Source: Gimesia maris
Lineage (GTDB): Bacteria > Planctomycetota > Planctomycetia > Planctomycetales > Planctomycetaceae
Assembly (NCBI RefSeq): GCF_008298035.1
Contig: NZ_CP042910.1
Location: 4,045,001-4,109,000, forward strand
DNA length: 64,000 bases
Reading direction: 5' to 3'
The position numbers and the translations under genes are program-made. The notes beneath the pieces were generated by a model that made no database searches, was not told where the DNA came from, and was given only the letters and a program-made list of their open reading frames with translations. How positions within the stretch are numbered: position 1 is the first letter of the stretch; each line of letters starts with the position of its first letter. This document shows positions 1 to 64,000 of this stretch, piece after piece.

Positions 1-705
1 AAAAGACGGTTCGCAGGCACCTTCGTTTGATCCGTTAAAGCCCGGATAACAGGGAGCGATCAACCTGCTCTCGCTCAACTTCCAGCTCTTACCACCATCA
101 TCAGAGTACTGAATCACTGTCTCATGCCGCCCCGTTGGCGGAGCAGCTCGCGAATGGGGGATCAGACTGCCATGAGGAACCAGAAGCCGGCCAGTACTCA
201 ACTCCTGGTACTCCATCAGGGAACCGTTGTAACCACGCCAGGTCATGAGTGGTTTGCTCGCTCCAGCAGGTCCTGCACGATCAATCCAGGTATTCAGATA
301 ACGAGGCAGTCCTGCTTTTTTCGCAGACTCCTTGTCCAGTGACTCGTTCTGAACCCGAACACTTTTGATTTGACCATCCTGCGATAGAACAACCTGAGTA
401 TTATTGAGTACTCCGCTCTGCATGATCGTTTCACTCGCCAGTATTTCTTCTGGCAGGTGAGGCAGTAGTGCGTGAATCTTCCCTTCTGCATCTGGCAGTG
501 AGAGCGGACCTTTCGCAGGTGCATATCGATCATAAAACGCAAAACGCCCGTCGGGCAGGCGCATGATGGCGAAAGCCGTTCTCGCCCCACCAGCTGCTTC
601 TGCATCATGAATACCTTCCCCCTGGAAGAGCATTTGTGGCGGTTCCGCGGCCTGGGATTGAACGGCCAGAGTCAGCAGGAACATAATCATGAATCGGGTG
701 AGCAT
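1..705 (-). CDS. Sialidase-like (BNR/Asp-box) secreted protein, 5' part only
   Basis: Reading from an ATG at 705 down to the window edge gives 235 codons without a stop; the C-terminal part lies outside the window. Residues 1-20 form a typical signal peptide (MLTRFMIMFLLTLAVQSQAA). Near the visible end is an Asp-box, SDDGGKSW (residues 201-208), as in BNR repeats of sialidases and related exo-glycosidases. The preceding text (TGRLLVPHG) also fits the catalytic beta-propeller of planctomycete 'exo-alpha-sialidase' proteins. Such enzymes are exported and cleave terminal sugars from glycans, but many Asp-box proteins are not sialidases and the catalytic residues are not all visible. It is divergent from the sigma operon that starts at 1113. 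Confidence 0.7.
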   Translation of the reverse strand, partial: MLTRFMIMFLLTLAVQSQAAEPPQMLFQGEGIHDAEAAGGARTAFAIMRLPDGRFAFYDRYAPAKGPLSLPDAEGKIHALLPHLPEEILASETIMQSGVLNNTQVVLSQDGQIKSVRVQNESLDKESAKKAGLPRYLNTWIDRAGPAGASKPLMTWRGYNGSLMEYQELSTGRLLVPHGSLIPHSRAAPPTGRHETVIQYSDDGGKSWKLSESRLIAPCYPGFNGSNEGACEPSF

Positions 706-1112
706 CGCGAAAACCTCTTCATCAAACTACTGATTGAATACGCCGAAAGTCCTGAAGTGAGTCCACTCGAAGATTGAGCGAGAATTCATTATAAACCCCC
801 AACCAATTAAAAGTCATTTCATTATTTAATAATTGCCATCTGGTTGAGCAATGATGAGCTTGAATCATACTCTCCGGTTCTGTTGCTTCCGGGGTCTGTA
901 ACCGTCTCCTGATTCAGGTAGAATGGGAAAAGAGACGCTGTCTTGTGTTCGTGAAACAGGATCAGAGCGATAAGGCGCATACACAACCTGGAGGGGGAAT
1001 TCACTTTTCCTGTGCAGCAGCCGATGTTTTTTTGATAAATCTCAAATATTCATCGAAATTGCCGTGGAATAATCCAGGATGAATCCATTTCTCTACAGAC
1101 GGGGTAATTAAT
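706..1112. other. Intergenic region between divergent genes
   Basis: This 407-base AT-rich stretch must hold the promoters of the sialidase-like gene (leftward) and of the sigma/FecR/WD40 operon (rightward). I see no coding frame with a credible product and no convincing hairpin or operator. Confidence 0.5.
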
Positions 1113-1658
1113 ATGAATAACGATGACAATCAAACAACAGAAACGGCATCCGAAGAACATGTCCGGTTAATCGCTCAGGCACAACGCCGGATTTACGCAT
1201 TCATTTTCTCACTCGTGGGGCATGCGACGGATGCCGATGATATTCTGCAGGAAACGAACGTAGTTCTATGGCGAAAACGGGAGACGTACGAACCGGGCAC
1301 CAATTACCTGGCCTGGGCGTTTGCGATAGCCCGTCTGCAGGTCCTGTCACATCGATCAGAGAAGGCCCGCAAAGGTCTTAAATTTGATGACAATTTACTG
1401 GAGAAGATTGCGAAGGTTGCCAGTACAGAAACCGAGCAATACGACCGCCGCAGTGCCGCACTGCAGAATTGTCTGCAGAAAATCACTGCGACTCAGCGAG
1501 AGTTGATCGCGCGGCGTTATCAACCAAACGGCACTGTCATTTCTTTGGCAGCCGATATTGGGAAAACGTCCAAGGCGGTCTCGGAATCGTTGCGGCGGGT
1601 TCGGGAGAAACTACGTCTGTGCATTGAACGAACCCTGGCAGCTGAGGCGCGTTTATGA
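1113..1658 (+). CDS. ECF-type RNA polymerase sigma factor
   Basis: A 181-residue sigma-70 family protein of the extracytoplasmic-function class. Region 2 is visible around residues 20-75, with the DADDILQETNVVLWRK helix that contacts core polymerase and the -10 element. Region 4 is at about 115-170, ending in a helix-turn-helix (SLAADIGKTSKAVSESLRRVREKL). Length and style match the Rhodopirellula/Verrucomicrobium ECF group found all over planctomycetes. Its stop overlaps the start of the FecR-like gene by 4 bases (ATGA), so the two are translationally coupled. The partner is the likely anti-sigma regulator, and the WD40 protein is the third member of the operon. The target regulon cannot be read from the sequence. 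Confidence 0.9.
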   Translation: MNNDDNQTTETASEEHVRLIAQAQRRIYAFIFSLVGHATDADDILQETNVVLWRKRETYEPGTNYLAWAFAIARLQVLSHRSEKARKGLKFDDNLLEKIAKVASTETEQYDRRSAALQNCLQKITATQRELIARRYQPNGTVISLAADIGKTSKAVSESLRRVREKLRLCIERTLAAEARL

Positions 1659-3025
1659 GCTCGATTTCACCGCCGGAAGAACGGTCGATCCTGCTCAACG
1701 CAATGGCAGATGACGTATTGAACGCAGAACAGGAACTCCGGCTGATCGAACTTTTGCAGGCTGATGCAGATTTTCGTTTAGAGTACGTTCGCTTCTGCCA
1801 GCTACTGACTCAGTTACGCTGGCAATATGAGAGCGAACCCGACGAACGACTCGCTCCCGACCGTCGGGTTTCTCCAGTCCGTTCCGTTTCCCACACGAAG
1901 AGACGACGGCTCACCGCGTTTACGGTGGTCATGCTGCTGATGGTCGTTGTCAGCTGGCTGAGCTGGAATGGTTCGACAGAAGATCCAGCGGGAAAATTAG
2001 TGAGCGTCTCCGGTCGGGTGGAGATGATTCGTAATCAGCAACATCCTTTGTGGATTTCTCCCGATCAACTCAACAGCCATCCTCGCACACTGCAACAGGG
2101 AGACCGTTTGCTAACCAGCCGTGGCAGTTCGGCGACTTTACAGCTGGCAGATCAGACCATGATTCGAATTCAGCCGGAAACAGAGATTACCGTTTATCCC
2201 CAATCCAAAGACGGAATCAGTGTTCCGTCAGGCAGCATCAAAGCGAAAGTGACGCCCCAAAGTCCTCGTAATCCGCTCACGTTCATGCTCCCCCACGCGG
2301 AAGTGCAGGTCCTGGGAACGGAGCTGGAGTTGCTCACACTCCCCGGGCAGAGCGAGGTGGCGGTGCTGGAAGGCAAAGTTCAGGTTACCCGAAACTCTGA
2401 CGGAGCCAGGCAGTTGGTATCAACTGGCCAGTTCCTGCCGGTTACAGATGCAGAACCATTTTCCATTGTCAACTGGCCGCGCCCCCCCGATGAATGGAGC
2501 ATCGATTTTGAACATGGCCTCCCGGCCGGCTGGGAGGGGCAACGGGTGAGACATGCACTGCCGAACCATTCGCGGGGAGCCATCAGATCCATCCCCGTTC
2601 AGCAGGATATGCAGACGGTTCAGAAAATCCAGTCACCACAGGTCCCGTCCGGCCTGTTTTTCTGGCATGAAGATTCGCAGCTCCAGTTGAGATTCAAAAT
2701 ACAACCTCCAGGTTGGTTTCACATCTATCTGCACGCCCGAACCTATCAGAACCCCCGGCCAGTTTTGACTTACTGCTACGTTGATTTACGTCTCTGGCAG
2801 ACTCAGCCCGGTGCATGGAAAACCATCAGCATTCCTCTGTCTGAATTTCGTTTGCAGACCTATGTGAAAGAGAACCCGGGGCTTGGTTGTATCCCCTTGC
2901 AAATCTCTTTCCGTGGTGAAAGCGAAACGGATGGGTTCATGATCGATCGCATCTGGGTCACGCGTGGAAACAGCACGCCCCCCCAAATCCAGAATGATGT
3001 TCCAACAGTAAATGACATGAGGTGA
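1655..3025 (+). CDS. FecR-domain transmembrane regulator (putative anti-sigma factor)
   Basis: 456 residues. The cytoplasmic N-terminus (1-85) resembles the short anti-sigma part of planctomycete FecR proteins. One membrane helix lies at about 88-106 (TVVMLLMVVVSWLSW). A FecR domain follows (about 115-270): SVSGRVEMI, then GDRLLTSRGSSATLQLADQT, then HAEVQVLGTELELL and EVAVLEGKVQV. The last 180 residues look like a beta-sandwich sugar-binding or LamG-like fold, but I cannot name it. It overlaps the sigma gene by 4 bases at its start and meets the WD40 gene at its end. By analogy with FecI/FecR it should sense something in the periplasm and hold or activate the sigma factor; that role is inferred. 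Confidence 0.8.
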   Translation: MSSISPPEERSILLNAMADDVLNAEQELRLIELLQADADFRLEYVRFCQLLTQLRWQYESEPDERLAPDRRVSPVRSVSHTKRRRLTAFTVVMLLMVVVSWLSWNGSTEDPAGKLVSVSGRVEMIRNQQHPLWISPDQLNSHPRTLQQGDRLLTSRGSSATLQLADQTMIRIQPETEITVYPQSKDGISVPSGSIKAKVTPQSPRNPLTFMLPHAEVQVLGTELELLTLPGQSEVAVLEGKVQVTRNSDGARQLVSTGQFLPVTDAEPFSIVNWPRPPDEWSIDFEHGLPAGWEGQRVRHALPNHSRGAIRSIPVQQDMQTVQKIQSPQVPSGLFFWHEDSQLQLRFKIQPPGWFHIYLHARTYQNPRPVLTYCYVDLRLWQTQPGAWKTISIPLSEFRLQTYVKENPGLGCIPLQISFRGESETDGFMIDRIWVTRGNSTPPQIQNDVPTVNDMR

Positions 3026-3027
3026 GC

Positions 3028-6000
3028 ATGAGAGACTATCTTTGTAATCGAAATCTGTTTGTCTCCCTGTTCCTCTGGCTATTGACCCTGCAGGGATGTA
3101 ACCGTACCGACAGTAACACGGCCACGCCAGTTCCCGGATCCAGTGTGGCGGCCAGTCCCAGTGAAGAACCACTTCAAACAGAGGTGATATCCAGACCACC
3201 GGCCACTGTCTCCGCAGCGGCCGCGGAAACGACTGCAACTCCAACAGTAAAAGCACAGTCGTCGCCACCCCCGGTTGCAGTTGCTCAGACTGATATTTCC
3301 CCCCGTATCGGTCCCGGCTACTTTGCTGGAAAACAGGATGCTGTTATTTACTCTACTCCACGTGTCGAAAAACTCAGTGTCTCACCGGATGGTCGATATG
3401 CTGTCGTCAGTCGTCATATCAATGCCGAGGGATCTTTGTTACAAATCTGGGATCTGCAGTCAGGACAGGTGGTTAAGGAGTGCCACGAACCGTTGGGCGT
3501 GACTGCCGTCGCGTTTTCGCCTGACAGTCAGAGCCTGGCTTATGGAGCGAAAGATCGAGCTGTGGTGCTGCAACCGTTATCGGGAGGGCCAGCCAGACGC
3601 TGGGTGCACCACCGATTGTCTATCGGAGGGCTCGACTTCGCGCCTGACGGAAAACAACTGGCCAGTCTGGGGCACGATAATCAACTTTTCATCTGGGATG
3701 TCGCAACCGGAAAGTTGATTTCCCAGGCCATTGACGGCGAAGGCCGCTTTGCCACTCAGGTCAGATTTGTCGCGCCGGATCGACTGTGGACACTGGGAAC
3801 GGACGGTAAACTCCGCTGGTATAATCTCAAAAACAATGCGCTTGTTTTCAAGAATGAAATAAAACTCCCGGTAAACACGTCGTATCAGACTGCTGACGAT
3901 GACAGTCTTTTTGGTCGGTTCCTGGATCACAGTCTGCATGTCATCTCTGCCTCCACGGGAAAAGATGCGATGCCTCCGCCTTTTCAGCCGACGCTCTCTG
4001 AAAACAACGTCCTGAAGCCGTCGCAAAGAATGACTACCGTCGCGGTCGCCTCGCAGTCAGGCGAATTTGCGTTTGCGACTGCGGATGGAACACTGACATT
4101 CGGGAACAAAACGAAACCCAAACAAACAGAACAAGTGAAAATCGAAGCGCTGGTGACCGACCTGGCGACCGATCAGGAAGGACGGACCTGGGTTGCCGCG
4201 ACAGGAACAGGGGATTTGCTGGTGATCAGCCGCAATCCATCGACAGCCCCCCGGTGGTTAGAAAAACAGGAAACTGAAGGGCCCCTGGTTGCTCCACAAT
4301 TCAGTTCCGACGGCAAGACGCTCGTCACTGTGAAAGGTCCAGGCAATGTCATCTGCATGGACATCGGAACCGGCCTGGTACAGCAGCGATTCACTTTGCC
4401 TGAATCGAAGTCGATGAACGAGAAGAACCATATAACCATGGTTGTGACTGATTCCAGCCAGATTTATTGTGGAACGAGTACAGGCAAAGTTGAGGTATTG
4501 GATTTGAAGACATCCACCTTGACAAAGACCATTCCCGTATCCAGATCGGGATCTGCAATCACATCACTGTCACTGGCACCAGATGGAAAACAGTTACTGG
4601 CAGGCGACGCAGTCGGGAACACAGTCTGGATCAATCCGTTGAATGATTCTCCTTCGGTGTCTCGGCAAGCGCATAAAGGCCGGGTCAGAGCGGCGACGTT
4701 CTCACCCGATGGACGCTGGGCTGCCACTGCCGGCGAAGGTCGCACTGTTGTGATCTGGGATGTCACCCGGCAATCCAGACGCTCGACCCTGAATGGCCAT
4801 GAGGATGTCGTCCAGGCACTTGCTTTCAGCCCGGACAGCCGATTGCTGATCAGCGGTGATCGACAGGGAGAACTCAGGCTCTGGGATCCCCAGACCGGTA
4901 AACAGGTCTGGAGATCGCCGATGCGCTCCGCTGAGTTGCCACTGCAAGATCGTCCCATAATAGCCAAGATGCTAAAATGGCCGGACGCCTTTCCGGACGA
5001 GGGGATTACATCGCTTGCATTCAATCAGGAACAAAGTGTACTGGCAGTCGGTACGGTCAACGGATATCTGCAGACCTTTGATCTCGTGAGGTTTCATGAA
5101 CTGTCCACGGTCTTCACAGGAGGCCCCATCAGTGACTTGATGTTTACCGACGATAGTTCGTCGCTACTGGTTTCGATCGTTCCGGGAGAGGTGGTCAGAT
5201 GCTGGCAGTCACCAAGGCCGCCGAAGATGTTATCCGGCCACGATGGCTATATCCGGTTTGCGGCCCTTGATGAATCAGGGAAACGGGCCGTCACCGGTGG
5301 TCATGACAAACAACTCTGTGTCTGGGATGTCGATAACGGTAAGTTAATTCAATCGCTGGACAACGAAGAAGTCGTCTCAGCGGGTGCCATTTCACCGGAT
5401 GGACTACACGCTGTCACAGTTGGTTTCGGGACGGGAGTGATCTTCTGGGATTTGGAACAGATGAAGCGACTCGACAAACGGTACGGCCACCAGGGACGCA
5501 TCTGGACGCTGGCCTTTAGCCCGGACGGAAAAGAAGTCGCGACAGGATCGGAAGATAAATCAGTCAGGATCTGGGACTATGCGACACGGAAGTCACGGAT
5601 TTCCATCCCCCTTGACAACGCAGTCCACTTCGTCAGGTTTTCTCCTGATGGTAAAAAACTCTTGACCAGCACCAGTAACGCGCGTGGTTGGAAATTCCCG
5701 GGCCGTTTCCAACTCTGGAACTCCAGCAATGGAAAGCTGCTGATGGAATTCAAAGGGCATCGCGCCTGTGTCAATGGGGCGGCCTTCAGTGATGACGGAA
5801 CTGAAATCACTTCGTGTGGTGCAGACAGCCAGATCTGCAGGTGGAATGCTGCCACCGGAAAGCAACTGAGCGACATAACACGGCGGAATGGTTTGTCTCA
5901 CATCAATTTCATTCCGCATAGCCCGTTTCTGGTTATGATTCGCTTCAGTAATGGGGTATTCATTGATGATGCCAAATCACTCAAGCGGTTGTCGGAGTTC

Positions 6001-6111
6001 TCTGTTCCAACACGGACAATTGGAGACTTGAATATTTCGGCGAAAAGCAACCGGATCATCGCCGGCACTCAAGAGGGGCGAATTTTTGTGTGGAGTATGG
6101 GAGAAGAATAA
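3028..6111 (+). CDS. WD40-repeat beta-propeller lipoprotein
   Basis: About 1,027 residues. The N-terminus carries a signal peptide ending in a lipobox-like LLTLQGC, followed by a low-complexity Ser/Thr/Ala/Pro linker (about 25-95), as in lipoproteins tethered outside the inner membrane. The rest is a long series of WD40 units (for example LRLWDPQTGK, VRIWDYATRK and several FSPDG/FSPDS turns), enough for two propellers. No catalytic domain is visible, so a scaffold or sensor role is likely. The ATG at 3028 is preferred over the GTG at 3022 because GAGGTG lies just before it, although the spacing is short. It is the last gene of the sigma/FecR operon. Confidence 0.8.
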   Translation: MRDYLCNRNLFVSLFLWLLTLQGCNRTDSNTATPVPGSSVAASPSEEPLQTEVISRPPATVSAAAAETTATPTVKAQSSPPPVAVAQTDISPRIGPGYFAGKQDAVIYSTPRVEKLSVSPDGRYAVVSRHINAEGSLLQIWDLQSGQVVKECHEPLGVTAVAFSPDSQSLAYGAKDRAVVLQPLSGGPARRWVHHRLSIGGLDFAPDGKQLASLGHDNQLFIWDVATGKLISQAIDGEGRFATQVRFVAPDRLWTLGTDGKLRWYNLKNNALVFKNEIKLPVNTSYQTADDDSLFGRFLDHSLHVISASTGKDAMPPPFQPTLSENNVLKPSQRMTTVAVASQSGEFAFATADGTLTFGNKTKPKQTEQVKIEALVTDLATDQEGRTWVAATGTGDLLVISRNPSTAPRWLEKQETEGPLVAPQFSSDGKTLVTVKGPGNVICMDIGTGLVQQRFTLPESKSMNEKNHITMVVTDSSQIYCGTSTGKVEVLDLKTSTLTKTIPVSRSGSAITSLSLAPDGKQLLAGDAVGNTVWINPLNDSPSVSRQAHKGRVRAATFSPDGRWAATAGEGRTVVIWDVTRQSRRSTLNGHEDVVQALAFSPDSRLLISGDRQGELRLWDPQTGKQVWRSPMRSAELPLQDRPIIAKMLKWPDAFPDEGITSLAFNQEQSVLAVGTVNGYLQTFDLVRFHELSTVFTGGPISDLMFTDDSSSLLVSIVPGEVVRCWQSPRPPKMLSGHDGYIRFAALDESGKRAVTGGHDKQLCVWDVDNGKLIQSLDNEEVVSAGAISPDGLHAVTVGFGTGVIFWDLEQMKRLDKRYGHQGRIWTLAFSPDGKEVATGSEDKSVRIWDYATRKSRISIPLDNAVHFVRFSPDGKKLLTSTSNARGWKFPGRFQLWNSSNGKLLMEFKGHRACVNGAAFSDDGTEITSCGADSQICRWNAATGKQLSDITRRNGLSHINFIPHSPFLVMIRFSNGVFIDDAKSLKRLSEFSVPTRTIGDLNISAKSNRIIAGTQEGRIFVWSMGEE

Positions 6112-6856
6112 GCCTGACAATCATTTCACCTTTCAAGATACTCAGGCCATACTTTCAGAAAACGTCTCCAAAAACTCGTTCTTGTCCGGGAAAGATGTTT
6201 TTACTGGCCTGTTCGTTTCTTAGATCTCAAACCGCCTCCGGAGTAGCTGATCCCCTATGAATCAGGACATTTCGTTTATTGAGCGGTCTGCGGACAGATT
6301 TCAGCCAGACTGAAATGATTTTACCCACGAACACAAGCAGTCATTTACCTCCTTTTTTATTCTCATTCTTGCCCATGCTGATCGGCAACACAGCTGCGAT
6401 CAAAAAGTATCGCTGATTTTTTTATTTTTTCATAATAACACTCTACCCATAACCATAGGGTATCGCTGAGGATATGGAATAATCTTCATTTTCCAGCTTA
6501 AATATTCGAAAAACAGAGAGAGATACCTGTTGACATATTTTATATCTGGCTTTTAATGAGATAAGTCTTTTCAAAAAACTCTAACGGGCACTCGCCATTA
6601 AATCAGAAAACTGTACGACTAAATCTACTGATTCTGGTAGTCATTTATCTCGTAATAACAATCATATTTCTAACTCTTATCTGATCTAACTAAATTCACC
6701 CTTAACAGCTCACTGAAGTTTGACTGTGCGCAGATTTTATCTCTACAGCTAACTTTTAAATCTTGCGCAAGAGCGAGTTCTACTCGCTCTATAGTCCGGA
6801 TGAGAGTGAAGAATGTTTTCATTTCTTTATTTCACTTTGTATAACCGGAGGCTTAG
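6112..6856. other. AT-rich intergenic region
   Basis: A 745-base stretch, clearly more AT-rich than the neighbouring genes, between the WD40 gene and the first DUF1559 gene. I find no credible coding frame. It ends with the 21-base hairpin at 6770-6790 and presumably holds the promoter of the DUF1559 gene. Confidence 0.5.
6770..6790. promoter_or_regulatory. Perfect 8-bp inverted repeat upstream of a DUF1559 gene
   Basis: AGAGCGAG and CTCGCTCT are separated by 5 bases, about 65 bases before the ATG at 6857. It could be an operator or a leader hairpin. There is no T-tract, so an intrinsic terminator is less likely. Confidence 0.35.
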
Positions 6857-7813
6857 ATGAAACGGCTCGCAGCAAAACGGGGTTTCACCCTGATCGAACT
6901 TCTGGTGGTCATTGCCATCATCGCTATTCTAATTGCCCTGCTCTTACCCGCAGTGCAACAGGCACGTGAAGCAGCACGCAGAAGTACCTGCAAAAACAAT
7001 ATGAAGCAGCTGGGCATCGCTTTACACAACTACCACGAAACACATCGTATTTTTCCGCAGATGCACGTTGAGTACGCGCGAAATACAGATTATGACCCAC
7101 CTGGCGGAGAAAGCTTTCTCCCCTGGAGTGTCATGATTCTCCCCTTCATGGATCAGGCACCGCTTTATAACAAAATTAATATGAACGCGGCCTGGCGTGA
7201 TTCGTCAAATTCGAATGCGGTCCTTCAGCCGACTCTTATCAAAACTCCAATTGCGACCTTCGCCTGCCCTTCGGATCCTGCAGATGGTTTGAATCCAAAT
7301 ATTGGTAACTATGGAAAATCAAACTATGTCGGTCCTTACTCATGTTATCGACTGCTCCCTGGTACCACGACAATTTCGGGAGTCACACCAGCCTGGGCTA
7401 ATCACACTGCTCGAAACATGAAATCATTTCGTGATGGGTTGAGTAATGTGATTCTGCTTGGGGAAAGAACCACAGAGGGTGGGTACAATGGTGCGATCTG
7501 GGCAGGCGCGCATAACTCGCTCCATTCTTCAGCCGGTTATATCGGGAACTGGTATTACCACACTGCAGTGGTGCGTACCTTTCAAGGCTGGTCAACTAAC
7601 TCAGACCAGGCCCTGTCTTCGTACTACATGATTAACGGCAAAAACAACACTGGTGGTGCTGCGAATGGTTGGGGACTGAGCAGTTCTCATGAGGGTGGCT
7701 GCCATTTCCTGTTAGGCGATGGTACGGTTCGCTTTATCAGTGAAAATATCAACGGCGATACCCTGATTTTCCTGTGTGGTATCAATGATAAAAACATTGT
7801 CGGTGAGTTTTAA
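6857..7813 (+). CDS. DUF1559 family, type II pseudopilin-like protein (copy 1)
   Basis: 318 residues. The N-terminus [19 protein letters not shown] is a type IV prepilin/pseudopilin signal: a prepilin peptidase should cut after the Gly and leave one hydrophobic helix. The conserved [15 protein letters not shown] follows. The large C-terminal part is the DUF1559 (SBP_bac_10) domain, closing with CHFLLGDGTVRFIS, the His-x(n)-Asp-Gly signature of planctomycete family members. Role unknown; these are usually thought to be surface or fibre components. A second copy at 8196 has nearly the same first 45 residues, so the pair looks like a tandem duplication. GGAGG precedes the ATG at good distance. 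Confidence 0.9.
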   Translation: MKRLAAKRGFTLIELLVVIAIIAILIALLLPAVQQAREAARRSTCKNNMKQLGIALHNYHETHRIFPQMHVEYARNTDYDPPGGESFLPWSVMILPFMDQAPLYNKINMNAAWRDSSNSNAVLQPTLIKTPIATFACPSDPADGLNPNIGNYGKSNYVGPYSCYRLLPGTTTISGVTPAWANHTARNMKSFRDGLSNVILLGERTTEGGYNGAIWAGAHNSLHSSAGYIGNWYYHTAVVRTFQGWSTNSDQALSSYYMINGKNNTGGAANGWGLSSSHEGGCHFLLGDGTVRFISENINGDTLIFLCGINDKNIVGEF

Positions 7814-7838
7814 TTCAATCGGTAGAGTAAATGCTTTC

Positions 7839-7869
7839 GCTCGGTTTCATCTATCGGGTGGAACCGAGC
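7839..7869 (+). terminator. Stem-loop after DUF1559 copy 1
   Basis: GCTCGGTTTCA pairs with TGGAACCGAGC (one mismatch) around a 9-base loop, 25 bases after the stop at 7813. There is no run of T after it, so termination strength is uncertain; it may protect the 3' end instead. Confidence 0.5.
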
Positions 7870-8195
7870 CTTCAACTCACTGAAACAACCCATCTTTACT
7901 CGCATACGAAAACACCGGAACTCTTGAATACTAAGCAGGCAATAATTTACAGGATTATTTACCCGTATTCAATTATCTGACAGGGCAAGCTTCTAAGTTG
8001 TAACAGACATTGCTCCTGTTGTCTTCATCCATCAGATTTCAAGGCGTTATTGACCTGCCATTTCCGGGAGGACTGCTGCGCTAATCTGTTTTTCATTCTT
8101 TTGTTAAGAGCTTTCACCAGGATATACGACGTGGCCAGTTATCAACTAAATGATTATTCCCTCTCTCTAATTTCTTTATCTACCCGGAGAAGAAC

Positions 8196-9218
8196 ATGAA
8201 GCGACTCACATCCAAACGAGGCTTTACCCTGATCGAACTGCTGGTAGTCATCGCTATCATCGCCATTCTGATTGCACTTCTTCTGCCTGCAGTGCAACAG
8301 GCACGCGAAGCAGCAAGACGATCCACGTGTAAAAATAACCTGAAACAAATTGGTCTGGCACTGCACAACTACCACGACACTCACAAAACCTTCCCCATCG
8401 GGGCGAACCTTGCAGGAGGTTCGAGAAACTCTGACTATGACACCACACTTGCTTTAAACCATACAGCCTGGATTATGTTGCTGCCAAATCTGGACCAGGC
8501 CCCCCTCTACAATAAATTCAATCTCAACATTGCCACGAACGGCCATGCACGTACCTCTTATGGCTGGACTGGAGTAGAGGGCGGATGGCCTAACTCTAAC
8601 AGTTCTCTGGTACAGACAATCCTGCCTGTACTGCTCTGTCCCTCTGATGAAGGCCAGACGGTTGAAACCCATTCTGATCCAGAATCCTATATTGCTAATC
8701 ATGCCAGGACGAATTATCTGTTATGCGCCGGCGGGCATGGCAATGGATGGCCTAATGGAAGAATGTATTCTGTTTATCGCGAATCGACCAGTAATCTTTC
8801 GGACGGGCGGACCGGGATCCAATACCAGGGTATGTTTGGCTATAATGGGGCTGCCAAAATTAAGGCGATCACAGACGGACTGAGTAACTGTATTGCTGTC
8901 TGTGAAGGTGCTATTTTTGGCCGTACCAGTGATGCTTACACTCCCATCTGGGGAGGTCATCGACTATATGGTACTTTCGCTGTGAACCATCCCAATATTG
9001 ATCCCACTCACAACAACAATACCCGCTATCATATTAACGGCGCACATTCTGCAACAAACCCTCGACACCATGTCGCCGTGGCCTCCAGTGTCCATGAAGG
9101 GGGCATTCACGTTCTGATGGGAGATGGCTCAGTTCAGTTCCTGAGTGAAAACATGGACCGCAATACCTATGCGCTACTGACACGCATTCATGATGCTCAA
9201 CCCTTAGGCGAGTATTAA
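8196..9218 (+). CDS. DUF1559 family, type II pseudopilin-like protein (copy 2)
   Basis: 340 residues. It has the same architecture as the gene at 6857: prepilin-type leader ending in [33 protein letters not shown], then the DUF1559 domain with [14 protein letters not shown] near the end. The first 120 bases are almost identical to copy 1 while the rest has diverged, especially the middle, which carries extra Asn/His/Gly-rich loops. A small lipoprotein gene follows 76 bases downstream, an arrangement often seen after DUF1559 genes. CCCGGAG lies before the start. Confidence 0.9.
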
Positions 9219-9294
9219 TGTAAGACTCTCTTTGAGATTGAAACAGGTTTTCGCAAAAAGATTCATTAACCGTGATCATTAAATGGAGATTTTC

Positions 9295-9453
9295 ATGATT
9301 GTTGTGAAGTGTCCCATAATATTTCTCTGGCTGTCAGGCATATTATTTCTGATTCCGATTTCAGGGTGTGGGGGTTCAGTAGATCCACCTCCTGACCAGG
9401 AAGTCCAAGTGGATATAGAGGCATCCGATGATCTGGCCCTGCCTCCCAACTGA
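9295..9453 (+). CDS. Small lipoprotein downstream of DUF1559
   Basis: A 52-residue product from an ATG preceded by ATGGAGATTTTC. Residues 1-24 are a signal peptide ending in a lipobox-like PISGC; after the Cys come GGS and an acidic, Pro-rich tail (DPPPDQEVQVDIEASDD). This is the typical form of the tiny lipoproteins found next to DUF1559 genes in planctomycetes. It is probably co-transcribed with the gene at 8196. Function unknown. Confidence 0.65.
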   Translation: MIVVKCPIIFLWLSGILFLIPISGCGGSVDPPPDQEVQVDIEASDDLALPPN

Positions 9454-9557
9454 AAATATTAAGCAGTCCGGACTCGAAAATAAGACTGCCCGCCAGGTGA
9501 CAAGATGATGATGCTGTCGATTTCAGAATGAGACGAACGGCACGTCGCAAAGTCGAA

Positions 9558-9586
9558 GAGCGGCAGGATATAACATCCTGTCGCTC
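9558..9586. terminator. Terminator-like hairpin
   Basis: GAGCGGCAGGAT pairs with ATCCTGTCGCTC around a 5-base loop (12 pairs, one G-T). It lies 105 bases after the small lipoprotein gene and may end the transcript of the second DUF1559 unit. No T-run follows. Confidence 0.45.
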
Positions 9587-10046
9587 AATGTCACCTCTAA
9601 AATATTAATCCGAGCAGAGAGCTTCTGTGCACCGCAGTTTTCTACCAGGCCTCCAATATATATGAGACAGTAATTATGATTTATACTGTCACAAATCTTA
9701 TGCACTTCTTGAACAAATCCAAGCATGGGTATCTTCATTGAAGCCGGGTTGCCCATCCGCAGTTCGTACTCCCCCACTCCGACTGACTCTTAAATTCCCT
9801 GCGCCAACCAGGAAAATCCATTTCGGGCGGCGATAATAGCATATGTTTCGTTGCCGAAAGAAGTCAGCTATTCCCAGATACGATAACTCAAGCGAAAATG
9901 TCCTTCCAACGGGATCACCAGATATTTGATTTTAATTCGTGGGTGATTACGTATGTAAAACTCACAGGAAGACTTAACAAATTGTTTCGGTATTTTAACA
10001 TTGACAGTTTCAGGTCTCTTAGCAAATTATGTACTCATATTGCTTT

Positions 10047-10138
10047 AGACTCTGTCCACTTTTTCTGTAGCGTCTGCAGGTCGATTTGGATCGAGTATTA
10101 TAGATCGAAAGATGCTATGATCAAAAGTGATGCGATCC
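10047..10138 (-). repeat. 92-bp hairpin repeat, copy A
   Basis: It starts AGACTCTGTCC and ends GATGCGATCC. Inverted arms near TTTTCTGTAGCGTC and GATGCTATGATCAAAA enclose a centre with GATTTGGATCGAGTAT. The sequence is the reverse complement of the copies at 36.8, 44.7, 51.8 and 55.4 kb. See the finding on this family. Confidence 0.7.
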
Positions 10139-10441
10139 AGCAGGTAGTTGATATCTGAAACGTATTGCCTATGCTGGTGAATCCGACGATCTGAGGCAGC
10201 TTTAGCGCGCTGTGGTGGTGTCAGGTCTGTTTCAACCTTATGTTGCTTAATTCCAGCGGGACAACTGGCTCATTAGGTATAATACTTGCTATTTATACAG
10301 TGTCTGGTCACCCTATGAGTTGCCAGGTGAGAAGTTCCGATTGAACAGATACAACAGATTATCCCTTGTGATGTGTAAATCATAATTTCAGATTCGAAGC
10401 GTGCTGAACAATTTGAAACGGAAGCCGGAATGCCAGTCAAT

Positions 10442-10533
10442 AGACTGCGTCCAGTTTTACTGTCGCGTCTCCCGAGCCATTTCAACCGAGAATATTGGAT
10501 TGAGAGACGCTACGGTCAAAAGTGATGTGATCT
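10442..10533 (-). repeat. 92-bp hairpin repeat, copy B
   Basis: It starts AGACTGCGTCCAG. The arms TTTTACTGTCGCGTCTC and GAGACGCTACGGTCAAAA pair over about 17 bases with one bulge. Centre GAGCCATTTCAACCGAG. Same orientation as copy A, about 100 bases upstream of the glycosyltransferase gene. Confidence 0.75.
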
Positions 10534-10634
10534 GTCGTTTTGGAAGAAGTTTACGATTGGATTCAAAGGTCTCAATCGGAAGTAAAACCGATTATCAACT
10601 GACCTTTTTTCAGATTTGTTTTTGAGAAAATACA

Positions 10635-11495
10635 ATGAAGCTGTCAGTACTTATTCCCGCCTATAATGAAGAGCAGAACATAGGGAAATGTCTTGCCGAA
10701 ATACAGTCTGTGCTCAAAAAAGAGCACATTCCGTATGAAATCATCGTGGTCAATGACAACAGCACCGATGGCACTGCGGACATTGTACTTGAAAAAATAA
10801 AAACGGATTCCGCCATTCACCTGGAAAACAGGACGCTTCCCAGCGGATTTGGACGTGCCATTCGCTCCGGACTTTCAGTCGTCCAGGGAGACGTTGTGAT
10901 CATCTACATGGCAGACCAGTCTGATGACCCGAATAATCTGGTTGATTATTATCGAAAGATTGAGGAAGGCTATGATTGTGTTTTTGGATCACGGTTCATC
11001 CAGGGAAGTCATGTCGAAAATTATCCTCATTTTAAAAAGTTTGTAAACCGAATTGTGAATACGGTCATGAAATATATGTTCTGGACGCGATTCAACGATT
11101 TAACAAACGCTTTTAAAGCTTACCGTACTGAAGTGATTGAAGATTGTGGCCCCTATCATGCCAGTCATTTCAACATTACGTTAGAGATGTCACTGGGTGC
11201 TTTGATTCGAAAGTACAATATCGCAGAAATTCCGATTAACTGGTACGGCCGTACGTGGGGATGCTCCAATCTTCATCTTCGTGAAATGGGACGAAAATAT
11301 CTCAGTACCTTACTGATGATGTTCTTTCAACGTGTTCTGATTGCCGATGACCTTCTGGCAGAGCGACTTGTGAGTAATACACAGAGCCGGAAGGCTCGCT
11401 CCAATTTAACTCAGCGGATTGAGGCATTAGAAAGCCAGGTCGACCATCTGAGGCATCAATTGAACAGGGATCTGGAAGAAGACTCTGTCAGGTAG
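10635..11495 (+). CDS. Family 2 glycosyltransferase (dolichol-phosphate mannose synthase-like)
   Basis: 286 residues. A GT-A fold is evident: VLIPAYNEEQNIGKCL at the start, VVNDNSTDGT (about 38-47) for nucleotide-sugar binding, and ADQSDDP (about 93-99) in place of the DxD metal motif. It looks most like polyprenyl-phosphate mannosyl/glucosyl transferases (DPM1 type), which load a sugar onto a lipid carrier at the inner membrane face. There is no membrane anchor. The last 30 residues (RIEALESQVDHLRHQL) form a short coiled coil, unusual for the family. The sequence after the stop holds the remnant of another gene (11497-11739) that may have used the lipid-linked sugar. Confidence 0.85.
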   Translation: MKLSVLIPAYNEEQNIGKCLAEIQSVLKKEHIPYEIIVVNDNSTDGTADIVLEKIKTDSAIHLENRTLPSGFGRAIRSGLSVVQGDVVIIYMADQSDDPNNLVDYYRKIEEGYDCVFGSRFIQGSHVENYPHFKKFVNRIVNTVMKYMFWTRFNDLTNAFKAYRTEVIEDCGPYHASHFNITLEMSLGALIRKYNIAEIPINWYGRTWGCSNLHLREMGRKYLSTLLMMFFQRVLIADDLLAERLVSNTQSRKARSNLTQRIEALESQVDHLRHQLNRDLEEDSVR

Positions 11496-11496
11496 A

Positions 11497-11739
11497 CGCA
11501 GCGGTACGCTCTACCATCATTTTGATCCAGGTGTCACAAACACCAGAATCATTCAGCAAAAAATTATTAATGACCTGGAAACGAATCAGGTAGATACGGT
11601 GGTGTTGTGGGATCAAGAATTTACCAACGAACCAAATCAAAGTAGAGAATCGAGCGATGTGACTCTTCTCGATGATTATATCGATCAAAATTTTATACAT
11701 ACAAAGAAGATCGGCGAGTTTACACTCAAGCGTCGATAG
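11497..11739 (+). pseudogene. C-terminal remnant of a membrane glycosyltransferase-like protein
   Basis: A reading frame without a start codon runs through YHHFDPGVTNTRIIQQ, then VDTVVLWDQEFTNEPNQS, then VTLLDDYIDQNF and GEFTLKRR, ending at TAG 11737-11739. The style (LWD, EPN, LDDYI, a final G-x-F/Y-x-L-x-x-R) resembles the extreme C-terminus of ArnT/PMT-like membrane glycosyltransferases. There is no room for the membrane part because the glycosyltransferase gene ends at 11495, so the N-terminal bulk appears deleted. The family assignment is from memory of similar tails and not certain; that it is a former coding sequence is better supported. Confidence 0.5.
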
Positions 11740-11853
11740 CCTGATGTATCATTTCGATGACGGGAAAACACAGTGGCGCGAAGATTCCCTGCCACTCTGA
11801 AATCCACCGGGATAAGCCCGAAAGACACAGTTTTGACATAGTCGAGGTCATCA

Positions 11854-11905
11854 ATAAAAAATGGTCGCTGCAAAACACAATATTTCAAGTGTTTGCAGCG
11901 ACCAT
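11854..11905 (-). terminator. Strong intrinsic terminator (minus strand)
   Basis: On the minus strand ATGGTCGCTGCAAACAC pairs with GTGTTTTGCAGCGACCAT (17 pairs, one bulged base) around a 10-base loop, followed directly by TTTTTTATT. It would stop leftward transcription coming from the heme peroxidase gene, whose stop is about 490 bases upstream. Confidence 0.65.
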
Positions 11906-11915
11906 CAGATTGAAT

Positions 11916-11933
11916 ACGGAGAGGGGGAATTCT
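11916..11933. other. Possible attachment-site remnant resembling the tRNA-Ser 3' end
   Basis: ACGGAGAGGGGGAATTCT shares ACGGAGAGGGGG exactly, and then ATTC after a one-base length difference, with the end of the tRNA-Ser gene at 35715-35731. A truncated tyrosine recombinase sits beside that tRNA, so this could be the other end of an old integration of about 24 kb. The match is short and could be chance. Confidence 0.3.
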
Positions 11934-12396
11934 CTGACCGCTCATTTGTTGCCGGGCTTCCCATGCGTTTGAGACTTCAATAATAGACTTTATTTGCTGG
12001 TCGTCATTACATTTTATCAACTATCAATCCAGTTTAGTCAAAAGTGAATGCCACAAAGAGATTGTGGTGAGGGTAACGATCTGGATTGTTGATTTCTGAT
12101 CAGCCAGTATGAAGAGATGCCACGCCTTTTCATCAGGTGTCGGGAAGGTAGGGGGATTTGGAAGACAATCTTAAATAGGGAAAGCTAAACTGGATCTATC
12201 TCAATCGTCTTTGTGCGGAAAATTGTGAATCAATGTCAGGTAAGTCTGATAGATCAATCAGCAGACGATCCTCCGTAAATATCAGTTCTGGTTGGGGCAT
12301 GATAATTCTGTTTATCTTATGATATTATTAGATAAAGTATTTCTGTCATATTCTGTGGATTGACTGATGATGTAAGGATTATATTCACTCAGATAA

Positions 12397-14073
12397 TCAG
12401 GAGACTCGGAATACATCTTCTTGGATTTTGATGATCATTGTGTTTCTCTTGATCACGTCGGAGAGGCGGGTGGCTTTCAGTTTCTTGATTTCATTCGTCG
12501 TGAAACCGCTAACTTCCTGATTCTCGTACCAGAATCGATCTCCGTTACGGAGCCGCAGAAACTGCTCTTTGATGATTGCTGAAAACAAAGGCCCTACAAT
12601 CGCCCCTTTCACTGGAGCCTCACAAAGCCCTCCGATCCAGAGATCGATGTCGTTGACCTTGGAACCATATGCCTGCTGGAGTCGATTGAGTCGGCTTTCA
12701 TCTTTGACAATGTTTGCCAACTCTTTGATGTTTTGAATATTTTTCAACCCGTAGTCTACTCGGCACTGGTTATAAGTGGGCAATCCATGATCGCGTCCAC
12801 GCTGAATATTGAGAGCAGCCAGGTCCATCAGCATGCCTGGGTGACCGGGGGCATTCAGTACGCGGAATAGATTGGAGCGTACATCTTCAATGGTTTGAGC
12901 ATTAATTTGTTCCATCCTAGTCTGGGCCAGACCTGCTAGAAATCCATCTATTCCCCGCCTTACTATCTGTTCCGGTTTCCAGAAAACCTGATCCAAGCGA
13001 ATTGTCTGTGCATTTCCTCCGCACGGGCAGGCAATCAAGAGTTTCGAATGCAGCATATCATGACCGAGCCGATAGGCGGCTGTCGAAAATTCCGTTGCAA
13101 TCGAAGCGTCAAGCGTATTGTCATAACCTCGATACGCAGGAATCGCCTTCGCCCCCAGAAGTGCGGGGAGAAACTCTTCAAATGTAATCACTTGTTCGAG
13201 TGCGGTGACATATCGACGAGCATGCTGGTAAATCGCTTCGTCACGTCCAAGAACCATGATTTCATGTGCAAGCTGAGTACTACGGTCACAGGCGAGTTCG
13301 TCACAAATGCGATTATGTTCACGGAGAAAAAGCGTATGTAGACAGGTTAAAACATTATGTTCATTCGCGCGAACATCGCCTGCCATGAAGAATTTACCAG
13401 GGGATTCGTTGGTGCGCAGGGGGCCCATGGCGTTAACGATGTGAGGAGTATTAAACGGCAGCATATCTCCGAATTTACCCTTCGTCATTTTGAGCCGACC
13501 GGTTCCGTCAAGCGAACGCAGGGCAATCGCTCGTTCCAAACTTGATCCAAAAACATTACTGGCATCAATGTAAGCAGATAAAACATTGACCTGCTGACGT
13601 GGCACACCTTTGACTCCGGTTCCCTCGGCGATGCGAGATCGACGAAAGGGAATAATCGAATTTGGCAACACGGGATCATCGGCAGGGACTTCGATGTTTG
13701 CTTCTTCAGGATCCTTCTTTCTGTTGCCAGCATCTTGCTTCTCAAACTCAAGTGATAGATCAATCTCGTGGTCCAGAAATTGCCCCCAGGCCCACATAAA
13801 GCTTGATAAGACAGGGTGCGGTTCCGGGAGAGGAAACTGTGGCGTACAGACAGAGTTACTGATTTTACGCGGGTTGGGGGCGACGCGTAGTTGTCCAATG
13901 CCATCCTTGTAATTCGGTTTCGTGCGATAACGCCTCAATGGTTCGCCCGACATGCCCCAGTTCGGATTAGCAAGATTATTGTTCGATCCATCAAAAGATC
14001 GGATTTCAATCATCTTGGGAGGGTCTTCGTTTTTAATACCGTAAATTTCGTGTTCGGGTACAGAGGTAGCCAT
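12397..14073 (-). CDS. Animal-type (peroxidase-cyclooxygenase) heme peroxidase
   Basis: 558 residues, one domain of the myeloperoxidase/peroxinectin superfamily. Key residues can be read: distal His102 in WGQFLDHEIDLS with Asp101 before it, catalytic Arg235 in GDVRANEHN, Glu238 (equivalent to the heme-linked Glu of mammalian enzymes; the neighbouring Met is His here), and proximal His338 in YRLGHDMLHSKL. The signature LNIQRGRDHGLPTYNQCR is also present. It should use H2O2 to oxidise halides, phenols or similar substrates. No signal peptide is visible, so it is cytoplasmic or exported by an unrecognised route. It is a single gene ending at a strong terminator 0.5 kb downstream. Its closeness to an H2O2-producing oxidase operon at 19.8-34 kb is suggestive only. 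Confidence 0.9.
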   Translation of the reverse strand: MATSVPEHEIYGIKNEDPPKMIEIRSFDGSNNNLANPNWGMSGEPLRRYRTKPNYKDGIGQLRVAPNPRKISNSVCTPQFPLPEPHPVLSSFMWAWGQFLDHEIDLSLEFEKQDAGNRKKDPEEANIEVPADDPVLPNSIIPFRRSRIAEGTGVKGVPRQQVNVLSAYIDASNVFGSSLERAIALRSLDGTGRLKMTKGKFGDMLPFNTPHIVNAMGPLRTNESPGKFFMAGDVRANEHNVLTCLHTLFLREHNRICDELACDRSTQLAHEIMVLGRDEAIYQHARRYVTALEQVITFEEFLPALLGAKAIPAYRGYDNTLDASIATEFSTAAYRLGHDMLHSKLLIACPCGGNAQTIRLDQVFWKPEQIVRRGIDGFLAGLAQTRMEQINAQTIEDVRSNLFRVLNAPGHPGMLMDLAALNIQRGRDHGLPTYNQCRVDYGLKNIQNIKELANIVKDESRLNRLQQAYGSKVNDIDLWIGGLCEAPVKGAIVGPLFSAIIKEQFLRLRNGDRFWYENQEVSGFTTNEIKKLKATRLSDVIKRNTMIIKIQEDVFRVS

Positions 14074-14564
14074 CCGAATTACTTTCTATTTTTATGATCT
14101 TGAAATAGAAAATCATAGATTGAACAGGAAAAATCAAGCGACAGCCATCCCCTGTTTCAGGTGGTATCAAACCTGTAATAATTTCAGAACACAGGCAACG
14201 TCGAATTCCTCTTGAGTACGGTCATTCCCTAAGCTCTTTATTTCCCTGGTATAATGACTGTTTTACTGAGAGACTATTTCGTGGCAGATTTGAAAAGGCG
14301 TGCTAAGAACAGAACCGTAAATCAAACCAGTTGCATGTCAGAAAAAAGAAGGTCAGTCTGAATTTTCTAAAAATTATCGATCTGAGCTGATCAGAAATCT
14401 AATTCTTTTTCGGTATTGATGTTGTGGAAATATCGCTCACGAGGCGCGACCGGATATTCAGAATTTAAACTGCTGGAACCATGAAGCAGAGTCAGGGCGC
14501 TCACTTTTAAATTTTCAAGGAAGTTCTTGTTATTCCAATTTAAACATCACATAATATCCAGAAT
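14074..14564. other. Intergenic region between divergent genes
   Basis: About 490-520 AT-rich bases between the peroxidase start (leftward) and the third DUF1559 gene (rightward). I see no gene, repeat or clear hairpin in it. Confidence 0.5.
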
Positions 14565-14597
14565 GTGAATAAATGTATAAAACCAAGGGCCCTGGGT

Positions 14598-15623
14598 ATG
14601 ATAAGCACACCTGATCAAAGACATGGATTTTCACTAATAGAACTTTTGGTCGCAATCTTTATCATCGCAATCTTAATTGCCTTGCTAATTCCAGCCATTC
14701 AGCAGGCACGCGAGGCAGCCAGGCGTGCCCAATGTAAAAATAATCTGAGGCAAGTGGGTCTGGCTCTGCAGAATTATCACAGTGACTTCCAGAAGTTTCC
14801 TCTGGGAGTCAGAAACCAGAATTTGGGATTTGGCTCCAGCTGGTGGGTTGGCTTGCTTCCCTACCTTGAATATGGAGCACTCTATGAGCTGTATGACCAT
14901 AATATTGCCAGCTGTGGTTTCAACCCTCAGAATCCGGCTCTCATAGCAGATGTCAAGATGATGGTCATGCTGTGCCCTTCCAGTCCACTGAATGAGAGAG
15001 TCAACGGTGTTTTATTGCCGGGAGTTAATATGACGATGCCGCATTATGCCGGTATCTCTGGGGCGACAAATACCGGCACTGTCTCAGGAAGCAGGAATTC
15101 ATTTTCAGACGATCTCTTTCCCGCTTCATCAAATTCCATGTGTTGTCTGCCTCACTTGGATGGCAGAGTTTCAGCTACAGGTGTGCTGGTTCCTAATCGA
15201 ACTGTCACGATCCGAGATATCACAGATGGTACTTCTAATACGATTGTGGTGGGGGAGATTTCCAGTACTGTTGAAAAGTCGGGAGTGCAAATCCGCGTGG
15301 ATGCGGGTAATCCCAGTGGCTGGGCCACGGGGACTGTGAATATCGGGACGCCGCCGCTGTTGCTGGGGCCCGGGGGTTTCACACCAGCTTTTCCTGTGTT
15401 TAATCTGACGACCGTCCGCTACCCCATTGGCACGAAGGACGGGGGATTGCCGGGAATTCATACTGACGGGGGGCCAAATAACCCACTGATTTCTGCCCAC
15501 AGTGGAGGGGCTCAATGTCTGCTCACTGACGGCTCAGTACGTTTTCTGAGCGAAAATATGAATCTGGAGACTTTAAAGCTTCTATGTACCCGTAACGACG
15601 GGAAAGTGCTCGGAGAATTTTAA
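14598..15623 (+). CDS. DUF1559 family, type II pseudopilin-like protein (copy 3)
   Basis: About 341 residues from the ATG at 14598. A GTG at 14565 in frame would add 11 residues (MNKCIKPRALG), but the shorter start gives the usual leader length. The leader DQRHGFSLIELLVAIFIIAIL and [15 protein letters not shown] are the family pattern, less similar to copies 1 and 2 than those are to each other. The DUF1559 domain ends with AQCLLTDGSVRFLS. It is followed after 118 bases by a secreted Cys-rich protein of unknown function. Confidence 0.85.
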   Translation: MISTPDQRHGFSLIELLVAIFIIAILIALLIPAIQQAREAARRAQCKNNLRQVGLALQNYHSDFQKFPLGVRNQNLGFGSSWWVGLLPYLEYGALYELYDHNIASCGFNPQNPALIADVKMMVMLCPSSPLNERVNGVLLPGVNMTMPHYAGISGATNTGTVSGSRNSFSDDLFPASSNSMCCLPHLDGRVSATGVLVPNRTVTIRDITDGTSNTIVVGEISSTVEKSGVQIRVDAGNPSGWATGTVNIGTPPLLLGPGGFTPAFPVFNLTTVRYPIGTKDGGLPGIHTDGGPNNPLISAHSGGAQCLLTDGSVRFLSENMNLETLKLLCTRNDGKVLGEF

Positions 15624-15741
15624 CCAGTTAAGGAGTGAATCAGAAATCAAAACTGAAACCGGAATTGTCATTGAAGAGTACTCACTTATTTGTACAAACA
15701 ATCTTGTGCATTCGCAAAATTCATGATGAAAAGGGCCAACT

Positions 15742-16539
15742 ATGATGTATCGTTTTAAACTCACTTTTTCTATGGGAATCTGTTTCTTGTTCTTTTGCCT
15801 GGCAGGTGATGCAAATCAGAGTGTTGCCAAAGATAAGACAGAAGAACCCAAGTTAATAACCTGCGTGTGTAATCAGGTTCCCTTGGGACCTGCAGGAGAA
15901 AATCTCTTGGTTTGGATGGCTTATCGGTATCAATACGAATCAGACTGCTCTGCTGCCACTGCCGTTTCTGTAATTGAATTTGATGAAGCCGGGATTTATC
16001 CGGAGGTTTTATGTGGGGGACCTGGTCCTTGTGGTGGTTGCGCACCTAAACGAAAAAATGATCAGAAAAAAAAGACCACAGAGCCTGTTATCAGCCACTA
16101 TATGCACCCCTTGCCTGCCCCAAAAGATGCAAGGCCCGATCTATTTCCTCCTCAAAGCGATATGAAATATGAAATTATTCGAACCCGATATATAATATTT
16201 GGAGATTCAAATGCACATATAGAAAAATACGCAAAGGTTTTTTTGCTTTGTGTCTCGAAGTCTGAGAATCCAACGGAACAGCCGGACGCGTTATATTTCT
16301 GGTATGGTTTTGAAGTTGACGGAAATAATGAGATGAACCCAATAAGACTGCCCTCTGATTCCTTCAAGAAAAGGGCTGACTATTATATGAATGATGGAGC
16401 TGGTGGCTGGAGTCAAGGAACATGCCGCGAATTTACATTTATCAACTACGGCGGAATGCAATTCCTGATTCGTTTTAAAGATGAAGGTGATCCAGAAGAA
16501 GGTGGTTCGGATCGCAAGGGACAGAAAGAAACAAAATAG
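15742..16539 (+). CDS. Secreted Cys-rich protein of unknown function
   Basis: 265 residues, no family recognised. Residues 1-28 look like a signal peptide (hydrophobic MGICFLFFCLAGDA). The first third has clustered cysteines (LITCVCNQV and CGGPGPCGGCAPK), which could bind metal or form disulfides. A Lys-rich linker follows (about 105-115), then an acidic C-terminal half with IRTRYIIFGDSNAHIEKY and a charged tail (GGSDRKGQKETK). It may be an accessory partner of the DUF1559 protein upstream. Confidence 0.6.
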   Translation: MMYRFKLTFSMGICFLFFCLAGDANQSVAKDKTEEPKLITCVCNQVPLGPAGENLLVWMAYRYQYESDCSAATAVSVIEFDEAGIYPEVLCGGPGPCGGCAPKRKNDQKKKTTEPVISHYMHPLPAPKDARPDLFPPQSDMKYEIIRTRYIIFGDSNAHIEKYAKVFLLCVSKSENPTEQPDALYFWYGFEVDGNNEMNPIRLPSDSFKKRADYYMNDGAGGWSQGTCREFTFINYGGMQFLIRFKDEGDPEEGGSDRKGQKETK

Positions 16540-16563
16540 TCAGTTTAGAATACCTGTCATCCT

Positions 16564-16612
16564 GAACAGCCCACAATACTTGACTGTTTAGTCATTTTTC
16601 TGTGGGTTGTTC
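16564..16612. terminator. Bidirectional terminator between convergent genes
   Basis: GAACAGCCCACA pairs with TGTGGGTTGTTC (one mismatch). Nested inside is TGACT-GTTT-AGTCA followed by TTTTT, a good intrinsic terminator for the rightward gene ending at 16539. The outer stem runs into the last codons of the leftward kinase gene (stop at 16592-16594). Confidence 0.6.
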
Positions 16613-18718
16613 TATTTGAGTTGTTAAGGAAGCCGGGCGTACAAGTCGAAATCCAATCTTAGCACTTCCCCCATATCGTATTGCAGTTTTGACTTTGTAA
16701 GAATCAGATTGATTTTTATTTAATTTATCACTTCCCTGATTGGGATGATCATCCCGGAATACAGCAAGCCCGATTAGATCGGATGTACGAAATTCTGGGT
16801 TCAACTCCAAAGCTGTACTGGAATTTTCAATTTGTTCCGGAGTTGCCAGCGAAGAGGTCCATTCTTTACCTGTATGGAGAAAATTCTGCAGTTCAGGATA
16901 CAAGGGTAGCGAAGCGATAACATACTCATATTCATTGGCGGTCATTAAACGGGCGCCGGCTTCTTCAGCAAAATGAATGGCTACGTCCTGTCCCTTTGGA
17001 TAATAAGGTTCGTCTGGAGGTGATTGAATCATCCCTGGTCGGATTTTCAGAAAGTCCCGATTTGTGAAGACTCTGGTTGAGACATAAAGATCTGGAATGG
17101 TAATCTGGTTCCCTTTGACCAAAACCATATCATCCAGAACGGTTTGTGATGGAATAATAATTTCAGGCCAATCGATCGTATCTGGGCCTGTATTTTGCCA
17201 GAACCGGTTTTTCGTACTCCCGATAGGAATTTCGGCTCCCCGGGGAGGCACCTTGCGAAACACGTGGTGAAAACGAGGCGTTCCTTCGAGAATCGCCACT
17301 ACATAGTATTCTCCGGGAGCCAGGCGCAGTGTATTGGGGGTGGTGCCTTCCGCTTCATATTTGATGTTTGTATCAGGGGCACCGGTGATGGGATCGCGAG
17401 GGTAGACCAGGATACGTGCATCCGGAGGATCCGTATGGACGTTGACCTGCCATTTTCCGTCATCATGCATCACCAGCATGGCAGTCATACCACTCAGGAG
17501 AAGCAGGCAGATCAAAGTGCAGGCGACGCTCAATAATCGATTTCGTTTAACCCAGCGCCATAATTTTTCCTGCGGTGAAAGTCGACGTGCAGTGATTGGT
17601 TTGTCTTCGATGAATCGCTGCAAGTCGGCAGCAAGCTCACTGGCAGTGTTGTAGCGATCACCGACGAATTTGCTCATGGCTATCAGACAAATCGTCTCTA
17701 GATCACGGGGGACACTTGCATTCCATTTATGGGGGGGAACCGGTTCGGTATGCAGGATCTGCGATATCATCTGCTGGCTGGTGCTTCCCTTAAAGGGAAC
17801 CCGATTTGCCAGGAATTCATATAAAATGATCCCCAGGGCATAGATATCACACCGACCATCGACCGAGGAGGCTTTGCCGTCAGCCTGTTCCGGGCTCATA
17901 TATGAGAAGGTCCCCATGATGGCGCCAGCCACGGCAATCGTGGATTCGACATCACAGCGTTTGGCGAGTCCAAAATCAGTAATCCGAACCTGACCGTCCT
18001 CAGTTATCAGAACATTATTCGGTTTCAGGTCCCGATGAATGACTGATTCCTGGTGCGCGGCATGCAGCGCACTGGCCAGATCACGACAGATGGTTGCCGC
18101 TGCGATAAAATCGACTTCATGATGCCGCGTCCAGTCGCGCAAGGTCGAGCCCTGGATATACTCAGTTACCAGAATAGGAGACCCGTCTATTTCTTCAAAG
18201 TCATATATCGATACAATTCCCGGATGAGAAAGTCTGGCAGCAGAGCGGGCTTCCCGGAAAAAACGGTTTCTTTCCTGTTCTGACAGTGATTGATTTCGCG
18301 GGATTTTGACAGCGACGATCCGCTGCAGCTCTTCATCCCAGGCCTTCCAGACCACGCCAAAGGCACCTTGACCGACTATTTTCTCCAGACGATACCGGCC
18401 GATTCTGCGAATCTGCTGATGTGAGTCGGCCAACTGCGAGGAAAAATCCTGCAGGATCTCACTGTACTGGGGAAACCGAGACTGGTATTCATCCAGAGAG
18501 ATCAGGTTGCCGTTTAGACTTCGATAATGAATATCCAACCTGATTAATTCGGCAAAGATGATCGACTGAGTTTTTCCGGCGGTTTCGTTGAGGTAACTCT
18601 CAATCTCGGGGGGGCGGCCCTGTTTCCAGGATGACTCAAAACTGTCACAGATACGGTCTACAGTAATGGCGACTGCTATAAGATCATCATCTGACGGATC
18701 ATATGGGAAATTATTCAT
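16592..18718 (-). CDS. Membrane Ser/Thr protein kinase with PEGA-like and FGE-like C-terminus
   Basis: 708 residues. N-terminal 105 residues: helical leader found in planctomycete kinases that follow a sigma gene. Protein kinase domain at about 107-375: VGQGAFGVVWKAW (P-loop), VAVKIPR (catalytic Lys), VIHRDLKPNNVL (catalytic loop), ITDFGLAKR (DFG) and MSPEQADGKA (activation segment). One membrane helix at about 396-418. The periplasmic part has a PEGA-like stretch (VNVHTDPPDARILVYP, then LRLAPGEYYVVA). It ends in a region resembling the formylglycine-generating/SUMF1 fold: DDMVLVKGN, EAGARLMTANEYEYV, EWTSSL and a final GFRLVRP. It is shorter than a real FGE, so probably binding rather than catalytic. 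The start overlaps the sigma gene by 8 bases. Confidence 0.9.
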   Translation of the reverse strand: MNNFPYDPSDDDLIAVAITVDRICDSFESSWKQGRPPEIESYLNETAGKTQSIIFAELIRLDIHYRSLNGNLISLDEYQSRFPQYSEILQDFSSQLADSHQQIRRIGRYRLEKIVGQGAFGVVWKAWDEELQRIVAVKIPRNQSLSEQERNRFFREARSAARLSHPGIVSIYDFEEIDGSPILVTEYIQGSTLRDWTRHHEVDFIAAATICRDLASALHAAHQESVIHRDLKPNNVLITEDGQVRITDFGLAKRCDVESTIAVAGAIMGTFSYMSPEQADGKASSVDGRCDIYALGIILYEFLANRVPFKGSTSQQMISQILHTEPVPPHKWNASVPRDLETICLIAMSKFVGDRYNTASELAADLQRFIEDKPITARRLSPQEKLWRWVKRNRLLSVACTLICLLLLSGMTAMLVMHDDGKWQVNVHTDPPDARILVYPRDPITGAPDTNIKYEAEGTTPNTLRLAPGEYYVVAILEGTPRFHHVFRKVPPRGAEIPIGSTKNRFWQNTGPDTIDWPEIIIPSQTVLDDMVLVKGNQITIPDLYVSTRVFTNRDFLKIRPGMIQSPPDEPYYPKGQDVAIHFAEEAGARLMTANEYEYVIASLPLYPELQNFLHTGKEWTSSLATPEQIENSSTALELNPEFRTSDLIGLAVFRDDHPNQGSDKLNKNQSDSYKVKTAIRYGGSAKIGFRLVRPASLTTQIEQPTEK

Positions 18719-19301
18719 GACTCCATACTTTTCTTATCAGTCGTACTTTTCGAGTAACTGTTGCAGGGGAAATATCCAATAACTCACAGATTTCTTCATG
18801 AGTGTAACCCTGTATCTTATAAACCGCAATTTTCTTCAAAACATCATCAGAAAGTTTCTCTAAAGCGCGCTGATATTCTTCCTCCATAATCACGAAGTAT
18901 TCTGGAGAATGATCTGTTGCTACAAATGCCTGAAAATGTTCGATTGAAGTCATTGAGATGGGCAATTTGCCGTTGACAGAGGTTCGTTTTTGGGCTGTTT
19001 CGCGACGGATGTGGTTCACAGCCTTTCTCTGGGTCATGGCAATCAATAACCACCATAATTCGTCTCGGTTCTGCACTGAGTCGAAACGGCCCTCTTGTGA
19101 GGCAGCCCACACGCTTTCGAAGACAGAAAGTACGATGTCTTCGGCATCCAGTGTGGCGGTCGGGAAAGTATTGACACGTATCTCTGCATAGCGAATCAAT
19201 TTTTCATAGAACTCATCCCAGATTCCCTGGACAACTTCTTTCTGATCCTTACCCAGGGTAGCCAGCCAGTTTGAAACCGGAGTCTCTTCGTTTTTATCCA
19301 T
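18711..19301 (-). CDS. ECF-type sigma factor paired with the Ser/Thr kinase
   Basis: About 196 residues from the ATG at 19301 (MDKNEETPVSNWL); a frame open to 19436 would add 45 residues that do not look like a sigma factor. Region 2 holds LDAEDIVLSVFESVWAASQE, and region 4 ends in GYTHEEICELLDISPATVTR, a clear helix-turn-helix. This is the planctomycete ECF group that sits in operons with Ser/Thr kinases, which probably control sigma activity by phosphorylation. The gene faces away from the copper-protein operon that starts at 19785, so it could regulate that operon, but nothing in the sequence proves it. Confidence 0.88.
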   Translation of the reverse strand: MDKNEETPVSNWLATLGKDQKEVVQGIWDEFYEKLIRYAEIRVNTFPTATLDAEDIVLSVFESVWAASQEGRFDSVQNRDELWWLLIAMTQRKAVNHIRRETAQKRTSVNGKLPISMTSIEHFQAFVATDHSPEYFVIMEEEYQRALEKLSDDVLKKIAVYKIQGYTHEEICELLDISPATVTRKVRLIRKVWSHE

Positions 19302-19784
19302 GTTTGATTTCTGATTTGAAATTGGAACAGAAAAAATGGCCCCTTCAGTATTCAGCATACCCAATTCCACCAGTATACCGTTTTGATAGAGAGTAATCTC
19401 TCTTGTTCTGTAAGAATTTAAGACGATTACCCTCAACTGTTTTTCCTGTTCTATACATGGAATATCTACACTTCAGGTTCGCGCGGCGGAGGTATGAATG
19501 ACTCTCAAACTTGCAGAGAAAATATTGGTGAATCATGAAATGATTCGCACTGAAGCAAGCTGCCTCCCTGCTGAACTCATTCTAATCAGCAGGAATTTTC
19601 AAATTAAATGATCTCTCCTGGAATTATTTTGCGATTTGATATTGGAGAGATCATCTGGAAATGTCCATTGGTTTCCCTCTGGCTTCATAAGAAATTCTTA
19701 GCGTTGGCAAAGTAAGCCCTTAACGTTTTAGAGACAAATGAGCTGGATTACACATCATGTTGCACGTAATAGGGAGTAACTCTT
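19302..19784. other. Divergent promoter region
   Basis: 483 bases between the sigma/kinase operon (leftward) and the copper-protein operon (rightward). It must carry both promoters. I see no clear -35/-10 pair that I would defend and no hairpin of note. Confidence 0.5.
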
Positions 19785-20492
19785 ATGTCCGCTGATTCGG
19801 GAGCATGTACTTCAGTTGCCAGAGGTGGTGTGGGAGAGTCAGGAGCATCCGCGTTGCTGATACATTCGATTAAGGGCCCCCATTCGAAAATGATTGTCCT
19901 GCGAAATGTTGAAAGCAGTTTATGCCCCAATACCTGGGCACTTGCAAGTTTGTTTGTTAACGGCACGCCTATGGCCTCTGGCAATATCTCGACCGAGGGC
20001 AGTTCGATTCAAGTTGAGGTATCCGCTGGAGGAAGTGTTGCCGCTCTGATTCAGGCTGTACCAAATTTCAATCGTGTTTCCTGCGTTCGTCTGGGAGAAG
20101 CTTCTATTGATCTTGAAGAATGCGATCTGGTTAGTCTGAGCCGAACGAACGAAACTCAAGCAGGCGTCATTTCGACAAGCAATATAGTGACTCGTGACTG
20201 GTATGCATGGAATAACACGATGCCACCCAAACCCGACCAGTTCCATCTTGTTGGTGAAGTGCAGGTTCCTAACCCTGGAGTCGATGTTGTGCTGCTTCCA
20301 AGAATACCTCAGGGGATTAACCCGAGGATTCTGCTGATGGAAATTCATCTTCATCAACGTCCTGGCATTTGGCCACAGTTCGTGGTTTGGAAACCGGTCA
20401 GTTACAGCAAAGTCAATGGTGACTACGATTCCGTTCGGGTTTTTCATGGTAATGATCTTGTTGTGGACACTCCGGTGGAAGTAGTGCAGTAG
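19785..20492 (+). CDS. Protein of unknown function, first gene of the copper operon
   Basis: 235 residues, no family recognised and no signal peptide. The N-terminus is rich in Gly/Ala/Ser (SVARGGVGESGASALLI); the rest reads as beta-strands (SIQVEVSAGGSVAALIQAV, VLLPRIPQGINPRILLME). GGGAG stands 12 bases before the ATG. It is followed after 73 bases by the giant oxidase-like gene on the same strand. A structural or coat-like role for a beta-rich cytoplasmic or non-classically exported protein is possible, but nothing more can be said. Confidence 0.6.
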   Translation: MSADSGACTSVARGGVGESGASALLIHSIKGPHSKMIVLRNVESSLCPNTWALASLFVNGTPMASGNISTEGSSIQVEVSAGGSVAALIQAVPNFNRVSCVRLGEASIDLEECDLVSLSRTNETQAGVISTSNIVTRDWYAWNNTMPPKPDQFHLVGEVQVPNPGVDVVLLPRIPQGINPRILLMEIHLHQRPGIWPQFVVWKPVSYSKVNGDYDSVRVFHGNDLVVDTPVEVVQ

Positions 20493-20565
20493 ACGAGTAC
20501 GGTGATGCATGTAAACGATACCAGTCTGAAGAGGCTGGTTCACGAATTGCGTTGTTTTCATCTGA

Positions 20566-23500
20566 GTGAGGATGCAAATGAAGCTGGAACACTTAATTAT
20601 GCACAAGAAACTCTACGCTATGGCATTTGCTGTATCAGCTTGCCTGGCGACTTCAGTTGCAATCGAAAAGATACAATACGATGTACCGAAACTTTCGCCA
20701 ACATCTGTTGCCGGCGATTCCACGACAATCGCGCCGGCGACGAAAACAGCTGCCGGTAAAGAGTCACGTTTGGCTGACGGGCTAACACAGACTGAACTAA
20801 TTCGTGTGTGGAACGAAGGGGCTCAAGAGTGGACCGCCAACTCAAACATTAAGCCGAAGCGGGACCGGGAAACCGCAGAGCAATTCATGCTCATGATGCA
20901 GGGTATGGCTGGAATCGGGCCAGAAGATTCGAAATGGGTTCGTGACAAACTGTTCGAAGGCTTTATACCAGCACCAATGCCGTGCTGCGGTGTCCCTGGA
21001 AGCAAGAATCCTGAGGACGAACATCAGTGCTGCGAGAAGCAGAAAAACGCGATCGATATGGCCGCATTGTCAGGCGATTTCGCAGAGAAAGCGCGAACGC
21101 GATTCAATGAACAGTTTGGGCCGATGATGGGTAGACTAATCAAATCGTCCGCTAAAACCAGTTTTGTTTCACGACAGTCCGTGAGCGAGGACCTGCAACC
21201 AGACACTGAAGGACCATCTGACAATGCATTTGAAGGTCTGCGTATTTCAGTAGTCAAGCCATCGCCAGGTGACCCGCCTGCCAACTTTAGTATATCCGCG
21301 ATCAGCACGCCTATTGTCTATAATCGATTTGGTAAGGATTTCCGTAGGATAGAGGTGAATGGAGTCACCAAACCGTTTGGTGCGAGAGACAATGACGGAA
21401 TGATCTTCGTATTGGATGAGGACATTGATAAAGTTCGTGCTGGAAGCGAATACTTCAACGCAGGACACGATCCGATTTTCTACGGAGTTGGTCACGGCAC
21501 GCCTTTGTTTCTCAAGGACCCTGGTACCGGCAGATACCTCGATGCAAACAAACAACTGACTGATGAGCCTAAAGTTCCCGTACTCACTGTGGAACCGTTG
21601 ATCATTCGGGCAAACGGTGGTGATACAATCGTCATTGACTTTACGAATCGATTGGATGTAAATCGTTCATCTGGTGCCTCGAAGGCAAACCTGATCGTGG
21701 AAGGAGCAACCTACAACACTGGAGATGTAGGTCATGTGGGAGAAAACTGTGTTGAGCCTGTTGCTGCAGGAAATAACAATCCACAACTGCGCTACGTCAT
21801 CAAAATCGGCAACGAGCGTGCGACTGAAGGAACTTACTATTTTCACAGTAAGCCGATCGATTCGAAGGATCTCAACGGAAGCCTCCATCGCATGAAAACA
21901 CAGGCATCACATGGGCTGTTTGGCGCTCTGATCGTCGAACCGAAAGGTTCAAAGTATCTGGACTCATACACGTTTGAGATCAAAGAGGGAAGCGAGAACG
22001 GTTTTGGTGATTATGAAGTGGATGAAGATTCTTATGCCGAAGTCAAGAGTGGCTGGGCAGCGATCATCGTAAACGAAGACGAGTCGATTCCAGCGTTTCG
22101 CGAACACGTTGTCATGTTCCACGATGAGTTGGGGGATGACTTAATGGAGGATGCGGAAACAGAAAGCCCAAGAGCATTGAGTTACCGCTATGCAGGATTC
22201 AATGAAATTTTTGGAAGAAGGCCTTTCGGAGATCAGGATGGCGGCAAGGATTCACCATTCGAGATCAACGATCACTCAATGGCCTATAGTGCTTACACTT
22301 ACGGCGACGCTTCGACACCCCATCCACGATTTTATGTTGGAGATCCGATGCGATACCGCATCGTACACGGTGGCGCGGGGAACGAATTCCACGTCTTCCA
22401 TCACCATGCACACCGCTGGCGCTTTCAACCCGGGATCAGTGAAGCGGGAGCGAAAGACGATACGGCGAACTTGACGAGTCCATCAAAACGAGGACGTCCC
22501 GAAGACCCGAACCAGCCTGATTTAACTGTATCTGCTTCAACACGTATCGACTCGCAAACATTAGGTCCGGGAGAGACTTTTGACGTCTTGATGGAGGGTG
22601 GCGCAGGGGGAACACAAAGGACTGTGGGGGATTCGTTACTGCACTGTCACATTATTGACCATGTGATCCAGGGAATGTGGACCTATGCACGTGTCTATAA
22701 CACGTTGCAGGAACCAGGAGTGTCTTATTATCCGCCACTCGCCCCACTTCCAGATCGACTGAACGAAGCAATTCGTCCGCCCATTGCCGTGGACTCGCTC
22801 ACATTGCAGACGATGGTGACTCAACCGGGAGCACCGAAGCCAACACCCGTCGCCGGGCCGTTGGCGGGTGTTCCGATCACTGATATTCAGAATCAGCTGA
22901 TTCCCTACATCGAAAATCAACTTCCTCCTCAAGGGGTTCCTGAACTTGATAAAATAGCCGAAGTTAATGATGAGCATCGCGCGGAAATCAATCGTGCCAA
23001 TCAATGGGATTGGGAAATCATAGATGTCCCTGGTCAGGGAATTCTTTATCTTGGTGAGAGATATGATCTTGGTGATTTTCATACTGGTAAAGAGCGTCCG
23101 CAAAGCTATGTGAGATTCGGCGTCGGATACCCAACAGCCGGAGAAGGAATCGGTGTACACCGGAATGAACCCAACCCATTGGGTGATGATCTCCCAATCG
23201 ATCGGCCACGATTGCGATTCAATCCTAAAGATGGTCGTCTGGCCTATCCTCATTTACTGCCGCACGCTGGTAGACGCCCTCCGTTTGCACCAAGGACGCG
23301 ATTAAAGCCAGAGCAGGCTGGTGGTGTCGCGGTTGTGCGCGACGAATGGCGGCAGGGAACCGCATATTTGAACAAAACGGTGAAGGCTACTGACCCAGAC
23401 AGCACGCGCGGCGGTAATAGCGGGAGCGGACTGGCACCCGAAGATGCGCCCATTCGCCGTTACGATTTGGTCGCATTGGAATTACCAATCAATTATCACG

Positions 23501-26500
23501 CTGCCAACGGCAAGCCCCTGTCAAGTGAAGAAGACGAATATCGGGATTTCTTATTTGGAAGAAAAAAACGGGTTCCGCCCCCGCAAACGATTACGATTAC
23601 CGCGGGCAAAGGCACTACAAGCTGGGTACCTGGTACGCAGAAAATCAGAACAGGCGACACAATCGAGTGGATTATAGATAATGAAAATTCGACTGGTAAG
23701 CATGGGATTAAATTCACAAATTGGACGCACGACAAGGAGTATTTCCAAGTTGAGCAGACTGCGGATAGCCTTGATTTCAATGAGACCATTGGCCAAAACG
23801 TGGATCCGGCTGATCCAAAAAGATTAAGAAAGGGGTCATCGGATGTTAAGGGCCAGCTTTTGCTAAGAGTGAAAGTTCTCAAGGAATTAGCCGTGGGTTC
23901 TCGTATCGCGTATGTATGCACAGAACATGGCAACAGCATGTCCGGCGCGCTTACGGCATCCGATGTAGCACCAGGTGTCGACGAGAAAGGTCAGATCTTT
24001 GTCTTAGCCGAAGACTTCGCAGATATTGCCGCTGGGCGCAAGCCGGCCGAACCATTGGTACTTCGTGCCAACGTTGGTGAAGTTGTCGAGGTCACACTGC
24101 GGAGTGCTCTAAGAGACGATGACGCTGACAACGCCGGTTACAGCAAAGTGGGCATTCACACTCACCTGGTGCAATATGATGTGCAGTCATCTGATGGCGC
24201 AGTAGGCGGGCTAAACTACGAAACTTCCATCCGGCCCTCCTTAGAGCTGGTTGACGGGAAACTCGTGCCTCTAGAACCCGATCGTAGACTTGAAGAAGCA
24301 GTGCATTATCGTTGGTGGTGCGATACTGAGTTAGGAACCGTGTATTTTCACGACCATTCGCTTCTGAAAACAAGCTTGCCACATGGATTATTTGGCGCGA
24401 CGATCGTCGAGCCCAGTGGATCCAGCTATCACGATCCGATCTCCGGAAAGCCAATTTATGAGGAGGAAACTGATCCTGCAGAACCTAATCTGACCACCAT
24501 CAGCAAGTCAAACGCAACAGTGATGAGAGACGGTACTGATTCCTGGGGGCGAGGGGTTTCGATCGCCAGTATTCATAACGCGAAAAAAACCTCCACGTTT
24601 CGTGAATACGTACCACTGTTCCAAGACCGGTCAACGGGTATCGGTGCATCTATCAACCTTCGAAGCACACCGATCCGGACGTTTAATCACGATTTTGATG
24701 GGAAATTTGTCCCGGGACTGACGCCTCCCTTTTCCAATCTGAAAGTCAAATATGATAATGGTCACTCAGTCTTGTGGGGGGGCAAAGCGACGCGGTTTAG
24801 CTCCCATGTCAGTGCTGATCCCGTCACTCCCGTTTGGCGAGCATTTCCGAATGACCCTGCACGGATTCGCGTTGAGGGAGGTGCGACGAATTTATTGCAT
24901 TCGCTGACGGTTCATGGTCATCGTTGGCAAACAGAACAGAATAATCCCAAGTCTACTATCCGTGACTTCGCAATCGCTGGTGTGTCTGAAGCCTTTACTT
25001 ATGGCAGCATTGCGAATGCGTCGCCTGGCGACTATCTATATGGTAGCACTGGTGTCAATGACCTGGTGGATCAAGGCAAGTGGGGCATCTGGCGAGTTCA
25101 TGATCCGGCAGACTCTAATAATCTCGTTCAAGCCAGCGGTTCTGCGCGAGTGTTCTTTTTGTTTGTCAACAATAATCCCGCACTTCCTTTCTCGATCCCC
25201 AAGGGGACACGGTTTGTCAGCCGCGCTGGAATTGAATACGAGGCAACTCATAACTCTCAGGAATTGAATCAGGAAAAGATAGATAAAGGGGATTCATTTA
25301 TCGATGTCAGTCTGAGAGCCGTGTTCCCCGGTGATTCTGGAAATCTGCCGATTCTGAGCCGACTTGGTTTCTCAAAGGCGTTTAATAATTCTGTGCCTGA
25401 ATCGTTGATAATCGATAGAGTGGTTAGTCTGGGTATCAGTGGAGGTGCAACAAAATTGCAACCACTACCTGGTTTCACTTCTAATGTCGCACCAGCAGTT
25501 GCTGAACCACTTGTGGAGTCTTTGGGTATCACGGAAGCTCCAGAACCCATTGTCGACAAACCGGAATTTTATGTGGCCGCGTTACGAGTTTCGCTCCCAG
25601 TCTCTACAGGCACCACTCCCAATGCAACTACCCCCATACTTGCTTACGTACCACTTGAAACGGATCAGGAACGGTTGCTTGCTGATCAGATTGCTAGCTT
25701 AACTCGTTCAATTAAACCACGGTGTGATTCAGAGAAACAATCACACCGCGATAAGATCGACTTGAAGGTCTTTAAGCTTCGTCAACAACTTCTAACACGA
25801 TTTCTGGCTCACCCGCATCCGCTGGTTTTGCGAGTTGCAGCACCTGAAGAAAGCAATACCCGTCAAGTCTCTGTTCGTTTAATCAACCTTTTGCCGACGC
25901 CGCAGGAGATGATGCAGGAATTCCCTGATACTGCTGCAAGACCGTTTGGCAGACCTTACAGTCCGCTTACGTCACTGCACGCCAGCTTGGTGAGGCATGA
26001 TGCATCGAGTGACGGAACCGCATTGGGACGAAATAAGCATTCGATTGTTCCCTATGCAGACGCAAGGACTTACGTCTGGTCGATTGACCAGGAACTAGGC
26101 ATCTGCTACCTCCGTGATACAGCGGACCCCGAGCACCAAACCAGCGGGCTATTCGGCGCATTGATTGTCGAACCACCTGGAACGCGCTTCCTGTCAGGGA
26201 CCGATGGGATGGAAAAAAGAGGAGTTTCTGATCCGCACGCTATCATCATCGACCGAAGTGAACGTATCGCGTTTCGCGAGTATGTGCTTTTCTTCCAAGA
26301 CGCGTTTCACGCACAAGACGATCAGTTTGCAATTAACTATATGGTGGCAGGCGATTCCGGGACTCCACGAACCCCGCATCTCAAAGGGCACGTTGGAGAT
26401 CAAATTCGGGTTCGCCAAGTTCATGCAGCTGGATCTGGGGCTCAAGCTGGCAACCATTCGTTCTATATCGGTGGACGTCGATGGCGGATGGACAATGCAG

Positions 26501-26763
26501 ACCAGGCAAGCAACCGAATTGCTGCTATTTCGCAAGCACCGGCTGCTTGCGTTAATGCAGAGTTTCTGATTGATGACTCATTCTCTGATGAGGCGAAAGT
26601 AAAAACTCGCAGTTACTTCTATGGATCACATGTTGGAGATCAATACGAGGGAGGGGAATGGGGTTTGTTTACTATTCTGCCACGAACTGAAAGCAACTTT
26701 TCGATTCTGCAGCCATTGCCTGTCTGGGCTATCAAAACTCATCCACCTGTCTCTTTGGAGTGA
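20566..26763 (+). CDS. Giant protein with three multicopper-oxidase-like modules and a plastocyanin-like domain
   Basis: 2,065 residues counted from the GTG at 20566. The ATG at 20578 is the more likely start, as GAGG lies 6 bases before it. Signal peptide at about 12-35 (KKLYAMAFAVSACLATSVA). Module 1 (about 240-720): YYFHS (His427), FHVFHHHAHRW (609-618), and a complete type-1 copper motif HCHIIDHVIQGM (693-704). Plastocyanin-like domain (about 1005-1135): His1046, Cys1118, His1121, Met1125. Module 2 (about 1140-1550): HTH (1198-1200), YFHDHS (1262, 1264), HSLTVHGHRW (1445-1454), but no HCH motif. Module 3 (about 1640-2050): same fold markers (SGLFGALIVEPPGTRF, FYIGGRRWRMD) but the ligand histidines are gone. 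Canonical enzymes are about 450-650 residues. An N-terminal stretch (90-160) has paired cysteines (MPCCGVPG, HQCCEK). Role: extracytoplasmic copper oxidase or electron store; substrate unknown. Confidence 0.85.
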   Translation: MRMQMKLEHLIMHKKLYAMAFAVSACLATSVAIEKIQYDVPKLSPTSVAGDSTTIAPATKTAAGKESRLADGLTQTELIRVWNEGAQEWTANSNIKPKRDRETAEQFMLMMQGMAGIGPEDSKWVRDKLFEGFIPAPMPCCGVPGSKNPEDEHQCCEKQKNAIDMAALSGDFAEKARTRFNEQFGPMMGRLIKSSAKTSFVSRQSVSEDLQPDTEGPSDNAFEGLRISVVKPSPGDPPANFSISAISTPIVYNRFGKDFRRIEVNGVTKPFGARDNDGMIFVLDEDIDKVRAGSEYFNAGHDPIFYGVGHGTPLFLKDPGTGRYLDANKQLTDEPKVPVLTVEPLIIRANGGDTIVIDFTNRLDVNRSSGASKANLIVEGATYNTGDVGHVGENCVEPVAAGNNNPQLRYVIKIGNERATEGTYYFHSKPIDSKDLNGSLHRMKTQASHGLFGALIVEPKGSKYLDSYTFEIKEGSENGFGDYEVDEDSYAEVKSGWAAIIVNEDESIPAFREHVVMFHDELGDDLMEDAETESPRALSYRYAGFNEIFGRRPFGDQDGGKDSPFEINDHSMAYSAYTYGDASTPHPRFYVGDPMRYRIVHGGAGNEFHVFHHHAHRWRFQPGISEAGAKDDTANLTSPSKRGRPEDPNQPDLTVSASTRIDSQTLGPGETFDVLMEGGAGGTQRTVGDSLLHCHIIDHVIQGMWTYARVYNTLQEPGVSYYPPLAPLPDRLNEAIRPPIAVDSLTLQTMVTQPGAPKPTPVAGPLAGVPITDIQNQLIPYIENQLPPQGVPELDKIAEVNDEHRAEINRANQWDWEIIDVPGQGILYLGERYDLGDFHTGKERPQSYVRFGVGYPTAGEGIGVHRNEPNPLGDDLPIDRPRLRFNPKDGRLAYPHLLPHAGRRPPFAPRTRLKPEQAGGVAVVRDEWRQGTAYLNKTVKATDPDSTRGGNSGSGLAPEDAPIRRYDLVALELPINYHAANGKPLSSEEDEYRDFLFGRKKRVPPPQTITITAGKGTTSWVPGTQKIRTGDTIEWIIDNENSTGKHGIKFTNWTHDKEYFQVEQTADSLDFNETIGQNVDPADPKRLRKGSSDVKGQLLLRVKVLKELAVGSRIAYVCTEHGNSMSGALTASDVAPGVDEKGQIFVLAEDFADIAAGRKPAEPLVLRANVGEVVEVTLRSALRDDDADNAGYSKVGIHTHLVQYDVQSSDGAVGGLNYETSIRPSLELVDGKLVPLEPDRRLEEAVHYRWWCDTELGTVYFHDHSLLKTSLPHGLFGATIVEPSGSSYHDPISGKPIYEEETDPAEPNLTTISKSNATVMRDGTDSWGRGVSIASIHNAKKTSTFREYVPLFQDRSTGIGASINLRSTPIRTFNHDFDGKFVPGLTPPFSNLKVKYDNGHSVLWGGKATRFSSHVSADPVTPVWRAFPNDPARIRVEGGATNLLHSLTVHGHRWQTEQNNPKSTIRDFAIAGVSEAFTYGSIANASPGDYLYGSTGVNDLVDQGKWGIWRVHDPADSNNLVQASGSARVFFLFVNNNPALPFSIPKGTRFVSRAGIEYEATHNSQELNQEKIDKGDSFIDVSLRAVFPGDSGNLPILSRLGFSKAFNNSVPESLIIDRVVSLGISGGATKLQPLPGFTSNVAPAVAEPLVESLGITEAPEPIVDKPEFYVAALRVSLPVSTGTTPNATTPILAYVPLETDQERLLADQIASLTRSIKPRCDSEKQSHRDKIDLKVFKLRQQLLTRFLAHPHPLVLRVAAPEESNTRQVSVRLINLLPTPQEMMQEFPDTAARPFGRPYSPLTSLHASLVRHDASSDGTALGRNKHSIVPYADARTYVWSIDQELGICYLRDTADPEHQTSGLFGALIVEPPGTRFLSGTDGMEKRGVSDPHAIIIDRSERIAFREYVLFFQDAFHAQDDQFAINYMVAGDSGTPRTPHLKGHVGDQIRVRQVHAAGSGAQAGNHSFYIGGRRWRMDNADQASNRIAAISQAPAACVNAEFLIDDSFSDEAKVKTRSYFYGSHVGDQYEGGEWGLFTILPRTESNFSILQPLPVWAIKTHPPVSLE

Positions 26764-26769
26764 CTTTCG

Positions 26770-28185
26770 ATGTATCGTTATGCGATCTCATTATTACATG
26801 TCCTGGTGATCTCGCAGTCGCTCGCCGGTGAAACAGTTCACGTGGTTACGGCAACGACATCCCAATGGATTTATCGCGACACTCGCTCTGGTCTGGGTGA
26901 GTCTAATCCTGTTCGGATCTTCGCATCTCCAGGGGATACGATTAAGTTTCAACAGATCATGTCAGGACATGGAGTCATTTTTTATCGCAACCCGTCTAAT
27001 GTGACCGAAATCGGACGTGTAGTGAATCCTGAGGAAGAATTCAAAATACTCAATGGCGAAAAGTTATCACCTGTTTCAAAAAGTCGAGTCTTTGGTCGAG
27101 AAAATCTCGCCACAAGAGTCATAAAAGATGAGACGGAGATGATTACGATTCGACTGGCGCACAACTTTCGAGGACCGTTATACTTTGCCGAACGAGTCAG
27201 CGCCTCCGAAGGTCGTGATATCATGTTCGGTATAATCGAACTAGCTTCGGCATCACGAATGAAGTCAATCTCGGAACTGGAACTTCCAGAGAACTTTAAG
27301 ATGTCAAGCGCGATCGATATCACTTCGGTACGTGATGAAGAATGGGATCGCTCACTGGGAAACCTGAGTCAATTACCCAATCAAGAATTTATCGTACCCA
27401 GGCAGGGCGAAGACCCGGTCGGGTTCAATTGGGAGAAATGGTTCGGAAACTTGACATCCCACCTGTCACCCTATCTGGCAGATGTGACCTGGTATTATGC
27501 CGTTGCAGTCGATCTCGATGACGATGATGACGATGATGTTGTCGCACTGATTGAGACCGCGAATGCAGAACCTGCCTGGTATGCGATTATCAACGGAGTG
27601 AAATCGCATGTCCAGGATCCAGGCAATCCCAGTGATTTGTTGGGTGAAATAAAAAAATTCACGGCAGCTGTAAAAATCGTCATTCCCGAACAAGTTGATG
27701 AAAAGCGAGCGTTTATTAAATCTGCCGACTTAAATCTCGATGGTCGCGTTGATTTGGTGCTTTGCGGTGGAGGAGACGCACGCATCACCATCGCTTACCA
27801 GGGGTTTATAGCTGAACCTCCCGGATACGCTTATGCCAATCAGCAAACACTGGATAGCGAAATCGTTTTCGGAATCGAGAAACCAAGGGTGGTCGATGTG
27901 GAAAACCGGAACGATGACTCCATGCCAGACTTGGTGATCTGTGGTAATTCAAATTGGGCAGTTTTCCTGAACCGGATCGGTCGAGGCTTCTCGAGTACGG
28001 ATGCGCAAGTGCTCGACGTAAAACCACCGTTTGCCGATGCGTCGGTCAGACGATTTGGAAAAGCAGATTTGAATGGTGATCATTCACTTGAGTTGATCAT
28101 TGAGAATAAAGCAGGTGAATTGCGTGCCTATTCAAAGTCTGCGGATGGTAAATATTTCCAGGTAAAGAAAGGTGCAACGCGATGA
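26770..28185 (+). CDS. Secreted cupredoxin-like plus FG-GAP/VCBS repeat protein
   Basis: 471 residues. Signal peptide 1-20 (ISLLHVLVISQSLAGE). About 25-155 is a cupredoxin-like beta domain (SPGDTIKFQQIMSGHGVIFY) that keeps one His but shows no Cys-x2-His pair, so it probably does not bind copper as a blue site. About 230-470 holds FG-GAP/VCBS-type calcium-binding units: VDLDDDDDDDVVALI, ADLNLDGRVDLVLCGG, NRNDDSMPDLVICG and ADLNGDHSLELII, which predict a propeller. The Asp run comes from a GATGACGATGAT tract near 27514-27540. It begins 6 bases after the giant gene and overlaps the next by 4 bases. Confidence 0.75.
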   Translation: MYRYAISLLHVLVISQSLAGETVHVVTATTSQWIYRDTRSGLGESNPVRIFASPGDTIKFQQIMSGHGVIFYRNPSNVTEIGRVVNPEEEFKILNGEKLSPVSKSRVFGRENLATRVIKDETEMITIRLAHNFRGPLYFAERVSASEGRDIMFGIIELASASRMKSISELELPENFKMSSAIDITSVRDEEWDRSLGNLSQLPNQEFIVPRQGEDPVGFNWEKWFGNLTSHLSPYLADVTWYYAVAVDLDDDDDDDVVALIETANAEPAWYAIINGVKSHVQDPGNPSDLLGEIKKFTAAVKIVIPEQVDEKRAFIKSADLNLDGRVDLVLCGGGDARITIAYQGFIAEPPGYAYANQQTLDSEIVFGIEKPRVVDVENRNDDSMPDLVICGNSNWAVFLNRIGRGFSSTDAQVLDVKPPFADASVRRFGKADLNGDHSLELIIENKAGELRAYSKSADGKYFQVKKGATR

Positions 28186-28484
28186 CAATGCAAGTCAACT
28201 TCCTAAGCACGATTGATGTCAACCTGGGAGCCTTTCAACAGGCCCGGTTCAATTTTCCAAAGCAGGGAACCTTCAAGTTCGAGGTATTCGACGGGAATTT
28301 CGTCGAATACGGAACGGTCAAGGTCACGAATAGTCAACCGCCATCAGGTGACACGGTAATCGTTATTCTCGAAGAAGCAGTACAGCCCGGTAAGGTGGTG
28401 ATGCCGACTGACGAAATGCTTGGATGGCTAAATCTACGAGATCACACCATAAGACTTGTTGTTTCTCAATCCAGAATCGGCTGA
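28182..28484 (+). CDS. Small beta-rich protein of unknown function
   Basis: 100 residues, no family recognised and no signal peptide. It starts inside the stop region of the previous gene (4-base overlap), so it is translationally coupled. The sequence alternates as in a beta-sandwich (RFNFPKQGTFKFEVFDGNF, GTVKVTNSQ, DTVIVILEEAV). The tight coupling argues for a partner role to the FG-GAP protein or the following cupredoxin. Confidence 0.65.
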   Translation: MTMQVNFLSTIDVNLGAFQQARFNFPKQGTFKFEVFDGNFVEYGTVKVTNSQPPSGDTVIVILEEAVQPGKVVMPTDEMLGWLNLRDHTIRLVVSQSRIG

Positions 28485-28554
28485 ATATTTATGTAGGAAA
28501 CGTTTTTGAAATGACTGTAATACCCCCAACAGAACTTTACAAAGAGGGCAGAAA

Positions 28555-30108
28555 ATGCGGTACAACCAAAACGTGTCGACCTTGATTCTTTTGATCTTTC
28601 TTTTAATTACTGTTTTGCAGAAGGAATCAAATGGCCAGGAACCTAAAGTGATCGAAGGAACCGGCGGAAATGCATGGTCTCCAGCCACATTGAAGTTGAA
28701 GACCGGTGACGTGGTAGAATTCAAGGTTACCGGCAGCAGGCATGGAGTTGCCTTCAATAACGGCGATCATGCGAAACAGGTGTTTGAATTCCTCGATGGA
28801 TTCGAATTGAAGCAGCATGACTTCCCTGGGACTATTCGCTCAACTCACGCAAACGGTACAGGAATCAACAAAGATGACAACGGCGGACTACTGATTCGAG
28901 CCAAAGTGAAGACAATTCCAGATGGTGTATCGGAGCTTGAATACTTCTGCTCACTTCACGGTAATAACATGTCGGGGAAGATTGAACTGGAAAAGGGCGC
29001 TGTACCCGTACCTAAAGTGATCGAGGGAACCGGCGGAAATGCATGGTCTCCAGCCACATTGAAGTTGAAGACCGGTGACGTGGTAGAGTTCAAGGTTACC
29101 GGCAGCACGCATGGAGTTGCGTTCAATAACAGTGATCATGCAATACAGGTGTTTGAATTTCTCGATGGATTCGAATTGAAGCAGCATAACTTCTCCGGGA
29201 CTATTCGCTCAACTCACGCAAACGGTACAGGAATCAACAAAGATAACAACGGCGGACTACTGATTCGAGCCAAAGTGAAGGCAATTCCTGATGGTGTCTC
29301 CGAGCTTAATTACTTCTGCTCACTTCACGGTAATAACATGTCGGGGAAGATTGAACTGGAAAAGGGCGCTGTACCCGTACCTAAAGTGATCGAGGGAACC
29401 GGCGGAAATGCATGGTCTCCAGCCACATTGAAGTTGAAGACCGGTGACGTGGTAGAGTTCAAGGTTACCGGCAGCACGCATGGAGTTGCGTTCAATAACG
29501 GTGATCATGCAATACAGGTGTTTGAATTTCTCGATGGATTCGAATTGAAGCAGCATAACTTCTCCGGGACTATTCGCTCAACTCACGCAAACGGTACAGG
29601 AATCAACAAAGATAACAACGGCGGACTACTGATTCGAGCCAAAGTGAAGGCAATTCCTGATGGTGTCTCCGAGCTTAATTACTTCTGCTCACTTCATGGT
29701 AATGACATGTCGGGGAAGATTGTGCTGGAGAAGGACACAGCACACGCTGACCACACTATTCATGGTGTTAGTGATGATGGAAACCAATCCTGGATAGTGA
29801 ACGGGATTCCTGCCGCAAATCTTGATGTTAAAGCCGGCCAGATCATTGAATGGCGTGTCAGGGAGGGATTTCATGGATTACGTTTCACATCATGGGCCAG
29901 AGACAGGAAGCACATTGCAGTGATCAAGGATGGTGACATCGGGTTCATGCATTTGCTGGGACGTAACCCGACAGCATCCAAGGTGGAGAATGATGTCATG
30001 CTGCGAGTTCGGATTGACGATGCGGATGTGGGAACAGAGATTCCTTTTTCCAGTCTTGTGCATCCGAGCATGAAAGGCAAGTTAACGGTCATTGCTGATA
30101 GCAACTGA
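28555..30108 (+). CDS. Secreted four-domain cupredoxin with three near-identical repeats
   Basis: 517 residues. Signal peptide 1-27 (TLILLIFLLITVLQ). Three tandem plastocyanin-like domains of exactly 123 residues, each with a full type-1 copper set: His63, Cys132, His135, Met139; His186, Cys255, His258, Met262; His309, Cys378, His381, Met385 (motif YFCSLHGNNM, with D for the second N in the third). A fourth, diverged domain (about 395-515) has FHGLRF but PFSSLVHPSM where FCSLH is expected, so the Cys ligand is lost. Repeats begin PKVIEGTGGNAWSP. It should carry up to three electrons or store copper outside the membrane, next to the oxidases of the operon. GAGGGCAG precedes the start. Confidence 0.88.
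   Translation: MRYNQNVSTLILLIFLLITVLQKESNGQEPKVIEGTGGNAWSPATLKLKTGDVVEFKVTGSRHGVAFNNGDHAKQVFEFLDGFELKQHDFPGTIRSTHANGTGINKDDNGGLLIRAKVKTIPDGVSELEYFCSLHGNNMSGKIELEKGAVPVPKVIEGTGGNAWSPATLKLKTGDVVEFKVTGSTHGVAFNNSDHAIQVFEFLDGFELKQHNFSGTIRSTHANGTGINKDNNGGLLIRAKVKAIPDGVSELNYFCSLHGNNMSGKIELEKGAVPVPKVIEGTGGNAWSPATLKLKTGDVVEFKVTGSTHGVAFNNGDHAIQVFEFLDGFELKQHNFSGTIRSTHANGTGINKDNNGGLLIRAKVKAIPDGVSELNYFCSLHGNDMSGKIVLEKDTAHADHTIHGVSDDGNQSWIVNGIPAANLDVKAGQIIEWRVREGFHGLRFTSWARDRKHIAVIKDGDIGFMHLLGRNPTASKVENDVMLRVRIDDADVGTEIPFSSLVHPSMKGKLTVIADSN
28642..29748 (+). repeat. Three tandem 369-bp coding repeats
   Basis: Units start at 28642, 29011 and 29380, each 369 bases and in frame. Units 2 and 3 differ at only a few bases (for example AACAGTGATCAT against AACGGTGATCAT), while unit 1 differs from them at more sites. 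This points to a recent duplication or gene conversion. Confidence 0.9.
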
Positions 30109-30139
30109 ATACTAATCAGATTTCAAGAAAGATATAAGC

Positions 30140-31459
30140 ATGTCATTGCTCTTAACGCTCAACGGTTCGTCCACCTTGGATGCATTTCTGATTGCACCTC
30201 ACAACAATCAGGTGTTTCCCTCGATTCTTGGTCTAGCCACCGATGATGGCACCACGGTCGATGTTGAGATTCAGGTGTCGGCGCAGGGTGCTGGCATAGT
30301 ATTGTCTCAAACCAACATCACGGTCGGATCAGGTGGGTCGACCGTTTCTGTCCACGCCATTTCTCCAAGCCTCGTTCGTAACGACACAACTCTGAATATT
30401 TTGGTAGGCGGAGTGCTCGAAGGTTCGATCAGCTTGACTGCGATCTCAAACCCGAGAGTATGGTTCGATGGTCGGTTTGAGGTGCGGTTTGCGACTGGCC
30501 AGGGTTTTTACAACGATCCACGGGGCAATCCCGATGGAACAGGGCGTGGTTGGATGTGGGCATTGGAGGGTGAGCCTGATTTCGTTCCCGCAGACAGTGT
30601 TCCGGACCGCATTGAAAAACCGGTCGGGCGGGTAATCAGGTTTCACAATCCTGTTGCACCACGTTCACATGTTCCGCCGATCGGAGTGTTTGTAAAAGCT
30701 GTCGAAGGTGAAGTCGGAGGTACGAAAGAACGTTTCACAGGCGGAGATCCAATGGTCGGCGCAGCGGTTAATCTTGGGCCGAACACGTACTTCGCTTCCA
30801 ATCAACCAGTAAACCCGGCTGACCGCACTGCAGGGAGACTTCCTGAGGAACGTCATGGCGATGGAGAACAGCCGCTGGCGTTATTCCAGTGCCGCTTGGG
30901 CGATCAATTTAGTGGGGGTTCTAAAACCGGAGCGTTCGTTCCGGGTACGACCGAAAGTCAGTCACCTCGCAATCCAGATTTCCGACCATACGCGCAGGGG
31001 CTTACGGTTTTGAGTCCAGGCGAACGCGCAGCATTTCCGTTCTTATCCCTCGGAGAATTTTCGACTCAACGAGTCAATCAGCTGCTATCCGAATTTGTTG
31101 CGCTAAAAGCAGCTGGTCAGACGAATTCGGTCGAATTTCGTAACTTGCGACTCCGGATCGGCCATTTGTTACCTCTGCTCGAGCAATCTCTGCAGAATCA
31201 AATCATTGCAGATCATGGCCCTGACGGTGTAACACGGTTAGTACCAAGCCAGTCGTTTGGATGGGGACAGCGGGAGGTCTATCGCGGAATGATCAATGAG
31301 TCGATCAATATTCAACCCAACGATTCATCCATCCTGTCGTATTTTTCGCAATTTCCATCCTTTCACTTTCTGTGCGTGTTTTTCAACTTTCACACCGATG
31401 AAGCGTGTGGACACTGCTACGGTGCAGTGGATCCGTCGCAGCAACCGCCCACACTTTAA
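30140..31459 (+). CDS. Protein of unknown function in the copper operon
   Basis: 439 residues, no family recognised and no signal peptide. The first 110 residues look like a beta-sandwich (VDVEIQVSAQGAGIVLSQ). The middle is rich in Gly/Pro/Arg (GFYNDPRGNPDGTGRGWMWA) with loops rather than repeats; about 310-350 is helical (VNQLLSEFVALKAAGQ). The C-terminus has His-x4-Cys-x2-Cys (FHTDEACGHCYG), a possible metal or redox site. It sits between the cupredoxin and the galactose-oxidase-like gene with gaps of 31 and 35 bases, so it is surely co-transcribed. Confidence 0.6.
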   Translation: MSLLLTLNGSSTLDAFLIAPHNNQVFPSILGLATDDGTTVDVEIQVSAQGAGIVLSQTNITVGSGGSTVSVHAISPSLVRNDTTLNILVGGVLEGSISLTAISNPRVWFDGRFEVRFATGQGFYNDPRGNPDGTGRGWMWALEGEPDFVPADSVPDRIEKPVGRVIRFHNPVAPRSHVPPIGVFVKAVEGEVGGTKERFTGGDPMVGAAVNLGPNTYFASNQPVNPADRTAGRLPEERHGDGEQPLALFQCRLGDQFSGGSKTGAFVPGTTESQSPRNPDFRPYAQGLTVLSPGERAAFPFLSLGEFSTQRVNQLLSEFVALKAAGQTNSVEFRNLRLRIGHLLPLLEQSLQNQIIADHGPDGVTRLVPSQSFGWGQREVYRGMINESINIQPNDSSILSYFSQFPSFHFLCVFFNFHTDEACGHCYGAVDPSQQPPTL

Positions 31460-31494
31460 CCGCAGATCAATACTAGTTATCCAGAGATGTCACT

Positions 31495-33732
31495 ATGAAG
31501 AGAACCATAAAACGAGTATGTACAAAAACGTTTTGGATTATGGGACTTATTGCCGTTACACAAGTCATGCTTACACCAGGATTCGTTAGTGCTGCTTCCT
31601 GGGAAATCACGGCAACGAGCGGATTCCAATGGGATCCAAGTGAGGTGAAGTTGAGCTTGGGTGATGACGTTACTTTCAAGCTAAGCGGTGATCCTCAGGG
31701 CATACCTCATGGACTTCATTTCAATGACTGGGATTCTATCAAACAAGTATTTGAGATTGAAGCCGTCCAAGGTCAACAGTCATTCAATGCCACAACGGGA
31801 CAGAACAGCGCTTCAACTAATATGGCGAACAAGGTGTTGTTCAAGGCCAAAATCAAGAGCATTCCGGACGGACTCAGCGAAATCTCGTATGTATGTATTG
31901 AACATGGTGGGATGAGAGGCAATATCGTTCTCGGGGCCACGGACGGCGATATGGGCGTTGAAAAGATGGTTAGGCGACTGTCTCCTTCAATGCAGCGACG
32001 CATGTTGAAATTTATCAACCAAGCGCGAAGTCCCAGGGAGTTAACTAAGTCGCCACAGGAACGTCGTGTCAAATTTGAACATGGTCCATCGGCAGCCAGG
32101 CCAAAATACGACCGGCGGCACGAAGGGGTGGTTGCATATGACTTGGCTACTGCGAAAATGATGTTGGAGAATCGTCCGCTGGACGGGTATACGGATGTTA
32201 GAGATTGCCTCAAGCTCTACAAGGAATCTGAGACCGAAAGGTTTGAAGATCTATTAAACTCACTCGGTCCACCCCAGTTTGGCGAATGGCGGGAAGTTGC
32301 AACCGTTGCGGAAGGTGACGAAGAAGAGCCTGTCATGCATGCGGCGATGTTGCATACGGGAAAAGTTCTGCTCATTCCAAGCAATAACAGAACAGTTCTT
32401 TGGGATCCCGACCCAGCGGTCGCAACGCCCATCGAAATCATCAACGGAGAACAGGCGGGAACGGGGTTAACTGCAAATCTCTTTTGTAGTGGTCATTCAT
32501 TTCTTTCTGATGGTCGCTTGCTTGTAGTTGGAGGAGGAGGTGGCAATCCGGGAGCCGCATCTTCGATTCAGGGATGGAAATTTGATCCCAAAACAATCAA
32601 ATGGACTCGAACCAGTAACGATATGTCGTTCCAACGCTGGTATCCCACACTGGTTACCTTGGCAGACGAGCCTGGCAAGGTACTGGTTGCTGCGGGGGCT
32701 ACCGGAATGGGCGTCGCGGATTTCATGGAGATATATTCCGAAGTTACCGACAAATTTGAACCTGTCACGGCCACAGGGCCAGTGGGAGAATTGCTCTTTC
32801 CACCGACCTATCCAGGTCTGCATTTGCTGCCTGGCGGGGAAGTATTCCATACTCCCGTTGGATTTGGTGATTGCAATCAGAGCCCAAGTGGCGCGTCAGC
32901 GGACCCCACAGCAATCTTCGCTTTCTCAAACCCGGCGAGAACTATGGGGGCGTGGTCGACACTTGAAAACAATCATCGGCGGAAGGGAATGTCAGTGTTG
33001 TTGCTTGAGCCCACAAGTCCATTTGTGCGAGTACTTGCAATTGGTGGTGGAGATGCTGGTACCAGTGGGACTGGTCAAACAATCGACTTGAGTACATTCT
33101 CGCCCACTTGGGAACCAGCGTTTCCCCTGCTAGAGGAACGGGTGCACCCCAATGCCGTGATCTTGCCCGATGGTACAGTATTTATTTGTGGTGGCATGGA
33201 AGCAGGAACTAAGCCTCCCCCAAACGGCGGAAGATGCGAATTGTATGATTCCAAGACGGGTTCAATTGCCGAGATGGACGAGTTGGCCCGGCCAAGACAT
33301 TACCACTCTGTGGCAATACTCCTGCCAACGGGTGAAGTCATGGCAGCAGGAGGTGCAGGTAGAGGTGGCTGTGATGTCAGCAGGCATAACACCATTGAAG
33401 TATTTAAGCCGCCGTATCTTTTTCGAGGCGATCGTCCTGTAATTAATTCAATGAGATCGGAAGTGGAACATGGTGCAGCGTTTGAAATCGATACCCCGAA
33501 TCCTTCGGCTATCTCGAAGATCGTTCTTGCGAGACCTATGGCTGTTACGCATCAGACCGACAGCGAGCAGCGAATGATCACATTGACTTACACTGTAACT
33601 GGTCCTGGGACTATTGAAGCAATAGCACCCGCAGGCTCACCGAACTCAATCGCGCCACCTGGTTACTATATGCTCTTCATCCTCAATCAGGATAGAGTAC
33701 CATCGGTAGCCAAGTGGATCCTTCTCAAATAA
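31495..33732 (+). CDS. Galactose/glyoxal-oxidase-like copper-radical oxidase with N-terminal cupredoxin
   Basis: 745 residues. Signal peptide 1-33. Cupredoxin domain (about 35-147) with His72, Cys134, His137 and Met140. A charged linker follows (150-260), then a kelch propeller (about 265-640) and a C-terminal DUF1929-type beta domain (about 645-745). The catalytic residues of galactose oxidase can all be matched: Cys331 (NLFCSGHS) and Tyr383 (QRWYPTL) for the thioether-linked radical cofactor, Tyr603 and His604 (RPRHYHSVAILLPTG), and His686 (AVTHQTDSEQR). The RWYP and RHYHS context is closer to glyoxal oxidases than to Fusarium galactose oxidase. Such enzymes oxidise alcohols or aldehydes with O2 and release H2O2. 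The fused cupredoxin is unusual. Substrate unknown. Confidence 0.92.
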   Translation: MKRTIKRVCTKTFWIMGLIAVTQVMLTPGFVSAASWEITATSGFQWDPSEVKLSLGDDVTFKLSGDPQGIPHGLHFNDWDSIKQVFEIEAVQGQQSFNATTGQNSASTNMANKVLFKAKIKSIPDGLSEISYVCIEHGGMRGNIVLGATDGDMGVEKMVRRLSPSMQRRMLKFINQARSPRELTKSPQERRVKFEHGPSAARPKYDRRHEGVVAYDLATAKMMLENRPLDGYTDVRDCLKLYKESETERFEDLLNSLGPPQFGEWREVATVAEGDEEEPVMHAAMLHTGKVLLIPSNNRTVLWDPDPAVATPIEIINGEQAGTGLTANLFCSGHSFLSDGRLLVVGGGGGNPGAASSIQGWKFDPKTIKWTRTSNDMSFQRWYPTLVTLADEPGKVLVAAGATGMGVADFMEIYSEVTDKFEPVTATGPVGELLFPPTYPGLHLLPGGEVFHTPVGFGDCNQSPSGASADPTAIFAFSNPARTMGAWSTLENNHRRKGMSVLLLEPTSPFVRVLAIGGGDAGTSGTGQTIDLSTFSPTWEPAFPLLEERVHPNAVILPDGTVFICGGMEAGTKPPPNGGRCELYDSKTGSIAEMDELARPRHYHSVAILLPTGEVMAAGGAGRGGCDVSRHNTIEVFKPPYLFRGDRPVINSMRSEVEHGAAFEIDTPNPSAISKIVLARPMAVTHQTDSEQRMITLTYTVTGPGTIEAIAPAGSPNSIAPPGYYMLFILNQDRVPSVAKWILLK

Positions 33733-33748
33733 ACAACAAGGATAGCAA

Positions 33749-34336
33749 ATGTATTACCGATTTGTTTCACTCTTTTGCATCTGTTCTGTTTATGTCACCG
33801 GTGGATTTGCTGTTGACGGCATTGCATCTGATGGGTTTCAAAGAACGTCTTTTGATTCGCCGAAGCAAGTCGCAGAGCATTGGGATGTCAGAAATCAGGA
33901 TGGCAAAAAGATCGTGCACAGCAAACTGAAGGGATCCCCCTGCGTGATTGTACTTTTTCGGGGACATGGGTGTTATCATTGCGTCAAACAGCTAGGCGAA
34001 ATCGTCGAAGTAGAATCTCGCTTTCGGAGTCGCGGCGTACGTTTGATTGCCGTATCGGATGAATCTGTAGAAGAGATGGGTAAAGCACTTCGCAATCGAC
34101 CTCTTCCCTTTCCAGTTCTCTCTGACGTCAGGTCAAAATTAGCCAAGTTCCTGGGAAGTGACAAGATTGAAAATTGGCATGGAATTCTTATTTTGGACTC
34201 GAATGGCAAAGCAAGGTGGCTTCTATGCGGATCAAAGCCGCTAATGGATTTCCGAGAAGTGCTTTCTCAAATTGATAGTTTGCAACTTTCAACTACTCCT
34301 CTTGAGACCCACGGTCTTGAATCGCGGGTTGACTAG
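33749..34336 (+). CDS. Secreted thioredoxin-fold protein (AhpC/TSA-redoxin type)
   Basis: 195 residues. Signal peptide 1-23 (FVSLFCICSVYVTGGFA). Thioredoxin fold with CVIVLFRGHGCYHCVKQ; Cys75 and Cys78 form a CxxC redox pair, followed by VRLIAVSDES and LPFPVLSDV, typical of AhpC/TSA-redoxin proteins. It could reduce peroxide, which the neighbouring copper-radical oxidase would produce, or act as a disulfide or copper-site maturation factor (SCO/ResA-like). It is the last gene of the copper operon, 16 bases after the oxidase; its stop codon touches a possible half-copy of the hairpin repeat. Confidence 0.8.
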   Translation: MYYRFVSLFCICSVYVTGGFAVDGIASDGFQRTSFDSPKQVAEHWDVRNQDGKKIVHSKLKGSPCVIVLFRGHGCYHCVKQLGEIVEVESRFRSRGVRLIAVSDESVEEMGKALRNRPLPFPVLSDVRSKLAKFLGSDKIENWHGILILDSNGKARWLLCGSKPLMDFREVLSQIDSLQLSTTPLETHGLESRVD

Positions 34337-34363
34337 AGCGCGTCACATTTTAGTCTAGCGCGA
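34335..34363. repeat. Possible half copy of the hairpin repeat
   Basis: GAGCGCGTCACATTTTAGTC and the following TAGCGCG resemble one arm of the ~92-bp repeat (copy E has GCATCACATTTTACGCTGGCGTC). No second arm follows. It starts at the stop codon of the thioredoxin-fold gene, like other copies. Weak match. Confidence 0.3.
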
Positions 34364-34420
34364 ATGCGGTAAGTCGGGTAGACTGGTGAGGTCTCATTTC
34401 ATGGAAGATTTGTAACCGTT

Positions 34421-34810
34421 TCAGCAAATACGCAGTCTATCAATGACTGAACTGAATCGCTGCCTTCTTTGGTCACAGCAGGGACAGCATTTTTCCGATT
34501 CGGTCAGGTCGATGCCCTGCAGCAGGAGTGCCAGATCGGTGGATGAAAGTGACAGACCATGTGTGCCTTCTGGACCGGAAAGACGCTGGTACGTGCCCGC
34601 TTCCAGGCGTTTGTACCAGATAGCCAGGCCTTCGTGGTCCCAGTAGAGCAGCTTGTTTCGATCCTGTTTTTTGTTGAGAAATACAAACAGTCCCCCATCT
34701 AGTACGTTTTGCTGCAGGTAGACTTCGGTCATCCGCATCAGCCCGTCAAAACTTTTACGCATATCAGTGGGGACCGTGCAGAAATCAATGCGGGTCGGCA
34801 GATTCAGCAT
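34421..34810 (-). CDS. tnpB: IS66 Orf2 / TnpB accessory protein
   Basis: 129 residues, the usual family size. Typical opening RIDFCTVPTDMRKSFDGL and centre LFVFLNKKQDRNKLLYWDHEGLAIWYKRLEAG. TnpB is needed for IS66 transposition but is not the transposase. It overlaps tnpA by 7 bases. Probably non-functional here because tnpC is absent. Confidence 0.9.
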   Translation of the reverse strand: MLNLPTRIDFCTVPTDMRKSFDGLMRMTEVYLQQNVLDGGLFVFLNKKQDRNKLLYWDHEGLAIWYKRLEAGTYQRLSGPEGTHGLSLSSTDLALLLQGIDLTESEKCCPCCDQRRQRFSSVIDRLRIC

Positions 34811-35151
34811 GCGCGCTGCTCCAGCACGGCTAGCACGGTTTCAGGCGTGGTCCGATCACAGCCGCTTCCGGTACGAACGGTCGTGCCGTGTGAGAACACG
34901 ATTTCAATCGGCGCGGCAGGGAGTTGGACTTCAACGGGAAGAAAGGAAGTTGCAGCGGTGTTCGCGGCATCGCGTTTTTTCAGTTCCCGCCGCCAGTAAT
35001 GGTACACTGGTTCGCTCAGTCCCTCACGCTGGCAGAAGGCACGGATCGAAAGTCCTGACTGCATGCGGTCTGAAATCGTTGTTCGCCAGAACGCTTCACG
35101 GTCCGGGTTCCGCCGCTGATCGGCACGTTGTGTTGGCTGGGATGCAGGCAT
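34804..35151 (-). CDS. tnpA: IS66 Orf1 / TnpA accessory protein
   Basis: About 115 residues from the ATG at 35151, chosen because AGGAG lies 8 bases before it; the frame is open to 35187. A helix-turn-helix-like N-terminus (FWRTTISDRMQSGLSIRAFC and EGLSEPVYHYWRRELKK) is typical of IS66 TnpA. The C-terminus holds IEIVFSHGTTVRTG, also usual. Confidence 0.85.
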   Translation of the reverse strand: MPASQPTQRADQRRNPDREAFWRTTISDRMQSGLSIRAFCQREGLSEPVYHYWRRELKKRDAANTAATSFLPVEVQLPAAPIEIVFSHGTTVRTGSGCDRTTPETVLAVLEQRAC

Positions 35152-35206
35152 CGATTTCGCTCCTGAATATGTTGGTGGTTGAAACACATTCAGAATACGT
35201 CACACG

Positions 35207-35584
35207 TCAAGGTGTATTTGGTGGGCCGGTTACGTTCATCAAGGCGTTCCACATGGTTAACATCCGGGTTATTGCTGCCCGATAGCGACGGATGGTTTGC
35301 AGGGAAGATCGCAAAACCGGTTCATGATGATTGAGCCAGCGTTGTTGTAAATCATCAATACCTACAGGATCGAAATTGAACACCGAATGAGTATGAGACT
35401 CTATCTGGGAGTTGTTACGCGCGGCCATCTGCCGCGCCTCTTCTTTATCCGCACCTATTTTGGGTCGCAAACGCTTTCCATTTTCAAGGTAGGTGAGATA
35501 CCAGATTTTACCGCGGAGATCGCCACGAACTTTACCGATTTGGAACGATGTCTTCCGATTTTGCTTTGATGATTGCTTCATCAA
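35207..35584 (-). pseudogene. Truncated tyrosine recombinase (N-terminal part)
   Basis: 125 residues: an arm-binding N-terminus (GKVRGDLRGKIWYLTYLENG, then KEEARQMAARNN) and the start of the SAM-like core-binding domain (LRSSLQTIRRYRAAITRM). The whole catalytic domain with the Arg/His/Tyr residues is missing; the frame runs into the IS66 remnant. It begins 133 bases from the 3' end of tRNA-Ser(UGA), the standard place for an integrase of an island or phage inserted at a tRNA gene. Confidence 0.7.
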
Positions 35585-35715
35585 CAGAGCCTTTCAGAGA
35601 ACCCCCGTGCCACAAAACGCCACATAATGTGCCACAAATGGGAAGCTCTGGAGCGGTCCAGATAAAGAAAATGCCGCTGAGTTATAGGCTTACAACTCAA
35701 CGGCAATCAAATAAA

Positions 35716-35800
<85 letters not shown>

Positions 35801-36105
35801 TGCAGCCCGAAATTCCTTGAAGGACTGGGCTTCGGTCGAAAGTATATAGACTCTCACCAAGCTTGTAAAGTCTCATATTTGTTCTGTTTCCGCATGATTT
35901 GAGCGCAAATCACGCGGGTTTCCAGTTAAAACGAATGTACTGCATCTGATTGCCGTCATCATCCGTTAAAAGGTAGTTTTCTCACTTCTCTGACGCCGTT
36001 CTTTGACTAGAACGGATTATACTACAGTCTTAAACCAGTTTTTTATCGCAATATCTGATCAACCGGAAAACATCAGGCGACCATTGTCTGATAGAGGAAA
36101 CAACC
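35801..36105. other. Intergenic region after tRNA-Ser
   Basis: 305 bases between the 5' end of the leftward tRNA and the rightward cobalamin adenosyltransferase gene. It must hold both promoters. No gene or repeat seen. Confidence 0.5.
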
Positions 36106-36753
36106 GTGGCGGAACGTGGAACAGTTCATCTCAATATGATCGTCACTAAAACCGGGGATCAGGGGCAGACCTGCCTCAATGATGGCTCACGGATCTCGAA
36201 AGCCAGCCCGCGAATCAAAGCTTTAGCCTCCATCGAACAAGTGGCTGTGAAACTGGGCTACTTCATTCACGTTTGTGAAGACCAGATCCTGCAGGTCAAG
36301 CTGCCTGAAAATCGCAGTTGTGAGATCAAACTGACGCAACTGGCGACTTCATTTCAGCAGGAAATGTATGACATCGGTTCCGATATCAGCACGCCATTCG
36401 TCGACGGCGAAGACCGAATACGCTTCCCCCAGGAATCAGTTGAGGAACTGACTGAACTGATTGGCAGGCTGACGCTGGCCCTGGAACCACTGGATTCATT
36501 CATTCTTCCCCAGGGAAGTCTGCGTGTGCTCATCGCTCATGATATCCGCACGCTGGTGCGACAGGCGGAAATTCACGTCTGGGATATTGAAGAGGCAGTA
36601 AACCCCGCTGTGCCTCAATTTCTCAACCGGCTGTCTGACTTCTGGTTCGTACTCGGTAGAATTCTGTTCGCCGAGGAGACTCAAACCGGGGGAACTGAAA
36701 ATCAAAAATGGGAACCCCGACAGAAACAGGATCGGGGCTGCCGGTTCACTTAA
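36106..36753 (+). CDS. Cob(I)alamin adenosyltransferase (PduO type)
   Basis: 215 residues from a GTG with GAGGA 7 bases before it. Family opening IVTKTGDQGQTCLNDGSRI; helical bundle with DIGSDISTPF; the active-site stretch SFILPQGSLRVLIAHDIRTLVRQAE corresponds to the PduO FxxPxG and RxxxRRxE region, although here it is less canonical. It transfers adenosyl from ATP to cob(I)alamin to make coenzyme B12. The C-terminus is basic. It is convergent with the B12-dependent metH gene, with one hairpin repeat between them. Confidence 0.85.
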   Translation: MAERGTVHLNMIVTKTGDQGQTCLNDGSRISKASPRIKALASIEQVAVKLGYFIHVCEDQILQVKLPENRSCEIKLTQLATSFQQEMYDIGSDISTPFVDGEDRIRFPQESVEELTELIGRLTLALEPLDSFILPQGSLRVLIAHDIRTLVRQAEIHVWDIEEAVNPAVPQFLNRLSDFWFVLGRILFAEETQTGGTENQKWEPRQKQDRGCRFT

Positions 36754-36774
36754 ACTTAAAACCCGGCCGCTGAT

Positions 36775-36865
36775 TAGCGTGCCTTCGTGTCAGCATAGCC
36801 TCCCCATTGATGATACTCGCTCCAACTGGCCGTAGAGATACTACAGTAAAACGGGACACAGTCTA
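36775..36865 (+). repeat. 92-bp hairpin repeat, copy C
   Basis: The right arm is well kept (GAGATACTACAGTAAAACGG, then GACACAGTCTAG), as is the centre GATACTCGCTCCAACTGGCC; the left arm has decayed. It lies between two convergent genes and its end overlaps the metH stop codon (36863-36865). Confidence 0.7.
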
Positions 36866-39800
36866 GTCCATCAGTACCGGCCGTAACCAGCGTTCCATGT
36901 CTTCCAGGCTCATCTTTTTCCGTTCTGCCAGAGATTCCAGTTGATCCCGGTCAATTTTTCCCGTGTGGAAATAACGAGATTCGGGAGCAGAAAAATACCA
37001 GCCGGACACGGCTGCAGTCGGGTACATTGCGAAATGTTCGGTCAGATTCACCCCAATCTCTTGTTCCGCATTCAACATCTTGAACAAGGTCGCCTTCTCG
37101 GTATGATCGGGACAGGATGGATAGCCGGGAGCCGGACGAATCCCCTGGTACTCTTCCTTTATCAATGCATCGTTGCTCAGCGATTCATCAGCCGCATACC
37201 CCCAGAATTCTCTGCGGACGCGTGCATGCAGATGCTCGGCAAAGGCTTCCGCCAGTCGATCTGCCAGTGCTTTGACCATGATGCTGCTGTAGTCGTCATG
37301 CTCTGCTTCATACGACTTCGCCAGCTCCTCAGCTCCAATTCCCGCAGTTACCACGAAACCACCAATGTAGTCCTGTTGTCCGCTTTCTTTCGGCGCAATG
37401 AAATCCGCCAGCGACATCAGCGGCTTCTCTTCCTGTCCGCGTTTGCGTACCTGTTGTCGGATATGATGCAGATTCGCAATGACTTCGCCGCGATTTTCAT
37501 CTGCATAGACTTCAATATCATCCCCCTGCATACGATTCGCGGGCCAGAAACCGATGACAGCCCGCGCCTTAAGCAACTTTTCGTCGATGATCTTCTTCAG
37601 CATGGCCTGCCCGCTTTCAAACAGATCACGGGCGGCTTCACCCACCACGTCATCTTCCAGAATTCGGGGATACTTTCCAACCAGATTCCAGCTGATGAAA
37701 AACGGTGTCCAGTCGATATAATCGACCAGTTTTTCCAGAGGATAATCATCAAGCACCTGGGTGCCGGTGAACGAAGGCTTCGGTGGAGTATACTTCTCCC
37801 AGTCGATCTGCAGGCCCTGAGTCACTGCTTCCGCATAAGGCACCGGAGTTCCCTGTGGCTTACGATTGGCAACCCGTTCCCGAACGGTCACATACTCTGC
37901 TTTGATTTTGGCCACATAGTCATCATGCTGTTCATCCGAGATTAATGCCGCTGCGACTCCGACCGCACGCGATGCGTCAGGAACATACACAACCTGGTTT
38001 CTCGTATATTGCGGTTCAATTTTTACCGCCGTATGTGCTTTGGATGTCGTTGCACCGCCAATCATCAGTGGTAAATCCATTCCCAGGCGTTCCATCTCGG
38101 CCGCCACGGTAACCATCTCATCCAGCGAAGGTGTGATCAGGCCCGACAGCCCGATTACATCACACTGTTTTTCACGCGCCGTCTTTAAGATTGTCTCACA
38201 GGGAACCATCACTCCCAGATCAATGACCTCAAAATTATTACACTGCAACACTACGCCCACAATATTTTTGCCGATGTCGTGCACATCCCCTTTCACAGTC
38301 GCCATCAGAATGCGTCCGTTGGGTTTGCTTTCTTCCTGTTTTTCCATTTCGATATATGGCTGCAGATAAGCCACTGCCTGCTTCATGACGCGTGCCGACT
38401 TCACGACCTGGGGCAGGAACATTTTTCCCGCACCGAACAGATCCCCGACCACGTTCATACCGTCCATGAGCGGTCCTTCGATCACATCCAGCGGTCGAGG
38501 CAGTTCCTGACGAGCGAGTTCTGCATCTTCGATGATATAAGTGGAGATCCCTTTTACAAGCGCGTGTTCAATACGCTTGGTCACCGGCAACTCCCGCCAC
38601 GAGAGATCTTCCATTTTACTGGAACCGGCTTTACCATCGCCCCGATACTCTTCCGCGATCGCCAGTAACGCCTCGGTCCCTTCCGGTGTACGGTTCAGAA
38701 TTACATCTTCGACGCGATCCTTGAGTTTTGCAGGCAGATCATCATAAACCGCCAACTGGGTGGCATTCACGATACCCATATTCATACCGGCCTGAATCGC
38801 GTAGTACAGGAAAACCGAATGAATGGCTTCGCGCACCGGATTATTACCGCGGAAAGAGAAGGACACATTCGAAACTCCACCCGAGACACTGGCGTAAGGC
38901 AGGTTCTGGCGAATCCAGCGTGTCGCTTCGATGAAATCAACGGCATAGTTATTATGCTCGTCGATGCCTGTCGCAACCGCGAAGATATTCGGGTCGAAGA
39001 TGATGTCTTGTGGGGGAAAGTCTAACTGTTCGACGAGTAACTTATAAGAACGCGCGCAGATTTCTGTTTTCCGCTGTTGTGTATCGGCCTGCCCTTCTTC
39101 GTCAAACGCCATGATGACGACGGCTGCTCCATACATCTGGCAGAGCCGGGCCCGTTCCAGAAATTCCGCTTCCCCTTCCTTCAGGCTGATCGAGTTGACA
39201 ATCGGTTTACCCTGAATACACTTCAGGCCAGCAACGATGACTTCCCACTTGGATGAGTCCACCATCACCGGAACCCGCGCGATTTCCGGCTCGGTCGCGA
39301 CCAGATTCAGAAACAGGGTCATGGCTTTGACGGCATCCAGCATGCCTTCATCCATGTTGACATCCATCACATGAGCACCGTTCTGTACCTGCTCCAACGC
39401 CACTTCCAATGCCGTATCGTAATCGTCTTCCTTAATCAGTCGTTTAAAACGAGCCGATCCGGTAACATTACAGCGCTCGCCGACATTTACAAACAGGCTG
39501 TCTTTCGTGACATTAAACGGTTCCAGCCCGGAAAGGCGCAGTGCAGGCTCAATCTCGGGAATCGGACGCGGATAATGTTTTTCCATTGCCTCCGCGATCG
39601 CTTTGATGTGCGCCGGCGTTGTACCACAGCATCCCCCCAGAATATTCAGGAAACCACTGCTGGCAAATTCATCGACGATCTCTGCCATCTCTGCTGCAGA
39701 CTGATCGTATTCACCAAATTCATTGGGCAGCCCAGCATTGGGGTGCGCTGACACATAAGTATCAGCGACTCGCGAGAGCTCTTTGACATACTGTCGTAAT

Positions 39801-40567
39801 TCCTGAGCTCCGAGCGCGCAGTTTAATCCGATTGAAAAAGGCTTCGCATGTGACAGCGAATTCCAGAAGGCTTCTGTCGTCTGGCCTGAGAGAGTTCGTC
39901 CCGAGGCGTCGGTAATCGTCCCGGAGATCATGATCGGGAGTTCTAAGTTTTCCCGTTGAAAATATGTTTTCACAGCAAAAACAGCCGCTTTAGCATTAAG
40001 CGTATCGAAAATGGTCTCGATCAGAATCAGGTCGGCTCCTCCCTTGACCAGACCATCGATCGATTCCAGATAGTTTTCGACCAGTTCATCGTATGTCACG
40101 TTCCGGGCACCCGGGTCATTCACATCAGGTGAGATCGAACAGGTTCGACTGGTAGGCCCGAGAATACCGGCGACCCAGCGGGGCTTGTCCGGATTTTCTG
40201 CGGTAATCTCATCGGCAACCTCCCGCGCCAACCGGGCCGATTCCAGATTGAGTTCATGCACCAGAGATTCCATCTGGTAATCACTCTGAGATAATCGCGT
40301 TCCATTAAATGTGTTGGTCTCGATGATATCCGCGCCCGCTTCCAGGTACTCGCGGTGAATTCCCCGGATAATTTCCGGCTGCGTCAGGCTTAACAGGTCA
40401 TTGTTCCCGGCAATGTCCATATGATAATCGGCAAACCGTGATCCCCGGTAATCTGCTTCTTTCAGCTTATGGTTCTGAATCATGGTTCCCATAGCCCCGT
40501 CCAGTATCAGAATTCGTTTCTGAACGGCGGAATAGAGAGCTTCAATGCGAGCAGCGCGATCTGACAT
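36863..40567 (-). CDS. metH: Cobalamin-dependent methionine synthase
   Basis: 1,234 residues, full length. Homocysteine domain (about 1-330) with zinc ligands Cys250 (GLNCALGA), Cys313 and Cys314 (GGCCGTTP). Methyltetrahydrofolate domain (about 350-620) with [11 protein letters not shown]12 domain (about 650-890) with [13 protein letters not shown], His763 being the lower cobalt ligand. Activation domain with AdoMet motif [12 protein letters not shown] near 1155. It transfers the methyl group of 5-methyl-THF to homocysteine in the cytoplasm. All key residues are in place. It lies close to a B12 adenosyltransferase. No riboswitch was recognised in the 218 bases upstream. Confidence 0.97.
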
Positions 40568-40785
40568 ACCTGGGAAACCTGTACTAACTGTCTAATGGGG
40601 GTAATCTGAGGAATGAATTATTGACTTCACCGTGCCGCTGTAACCACACAGCTGGCGTTCAGAACAAACGAACAGACCCGGCGCGCGGTCAGACACAGTG
40701 AAGACACCAGTTCTGACCACCAGGATACGGTGACAGCAGGCATTTTAGCAGATCATCTGAAAAGCGAAACCGCTCGTGCACTGCT

Positions 40786-43700
40786 TTATTCAGTAGTCAG
40801 ATTCAAATCTGCCCCCGGTTGCGCACCAATCATGCCTGACAGTTCTTCCAGGTATGCCGGGGAAGAAATATGAGCCAGTTGCTTCTCAACCCATTCGCGC
40901 CGTTCCGGAATATAAAGACGGGTCACTTCCCGGTCATACCCCGGATGCACTGCGAAAGCTTCCAGATACTCCAGATGACGGTTCAATAAAGCAACTTCAC
41001 GTTCCTGTCGCGCCAGCAGACGCTTCTGATACCAGTCACTCTTCAGTAATGAATCCCGCGTAAACAGGGACCGGACTTCAGGATCATGAATGGTATACCC
41101 CTGCCAGTTACCCTGCGCCATTATCGAGAGAATGGCCTGTAAAGGAGGACAGGCCTCTTCATAGGAACCATCTTCGAAGTACTGCTTCGCTACACGTTGT
41201 TGTGCTTCCGCAATATATTGAATGCCATCGACAAACGATTCCAGATCCTGTTTTTCCGGCTTGAGAATTGTCTCATCAAAGACCGAAGCAGGGTTATCAA
41301 ATACGCGGCCAAAGAATCGTAACAGGAATTTATAAGTGATGCGATACCCCAGGCGGCTTGCCGGGATCTGCTGTCCCCCGTGTTCAAAGTCTTTGATGGG
41401 TTCCAGCAGACCTTCTTTAATCAGAAATTGCGGATCGCGTTCTTCAGCTGACATGCGGCACCAGATTTCCGGTATCAGCAGGCTGATATCATGGTCAACG
41501 CGCACATTCGGTCCGATATGACCGGCGGCTGTGGAAAAACCAGCGTACCCGGTCAGAATAAATCCAACCAGCGCACTGTTCAGATCAGCGGCAGGACGTA
41601 AGGCATTGAAAGGTCCCTTGGTTAAGGCCCCTTCACTGCCGGCACCGGTAGTAGAGGGACTCTTCCCCGTCAACGAACAGATAAAGTCCATGAACAGTTC
41701 GGGGAGTTCCTGGTAATGAATTGGTGAATAGACGGCAAGACTGCGGATTCCCTTTTCCTTGTCGGGTGGATTGTTACGCCGTCCCACCATGACTGCGTTA
41801 ACAGGATTGTGTACCGGCTGATCGGCAGGGATCGCCCGAAACAGACGGGTTGCCATCTTCGTGACATAAGTATTGAATGGTTTCACCAGATCAGGACGAA
41901 TCTGCAGATAGCGTGGATTTTTGGTCGGCTTACCATCGATCTGGCGTGGATTCGCCGAACAGACGACATAGCTGCTGTTCGATTCTTCTGCTGCTTTAAG
42001 CATTTCCTGCATGGGAGCACTGAAGGCGTCAAAATCGACCACGTACTTGCTCATCTCGCGGACCTGCTGATTCGTCAACGGTTCAAAATTCGAGATGAAG
42101 TTACCTGGCCGAGACAGGTCGGCTTCAGTCTGCTTGTCCAGGCCGCGGACGATCGCATCGTCGGGCCGTTGAAACAGGCGATACTCACTGTTGATCACAA
42201 ACTTGCAGCTTTCAAATTTTTCTCCTTCAGCCAGGTGGTTTAACGACCGCGCGGGGACCACGACAGAAGCACTGATGTCATCCTCGGTCTGAATCTTCAT
42301 CGAAGCGATAAAATCCTGGCGGACTTTGAACGTTCGCCAGCCGGACAATGAAAACAGACCGACCCGCAAGTAAGTTCCCACCAGCTTGCGTTCCCGATAC
42401 TTCAATTCATGACCGTACGTACCATTGACAATATCTACGCCGAAGTGGTCGTCCCAGTCCTGTCCCCAGTCAGACCAGTAAATACGCTTGATGATAAAGA
42501 CCAGCGCCCGAATATGATCGGGAATGGCATCTAACCATTCGTTGTACTCCGGAGTGTAAGCTGGCGACGGAGTCAACAGCTTGATCACACTCCCCAGTGA
42601 ACGCGTCTGGTCGAGTACCTTGCGGCTGGGACTAAGATTGGGATGTCCTTCCGGCAGAGGTTCCAGCCAGCGTTCTGAATAATCCTTCTCGATGATTTCG
42701 CGGACATACTCCATGTCCTGCTCATAGTTAGAGACAAACACGGGACCATACAGCATATAATCCGTCAACGATTTACTGATTTCACTCTTACCCCCGCCCG
42801 ACACAGTACACGGCTTATGACAGAAAATTCCTTCTCCCGTCGTACCGACAATCCTCCACGAGGGAGCGGCCGGATGCTTTTCCATCCGCAGATGATATCC
42901 GGAAGGAGCCATGTAGATATTTCCGGGAAGCAGTGGAATCGAATGCTGCTTGCCGTCGCGGGTCCAGCGAATACACTGTTCCGGCAAACTGGCGTAGGCG
43001 TCTTCCGGGATATAAATCAGTTCCGGATAATTCTGATCGATTCCGTATCCTTCCTCTTTGCCCTCAATGTGGTCACCATAATCATTGAGGACATCCTTGA
43101 AGGTTCGGCCGTTATAGCGGACGCTGTTCATCTGGAAGCCTTCGCCCAGGTTGTAACTGGGATAAGCCATCGTGCCACCAGCGTGCTCTTCTTCCGCATT
43201 TCCAAACAGATTCGCAGAGTAACTGATCTGGGTTTTGACTTCCTTTTTGCAGTAACCGAAATAGTTATCTGCAATTAATGTTACGATCACGCCGGCATCG
43301 GTACGACAGGTCATCTTGAATGCCATACCGTCGTTGTAGAGTTCGTCTTCCGATTTCCAGCACATGCTGTCCCGCTGCTGACGTTCGGTTGCATCGTCCC
43401 AGTGAGGCAAACCGACTTCTTTCTTGGTCAGTTTCGTCAGATGCGGTGCCAGGATGACAGCGCCGGTATGCCCGGTCCAGTGCATCACATCCAGACCGGA
43501 ATCGTTGATCGGTACATAAGGATCGCCGGCGTTCCCAAAAATTGATTCCACGAAATCCAGGTTGCTCACCAGCGTTCCGGGAGCGAAGAAACGCACTTCC
43601 ATCCGTTTTTCAGGCGTTACGCCTTTCACTTCGGGACAGACAATCGGACGCAATAATAATGAAGCCCAGCCGGAAGCTGGCTCTTCCTGTTTCGCGGTAA

Positions 43701-44337
43701 ACGGAAACAGTTTCAGTTCTTCAGGAGGTACCATAGCGGTTTCGAACATTTTCACGAAGGTTGCCCGCGGAACGGCCCGTTTATCTCCGGCAATCGGCAG
43801 TCCGCCTTCGGTGACATGAAACGTTCCGACCGTCGTGCGGCGGTCATGCTTCGGGTTGTGCAGCACGCCATTCTTGACCCGGTAAGACTGAACGAGGTCA
43901 CTGAAAAATTCATCATGCTCAATAGGGAGTGACAATTCGCGTGCCAGGCCAAACCGATCCAGTACCAGTGTACGACCGGGTAGCTTCAACTCATCTCCCC
44001 CTGGAACATCACTGAAGTGAGTCTGCAGAAAACGCTCAATTCGCTGGTCTGCCGGACAGCGGTGATTCACCAGTAACCGGTTTTTCTGACGGTGATTCTC
44101 CAGTAAACCCTTGGCGACTTCTGCAAAGGTACGGTCGGCGTCAGTTAATGCAGCCGGGTAGCCGTTGGCAATCAACTGTAGATTCAGATACCTCAGAATC
44201 TCATCACGATCTTCATTACATGTCGAATTCCCGTTTTCATCCAGTCCCAGTGCCTGGCGAAAGGGTTCGTTTGTTTTATCGGAACTGATTTTCAGAGACC
44301 GAGGGGGGGAAATTCGTGGACCGTCGCTGTTTAACAT
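40786..44337 (-). CDS. Candidate PPi-dependent phosphoenolpyruvate carboxykinase (long type)
   Basis: About 1,183 residues from the ATG at 44337 ([10 protein letters not shown]); the frame is open to 44436, but the extra part does not look conserved. There is no signal peptide. Length and overall character fit the ~1,100-1,200-residue PPi-type PEPCKs described from Entamoeba and Propionibacterium, which make oxaloacetate from PEP, CO2 and phosphate. A P-loop-like [12 protein letters not shown] (Lys517) matches the kinase loop of PEPCKs, and [14 protein letters not shown] and [18 protein letters not shown] look like conserved core. The assignment is from memory of the family without alignment. 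Alternative: another large conserved protein of unknown function. It stands alone, 218 bases downstream of metH's start on the same strand. Confidence 0.5.
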
Positions 44338-44633
44338 GATGTGATGGCTTCTGGAAAAATGAAGAGCGGATAAGATTTTGGGCGTTTCGAGCGCACTGAG
44401 AGCGGGTATCTGAATGAGATCCGGGCACAAGATCACAGCTTCAGCTTAGCCTGCAGTATATTCGAAAATATTGTAGCGTCAACGGTTCACATTCACAGTT
44501 CCTGTCCCGGAATAGAGAATCAGTCAAACGCTAACCACCTATCTTAAAGAGACTTAGAAATCGAATATTCTCTCAGGACAGCGGGAGCAGATCTGATGAT
44601 TGATCACAAGGATGACTGCACATGGCATTCTAG

Positions 44634-44723
44634 AAGCTGTCAGATTTGACCATTGCGTCTCCGGATCTATGATACTCGCTCTAAATGGCCTGGAGACGCT
44701 ACAGTAAAACTGGACACAGTTTA
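44634..44723 (+). repeat. 92-bp hairpin repeat, copy D
   Basis: Arms CAGATTTGACCATTGCGTCT and GGAGACGCTACAGTAAAACT are clearly inverted; centre GATACTCGCTCTAAATGGCC. It ends GACACAGTTTAA, overlapping the stop codon of the DUF1501 gene (44721-44723). Confidence 0.8.
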
Positions 44724-46085
44724 ATACAATTCGGGAATCGGCTGTTTATCATCGTCAATCAGATAACGGGGACGACCGGAGAGGTCGGTAATCTGAGCGG
44801 TGGCGATGTTGATCCCCAGATTCTGGTACAACGTCGCAAAGATTTCCTGAACATGTACGGGCCGATCCAGTGGCACTCCGCCGACACGATCTGTCTGTCC
44901 CACCACACGGCCTCCCTGAATTCCGCCACCGGCCAGCAGCACGGACTGCGTTCCCGGCCAATGGTCGCGGCCCCCTTTGGCATTGATTCTTGGAGTCCTG
45001 CCGAACTCACCCCAGACGATGACAGTCGTCTGCTCCAGCAACCCCCGTTCTTCCAGATCTTGCAGAAAGACGGCAAGCGAGTGATCAAAAACGGGTAAAT
45101 ATTTTCTTGACAGGTACTCAATCGAGCCCTCGCGGTTGGCGTGCCAGTCCCACGCGCCAAACGCGACACTCACACAACGGACCCCCGCCTCCACCAGTCG
45201 TCGCGCCAGTAACAAATGCTGCGGGCTTTGCGGGGCACCACCAAAACTCGGATCCGTCTTTTGCAGTTTACCATAGCGATCTCGCACGGACTGCGGTTCC
45301 TGTTCCAGATCCATGGCGGCAGCAAAACGCCCGGATGAGAGCATCTGAAAAGCCTGATCCTGAAAATCATCAATCCCTTCAGCTGTAAATCTCGACTGAT
45401 TCTGTTTGACGGTTTCCAGTAAAACCCGGCGTTCATTGAAACGATTCAGATCTATGCCATTCAAAATCAGGTCTGATTTGACTTCTCCTTCCAATGCAAA
45501 GGGAACATGTTTGTAACCGGTAAACCCAGGCCAGGACGGATTCCCCTGCAGATGGCTCCCGTTATTATTGTATGGGTTATAACTCATCTTGGGGGCAGCA
45601 TCGACATAGGGAATCATGCCTCCCCTGCCTGGTCCCAATAGCTGAGAAACAATCGATCCGAATGAAGGCCAGCCGCCAGCAGGCTCGCCATCTTCAGTCC
45701 GTCCTCCGGCACGTCCTGTATAACACTGAAACGATTCATGTCGGTTTTCCATTCCGACCAGAGTCCGCACGACTGAAAATTTATCCGCAATCTTCGACAA
45801 CTCGGGCAGCAGTTCACAAAACTGCACTCCCGGCACGCGCGACTGGGTCGCTGCAAAAGAACCGCGGATCTCACTCGGAGCATCCGGTTTGGGATCAAAG
45901 GTCTCAAACTGAGTTGGACCTCCCGGCAGATAAATCATCACCACTGACTGTTGCTTCGAAGTCTGTGGTAAACCGGCAACAGCTTCAGATAACCTTCCCA
46001 GAGAAAGTCCACCAGTAAGTCCCAGGGAGCCAAGCTGTATAAATTGACGCCGCGATAGCTCTGCCGAAGACGGAAAATGTCTCAT
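44721..46085 (-). CDS. DUF1501 (sulfatase-like) exported protein
   Basis: 454 residues. The N-terminus has a twin-arginine signal, SRRQFIQLGSLGLTGGLSLG. The DUF1501 domain is an alkaline-phosphatase/sulfatase-like fold: VVMIYLPGGPTQFETFDPKP at the start, VSVAFGAWDWHANREGS and VIVWGEFGRTPRINAKGGRDHWP near the end, where conserved Asp/His residues could bind metal. In planctomycetes it is usually paired with a DUF1553/DUF1549 gene; none is seen here, which is less common. The substrate is not known. Confidence 0.9.
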   Translation of the reverse strand: MRHFPSSAELSRRQFIQLGSLGLTGGLSLGRLSEAVAGLPQTSKQQSVVMIYLPGGPTQFETFDPKPDAPSEIRGSFAATQSRVPGVQFCELLPELSKIADKFSVVRTLVGMENRHESFQCYTGRAGGRTEDGEPAGGWPSFGSIVSQLLGPGRGGMIPYVDAAPKMSYNPYNNNGSHLQGNPSWPGFTGYKHVPFALEGEVKSDLILNGIDLNRFNERRVLLETVKQNQSRFTAEGIDDFQDQAFQMLSSGRFAAAMDLEQEPQSVRDRYGKLQKTDPSFGGAPQSPQHLLLARRLVEAGVRCVSVAFGAWDWHANREGSIEYLSRKYLPVFDHSLAVFLQDLEERGLLEQTTVIVWGEFGRTPRINAKGGRDHWPGTQSVLLAGGGIQGGRVVGQTDRVGGVPLDRPVHVQEIFATLYQNLGINIATAQITDLSGRPRYLIDDDKQPIPELY

Positions 46086-46369
46086 AAATGTTCTCCAATA
46101 TGTAGTTGTAAACTACCAGACCGGATTCACCATCTCAACCCCAGCTTTCATTCATGAATGTCTAAACCTTTGAATGGTGATACTTTCAGTAAACAGAACA
46201 CCGCTGGGCTGACATAGCTGATATACAAAGAGTAGAGCAACTTAAGTATTTTAATTAAAAGAAAGGCAATCCACTGGTAGCAGTTTTCATTTCAGAATTT
46301 GAATCATAAAATTACCACTACGCCCCGAACTCACCAGATCGCTCATCTTAAATCTCAGGATAGATTTAA

Positions 46370-47698
46370 ATGGTTCATGAAGAATATGTGGAGCGTCTAG
46401 TAAACCTGCTGGACGCCGACGCCAATCTGATCTTCAACATGACGTATGAAGAAGCCACTGAACTTGTTGGCAGCGGATCCGCTGAACAGGTGCGTCAAAT
46501 TGACGGACAGTTTGCGCTCGTACATAAGAATGGTACCTGCGTTCGAATGGCGCGCTCAATTGGCAGACCGATGCGGTTCTTTCTGGCAAAGCGCGCAGAA
46601 GGTCCCTGCCTGATCATCGCCGAGCGGATCGATGAAATTTATGAGTTTCTCAAAAGCGAAGGGCTGGACGATCAATTCCACCCCTCCTACACACGGATGG
46701 TTCCCGCACACTATGTTCTGGAACTGCAGTTGATCGGCTGTCCCGATCCGAATCCGAAAACAACACGATTCTTTACGCCTGCCCGCAATCGACTTCCCAA
46801 TCAACTCAATGAGATTGGAAAACAGTATATCAGTGCGGTTTCGCGGGAAATCCATAAGTGGCTTGATACGATCCCCCCCCAGCAACCGATTGGCGTCCTC
46901 TTCTCAGGCGGAGTCGATAGTGGCGCCATCTTTCTCCTCGTCTACCATGCACTGCTGATGCGGAAAGAATCCCCTTCCCGACTGAAGGCATTCTCGTTGT
47001 CAATTGATGGGGAAGGAAGTGATTGCAGACAGGCAAGACAGTTTCTGGAACAGATGAATCTCAGCCTGTTTCTGGAAATAATCGACGTCCCACAGGAAAG
47101 CCTTGACTGCCAGGAAACAATTCGCATCGTTGAGGATTACAAACAGCTGGATGTCCAGGCGGCAACCATGACTTATGCTTTGTGCAAAAAAATCCGGGAG
47201 CTCTATCCTCGCTGGAAATATCTGATCGACGGCGATGGTGGAGACGAGAATCTCAAAGACTATCCGATCGACGCAAACCCGGAACTGACGATTCGCAGTG
47301 TTTTGAATAACCTGATGCTCTATCAGGAAGGTTGGGGAGTGGAAGCGGTTAAGCATTCCCTGACGTATTCAGGCGGTCAAAGTCGCGGACACGTCCGAAC
47401 CTATGCACCGGCGCGCAGCCTGGGTTTTTCGGGATTCAGTCCTTATGCCCTGCCGAACGTGATTGATATCGCAGAAGGCATTCCCTATATCGAACTCACC
47501 GAATGGAATCATGAGAAACTCTATGCACTCAAGGGTGATATCGTCTGTCGCGGTGTGAAACAGGTAACCGGGTTTTCCATGCCCGTCTATCCCAAGCGGC
47601 GTTTTCAGGAAGGTACAGTAAATCGAGAATCGTTTCATTCCCTGTTTTCCGATTCAGAAAATTCTTATCGTCAGACCCTGCACTCACTTTATGAGTAA
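46370..47698 (+). CDS. Asparagine-synthetase-like protein
   Basis: 442 residues. C-terminal PP-loop ATP-pyrophosphatase domain with LFSGGVDSGAIF (178-189) and the Asn-synthetase signature DGDGGDEN (287-294). The N-terminal 150 residues resemble the glutaminase half (IDGQFALVHKNG, GRPMRFFLAKR, IIAERIDEIYEF), but there is no Cys at position 2 and the start is missing, so it cannot hydrolyse glutamine. It should activate a carboxylate as an adenylate and use free ammonia or another amine. It is only 3 bases from a radical-SAM gene, so the two probably act in one pathway. Confidence 0.8.
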   Translation: MVHEEYVERLVNLLDADANLIFNMTYEEATELVGSGSAEQVRQIDGQFALVHKNGTCVRMARSIGRPMRFFLAKRAEGPCLIIAERIDEIYEFLKSEGLDDQFHPSYTRMVPAHYVLELQLIGCPDPNPKTTRFFTPARNRLPNQLNEIGKQYISAVSREIHKWLDTIPPQQPIGVLFSGGVDSGAIFLLVYHALLMRKESPSRLKAFSLSIDGEGSDCRQARQFLEQMNLSLFLEIIDVPQESLDCQETIRIVEDYKQLDVQAATMTYALCKKIRELYPRWKYLIDGDGGDENLKDYPIDANPELTIRSVLNNLMLYQEGWGVEAVKHSLTYSGGQSRGHVRTYAPARSLGFSGFSPYALPNVIDIAEGIPYIELTEWNHEKLYALKGDIVCRGVKQVTGFSMPVYPKRRFQEGTVNRESFHSLFSDSENSYRQTLHSLYE

Positions 47699-47701
47699 TG
47701 A

Positions 47702-48622
47702 ATGCCTGTCCCGAACTTTACTGATCAACAGATTCTGGCAGCCCGCCCGCCTAAAAACAGTGTGTCCCCACTACGGCCGTATGCTTTCCTGAATGAAACT
47801 GAGTATATCGCAACAGGACAGACGGCTGAAATTTCAACCATTTTTCTGACGAATCGGGAATGCCCTTTTCGCTGCCTGATGTGTGATCTCTGGAAAAACA
47901 CCTTAGATGAATCTGTCGCACCGGGACAGATCATCCAACAGATTCGCTATGCCCTGGGTAATCTGCCCCCCGCTACCCGGATCAAGCTGTATAACAGCGG
48001 AAACTTTTTCGATGCCAGGGCCGTACCTCCAAAAGATCTCCCTGGGATTGCCGCGCTTGTCCAATGCTATGACCGGGTGATTGTGGAAAATCATCCCCTG
48101 CTCTGCAATCAGTCCTGTCTGGACTTTCAACAGCAACTTACCGGGCAACTGGAAATTGCGCTGGGCCTGGAAACCGTTCATCCGGACATTCTCAAGGCGT
48201 TAAATAAAAGAATGACACTGGATGATTTCGCACGCGCCAATGAATTTCTATTAAATCATGCGATTGAAACCCGCGTTTTCATTCTTTTGAAACCGCCCTT
48301 CATGGAAGAACAGGAGGGCATTGACTGGGGAATTCGCTCGGTTGAATATGCCTTTTCGCAGGGAGTCTCCTGCTGTTCCCTGATCCCGACACGCGCAGGA
48401 AACGGCATGCTGGAACAATTGCAGCAAAACGGGCAGTACAGTCTGCCAGCTTTCACTTCGATCGAAACCACTCTGAAATCCTGCCTGCAGCTAAACCAGG
48501 GGCGGGTTTTCATGGACCTCTGGGACCTGGATCTCCTCTACCGGAGCGAACCTGATCTGCGGCAGCGACTGGCGAGATTGGAACAGATGAATCTCACACA
48601 GACCATTGCCTCTGACTCCTGA
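47702..48622 (+). CDS. Radical SAM protein (Elp3/RaSEA-like)
   Basis: 306 residues. 4Fe-4S cluster motif CPFRCLMC (Cys54, Cys58, Cys61), then a SAM-barrel with IKLYNSGNFFDARAVPP, IVENHPLL and GLETVHPDILKALNKRM, close in style to the Elp3/archaeosine-synthase-beta (RaSEA) group. No B12 or acetyltransferase domain follows. Together with the asparagine-synthetase-like gene 3 bases upstream it forms a two-gene unit. In archaea, RaSEA works with a tRNA-modifying amidotransferase-like partner, but that parallel is only suggestive. Confidence 0.8.
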   Translation: MPVPNFTDQQILAARPPKNSVSPLRPYAFLNETEYIATGQTAEISTIFLTNRECPFRCLMCDLWKNTLDESVAPGQIIQQIRYALGNLPPATRIKLYNSGNFFDARAVPPKDLPGIAALVQCYDRVIVENHPLLCNQSCLDFQQQLTGQLEIALGLETVHPDILKALNKRMTLDDFARANEFLLNHAIETRVFILLKPPFMEEQEGIDWGIRSVEYAFSQGVSCCSLIPTRAGNGMLEQLQQNGQYSLPAFTSIETTLKSCLQLNQGRVFMDLWDLDLLYRSEPDLRQRLARLEQMNLTQTIASDS

Positions 48623-48632
48623 CATGCACTGC

Positions 48633-51672
<3,040 letters not shown>

Positions 51673-51794
51673 TGTAATCTATCCTCGAATTGAATTTGAT
51701 TCGGTTTCTGAAAGCAGGTAAGCATCGGCTTACCTGCAGTGTAGTCGGTTTAATCGAAATCGCAATACATGGTCTGCGTGCTGCGTGTCTTCCA

Positions 51795-51885
51795 GGTCGC
51801 ATCACATTTTACGCTGGCGTCGCCAATCTTATCTACTCGATCCAAATGGCTCTGGAAACGCGACAGTAAAACGGGACACCGTCTA
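51795..51885 (+). repeat. 92-bp hairpin repeat, copy E
   Basis: Arms GCATCACATTTTACGCTGGC and GGAAACGCGACAGTAAAACG; centre TCTACTCGATCCAAATGGC. The most complete copy. Ends 6 bases before the stop codon of the antiporter gene (51892). Confidence 0.85.
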
Positions 51886-51891
51886 AATGGA

Positions 51892-53598
51892 TCACTTCAC
51901 TTCATTGCTTTGAGCAGAACGGTGACCTTTGATGTAATATTTTAAAATCTCCCAGCGTCTTATCACCCCCAGCATCCGATGAGGCTGCTCGCGGGAGACC
52001 ACCGGCAGGCAGTCATAGGAATCTTCACGGAATTTACTCCAGACACGAGCCAGGGAATCATCAGGGTAGACCACCGTTTCCAGATTATTCGCCAGGTCGG
52101 CAGCACGTACCAGGGAACCGATTTTCGGGTCAAACAGGGTATTACTCAAATCCTGATAACGAATCACTCCCACCACTTCCTCCTGGGGTCCTAAAACAGG
52201 AAATGTGTTATCGTGACTGTGTTCAATAAAAGAGATGACTTCATTAAACGTCGCTGTCTGCGCTATGCCTTTCACGTTCTTGCGATAGAGCTGTTCTACC
52301 AGAATCTGGTCCGGCGGCTGATCGATTTCTGAAAGCAGACCAAACGAGACCAGAAAACGCCGAATCATAGACTGAAATTCACTGATTGGATCACCGGCGG
52401 TATGGTGGATGGCGTTGATCAATGGAACTTCACCAGCCCGCAAAACGGACTGACGGATCATAATCGGACCGACAATCTCAAAGAACACAACGGAGCCTAA
52501 AATGATCGTCTGTAGATGTCCTCCCAGCACCGGGTCGCGACTGACGGCAATACCTGAAAGAGCAATCGCGGCACCCGCCTGGGCAAACAGGGTGGTTCCC
52601 AGCCACAGGGAGACTTCCGGTTCTTCCTTCCGCATTCGGGCGGGTACAAATATTCCGATATATTTACCCAGTAGACGGAACACAATATAACTGGTCCCGA
52701 TCAGCCCCGCATCGATGAACTGACTGGGTTTTAATTCTGCACCATGAATAATAAAAAACAGGACGCATAAAAAACCGGTCAAAGGATATAATTCGGCCTC
52801 GACTTTGGGAACCTCTTCCTCTGTCAAAGAGTTGGCGACCGTGAACCCCATCGCCAGAAACGTCAGCATATAAGGCATTCCGGTCGTACGGCATAATCCC
52901 AATGCGATCGCAATCAATGCGATGAACATAATCATTCGGCGGCTGCCTTTAATGATTGAACTGCCGTAGCTGATCATCAGACCGCCGAACACACCAATAA
53001 AGATCGAACCAAAAATGTCCAGCCCCAGATGTCCCAGCTGAGTAAATACCGAACTGGTCTGACTGTCTCCCTGAAAGAAATAGACGGCGACAAAGATAAT
53101 CTCGAAAGCGACAATGGAGACTAAATTATTCAGCGCGACCAGGATGCCTGTATATTCTGAAATCGAACCTTCCGACTGCATTTCTTTCAGAACCAGAATC
53201 GTGGTGGCAGGCGCAGTGGCAATCGCCATCGCTCCCAATAGAATCGCAGCGCTACCGGACTCACCTACCAGCAATAAGCCGATAAAGACGATAAAAAATG
53301 TTGCCAGGATTTCGCCTACCGAGAGTGGCAGAACGCGCCGAAACAATCGCTTCAGGCGCGAGAGCGTAAAATGATTCCCCAGACCAAATAAGACGAGCGC
53401 CATCGCCAGATCAGTCAGCGGTTTCAATTCCTCAAGATGCTTATGGGGGATCAAATCCAGCAGCGCAGGCCCCAGGATCACACCCATTAATAAATAGGCG
53501 GTTACTTTGGGAAGGCGAAACAGCTCTCCCAGTGTTCCTGACAGCAGACCGGCAGCCAGAAAGATTCCCAGTGTAAAGATAATGTGCCAAGAGCCCAT
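51892..53598 (-). CDS. CPA2-type cation/proton antiporter with CBS domains
   Basis: 568 residues. About 12 membrane helices over 1-390 (for example AAGLLSGTLGELFRLPKVTA, a family opening; SGSAAILLGAMAIATAPATT with the unwound helix). The C-terminal cytoplasmic part (about 430-560) holds a pair of CBS domains (VIRYQDLSNTLFDPKIG, CLPVVSREQPHRMLGVIRR), which usually bind adenine nucleotides and gate transport. It should exchange Na+ or K+ for H+ in the inner membrane. There is no TrkA domain. Confidence 0.88.
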   Translation of the reverse strand: MGSWHIIFTLGIFLAAGLLSGTLGELFRLPKVTAYLLMGVILGPALLDLIPHKHLEELKPLTDLAMALVLFGLGNHFTLSRLKRLFRRVLPLSVGEILATFFIVFIGLLLVGESGSAAILLGAMAIATAPATTILVLKEMQSEGSISEYTGILVALNNLVSIVAFEIIFVAVYFFQGDSQTSSVFTQLGHLGLDIFGSIFIGVFGGLMISYGSSIIKGSRRMIMFIALIAIALGLCRTTGMPYMLTFLAMGFTVANSLTEEEVPKVEAELYPLTGFLCVLFFIIHGAELKPSQFIDAGLIGTSYIVFRLLGKYIGIFVPARMRKEEPEVSLWLGTTLFAQAGAAIALSGIAVSRDPVLGGHLQTIILGSVVFFEIVGPIMIRQSVLRAGEVPLINAIHHTAGDPISEFQSMIRRFLVSFGLLSEIDQPPDQILVEQLYRKNVKGIAQTATFNEVISFIEHSHDNTFPVLGPQEEVVGVIRYQDLSNTLFDPKIGSLVRAADLANNLETVVYPDDSLARVWSKFREDSYDCLPVVSREQPHRMLGVIRRWEILKYYIKGHRSAQSNEVK

Positions 53599-53787
53599 TC
53601 GAACGTCCTGTTCTTGAGTAATCGATGACCAGATACGGGCCGATTATAGCAGATCAACACTCTCGGTCGATCCTCAGACTCTAATCCGCGCCATAAATAT
53701 TTGATTCTAAACTACTATGTGACAGTAAGTTCGAGCACCTGCTATAGCAACATTTCAGACCGGAAAGCAATCCTCCATTTTCAAAGT

Positions 53788-55266
53788 TCAGTCCAGGTTC
53801 ATCGTCACTGTTTTCAGTTCTGTATAACTGGCCAGTCCCGCGGCACCGAGTTCGCGTCCGATACCGCTGCGTTTAAATCCACCAAAGGGAGCAGCTGCGT
53901 CAAACACATCATAACAGTTTACCCAGACCGTCCCGGCTTTGATCTGACTGGCCATCAGGTGCGCCTTTTTCACATCACTGGTCCAGACAGCAGCAGCCAG
54001 ACCAAAATGAGTGTTATTCGCACGTGTAACAACCTCATCCACATTCTTGAAAGGCAGAATACTCAAAACCGGCCCGAAGATCTCATCAGTGGCAATCGAC
54101 ATTTCGTCGGTTACATGATCAAAGACCGTCGGCTCCACAAAATATCCTTTGGAACCAAAGCGGGATCCCCCCGTGACACACTTTGCCCCGGCATCGGTCC
54201 CTTTCTGAATATAACTCAGGATCTTGTCCATCTGGGCCCGATCCACCTGGGGTCCCTGTGTGGTTTCCGGATTCAGTGGATCCCCGAGTTTTCGGGCAGC
54301 CGCCTTCGCGACAATTTTTGCGACGAATTCTTCATGTACCGACTCTTCCACAAACAGTCGGCTCCCGGCACAGCAGCATTGTCCCTGATTGAAGAACAGA
54401 CCGAACTCCGCGCCGGCTACAGCTGCATCCAGATCACAGTCTGCGAATACAACATTCGGACTCTTGCCCCCCAGCTCGAATGTCAACCGCTTCAGCGTAG
54501 CAGCGGCATCGGCCATGATGTTTTTCGCGGTTGCATCTTCACCGGTAAATGCAATCTTATCGACATCCGGATGTTTCACCAGGGCAGCGCCTGCTGTAGG
54601 CCCGTAACCGGGAACAACATTAATCACGCCCGGTGGGATTCCAGCTTCCAGCGCAAGTTCCGCCAGTCGCAGACAGGATAACGGTGTCTGTTCTGCGGGT
54701 TTCATCACAATCGTACAACCCGCCGTCAACGCGGGTGCCCATTTCCACGCAACCATTAACAGCGGAAAATTCCAGGGAATGATCTGCCCCGCGACACCCA
54801 GTGGTTCGCGTCGCGTGTAACAGAAATGGTTACCACGAATGGGAATCGTGGTTCCTTCGATTTTGTCAGCCCAACCGGCGTAATAACGCAGACAGTCAAT
54901 CACCAGTGGCAAATCAGCAGCACGGCTGTCACGGATCGGCTTCCCGTTATCAAGCGATTCCAGAGCCGCCAGTTCTTCGATGTTTTCTTCAATCAGATCA
55001 GCCAGTCGATAGATCAGTCGACCGCGATCGCGCGCATCCATTTTGGACCAGGGACCCGATTCAAAAGCTTTGCGGGCAGCCTTCACTGCCAGGTCAATAT
55101 CGGCAGCGTCCCCTTCAGCCACTTCGGCGATAACTTCTTCTGTCGCAGGATTAATCGTTGCGAAAGTTTTACCACTGATGGCATCCACCCACTTTCCATC
55201 AATCAGCAGTTGGGTCTGTCGAATCTGTGGGGTGTTGGCTACGGTATCAAGAATCTCTGTCGCCAT
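53788..55266 (-). CDS. Aldehyde dehydrogenase (NAD-dependent, class 1/2 type)
   Basis: 492 residues, standard length. NAD-binding and catalytic domains with [19 protein letters not shown], catalytic Glu in [14 protein letters not shown], catalytic Cys in [13 protein letters not shown], and the closing [15 protein letters not shown]. It oxidises aldehydes to acids in the cytoplasm; closest in style to betaine/retinal-type ALDHs. Alone on its strand, with hairpin repeat F behind its start. Confidence 0.95.
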
Positions 55267-55350
55267 GACTGAATCTCCTGAGAATATGTTGAGCGTTTAA
55301 ATTCATCAGGACGGAATTAGCTGTCCTGCGAAGGCTGGATACTGCCTTCT

Positions 55351-55442
55351 GGATCGCATCACAATTAACCACAGCATCTCTCAAACTAATTCACTCGGTT
55401 TAATTAGCTCTGGAGACGCTACAGTAAAACTGGACACAGTCT
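55351..55442 (+). repeat. 92-bp hairpin repeat, copy F
   Basis: Starts GGATCGCATCACAATTAACC and ends GGACACAGTCT. The right arm GGAGACGCTACAGTAAAACT is well kept, the left arm less so (ACAGCATCTC). It lies in the 401-base gap between the aldehyde dehydrogenase and the ketosynthase-like gene; the rest of that gap holds nothing I can name. Confidence 0.8.
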
Positions 55443-55667
55443 TGAACGTTCATTCTGATTAAATTGAATCAGGTTCTCAAGAGGGATGTACTCATGCGCG
55501 TAAAAAAGCCTGAGAACAGGCTAGAATGATGCCACGGGGATTCAATACCAGCTTACGCCTGAAAGATTACATTTCGCATAAGCGAGGCCAACGACATTAT
55601 CTTCAGGACATCTTTGAAGAGTCCTCGCAAGAGAGTCGCTACGGTGAAAGAGATTCACTCTTAACTC

Positions 55668-56957
55668 TTAAATGGCCCGCAGGATAGCAGCAGCAGTTTG
55701 ACCAAACGAGGTGCGGCTGACTGTCATGGCTGTGCGTTTTGACATCGGACGAACTTCACCATGAATGACATCCAGATTACATAAGGGATCGGGAGTTTCA
55801 TAATTTAAAGTTGCCGGAGTCGCACCATGTCGGAGTGAAAGAATACTCGCAGCCAGTTCGACAGCACCCGAACCAGCATCAAAATGACCGAAGTAGCTCT
55901 TGAGAGCCGTAATCGGAATTTTAATCGCATCATCACCAAACAGCCGATGGTATGCTCGAGCTTCGACCTGGTCATCGATTTTCGTACTCTTGCCATGGGC
56001 GTTAATATGACCAAGCTGATGAGGCATCAGATTGGCCTGACGCATCGCAGATTCAACAGCTCGCACCAGACCAGTATCACTTTCCTCATCGCTGTTGCTC
56101 AGGGACTTTCCATCACAGCCAGCTCCCAGACCAATCACTTCTGCATAAATTTCAGCACCGCGGCGAACAGCATGATCATAATTTTCGACCACAAAAGCAG
56201 CAGCTCCTTCGCCGAGGATCGTACCGTTGCGAAAACGGTCAAAGGGACGACAGGCCCGTTTGGGGTCTTCATCCCGTGAGAGCAGGTCAATCAGATTCTT
56301 GCGAGACAGATCAACGGGATTGATATTTGAAGTGCACGCTCCGACGACCATACAGTCGACGGCACCACGCTTGATCCACCGCATCGCTTCCGCTAACGCG
56401 AGTAACGCCGACGAATCCTGACTGGTAATTGTATTGTTCGGTCCCTGAGCATTGTGTTCAATGGAAATATGGCAGGCCGGCATGTTCGGCAGCTGGCGGA
56501 GCATCCACAGCGGAGTAATCTGCCCCATTGTATCTTCACCCCAGCGGGTGACTTCGAAGGAATTATCTTCTGCACATCGTTTGACAGCAGCCACTAGCTC
56601 ATCGGGAGTCGTGGGGATGTGTCCGGCACCAAAGGATACGCCAAACCGTTCCGGATCAACCACACCACGTTTGATTCCGGCATCTTTCACTGCGTCAGAA
56701 GCCGCGGAGACTCCTAACTGGATATCGCGCGACATGACTTTCAGAAATTTTTTGTTGTAGACATGCAGCTCGGGATGGAAGTCTTTGACTTCTCCTGCCA
56801 GCTTGGAAGGTAAATTTTCTGTGGGAATTGACGTGAGACGATCAATACCAGATTTACCCGAACATATGTTCTGCCAAAACGGTTCTATACCGATACCGAT
56901 TGGCGAAACAATACCAATTCCAGAAATTACAACGCGTGTCTGATTTGACCCAGCCAT
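55668..56957 (-). CDS. Beta-ketoacyl synthase-like protein without the nucleophilic Cys
   Basis: 429 residues, FabF-like thiolase fold. VVISGIGIVSPIG at the start; the two active-site His are present: His321 (INAHGKSTKIDDQ) and His358 (KSYFGHFDAGSGAVE). In the position of the catalytic Cys (usual A-C-S/T-S/T) the protein has SQDSSALLALAEA, Asp181. It therefore cannot condense in the normal way; it could be a decarboxylating or chain-length-type subunit, as in type II PKS, or a member of the large planctomycete KAS-like family. No acyl carrier protein gene is next to it. Confidence 0.85.
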   Translation of the reverse strand: MAGSNQTRVVISGIGIVSPIGIGIEPFWQNICSGKSGIDRLTSIPTENLPSKLAGEVKDFHPELHVYNKKFLKVMSRDIQLGVSAASDAVKDAGIKRGVVDPERFGVSFGAGHIPTTPDELVAAVKRCAEDNSFEVTRWGEDTMGQITPLWMLRQLPNMPACHISIEHNAQGPNNTITSQDSSALLALAEAMRWIKRGAVDCMVVGACTSNINPVDLSRKNLIDLLSRDEDPKRACRPFDRFRNGTILGEGAAAFVVENYDHAVRRGAEIYAEVIGLGAGCDGKSLSNSDEESDTGLVRAVESAMRQANLMPHQLGHINAHGKSTKIDDQVEARAYHRLFGDDAIKIPITALKSYFGHFDAGSGAVELAASILSLRHGATPATLNYETPDPLCNLDVIHGEVRPMSKRTAMTVSRTSFGQTAAAILRAI

Positions 56958-57551
56958 CTTAGCCTGACCCTCAATCTCCTACAGTAAGACAGCACAAATC
57001 CATTACCAGTGCTGCTTGAACTATAGTTATAAGATCTTTGAAACCCTCAGCTTAACACATCTGTGCTCAGTACTCTGGGAGTCACTTTTTCAGCTTCTAT
57101 GAGTTCCTTCTCTATCTATCTATATCGGAAAAAGCCTACCTGAAATCTGAGAGTGTTCTCAAACCCTTGAAATAAAACACATAAGCTCTAATGATTAAAC
57201 AAGTTATACAACGATAACCGTTTAGAGGCCCAGATGTCACCGGGGACAAGACATTGCTCCGGACTGAGCCCGCAGAGCTAAGGAAGGTGCTTTAAAAGCA
57301 AGGCGTGGTGAGAGTAATACTCCCATAATACAGGTTGGAAATCCTTTTCGCAGTTTCGAGTGAAATCAGTTCAGATCTACTAATATAATTGAGGTCCCCT
57401 TCAACTATATCTAGTATCTGAGTGATACCAATCGGCATGTATTACACACTTTGCCGTTCAGTTTGTCAAGCGATTTTCCAGAAAAGCTGATTTCTCTGCT
57501 ACTTCCGACTTAAAGTCACTGAACTCCCTGATCGGCAGACTCCCGATGGTT
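56958..57551. other. Intergenic region upstream of the ketosynthase-like gene
   Basis: 594 AT-rich bases between the KAS-like start and the RidA stop. A more GC-rich, structured-looking stretch at about 57228-57330 could be a leader or small RNA, but I match it to no known family and see no clear fold. Confidence 0.4.
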
Positions 57552-57995
57552 TCAGGACTCTTTGATCTCAAAAACCGCCTCAATCTCAACAGCAACCCCT
57601 GTGGGTAGTGCGGCGAAACCCAGGGCACTGCGGGCATGATAACCGTCTCCGCTTTTACCATACAGTTCATGAAACAGATCGGAAGCACCGTTAATCACCA
57701 GGTGCTGGTCTGTGAAATCGGGTGTCGAGTTCACGCATCCCAGCAGCTTCACGACCTTCAATCCATCCAGGGTGCCATGTTCATCGCGTACGGAGCGCAG
57801 AATCTTGATTGCACAATCACGGGCAGCTGCCTGACCTTCTTCCACAGATACATTTTCACCCAGTCGGCCTTTCTGATCGCTGACATGCCCTGATGTCAGC
57901 AGCTGATTACCGCTGCGAATACACAGTTTCAGATATCCTGGTTCAATCGGCTCAAAGACCAGACCTAATTCAGCCGCTTTTTGCTCAACAGACAT
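57552..57995 (-). CDS. RidA/YjgF-family protein
   Basis: About 147 residues from the ATG at 57995 (MSVEQKAAELGL); the upstream ATG at 58028 adds a non-conserved stretch. Family fold with LLTSGHVSDQKGRLGENVSV, VVKLLGCVNSTPDFTDQHLV and the closing RSALGFAALPTGVAVEIEAV, where the Arg would bind a carboxylate. RidA proteins hydrolyse reactive enamine/imine intermediates from amino-acid metabolism; this belongs to the YjgF-like subgroup often called 'RidA family protein'. A long inverted repeat (GTCCTCGT / ACGAGGAC, 58049-58093) lies upstream. Confidence 0.88.
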   Translation of the reverse strand: MSVEQKAAELGLVFEPIEPGYLKLCIRSGNQLLTSGHVSDQKGRLGENVSVEEGQAAARDCAIKILRSVRDEHGTLDGLKVVKLLGCVNSTPDFTDQHLVINGASDLFHELYGKSGDGYHARSALGFAALPTGVAVEIEAVFEIKES

Positions 57996-58178
57996 TCTCG
58001 ACTCCTTCAGATGCAAACAGTTTCTCAAACAACCAGACAGTGATTCACGTCCTCGTGACTACCGTTTATCACAGCAACCTTATTAACGAGGACGCCGCTA
58101 CGCTGACATTACGACGCATCTGTCAGCGAGGACAGAGCCAATGTAGAAGGATCCGGCGAAGATTACAATCCTGTGAGA

Positions 58179-58577
58179 TCAGGTATAAAACTGGAACTCA
58201 CCAGATGGGGCAAACGCATTCTGGAAATGCTGTATTTCCGGTTGCGACTGCCCTGCTCCCCAGACGATTGAGATGACATCAAACCGCGCCGGCTGCGAGA
58301 GCAGTTGCTGTTTTTTCAGAAACATACCCGCCAGACGGGTCAGTTGTTTCTGCTTCTGCAATGTCACCGCCTCAAAGGGCTGACCTTTTGCATCACTCTT
58401 GCGGGTTTTGACTTCGATAAAGACGACTGTCTCGCCATCAAGGGCAATCACATCGATTTCCCCCTGCTCTGTCCGGTATTGACGGGCAATGATCGAATAC
58501 CCCAGTCGCTTCAGAAAGCGAACTGCAGCGCGTTCACCTTTGTCTCCCAGTAATCGACTGAGCCATTTTCCAGCCAT
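58179..58577 (-). CDS. YraN family (UPF0102) nuclease-like protein
   Basis: 132 residues. DKGERAAVRFLKRLGYSI, then QGEIDVIALDGETVVFIEVKTR, the restriction-endonuclease-like D-x(n)-E-x-K core. Usual neighbour of the rpsP-trmD-rplS genes, as here. Function not settled; the fold resembles Holliday-junction resolvases. Confidence 0.93.
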   Translation of the reverse strand: MAGKWLSRLLGDKGERAAVRFLKRLGYSIIARQYRTEQGEIDVIALDGETVVFIEVKTRKSDAKGQPFEAVTLQKQKQLTRLAGMFLKKQQLLSQPARFDVISIVWGAGQSQPEIQHFQNAFAPSGEFQFYT

Positions 58578-58638
58578 ACGCGAACACCGTCAACCGGAGG
58601 GTGATGCTGCCCTTTGCAAGTACATCAGGCAGCTGATT

Positions 58639-58669
58639 CAGGAGCACTGAAACCAGCCCAGTGCTCCTG
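58639..58669 (-). terminator. Perfect hairpin after rplS
   Basis: CAGGAGCACTG pairs perfectly with CAGTGCTCCTG (11 pairs, 9-base loop), 15 bases after the rplS stop. There is no T-run; it may end or attenuate the ribosomal transcript before yraN. Confidence 0.55.
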
Positions 58670-58683
58670 CTACATTATCGATG

Positions 58684-59055
58684 TTACTCTGCGTCTGTGT
58701 TTTTGACTTTGGCACGACGTTCGACCAGACGAGTTGCCTTACCAACGCGATCACGCAGGTAGTACAACTTGGCGCGACGTACGCGACCGTGTCGTTTGAT
58801 TTCCAGCTTGGCGATTTTGGGGGAATTCACGGGAAAAATTCGTTCAACCCCTTCGCCGGCAACGATGCGACGGACCGTGAAGTTTTCACGTGTACCACCA
58901 CCGCGACGGGCGATAATCACGCCACTGAATATCTGGATGCGCTCTTTGTCACCTTCCTGGATTCGTGTGTGCACATCTACGGTATCGCCGATTTCAAACT
59001 GAAGTGGCTCTTCGCGAAGGCTGGACGCTTCTACTTTTTTCAATAATTCCTGCAT
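58684..59055 (-). CDS. rplS: 50S ribosomal protein L19
   Basis: 123 residues, typical length. FEIGDTVDVHTRIQEGDKER, FSGVIIARRGGGTRENFTVR and VRRAKLYYLRDRVGKATRL are the family signature. Sits at the 30S-50S interface. Follows trmD in the classic order rpsP-trmD-rplS, after 75 bases. Confidence 0.98.
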   Translation of the reverse strand: MQELLKKVEASSLREEPLQFEIGDTVDVHTRIQEGDKERIQIFSGVIIARRGGGTRENFTVRRIVAGEGVERIFPVNSPKIAKLEIKRHGRVRRAKLYYLRDRVGKATRLVERRAKVKNTDAE

Positions 59056-59130
59056 GACTCAAAGTCCTCTTGGTACGTTCTCCGGAGTCCCGACAAGGAC
59101 GCCTGAAATGCACTGTTTACAATATCTGGT

Positions 59131-59832
59131 TTAAGTTGAATTTGATTCCGATTCAGTCAACAGATCACTGCGTCGTTCACGAGTCCGCAACAGACTCTGC
59201 TCGTGACGCCAGCGGGCTATCTCCTGATGGTTTCCACTTAACAACACTTCCGGAACTTCCATTCCACGAAAGTTTTGAGGCCGCGTGTACTGTGGATATT
59301 CCAGCAGGCCCGACTCGGAAAACGAATCGTATTTGGCACTGCTTTCATCGCCCAGTACTCCCGGAATTAACCGGATCACAGTCTCAATAATCAACATGGC
59401 CGGCACTTCCCCTCCATTGGTAATGAAGTCACCTGCCGATATTTCCATTGGCTCAAGACCAATGCGGATTCGTTCGTCGAACCCTTCGTATCTTCCACAA
59501 AGTAAAGTCAGTTGCCGTTCTTTCGATAATTCCTGCGCCAGGCTTTGATTTAACGTCCGCCCCTGGGGGGTTAACATAATCAGTTTACCGGGCTCAGGAA
59601 CGACTTCCCGAACATGCTCTACACATTGAAATACTGTATCACAGCCAATCAGCATTCCCGGTCCACCGCCGTAGGGGCGGTCATCTACCGAGGCGTGTTT
59701 GTCTGTCGCCCAGTCTCGAAAATTCCAACGTTGAATCTCAACCAGTTGATTCCGGATCGCCCGCTTGAGCAGGCCCTGTTCCAGATAGCTGTCAAACAGT
59801 TCAGGAAACAAAGTCAGAATATCAAATCGCAT
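59131..59832 (-). CDS. trmD: tRNA (guanine-N1)-methyltransferase
   Basis: 233 residues. SPOUT trefoil-knot enzyme: [45 protein letters not shown], and the knot with [20 protein letters not shown]. Methylates G37 of tRNAs to prevent frameshifting. In the conserved ribosomal operon between rpsP (46 bases upstream) and rplS. Confidence 0.98.
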
Positions 59833-59878
59833 AATGCTCTCTCAGAGCGTAACTGTCTCAAAACAACTCAGAACATTA

Positions 59879-60271
59879 CTATTCTGAGGGAGTTTCTTCG
59901 GCAGCAGCTTCTTCTGAACCGGCTTCGGTTGCTTCTGCTGATGCTTCTTCTGCTTCTGGTTCCGGCTCGGGAGCAGGTTCTTTTGGAGCAGTCAGAGGTG
60001 CAGGAGCAGCCGCTGTACCAAATTTGTTTTTCTTGACTTTCTTGATCAGAGTGGCCACATTTTCCGACGGCTTGGCACCCACTGACATCCAGTAGTCGAC
60101 GCGTTCCATGTTAATTTCAACGCGTTTTGACTTGTCGGCAACAGAAGTATCGTAGGTCCCGATTTCTTCAATTGCTTCTCCATCACGCTGCTTGCGTGAA
60201 TCCATTACACAAATACGATAGAAGGGGCGATGCTTACGTCCCATTCTTTTCATACGAATACGAACTGCCAC
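59879..60271 (-). CDS. rpsP: 30S ribosomal protein S16
   Basis: 130 residues. AVRIRMKRMGRKHRPFYRIC and YWMSVGAKPSENVATLIKK are the family signature. The core is about 85 residues; the rest is an Ala/Pro/Glu-rich acidic tail (PEPEPEAEEASAEATEAG), an extension seen in several phyla. Between ffh and trmD. Confidence 0.98.
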   Translation of the reverse strand: MAVRIRMKRMGRKHRPFYRICVMDSRKQRDGEAIEEIGTYDTSVADKSKRVEINMERVDYWMSVGAKPSENVATLIKKVKKNKFGTAAAPAPLTAPKEPAPEPEPEAEEASAEATEAGSEEAAAEETPSE

Positions 60272-60366
60272 TAATTTCTCCTTTAGGAAACAAACTCTTA
60301 TCTTATGGAAGATACAAAATATAGCGTTAGACGCTCAGTCAAAAACAGCAGGTACCGTCAGTCCGA

Positions 60367-61845
60367 CTAACGGTTTTTCTTTCGCTGCTTCTTCTTGTTT
60401 TTACGATCTTTTTTCTTTTTTTCTCGCAGCTTCAGAGGATCCCCCCCCCGTTTGCTGCGCTCTTTTTTCTTGTTCATGCCTCCCATCGGATCCATCATGG
60501 CACCCGAGGAAAGTTCTCGCATGGCTTTCATCTTGTCACGCATGCCCATGCCGGCCATCTTCTGCATCATGCCCGCCATGTTGTTGAAATCTTTAACCAG
60601 TCGACTGATATCCGAAGGATCAGATCCACTTCCTAACGCGATACGACGACGACGACTGTGATCGATCAGACCGGGATCTTCCCGTTCTGCCGGTGTCATC
60701 GAACTGATGATCGCGTCAATCCGCTTCATTTCCGAACCGGGATCGACATCCGGGTTCGTATCCATCAGGCCACCCATACCGGGAATCATTTTCATGATTT
60801 CCCGCATTGGCCCCATCTTGCGAATGGTTGCCATCTGCTTCTGGAAGTCATTCAGGCTGAACTTACCTGAAGCCATCCGGTTCTGCAGATCAGCGGCTTC
60901 TTCTTCATTAAACTGTTCCTGGGCTTTTTCCACCAGTGAGACGACATCGCCCATCCCCAGGATGCGGCCTGCCATCCGGTCCGGGTGGAACTGCTCCAGG
61001 CGGTCCAGCGCTTCGCCGACACCGATAAACTTGATCGGTACGCCGGTCACTTCTTTGACACTCAACGCAGCCCCGCCACGCGTGTCGCCGTCCAGCTTGG
61101 TCAGGATGACCCCATCCAGTTCCAGAGCATCATTGAATGCTTTTGCACTGTTGACCGCGTCCTGTCCTGTCATCGCATCACAGGCAAAAATCACCTGGTC
61201 AGGCTGGAGCTTGCGTTCAATCTGCTCCAGTTCTTTCATCAGGTCAGCGTCAACGTGCAGACGACCGGCGGTGTCCAGGATGACGGTGTCAACATTGCCC
61301 AGTTTCTTCGCCTGATTCAACCCGTTCTGGCAGACTTTTACCGCATTATTGCCATCCGGTGCTTCCGCATGGACGGGAACGTCGACCTGACCGGCAATCA
61401 CTTTCAACTGCTCAATCGCCGCGGGACGCTGCAAGTCGGCTGCAACCAGCATCGGCTTGCGACCCTGCTCTTTCAGCAGGCGGGCCAGCTTACCACAGGT
61501 GGTCGTTTTACCGCTCCCCTGCAGACCACACATCATAATGACGGTGATACCAGACGGTCTGTAAGCAAAACCAGGCTCGACAGGCCCCATCAGGTTGATC
61601 AGTTCCTGATGGACAATACCAACGATCTGCTCATCAGGTCGAACCGACTTGAGAACTTTTTCACCGACCGACTGCTCGGTAACCCGTTCAATAAAGCTGG
61701 TGGCAATTTCGTAATTAACGTCGGCTTCCAGTAAAGCCTGCCTGACTTCGCGCAACCCGTCCCTGATATTGCCTTCGGTGAGTTTCCCACCACGGGCAAG
61801 ACCGCTGAGTGCCGTTTTCAGATTGGACGTTAAACCTTCAAACAC
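60367..61845 (-). CDS. ffh: Signal recognition particle protein Ffh (SRP54)
   Basis: 492 residues. N domain, then GTPase: G1 [16 protein letters not shown]3 [10 protein letters not shown]4 [10 protein letters not shown]. The M domain is Met-rich ([20 protein letters not shown]) and ends in a very basic tail ([14 protein letters not shown]). It binds signal sequences and 4.5S RNA and delivers ribosomes to the membrane with FtsY. First gene of the ffh-rpsP-trmD-rplS run. Confidence 0.98.
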
Positions 61846-62474
61846 GTTAAAATACCAGACCGTTAGGGACTAAATCGAATTAATTTACTACCGGGGATGC
61901 CAGACAAATCTGCTTCACCGCAGCTCATTCATGACAGAACCTGAGCGCAAAACCGGAACCTAAGCCGAGCAACGACAGTGAGTTAAGGCATACCACCTGC
62001 TCTCCGTACGTTGTCAGTGTTCTCAAAGTTATGGTGAGGCAATAACTTGCATCAAGCCGTGGAGTTTAAAAGCTGACTGAACAATACACAACGGTTCCAG
62101 CACTTCTTTTTAAAATTCTTATCCCATTTGCTCTGCAAAATTCCTACAATCTAGTAGAGAAAGCGGACATACTTGCGATAATGGCATTATTCCAATCCCG
62201 GCAGGAACACAGGATTCTCTGGTTTAACTGTGATTTCCACTCTCCCGGCTGGAGATTTTTAGATTTGTCAGGCTCGGAAACCTTATATTTACTCCCTGTT
62301 TTGTGTAAGGTTTCTGATCACGTTTTCTAATCTGGCATTTCATGTGGTCATGAGTCCAGAAGAACCATGCCACTTCCAGCGTGTCATTGGGGAACACGCC
62401 GGTTTCCGTCCGCTTTCAAAGCCTGTTTTCCCCCTGTCATTGCCTATTACGAGTTGAACGAAATAAAGAAAAAG
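61846..62474. other. Divergent intergenic region between ffh and leuC
   Basis: 629 bases. It must hold the leftward promoter of the ffh-rpsP-trmD-rplS operon and the rightward promoter of leuCD. An open frame from 62367 joins leuC but does not look conserved. No leader peptide, T-box or hairpin that I would defend. Confidence 0.5.
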
Positions 62475-63896
62475 ATGAGTAACACAAAAAATCTGTTCGA
62501 TAAAGTCTGGGACTTACACTGCGTCAAAACTCTCGAATCCGGACAGGATCAGCTGCTGATCGGCTTACACCTGATCCATGAAGTCACCAGCCCGCAGGCA
62601 TTTGAAATGCTGCGTGATCGGGGACTGAAAGTGCTGTTCCCCGAACGCACGATCGCCACCGTGGACCATATCGTCCCGACACAGAACCAGGCACGTCCCT
62701 TTGCAGACCTGCTGGCGGAAGAAATGATGTCCGCCATCGAAAAAAACTGCATTGAGTTTGGCGTCACGCTACTGGATGTTGATGATATCCGGCAGGGAAT
62801 CGTACATGTTGTCGGCCCTGAGCAGGGGCTCACGCAGCCCGGCATGACGATTGTCTGTGGTGACAGTCACACCAGTACCCACGGTGCCTTCGGTTCGATT
62901 GCACTGGGAATCGGAACCAGCCAGGTTGCACACGTGCTGGCCACGCAGACCATGGCACTGGGACGCCCGAAAGTCCGCCAGGTCGTCGTGAATGGCGAAC
63001 TCGGTCCGGGCGTGACCGCCAAAGACGTGACGCTGTACATCATCCGCAAACTGGGTGTCCAGGGAGGCGTGGGTTACGCTTACGAATATGCAGGTGAAGT
63101 TTTCGACCGCATGTCAATGGAAGAACGGATGACAGTCTGCAACATGAGCATCGAAGGGGGAGCCCGCTGCGGATACATCAACCCAGACCAGACAACTGTC
63201 GACTACTTGAAAGGCCGCCCGTTTGCCCCGCAGGGAGCCGCCTTTGACAAAGCTGCGGAATGGTGGCTCGACCTTGCTTCCGGTCCCGATGCACAATTCG
63301 ACGATGTCGTGGAATTTGACGCCGCTGACATCGAACCCACGGTCACCTGGGGCATCACTCCGGCGCAATCAGTCGGCGTCTCAGAAAATCTGGCTCCGAT
63401 TTCCAGCTATGCTCCCGATGAGCAGACACTGATCAAAGAAGCGTTCCGTTATATGGAACTGGAAGAAAACCAGCCGATTAAAGGCCAGAAAATCGATGTG
63501 GCCTTTATTGGTTCCTGTACGAATTCACGTATTTCTGACCTGCGTGAAGCAGCCAAAGTCGTCGAAGGGCGACATGTCGCCGAACATGTGCGGGCATTGG
63601 TTGTTCCGGGGTCACAGCTGGTCCGCAAACAGGCGATTGAAGAAGGCCTGGACAAAATCTTTTCCGATGCCGGTTTCGAATGGCGTGAAGCAGGCTGCTC
63701 AATGTGCCTGGCTATGAACCCCGATAAACTCGTTGGAAACGAATTGTGTGCTTCCTCCAGTAACCGGAATTTCAAGGGGCGTCAAGGCAGCCCCACCGGT
63801 CGTACCCTGTTAATGAGCCCGACCATGGTCGCTGCCGCTGCCATCAATGGCTGTGTCACTGATGTGCGGGAACTGCTCAGCCCGGCGACTGTCTGA
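62475..63896 (+). CDS. leuC: 3-isopropylmalate dehydratase, large subunit
   Basis: 473 residues from the ATG at 62475 ([12 protein letters not shown]), the normal length; the frame is open from 62367 but the extra 36 residues are not family-like. Aconitase-type enzyme: [21 protein letters not shown], 4Fe-4S ligands in [17 protein letters not shown] and [12 protein letters not shown], and [12 protein letters not shown] near the end. Isomerises 2- to 3-isopropylmalate in leucine synthesis together with LeuD, which starts 58 bases downstream. Confidence 0.97.
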
Positions 63897-63954
63897 TTCA
63901 CCTTAAAATTTCACCGACAAAATAATCGATTGCATAAATCAAAAGAACAGAACC

Positions 63955-64000
63955 ATGAATAAAGTAGAAAATATCACTGGAACGGGAATTCCTCTTTTAC
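63955..64000 (+). CDS. leuD: 3-isopropylmalate dehydratase, small subunit (first 15 codons)
   Basis: An ATG at 63955 opens MNKVENITGTGIPLL and runs off the window. Position right after leuC and the start style fit LeuD; too short for proof. Confidence 0.6.
   Translation, partial: MNKVENITGTGIPLL

Follow-up and report, generated by a model that had tools for sequence, protein, structure and literature searches.

The window analysed here is a 64,000-nucleotide stretch of the Gimesia maris genome (contig NZ_CP042910.1, positions 4,045,001 to 4,109,000). It contains one contiguous run of eight open reading frames, all on the plus strand, between positions 19785 and 34336. The genes, designated P1 to P8, and the associated features are as follows:

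19785..20492, plus strand: P1, 235 aa, without a visible signal peptide
20566..26763, plus strand: P2, MnxG-related giant multicopper oxidase, 2065 aa with the GTG start (2047 aa with ATG 20620)
23590..23970, plus strand: cupredoxin module inserted in P2, residues ~1009–1135
26770..28185, plus strand: P3, 471 aa, start of signal-peptide type, C-terminal half with FG-GAP repeats
28182..28484, plus strand: P4, 100 aa, near MnxE/MnxF in size
28555..30108, plus strand: P5, multi-cupredoxin protein, 517 aa, signal-peptide-like start, four modules
28641..29734, plus strand: tandem array of three 369-base cupredoxin units in P5
30140..31459, plus strand: P6, 439 aa, family not recognised
31495..33732, plus strand: P7, copper radical oxidase of the GlxA type, 745 aa, signal-peptide-like start, N-terminal cupredoxin
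33749..34336, plus strand: P8, thioredoxin-fold protein, 195 aa, signal-peptide-like start, CYHC (C75, C78)
35207..35584, minus strand: integrase-like remnant, recognised by eye, without a Pfam match
35716..35800, minus strand: tRNA-Ser (TGA), island edge

The gaps between consecutive genes are 73, 6, −4, 70, 31, 35 and 16 bases, so the eight-gene run with gaps of −4 to 73 bases described in an earlier, sequence-only reading of this DNA was borne out. The P1–P2 gap is 73 bases if P2 begins at GTG 20566 and 127 bases if it begins at ATG 20620. The five signal peptides counted in that reading were also recovered, in P2 (from 20620), P3, P5, P7 and P8; these are N-terminal hydrophobic stretches judged by hydropathy, not by a signal-peptide program. 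The same inspection revealed no hydrophobic signal-type N-terminus in P1, P4 or P6. Neither terminator-like matches (13 against 15.7 in shuffled sequences) nor promoter-like matches (8 against 17.1) are in excess between positions 18600 and 34600.

An ECF sigma factor and a kinase encoded upstream (16592–19436) were considered as controllers of the operon and found to be weak candidates, as this block often stands without the operon genes. In the congener G065, the block is kept with the DUF1559-like and 15742 genes, together with P1. In four other congeners carrying it, no relative of P1 or of P2–P8 occurs within the 20-kb stretches read. A Gfo/Idh-like gene, recognised by eye, adjoins the block in those four congeners.

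P2 had been described as a giant multicopper-oxidase-like protein; this identity stands, and the earlier reading missed its relation to the manganese oxidase MnxG (PDB 9bxa, E 2e-84). With numbering from the GTG codon, the type 1 (T1) copper ligands are H609, C694, H699 and M704, and the trinuclear ligands are H612, H614, H693, H695, H1198, H1200, H1262 and H1264. All 12 ligand positions are thus occupied in the layout of 9bxa: both proteins consist of repeated cupredoxin domains and carry the motifs HxxHxH, HCHxxx(H)xxxxM, HxH and HxH in the same order. Unlike MnxG, P2 is far longer, contains an inserted cupredoxin, belongs to another branch and is encoded where no MnxE/F genes were found. 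P2 scores 108.9 bits against the NCBIfam MnxG equivalog model NF041487, below the cut-off of 3100. This failure does not by itself exclude manganese oxidation, because the five other giants compared also fall short (OFTM9 204.1, L030 81.2, L032 868.1, Streptomyces 149.8 and Priestia MnxG 332.6 bits).

The nearest relative of P2 found is encoded in the Planctomycetota metagenome-assembled genome OFTM9 (JAJDER010000042.1). In a midpoint-rooted tree of 16 rows, a set without Pseudomonas MnxG, P2 and the OFTM9 protein pair with support of 100/100 in a six-row group with proteins of Haladaptatus, Streptomyces and two from G481. Priestia MnxG and giants L032–L036 are in the other, ten-row group, split from the P2 group with support of 100/99. 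P2 was therefore rejected as MnxG proper on the grounds of cut-off and tree branch, and its relation to MnxG was retained. A six-domain blue copper protein of Planctomyces maris DSM 8797 (ZP_01851853.1, 2047 aa) is placed among MnxG homologues in a passage of PMC3600357. It is probably P2 or a near ortholog, judging by lineage and by the length of 2047 aa, which the reading from ATG 20620 also gives.

At least five intact blue-copper sites in three proteins had been claimed, and five modules with the T1 ligand set His, Cys, His, Met were indeed found: one inserted in P2 (H1046, C1118, H1121, M1125), three in P5 and one at the N-terminus of P7 (H72, C134, H137, M140). The oxidase core of P2 provides a sixth T1 site of the operon, beyond these modules. 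The description of P5 as a triple cupredoxin is correct for its intact modules, which are near-identical (H63, C132, H135, M139; H186, C255, H258, M262; H309, C378, H381, M385) and whose coding units differ from one another at 12 to 29 of 369 positions. The total is four, the last module having Ser500 in place of the T1 cysteine. None of the NCBIfam cupredoxin cut-offs was reached by P5. The P2 insert sits between the T1-bearing segment and the segment with the other half of the trinuclear site, and is missing from all three giants aligned with P2.

Profile comparison with hhalign related the N-terminal module of P7 to P5 module 1 (98.8%) and to the P2 insert (97.3%), a homology that the earlier reading did not notice. 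One homologous cupredoxin module in P2, P5 and P7 is the new feature of the operon, and its presence on both P7 and P2 suggests that the two enzymes may exchange electrons. In a P7 search of 150 Planctomycetales, all cupredoxin-module matches listed fall inside the operon (in its own genome, 7 of 10 candidates were scored).

P7 was correctly recognised as a galactose/glyoxal-oxidase-like enzyme, with all catalytic residues present. C331 and Y383 are presumably the Cys-Tyr cross-link pair of AA5-type enzymes, and Y603, H604 and H686 the second tyrosine and the two histidines. The residues C331, W382-Y383, Y603-H604 and H686 are in register with those of Streptomyces GlxA (4unm), the best PDB match; galactose oxidases also match. 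P7 shares with GlxA the kelch motifs and an E-set domain, an architecture that places it in the GlxA branch of the AA5 type. It matches PF09118 with 74.7 bits (cut-off 25), and its Glyoxal_oxid_N score of 36.8 bits is slightly below the cut-off of 37.5. The match to the NCBIfam GlxA model NF052501 (E 4.9e-67, 226.6 bits) does not reach the equivalog cut-off of 800. P7 also differs from GlxA in the N-terminal cupredoxin and in segment 149–280, the latter being present in a Variovorax plasmid protein as well.

The thioredoxin fold assigned earlier to P8 was confirmed as AhpC/TSA by a PF00578 match (60.8 bits, cut-off 26) and CYHC at positions 75–78; P8 lies below the NCBIfam ResA and Prx cut-offs. 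The N-terminal part of P3 resembles a cupredoxin by eye only, lacks the cysteine, and profile comparison does not favour this assignment (hhalign 4.8%). P4 has no homologues in the genomes searched and no detectable similarity to the small Priestia proteins, and an MnxE/F-like identity is not supported. Single-sequence structure models of P4 and P6 (pLDDT 42.6 and 34.4, respectively) were too poor for a fold search. One distant homologue of P6 was found, in genome G094, where it adjoins genes for a multicopper oxidase, SCO1, MauG and ferritin-like proteins; a 446-aa protein of G065 considered as a P6 relative has no detectable similarity. The C-terminal part of P1 (~119–234) recurs in four other Planctomycetales genomes.

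The operon lies near the edge of a genomic island. The edge is placed at tRNA-Ser, since homology to G059 and to contig C18 of G065 begins at position 35711. The segment 35266–35800, tRNA included, is found again beside other tRNA-Ser genes in congeners, and the edge region also holds IS66 remnants. The left edge was not located: the 55 kb of sequence flanking this tRNA on its left have no match in the corresponding 26 kb of G059. P2, P3, P4, P6 and P7 have no match in the 14 congeners sampled. G065 encodes a whole P1 (95% identical) followed directly by a 62-bp scar of P2, so the P1–P2 link is not unique to the Gimesia maris genome. The P1 of G065 neighbours genes for a GMC oxidoreductase and a haem-binding protein.

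The co-occurrence search that had been proposed as a check of a conserved system was mostly negative, homologues being largely scattered without the operon neighbours, an outcome that the earlier reading had named as refuting. No other operon gene occurs in the 13 kb read of the OFTM9 contig, which reaches into the gene of the P2 relative. P1–P6, P8 and the P7 cupredoxin are all absent from the 22 stretches read around 23 P7-like loci of the phylum. Genome G293 encodes a P2 relative and, on other contigs, P7-like genes, with neither P2 nor a cupredoxin near the latter. P2 occurs together with P6 or with a cupredoxin-bearing P7 in no other genome sampled (P5 and P8 were not queried alone), and co-conservation therefore cannot support a shared function. 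Of 29 records with a P2 relative, seven plasmid regions were examined; five have metal-handling genes nearby (CopC; a P-type metal ATPase with a metal-sensing repressor; CusA/CzcA efflux; ZIP and CDF transporters). The remaining two do not, one of them having a cation transporter 7 kb away.

We tentatively read P1–P8 as a single transcription unit of a genomic island, encoding an exported copper-redox cassette (probability of about 0.35). P7 would oxidise an alcohol or aldehyde group, probably of a surface or environmental glycan, with the release of H2O2, and P2 would reduce O2 to water. The cupredoxin modules may serve as docking and electron-carrying units, linking P7 to P2 directly or via the multi-module P5; P2 and the cupredoxins would supply or drain electrons. 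The likeliest purpose of this link would be to hold the Cu-tyrosyl radical of P7 in its oxidised, active state, and P8 would keep the copper-site cysteines reduced during assembly. The sequence-only reading had proposed an extracytoplasmic oxidase chain making or handling H2O2; the exported set of copper oxidases stands, and H2O2 may fairly be expected from the family of P7.

This cassette is favoured because P2 is related to MnxG, the sites of P2 and P7 are intact, so that the operon encodes two different O2-using copper enzymes, the modules are homologous, the P2 insert lies between the T1 segment and the segment with the other trinuclear half, the genes are tightly spaced and G065 retains the scar. 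It is also favoured by the P2 relative and P7-like genes of G293, and by An_peroxidase genes beside radical-oxidase genes in two of 23 other Planctomycetota stretches (L016 and L100), which fit activation by a partner oxidant as described in part of PMC9770985. Against it count the missing co-conservation in the genomes sampled, the P7-like genes elsewhere that have neither P2 nor the cupredoxin nearby, and the lost T1 cysteine of the fourth P5 module, as copper is not retained in all P5 modules; with regard to electron transfer, the cupredoxin module could instead serve copper delivery or surface binding. A doubtful, more specific version is that P2 drives P7, its tyrosine-copper site being oxidised to the active radical through the P2 insert, P5 and the P7 cupredoxin, or by Mn(III) made by P2.

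A system like Bacillus Mnx, in which surface-located P2 would oxidise Mn(II) to Mn(III)/Mn(IV) with the other proteins as accessories, is an unlikely alternative. It draws on the MnxG homology and common T1/trinuclear layout of P2, on the MnxG homology noted in PMC3600357 for the 2047-aa Planctomyces maris protein, and on the OFTM9 relative, the OFTM series coming from tunnel biofilms with a Mn-oxide layer according to passages of PMC10732223, where OFTM9 itself is unnamed. However, P2 and OFTM9 branch apart from Priestia MnxG and L032–L036, the MnxG model gives L032 a far higher score, and P2 is far below its cut-off. Moreover, active Bacillus Mnx requires MnxE and MnxF, as stated in part of PMC5622069, and the two small Priestia proteins adjoining MnxG, which were assigned as MnxE/F by place and size, resemble none of P1, P4 and P6. 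About equally improbable is the maturation of a surface polymer, with P7 oxidising envelope, stalk or biofilm polysaccharide like GlxA and the other proteins delivering copper or anchoring P7. The GlxA matches agree with this, the title of the GlxA paper links the enzyme to glycan deposition at hyphal tips, and the FG-GAP protein P3 is a possible surface partner; yet the equivalog cut-off is missed, the giant oxidase P2 is left without a reason, and the growth form of the genus does not require P7, which has no match in the 14 congeners.

We consider island cargo, that is, genes of diverse origin that came to share an orientation but belong to no joint pathway, to be less probable still. The tRNA-Ser edge with integrase-like and IS66 remnants and the differing neighbours of homologues speak for it, whereas the module common to P2, P5 and P7, the gene overlap and short gaps, and the P1–P2 link traced in G065 oppose it. 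About as improbable is a copper-tolerance cassette in which P2 would oxidise Cu(I)/Fe(II) and the cupredoxins would buffer copper. Five of the seven plasmid regions point in this direction, but a non-systematic reading of the open reading frames of 1–38000 revealed no copper exporter or sensor, and tolerance offers no reason for the presence of a copper radical oxidase.

As far as the literature was searched, the claim that no described system has this gene set holds, but the 2047-aa planctomycete MnxG homologue ZP_01851853.1 was already listed in 2013 (PMC3600357), in passages that do not mention an operon. The operon provides a genomic setting for a planctomycete branch of the MnxG relatives. 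A copper radical oxidase becomes active through a one-electron oxidation, and for the bacterial enzymes we are aware of no demonstrated activator. In some fungi, a partner peroxidase activates the copper radical oxidase, according to passages of PMC9770985. The likeness of the fungal tandem peroxidase–alcohol oxidase pair to the present case lies in a copper radical oxidase with a second secreted metalloenzyme activating it; in the fungal pair this enzyme is a haem peroxidase with measured coupling, whereas here a multicopper oxidase with cupredoxins is proposed from sequence. The operon, with its related blue-copper modules on P7 and P2, offers a concrete, testable activator candidate and, if P2 does drive P7, the two enzymes would be the bacterial equivalent of the fungal tandem pair, working without a peroxidase.

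The copper oxidase operon (eight plus-strand genes, P1-P8, window 19785-34336) belongs to a 7.8-Mb host genome assembled as a single contig, in which the window corresponds to C1:4045001-4109000. ORF reading bore out the sequence-only reading: all eight genes that it had claimed are present as described. Their products are as follows.

P1: 235 aa, without assigned family
P2: 2065 aa (2047 aa from ATG 20620), giant multicopper oxidase related to MnxG
P3: 471 aa, with FG-GAP repeats
P4: 100 aa, without assigned family
P5: 517 aa, four cupredoxin modules
P6: 439 aa, without assigned family
P7: 745 aa, GlxA-type copper radical oxidase
P8: 195 aa, thioredoxin fold, AhpC/TSA-type with a CYHC motif

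The full set was found in one genome only among those sampled, and no published description of the operon was found in the literature searched.

P2 aligned with the solved MnxG chain 9bxa over eight stretches at E 2.1e-84; against the MnxG model of NCBIfam it scored 108.9 bits, below the cut-off of 3100. None of the twelve copper ligands of the T1 and trinuclear sites is missing from P2. The position of the second T1 histidine is occupied by Ala in 9bxa (position 340, counted on the alignment) and by His in Priestia MnxG; an H340A mutant of MnxG has reportedly been studied. In the tree of giant oxidases (16 sequences, cupredoxin insert of P2 omitted, midpoint root), P2 is sister to a protein of the Planctomycetota MAG OFTM9 with support of 100/100. 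This pair clusters with Streptomyces, Haladaptatus and two G481 proteins; across the root from them are Priestia MnxG and the group L032-L036. The OFTM9 protein (L029 8157-13022), the closest relative of P2 found, carries a second HCHxxxHxxxxM motif near its C-terminus, which is absent from P2. Six-domain blue copper proteins were analysed in a study of 2013 (PMC3600357), which gives ZP_01851853.1 of Planctomyces maris DSM 8797 (2047 aa) as an MnxG homologue and places it at the node common to its two prokaryotic clusters. Since P2 counted from ATG 20620 is likewise 2047 aa long, we infer that it is this protein or a near ortholog.

P7 matched the GlxA structure 4unm with an E-value of 1.1e-42 and the NCBIfam GlxA model with 4.9e-67 (226.6 bits, below the cut-off of 800); galactose oxidases also match it. 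The catalytic residues are aligned in register with those of GlxA. PF09118 scored above the cut-off and Glyoxal_oxid_N just below it.

Judged by sequence comparison, one cupredoxin module recurs in the P2 insert, in P5 and in the N-terminal part of P7. The hhalign values were 98.8% for the P7 module against P5 module 1, 97.3% for the P7 module against the P2 insert and 93.3% for P5 module 4 against the P2 insert, with only 4.8% for the N-terminal part of P3 against P5 module 1. P5 modules 1-3, with 12 to 29 pairwise differences per 369 bases, are evidently a recent tandem duplication. The P2 insert is flanked by a T1 segment (aligned with MnxG 301-426) and an HxH-pair segment (aligned with MnxG 465-609) and is missing in all three relatives aligned.

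Members of the galactose/glyoxal oxidase family oxidise an alcohol or aldehyde with H2O2 output, and P7 would, by analogy, do the same. Multicopper oxidases take in single electrons at T1 and pass them onward to O2. The location of a cupredoxin beside the T1 half of P2, with a homologue on P7, invites the reading that P2 and P7 exchange electrons, and P5 may serve as a multi-site carrier. In fungal work (PMC9770985), a partner peroxidase turns on a copper radical oxidase by oxidising it by one electron, and a title cited in PMC11267884 concerns a manganese(III) activator of galactose oxidase. By analogy, P2 might activate P7 through a cupredoxin relay or Mn(III), which we consider rather unlikely.

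The distribution of the operon genes was assessed in sampled genomes, the own genome included. Among 150 Planctomycetales, matches were found in one genome each for P2 (E 1e-10), P3 (E 1e-5) and P4, in two for P6, in five for P7 (E 0.001; the single strong non-self match is G108) and in six for P1 (the congener G065 at 95% identity, the others in the C-terminal part only). None of the 14 congeners in this sample matched P2, P3, P4, P6 or P7, and one of the 14 matched P1. Across the phylum, P2 was matched in 8 of 392 genomes, OFTM9 being the best non-self, and P7 in 15 of 294 at E 1e-15. A further search matched P6 in 1 of 294 genomes. OFTM9 is the sole non-self genome with relatives of both P2 and P7 among the matches listed; they lie on separate contigs, some at contig ends. 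Relatives of P2 occurred in 29 plasmid records, all below 60% identity, and relatives of P7 in 24; the plasmid search for P1 and P6 relatives found none.

The surroundings of the operon include the following features.

12397-14073, minus strand: full-length animal-type haem peroxidase, An_peroxidase (PF03098, 496.7 bits)
14565-19436: block of a DUF1559-like protein, a 265-aa protein, a Ser/Thr kinase and an ECF sigma factor
34421-35584: IS66 orf2-like gene, second likely IS66 gene and integrase-like remnant, between the operon and tRNA-Ser

Of 17 genomes of the genus, 6 (own included) gave a match to the kinase and sigma factor genes of this block; in four of the six, neither P1 nor a relative of P2-P8 is present in the 20-kb stretches read. 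By eye, three DUF1559-kind proteins with type-IV-pilin-like N-termini are seen at 6857-9218 and 14565-15623. G065 matches window 14312-20508 at 87.6%, from the DUF1559-like gene through the 15742 gene, kinase and sigma factor to P1. Eight bases past the P1 stop, 62 bases of the P2 gene follow in the same orientation (85.5%, E 4e-12; at the protein level this segment alone gives a non-significant E of 1.7). Because of this scar, the P2 region is read as having probably been lost in G065. After it (L063 76-5451), the expected place of P2-P8 is occupied by three genes, encoding a GMC oxidoreductase that includes a 3keto-disac_hyd domain, a haem-binding protein of FMP type (301.8 bits with NF040572) and an unknown protein of 446 aa; the G065 block is less than 2 kb from tRNA-Ser(CGA). 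The window operon stands beside tRNA-Ser(TGA), and homology to the congener G059 and to G065 contig C18 begins at 35711. The second likely IS66 gene and the integrase-like remnant had no Pfam match; the segment of tRNA and remnant recurs at other tRNA-Ser genes of congeners. The left island edge was not found.

The 22 stretches around 23 other P7-like places, at least seven of them shortened by contig ends, contained no P1-P6, P8 or P7 cupredoxin (tblastn, E 1e-4). When G108 (L016) is added, an An_peroxidase gene adjoins the radical oxidase gene and shares its strand in 2 of 23 stretches: in G379 (L100; tblastn with the window's peroxidase as query, E 2e-75) and in G108 (Pfam match), where the two genes overlap by 11 bases. 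The window's own peroxidase gene is 17 kb from the P7 gene. A Variovorax plasmid (L038 7028-13791) has a row of an FG-GAP-repeat tyrosinase, a copper-amine-oxidase-like protein and a P7-like radical copper oxidase, and in G094 (L015 3863-16552) a P6 relative stands beside MCO, SCO1, MauG-type peroxidase, PhoD and PF12902 ferritin-like genes. On the basis of these contexts, relatives of the operon genes recur near other metal-dependent oxidases, in changing combinations.
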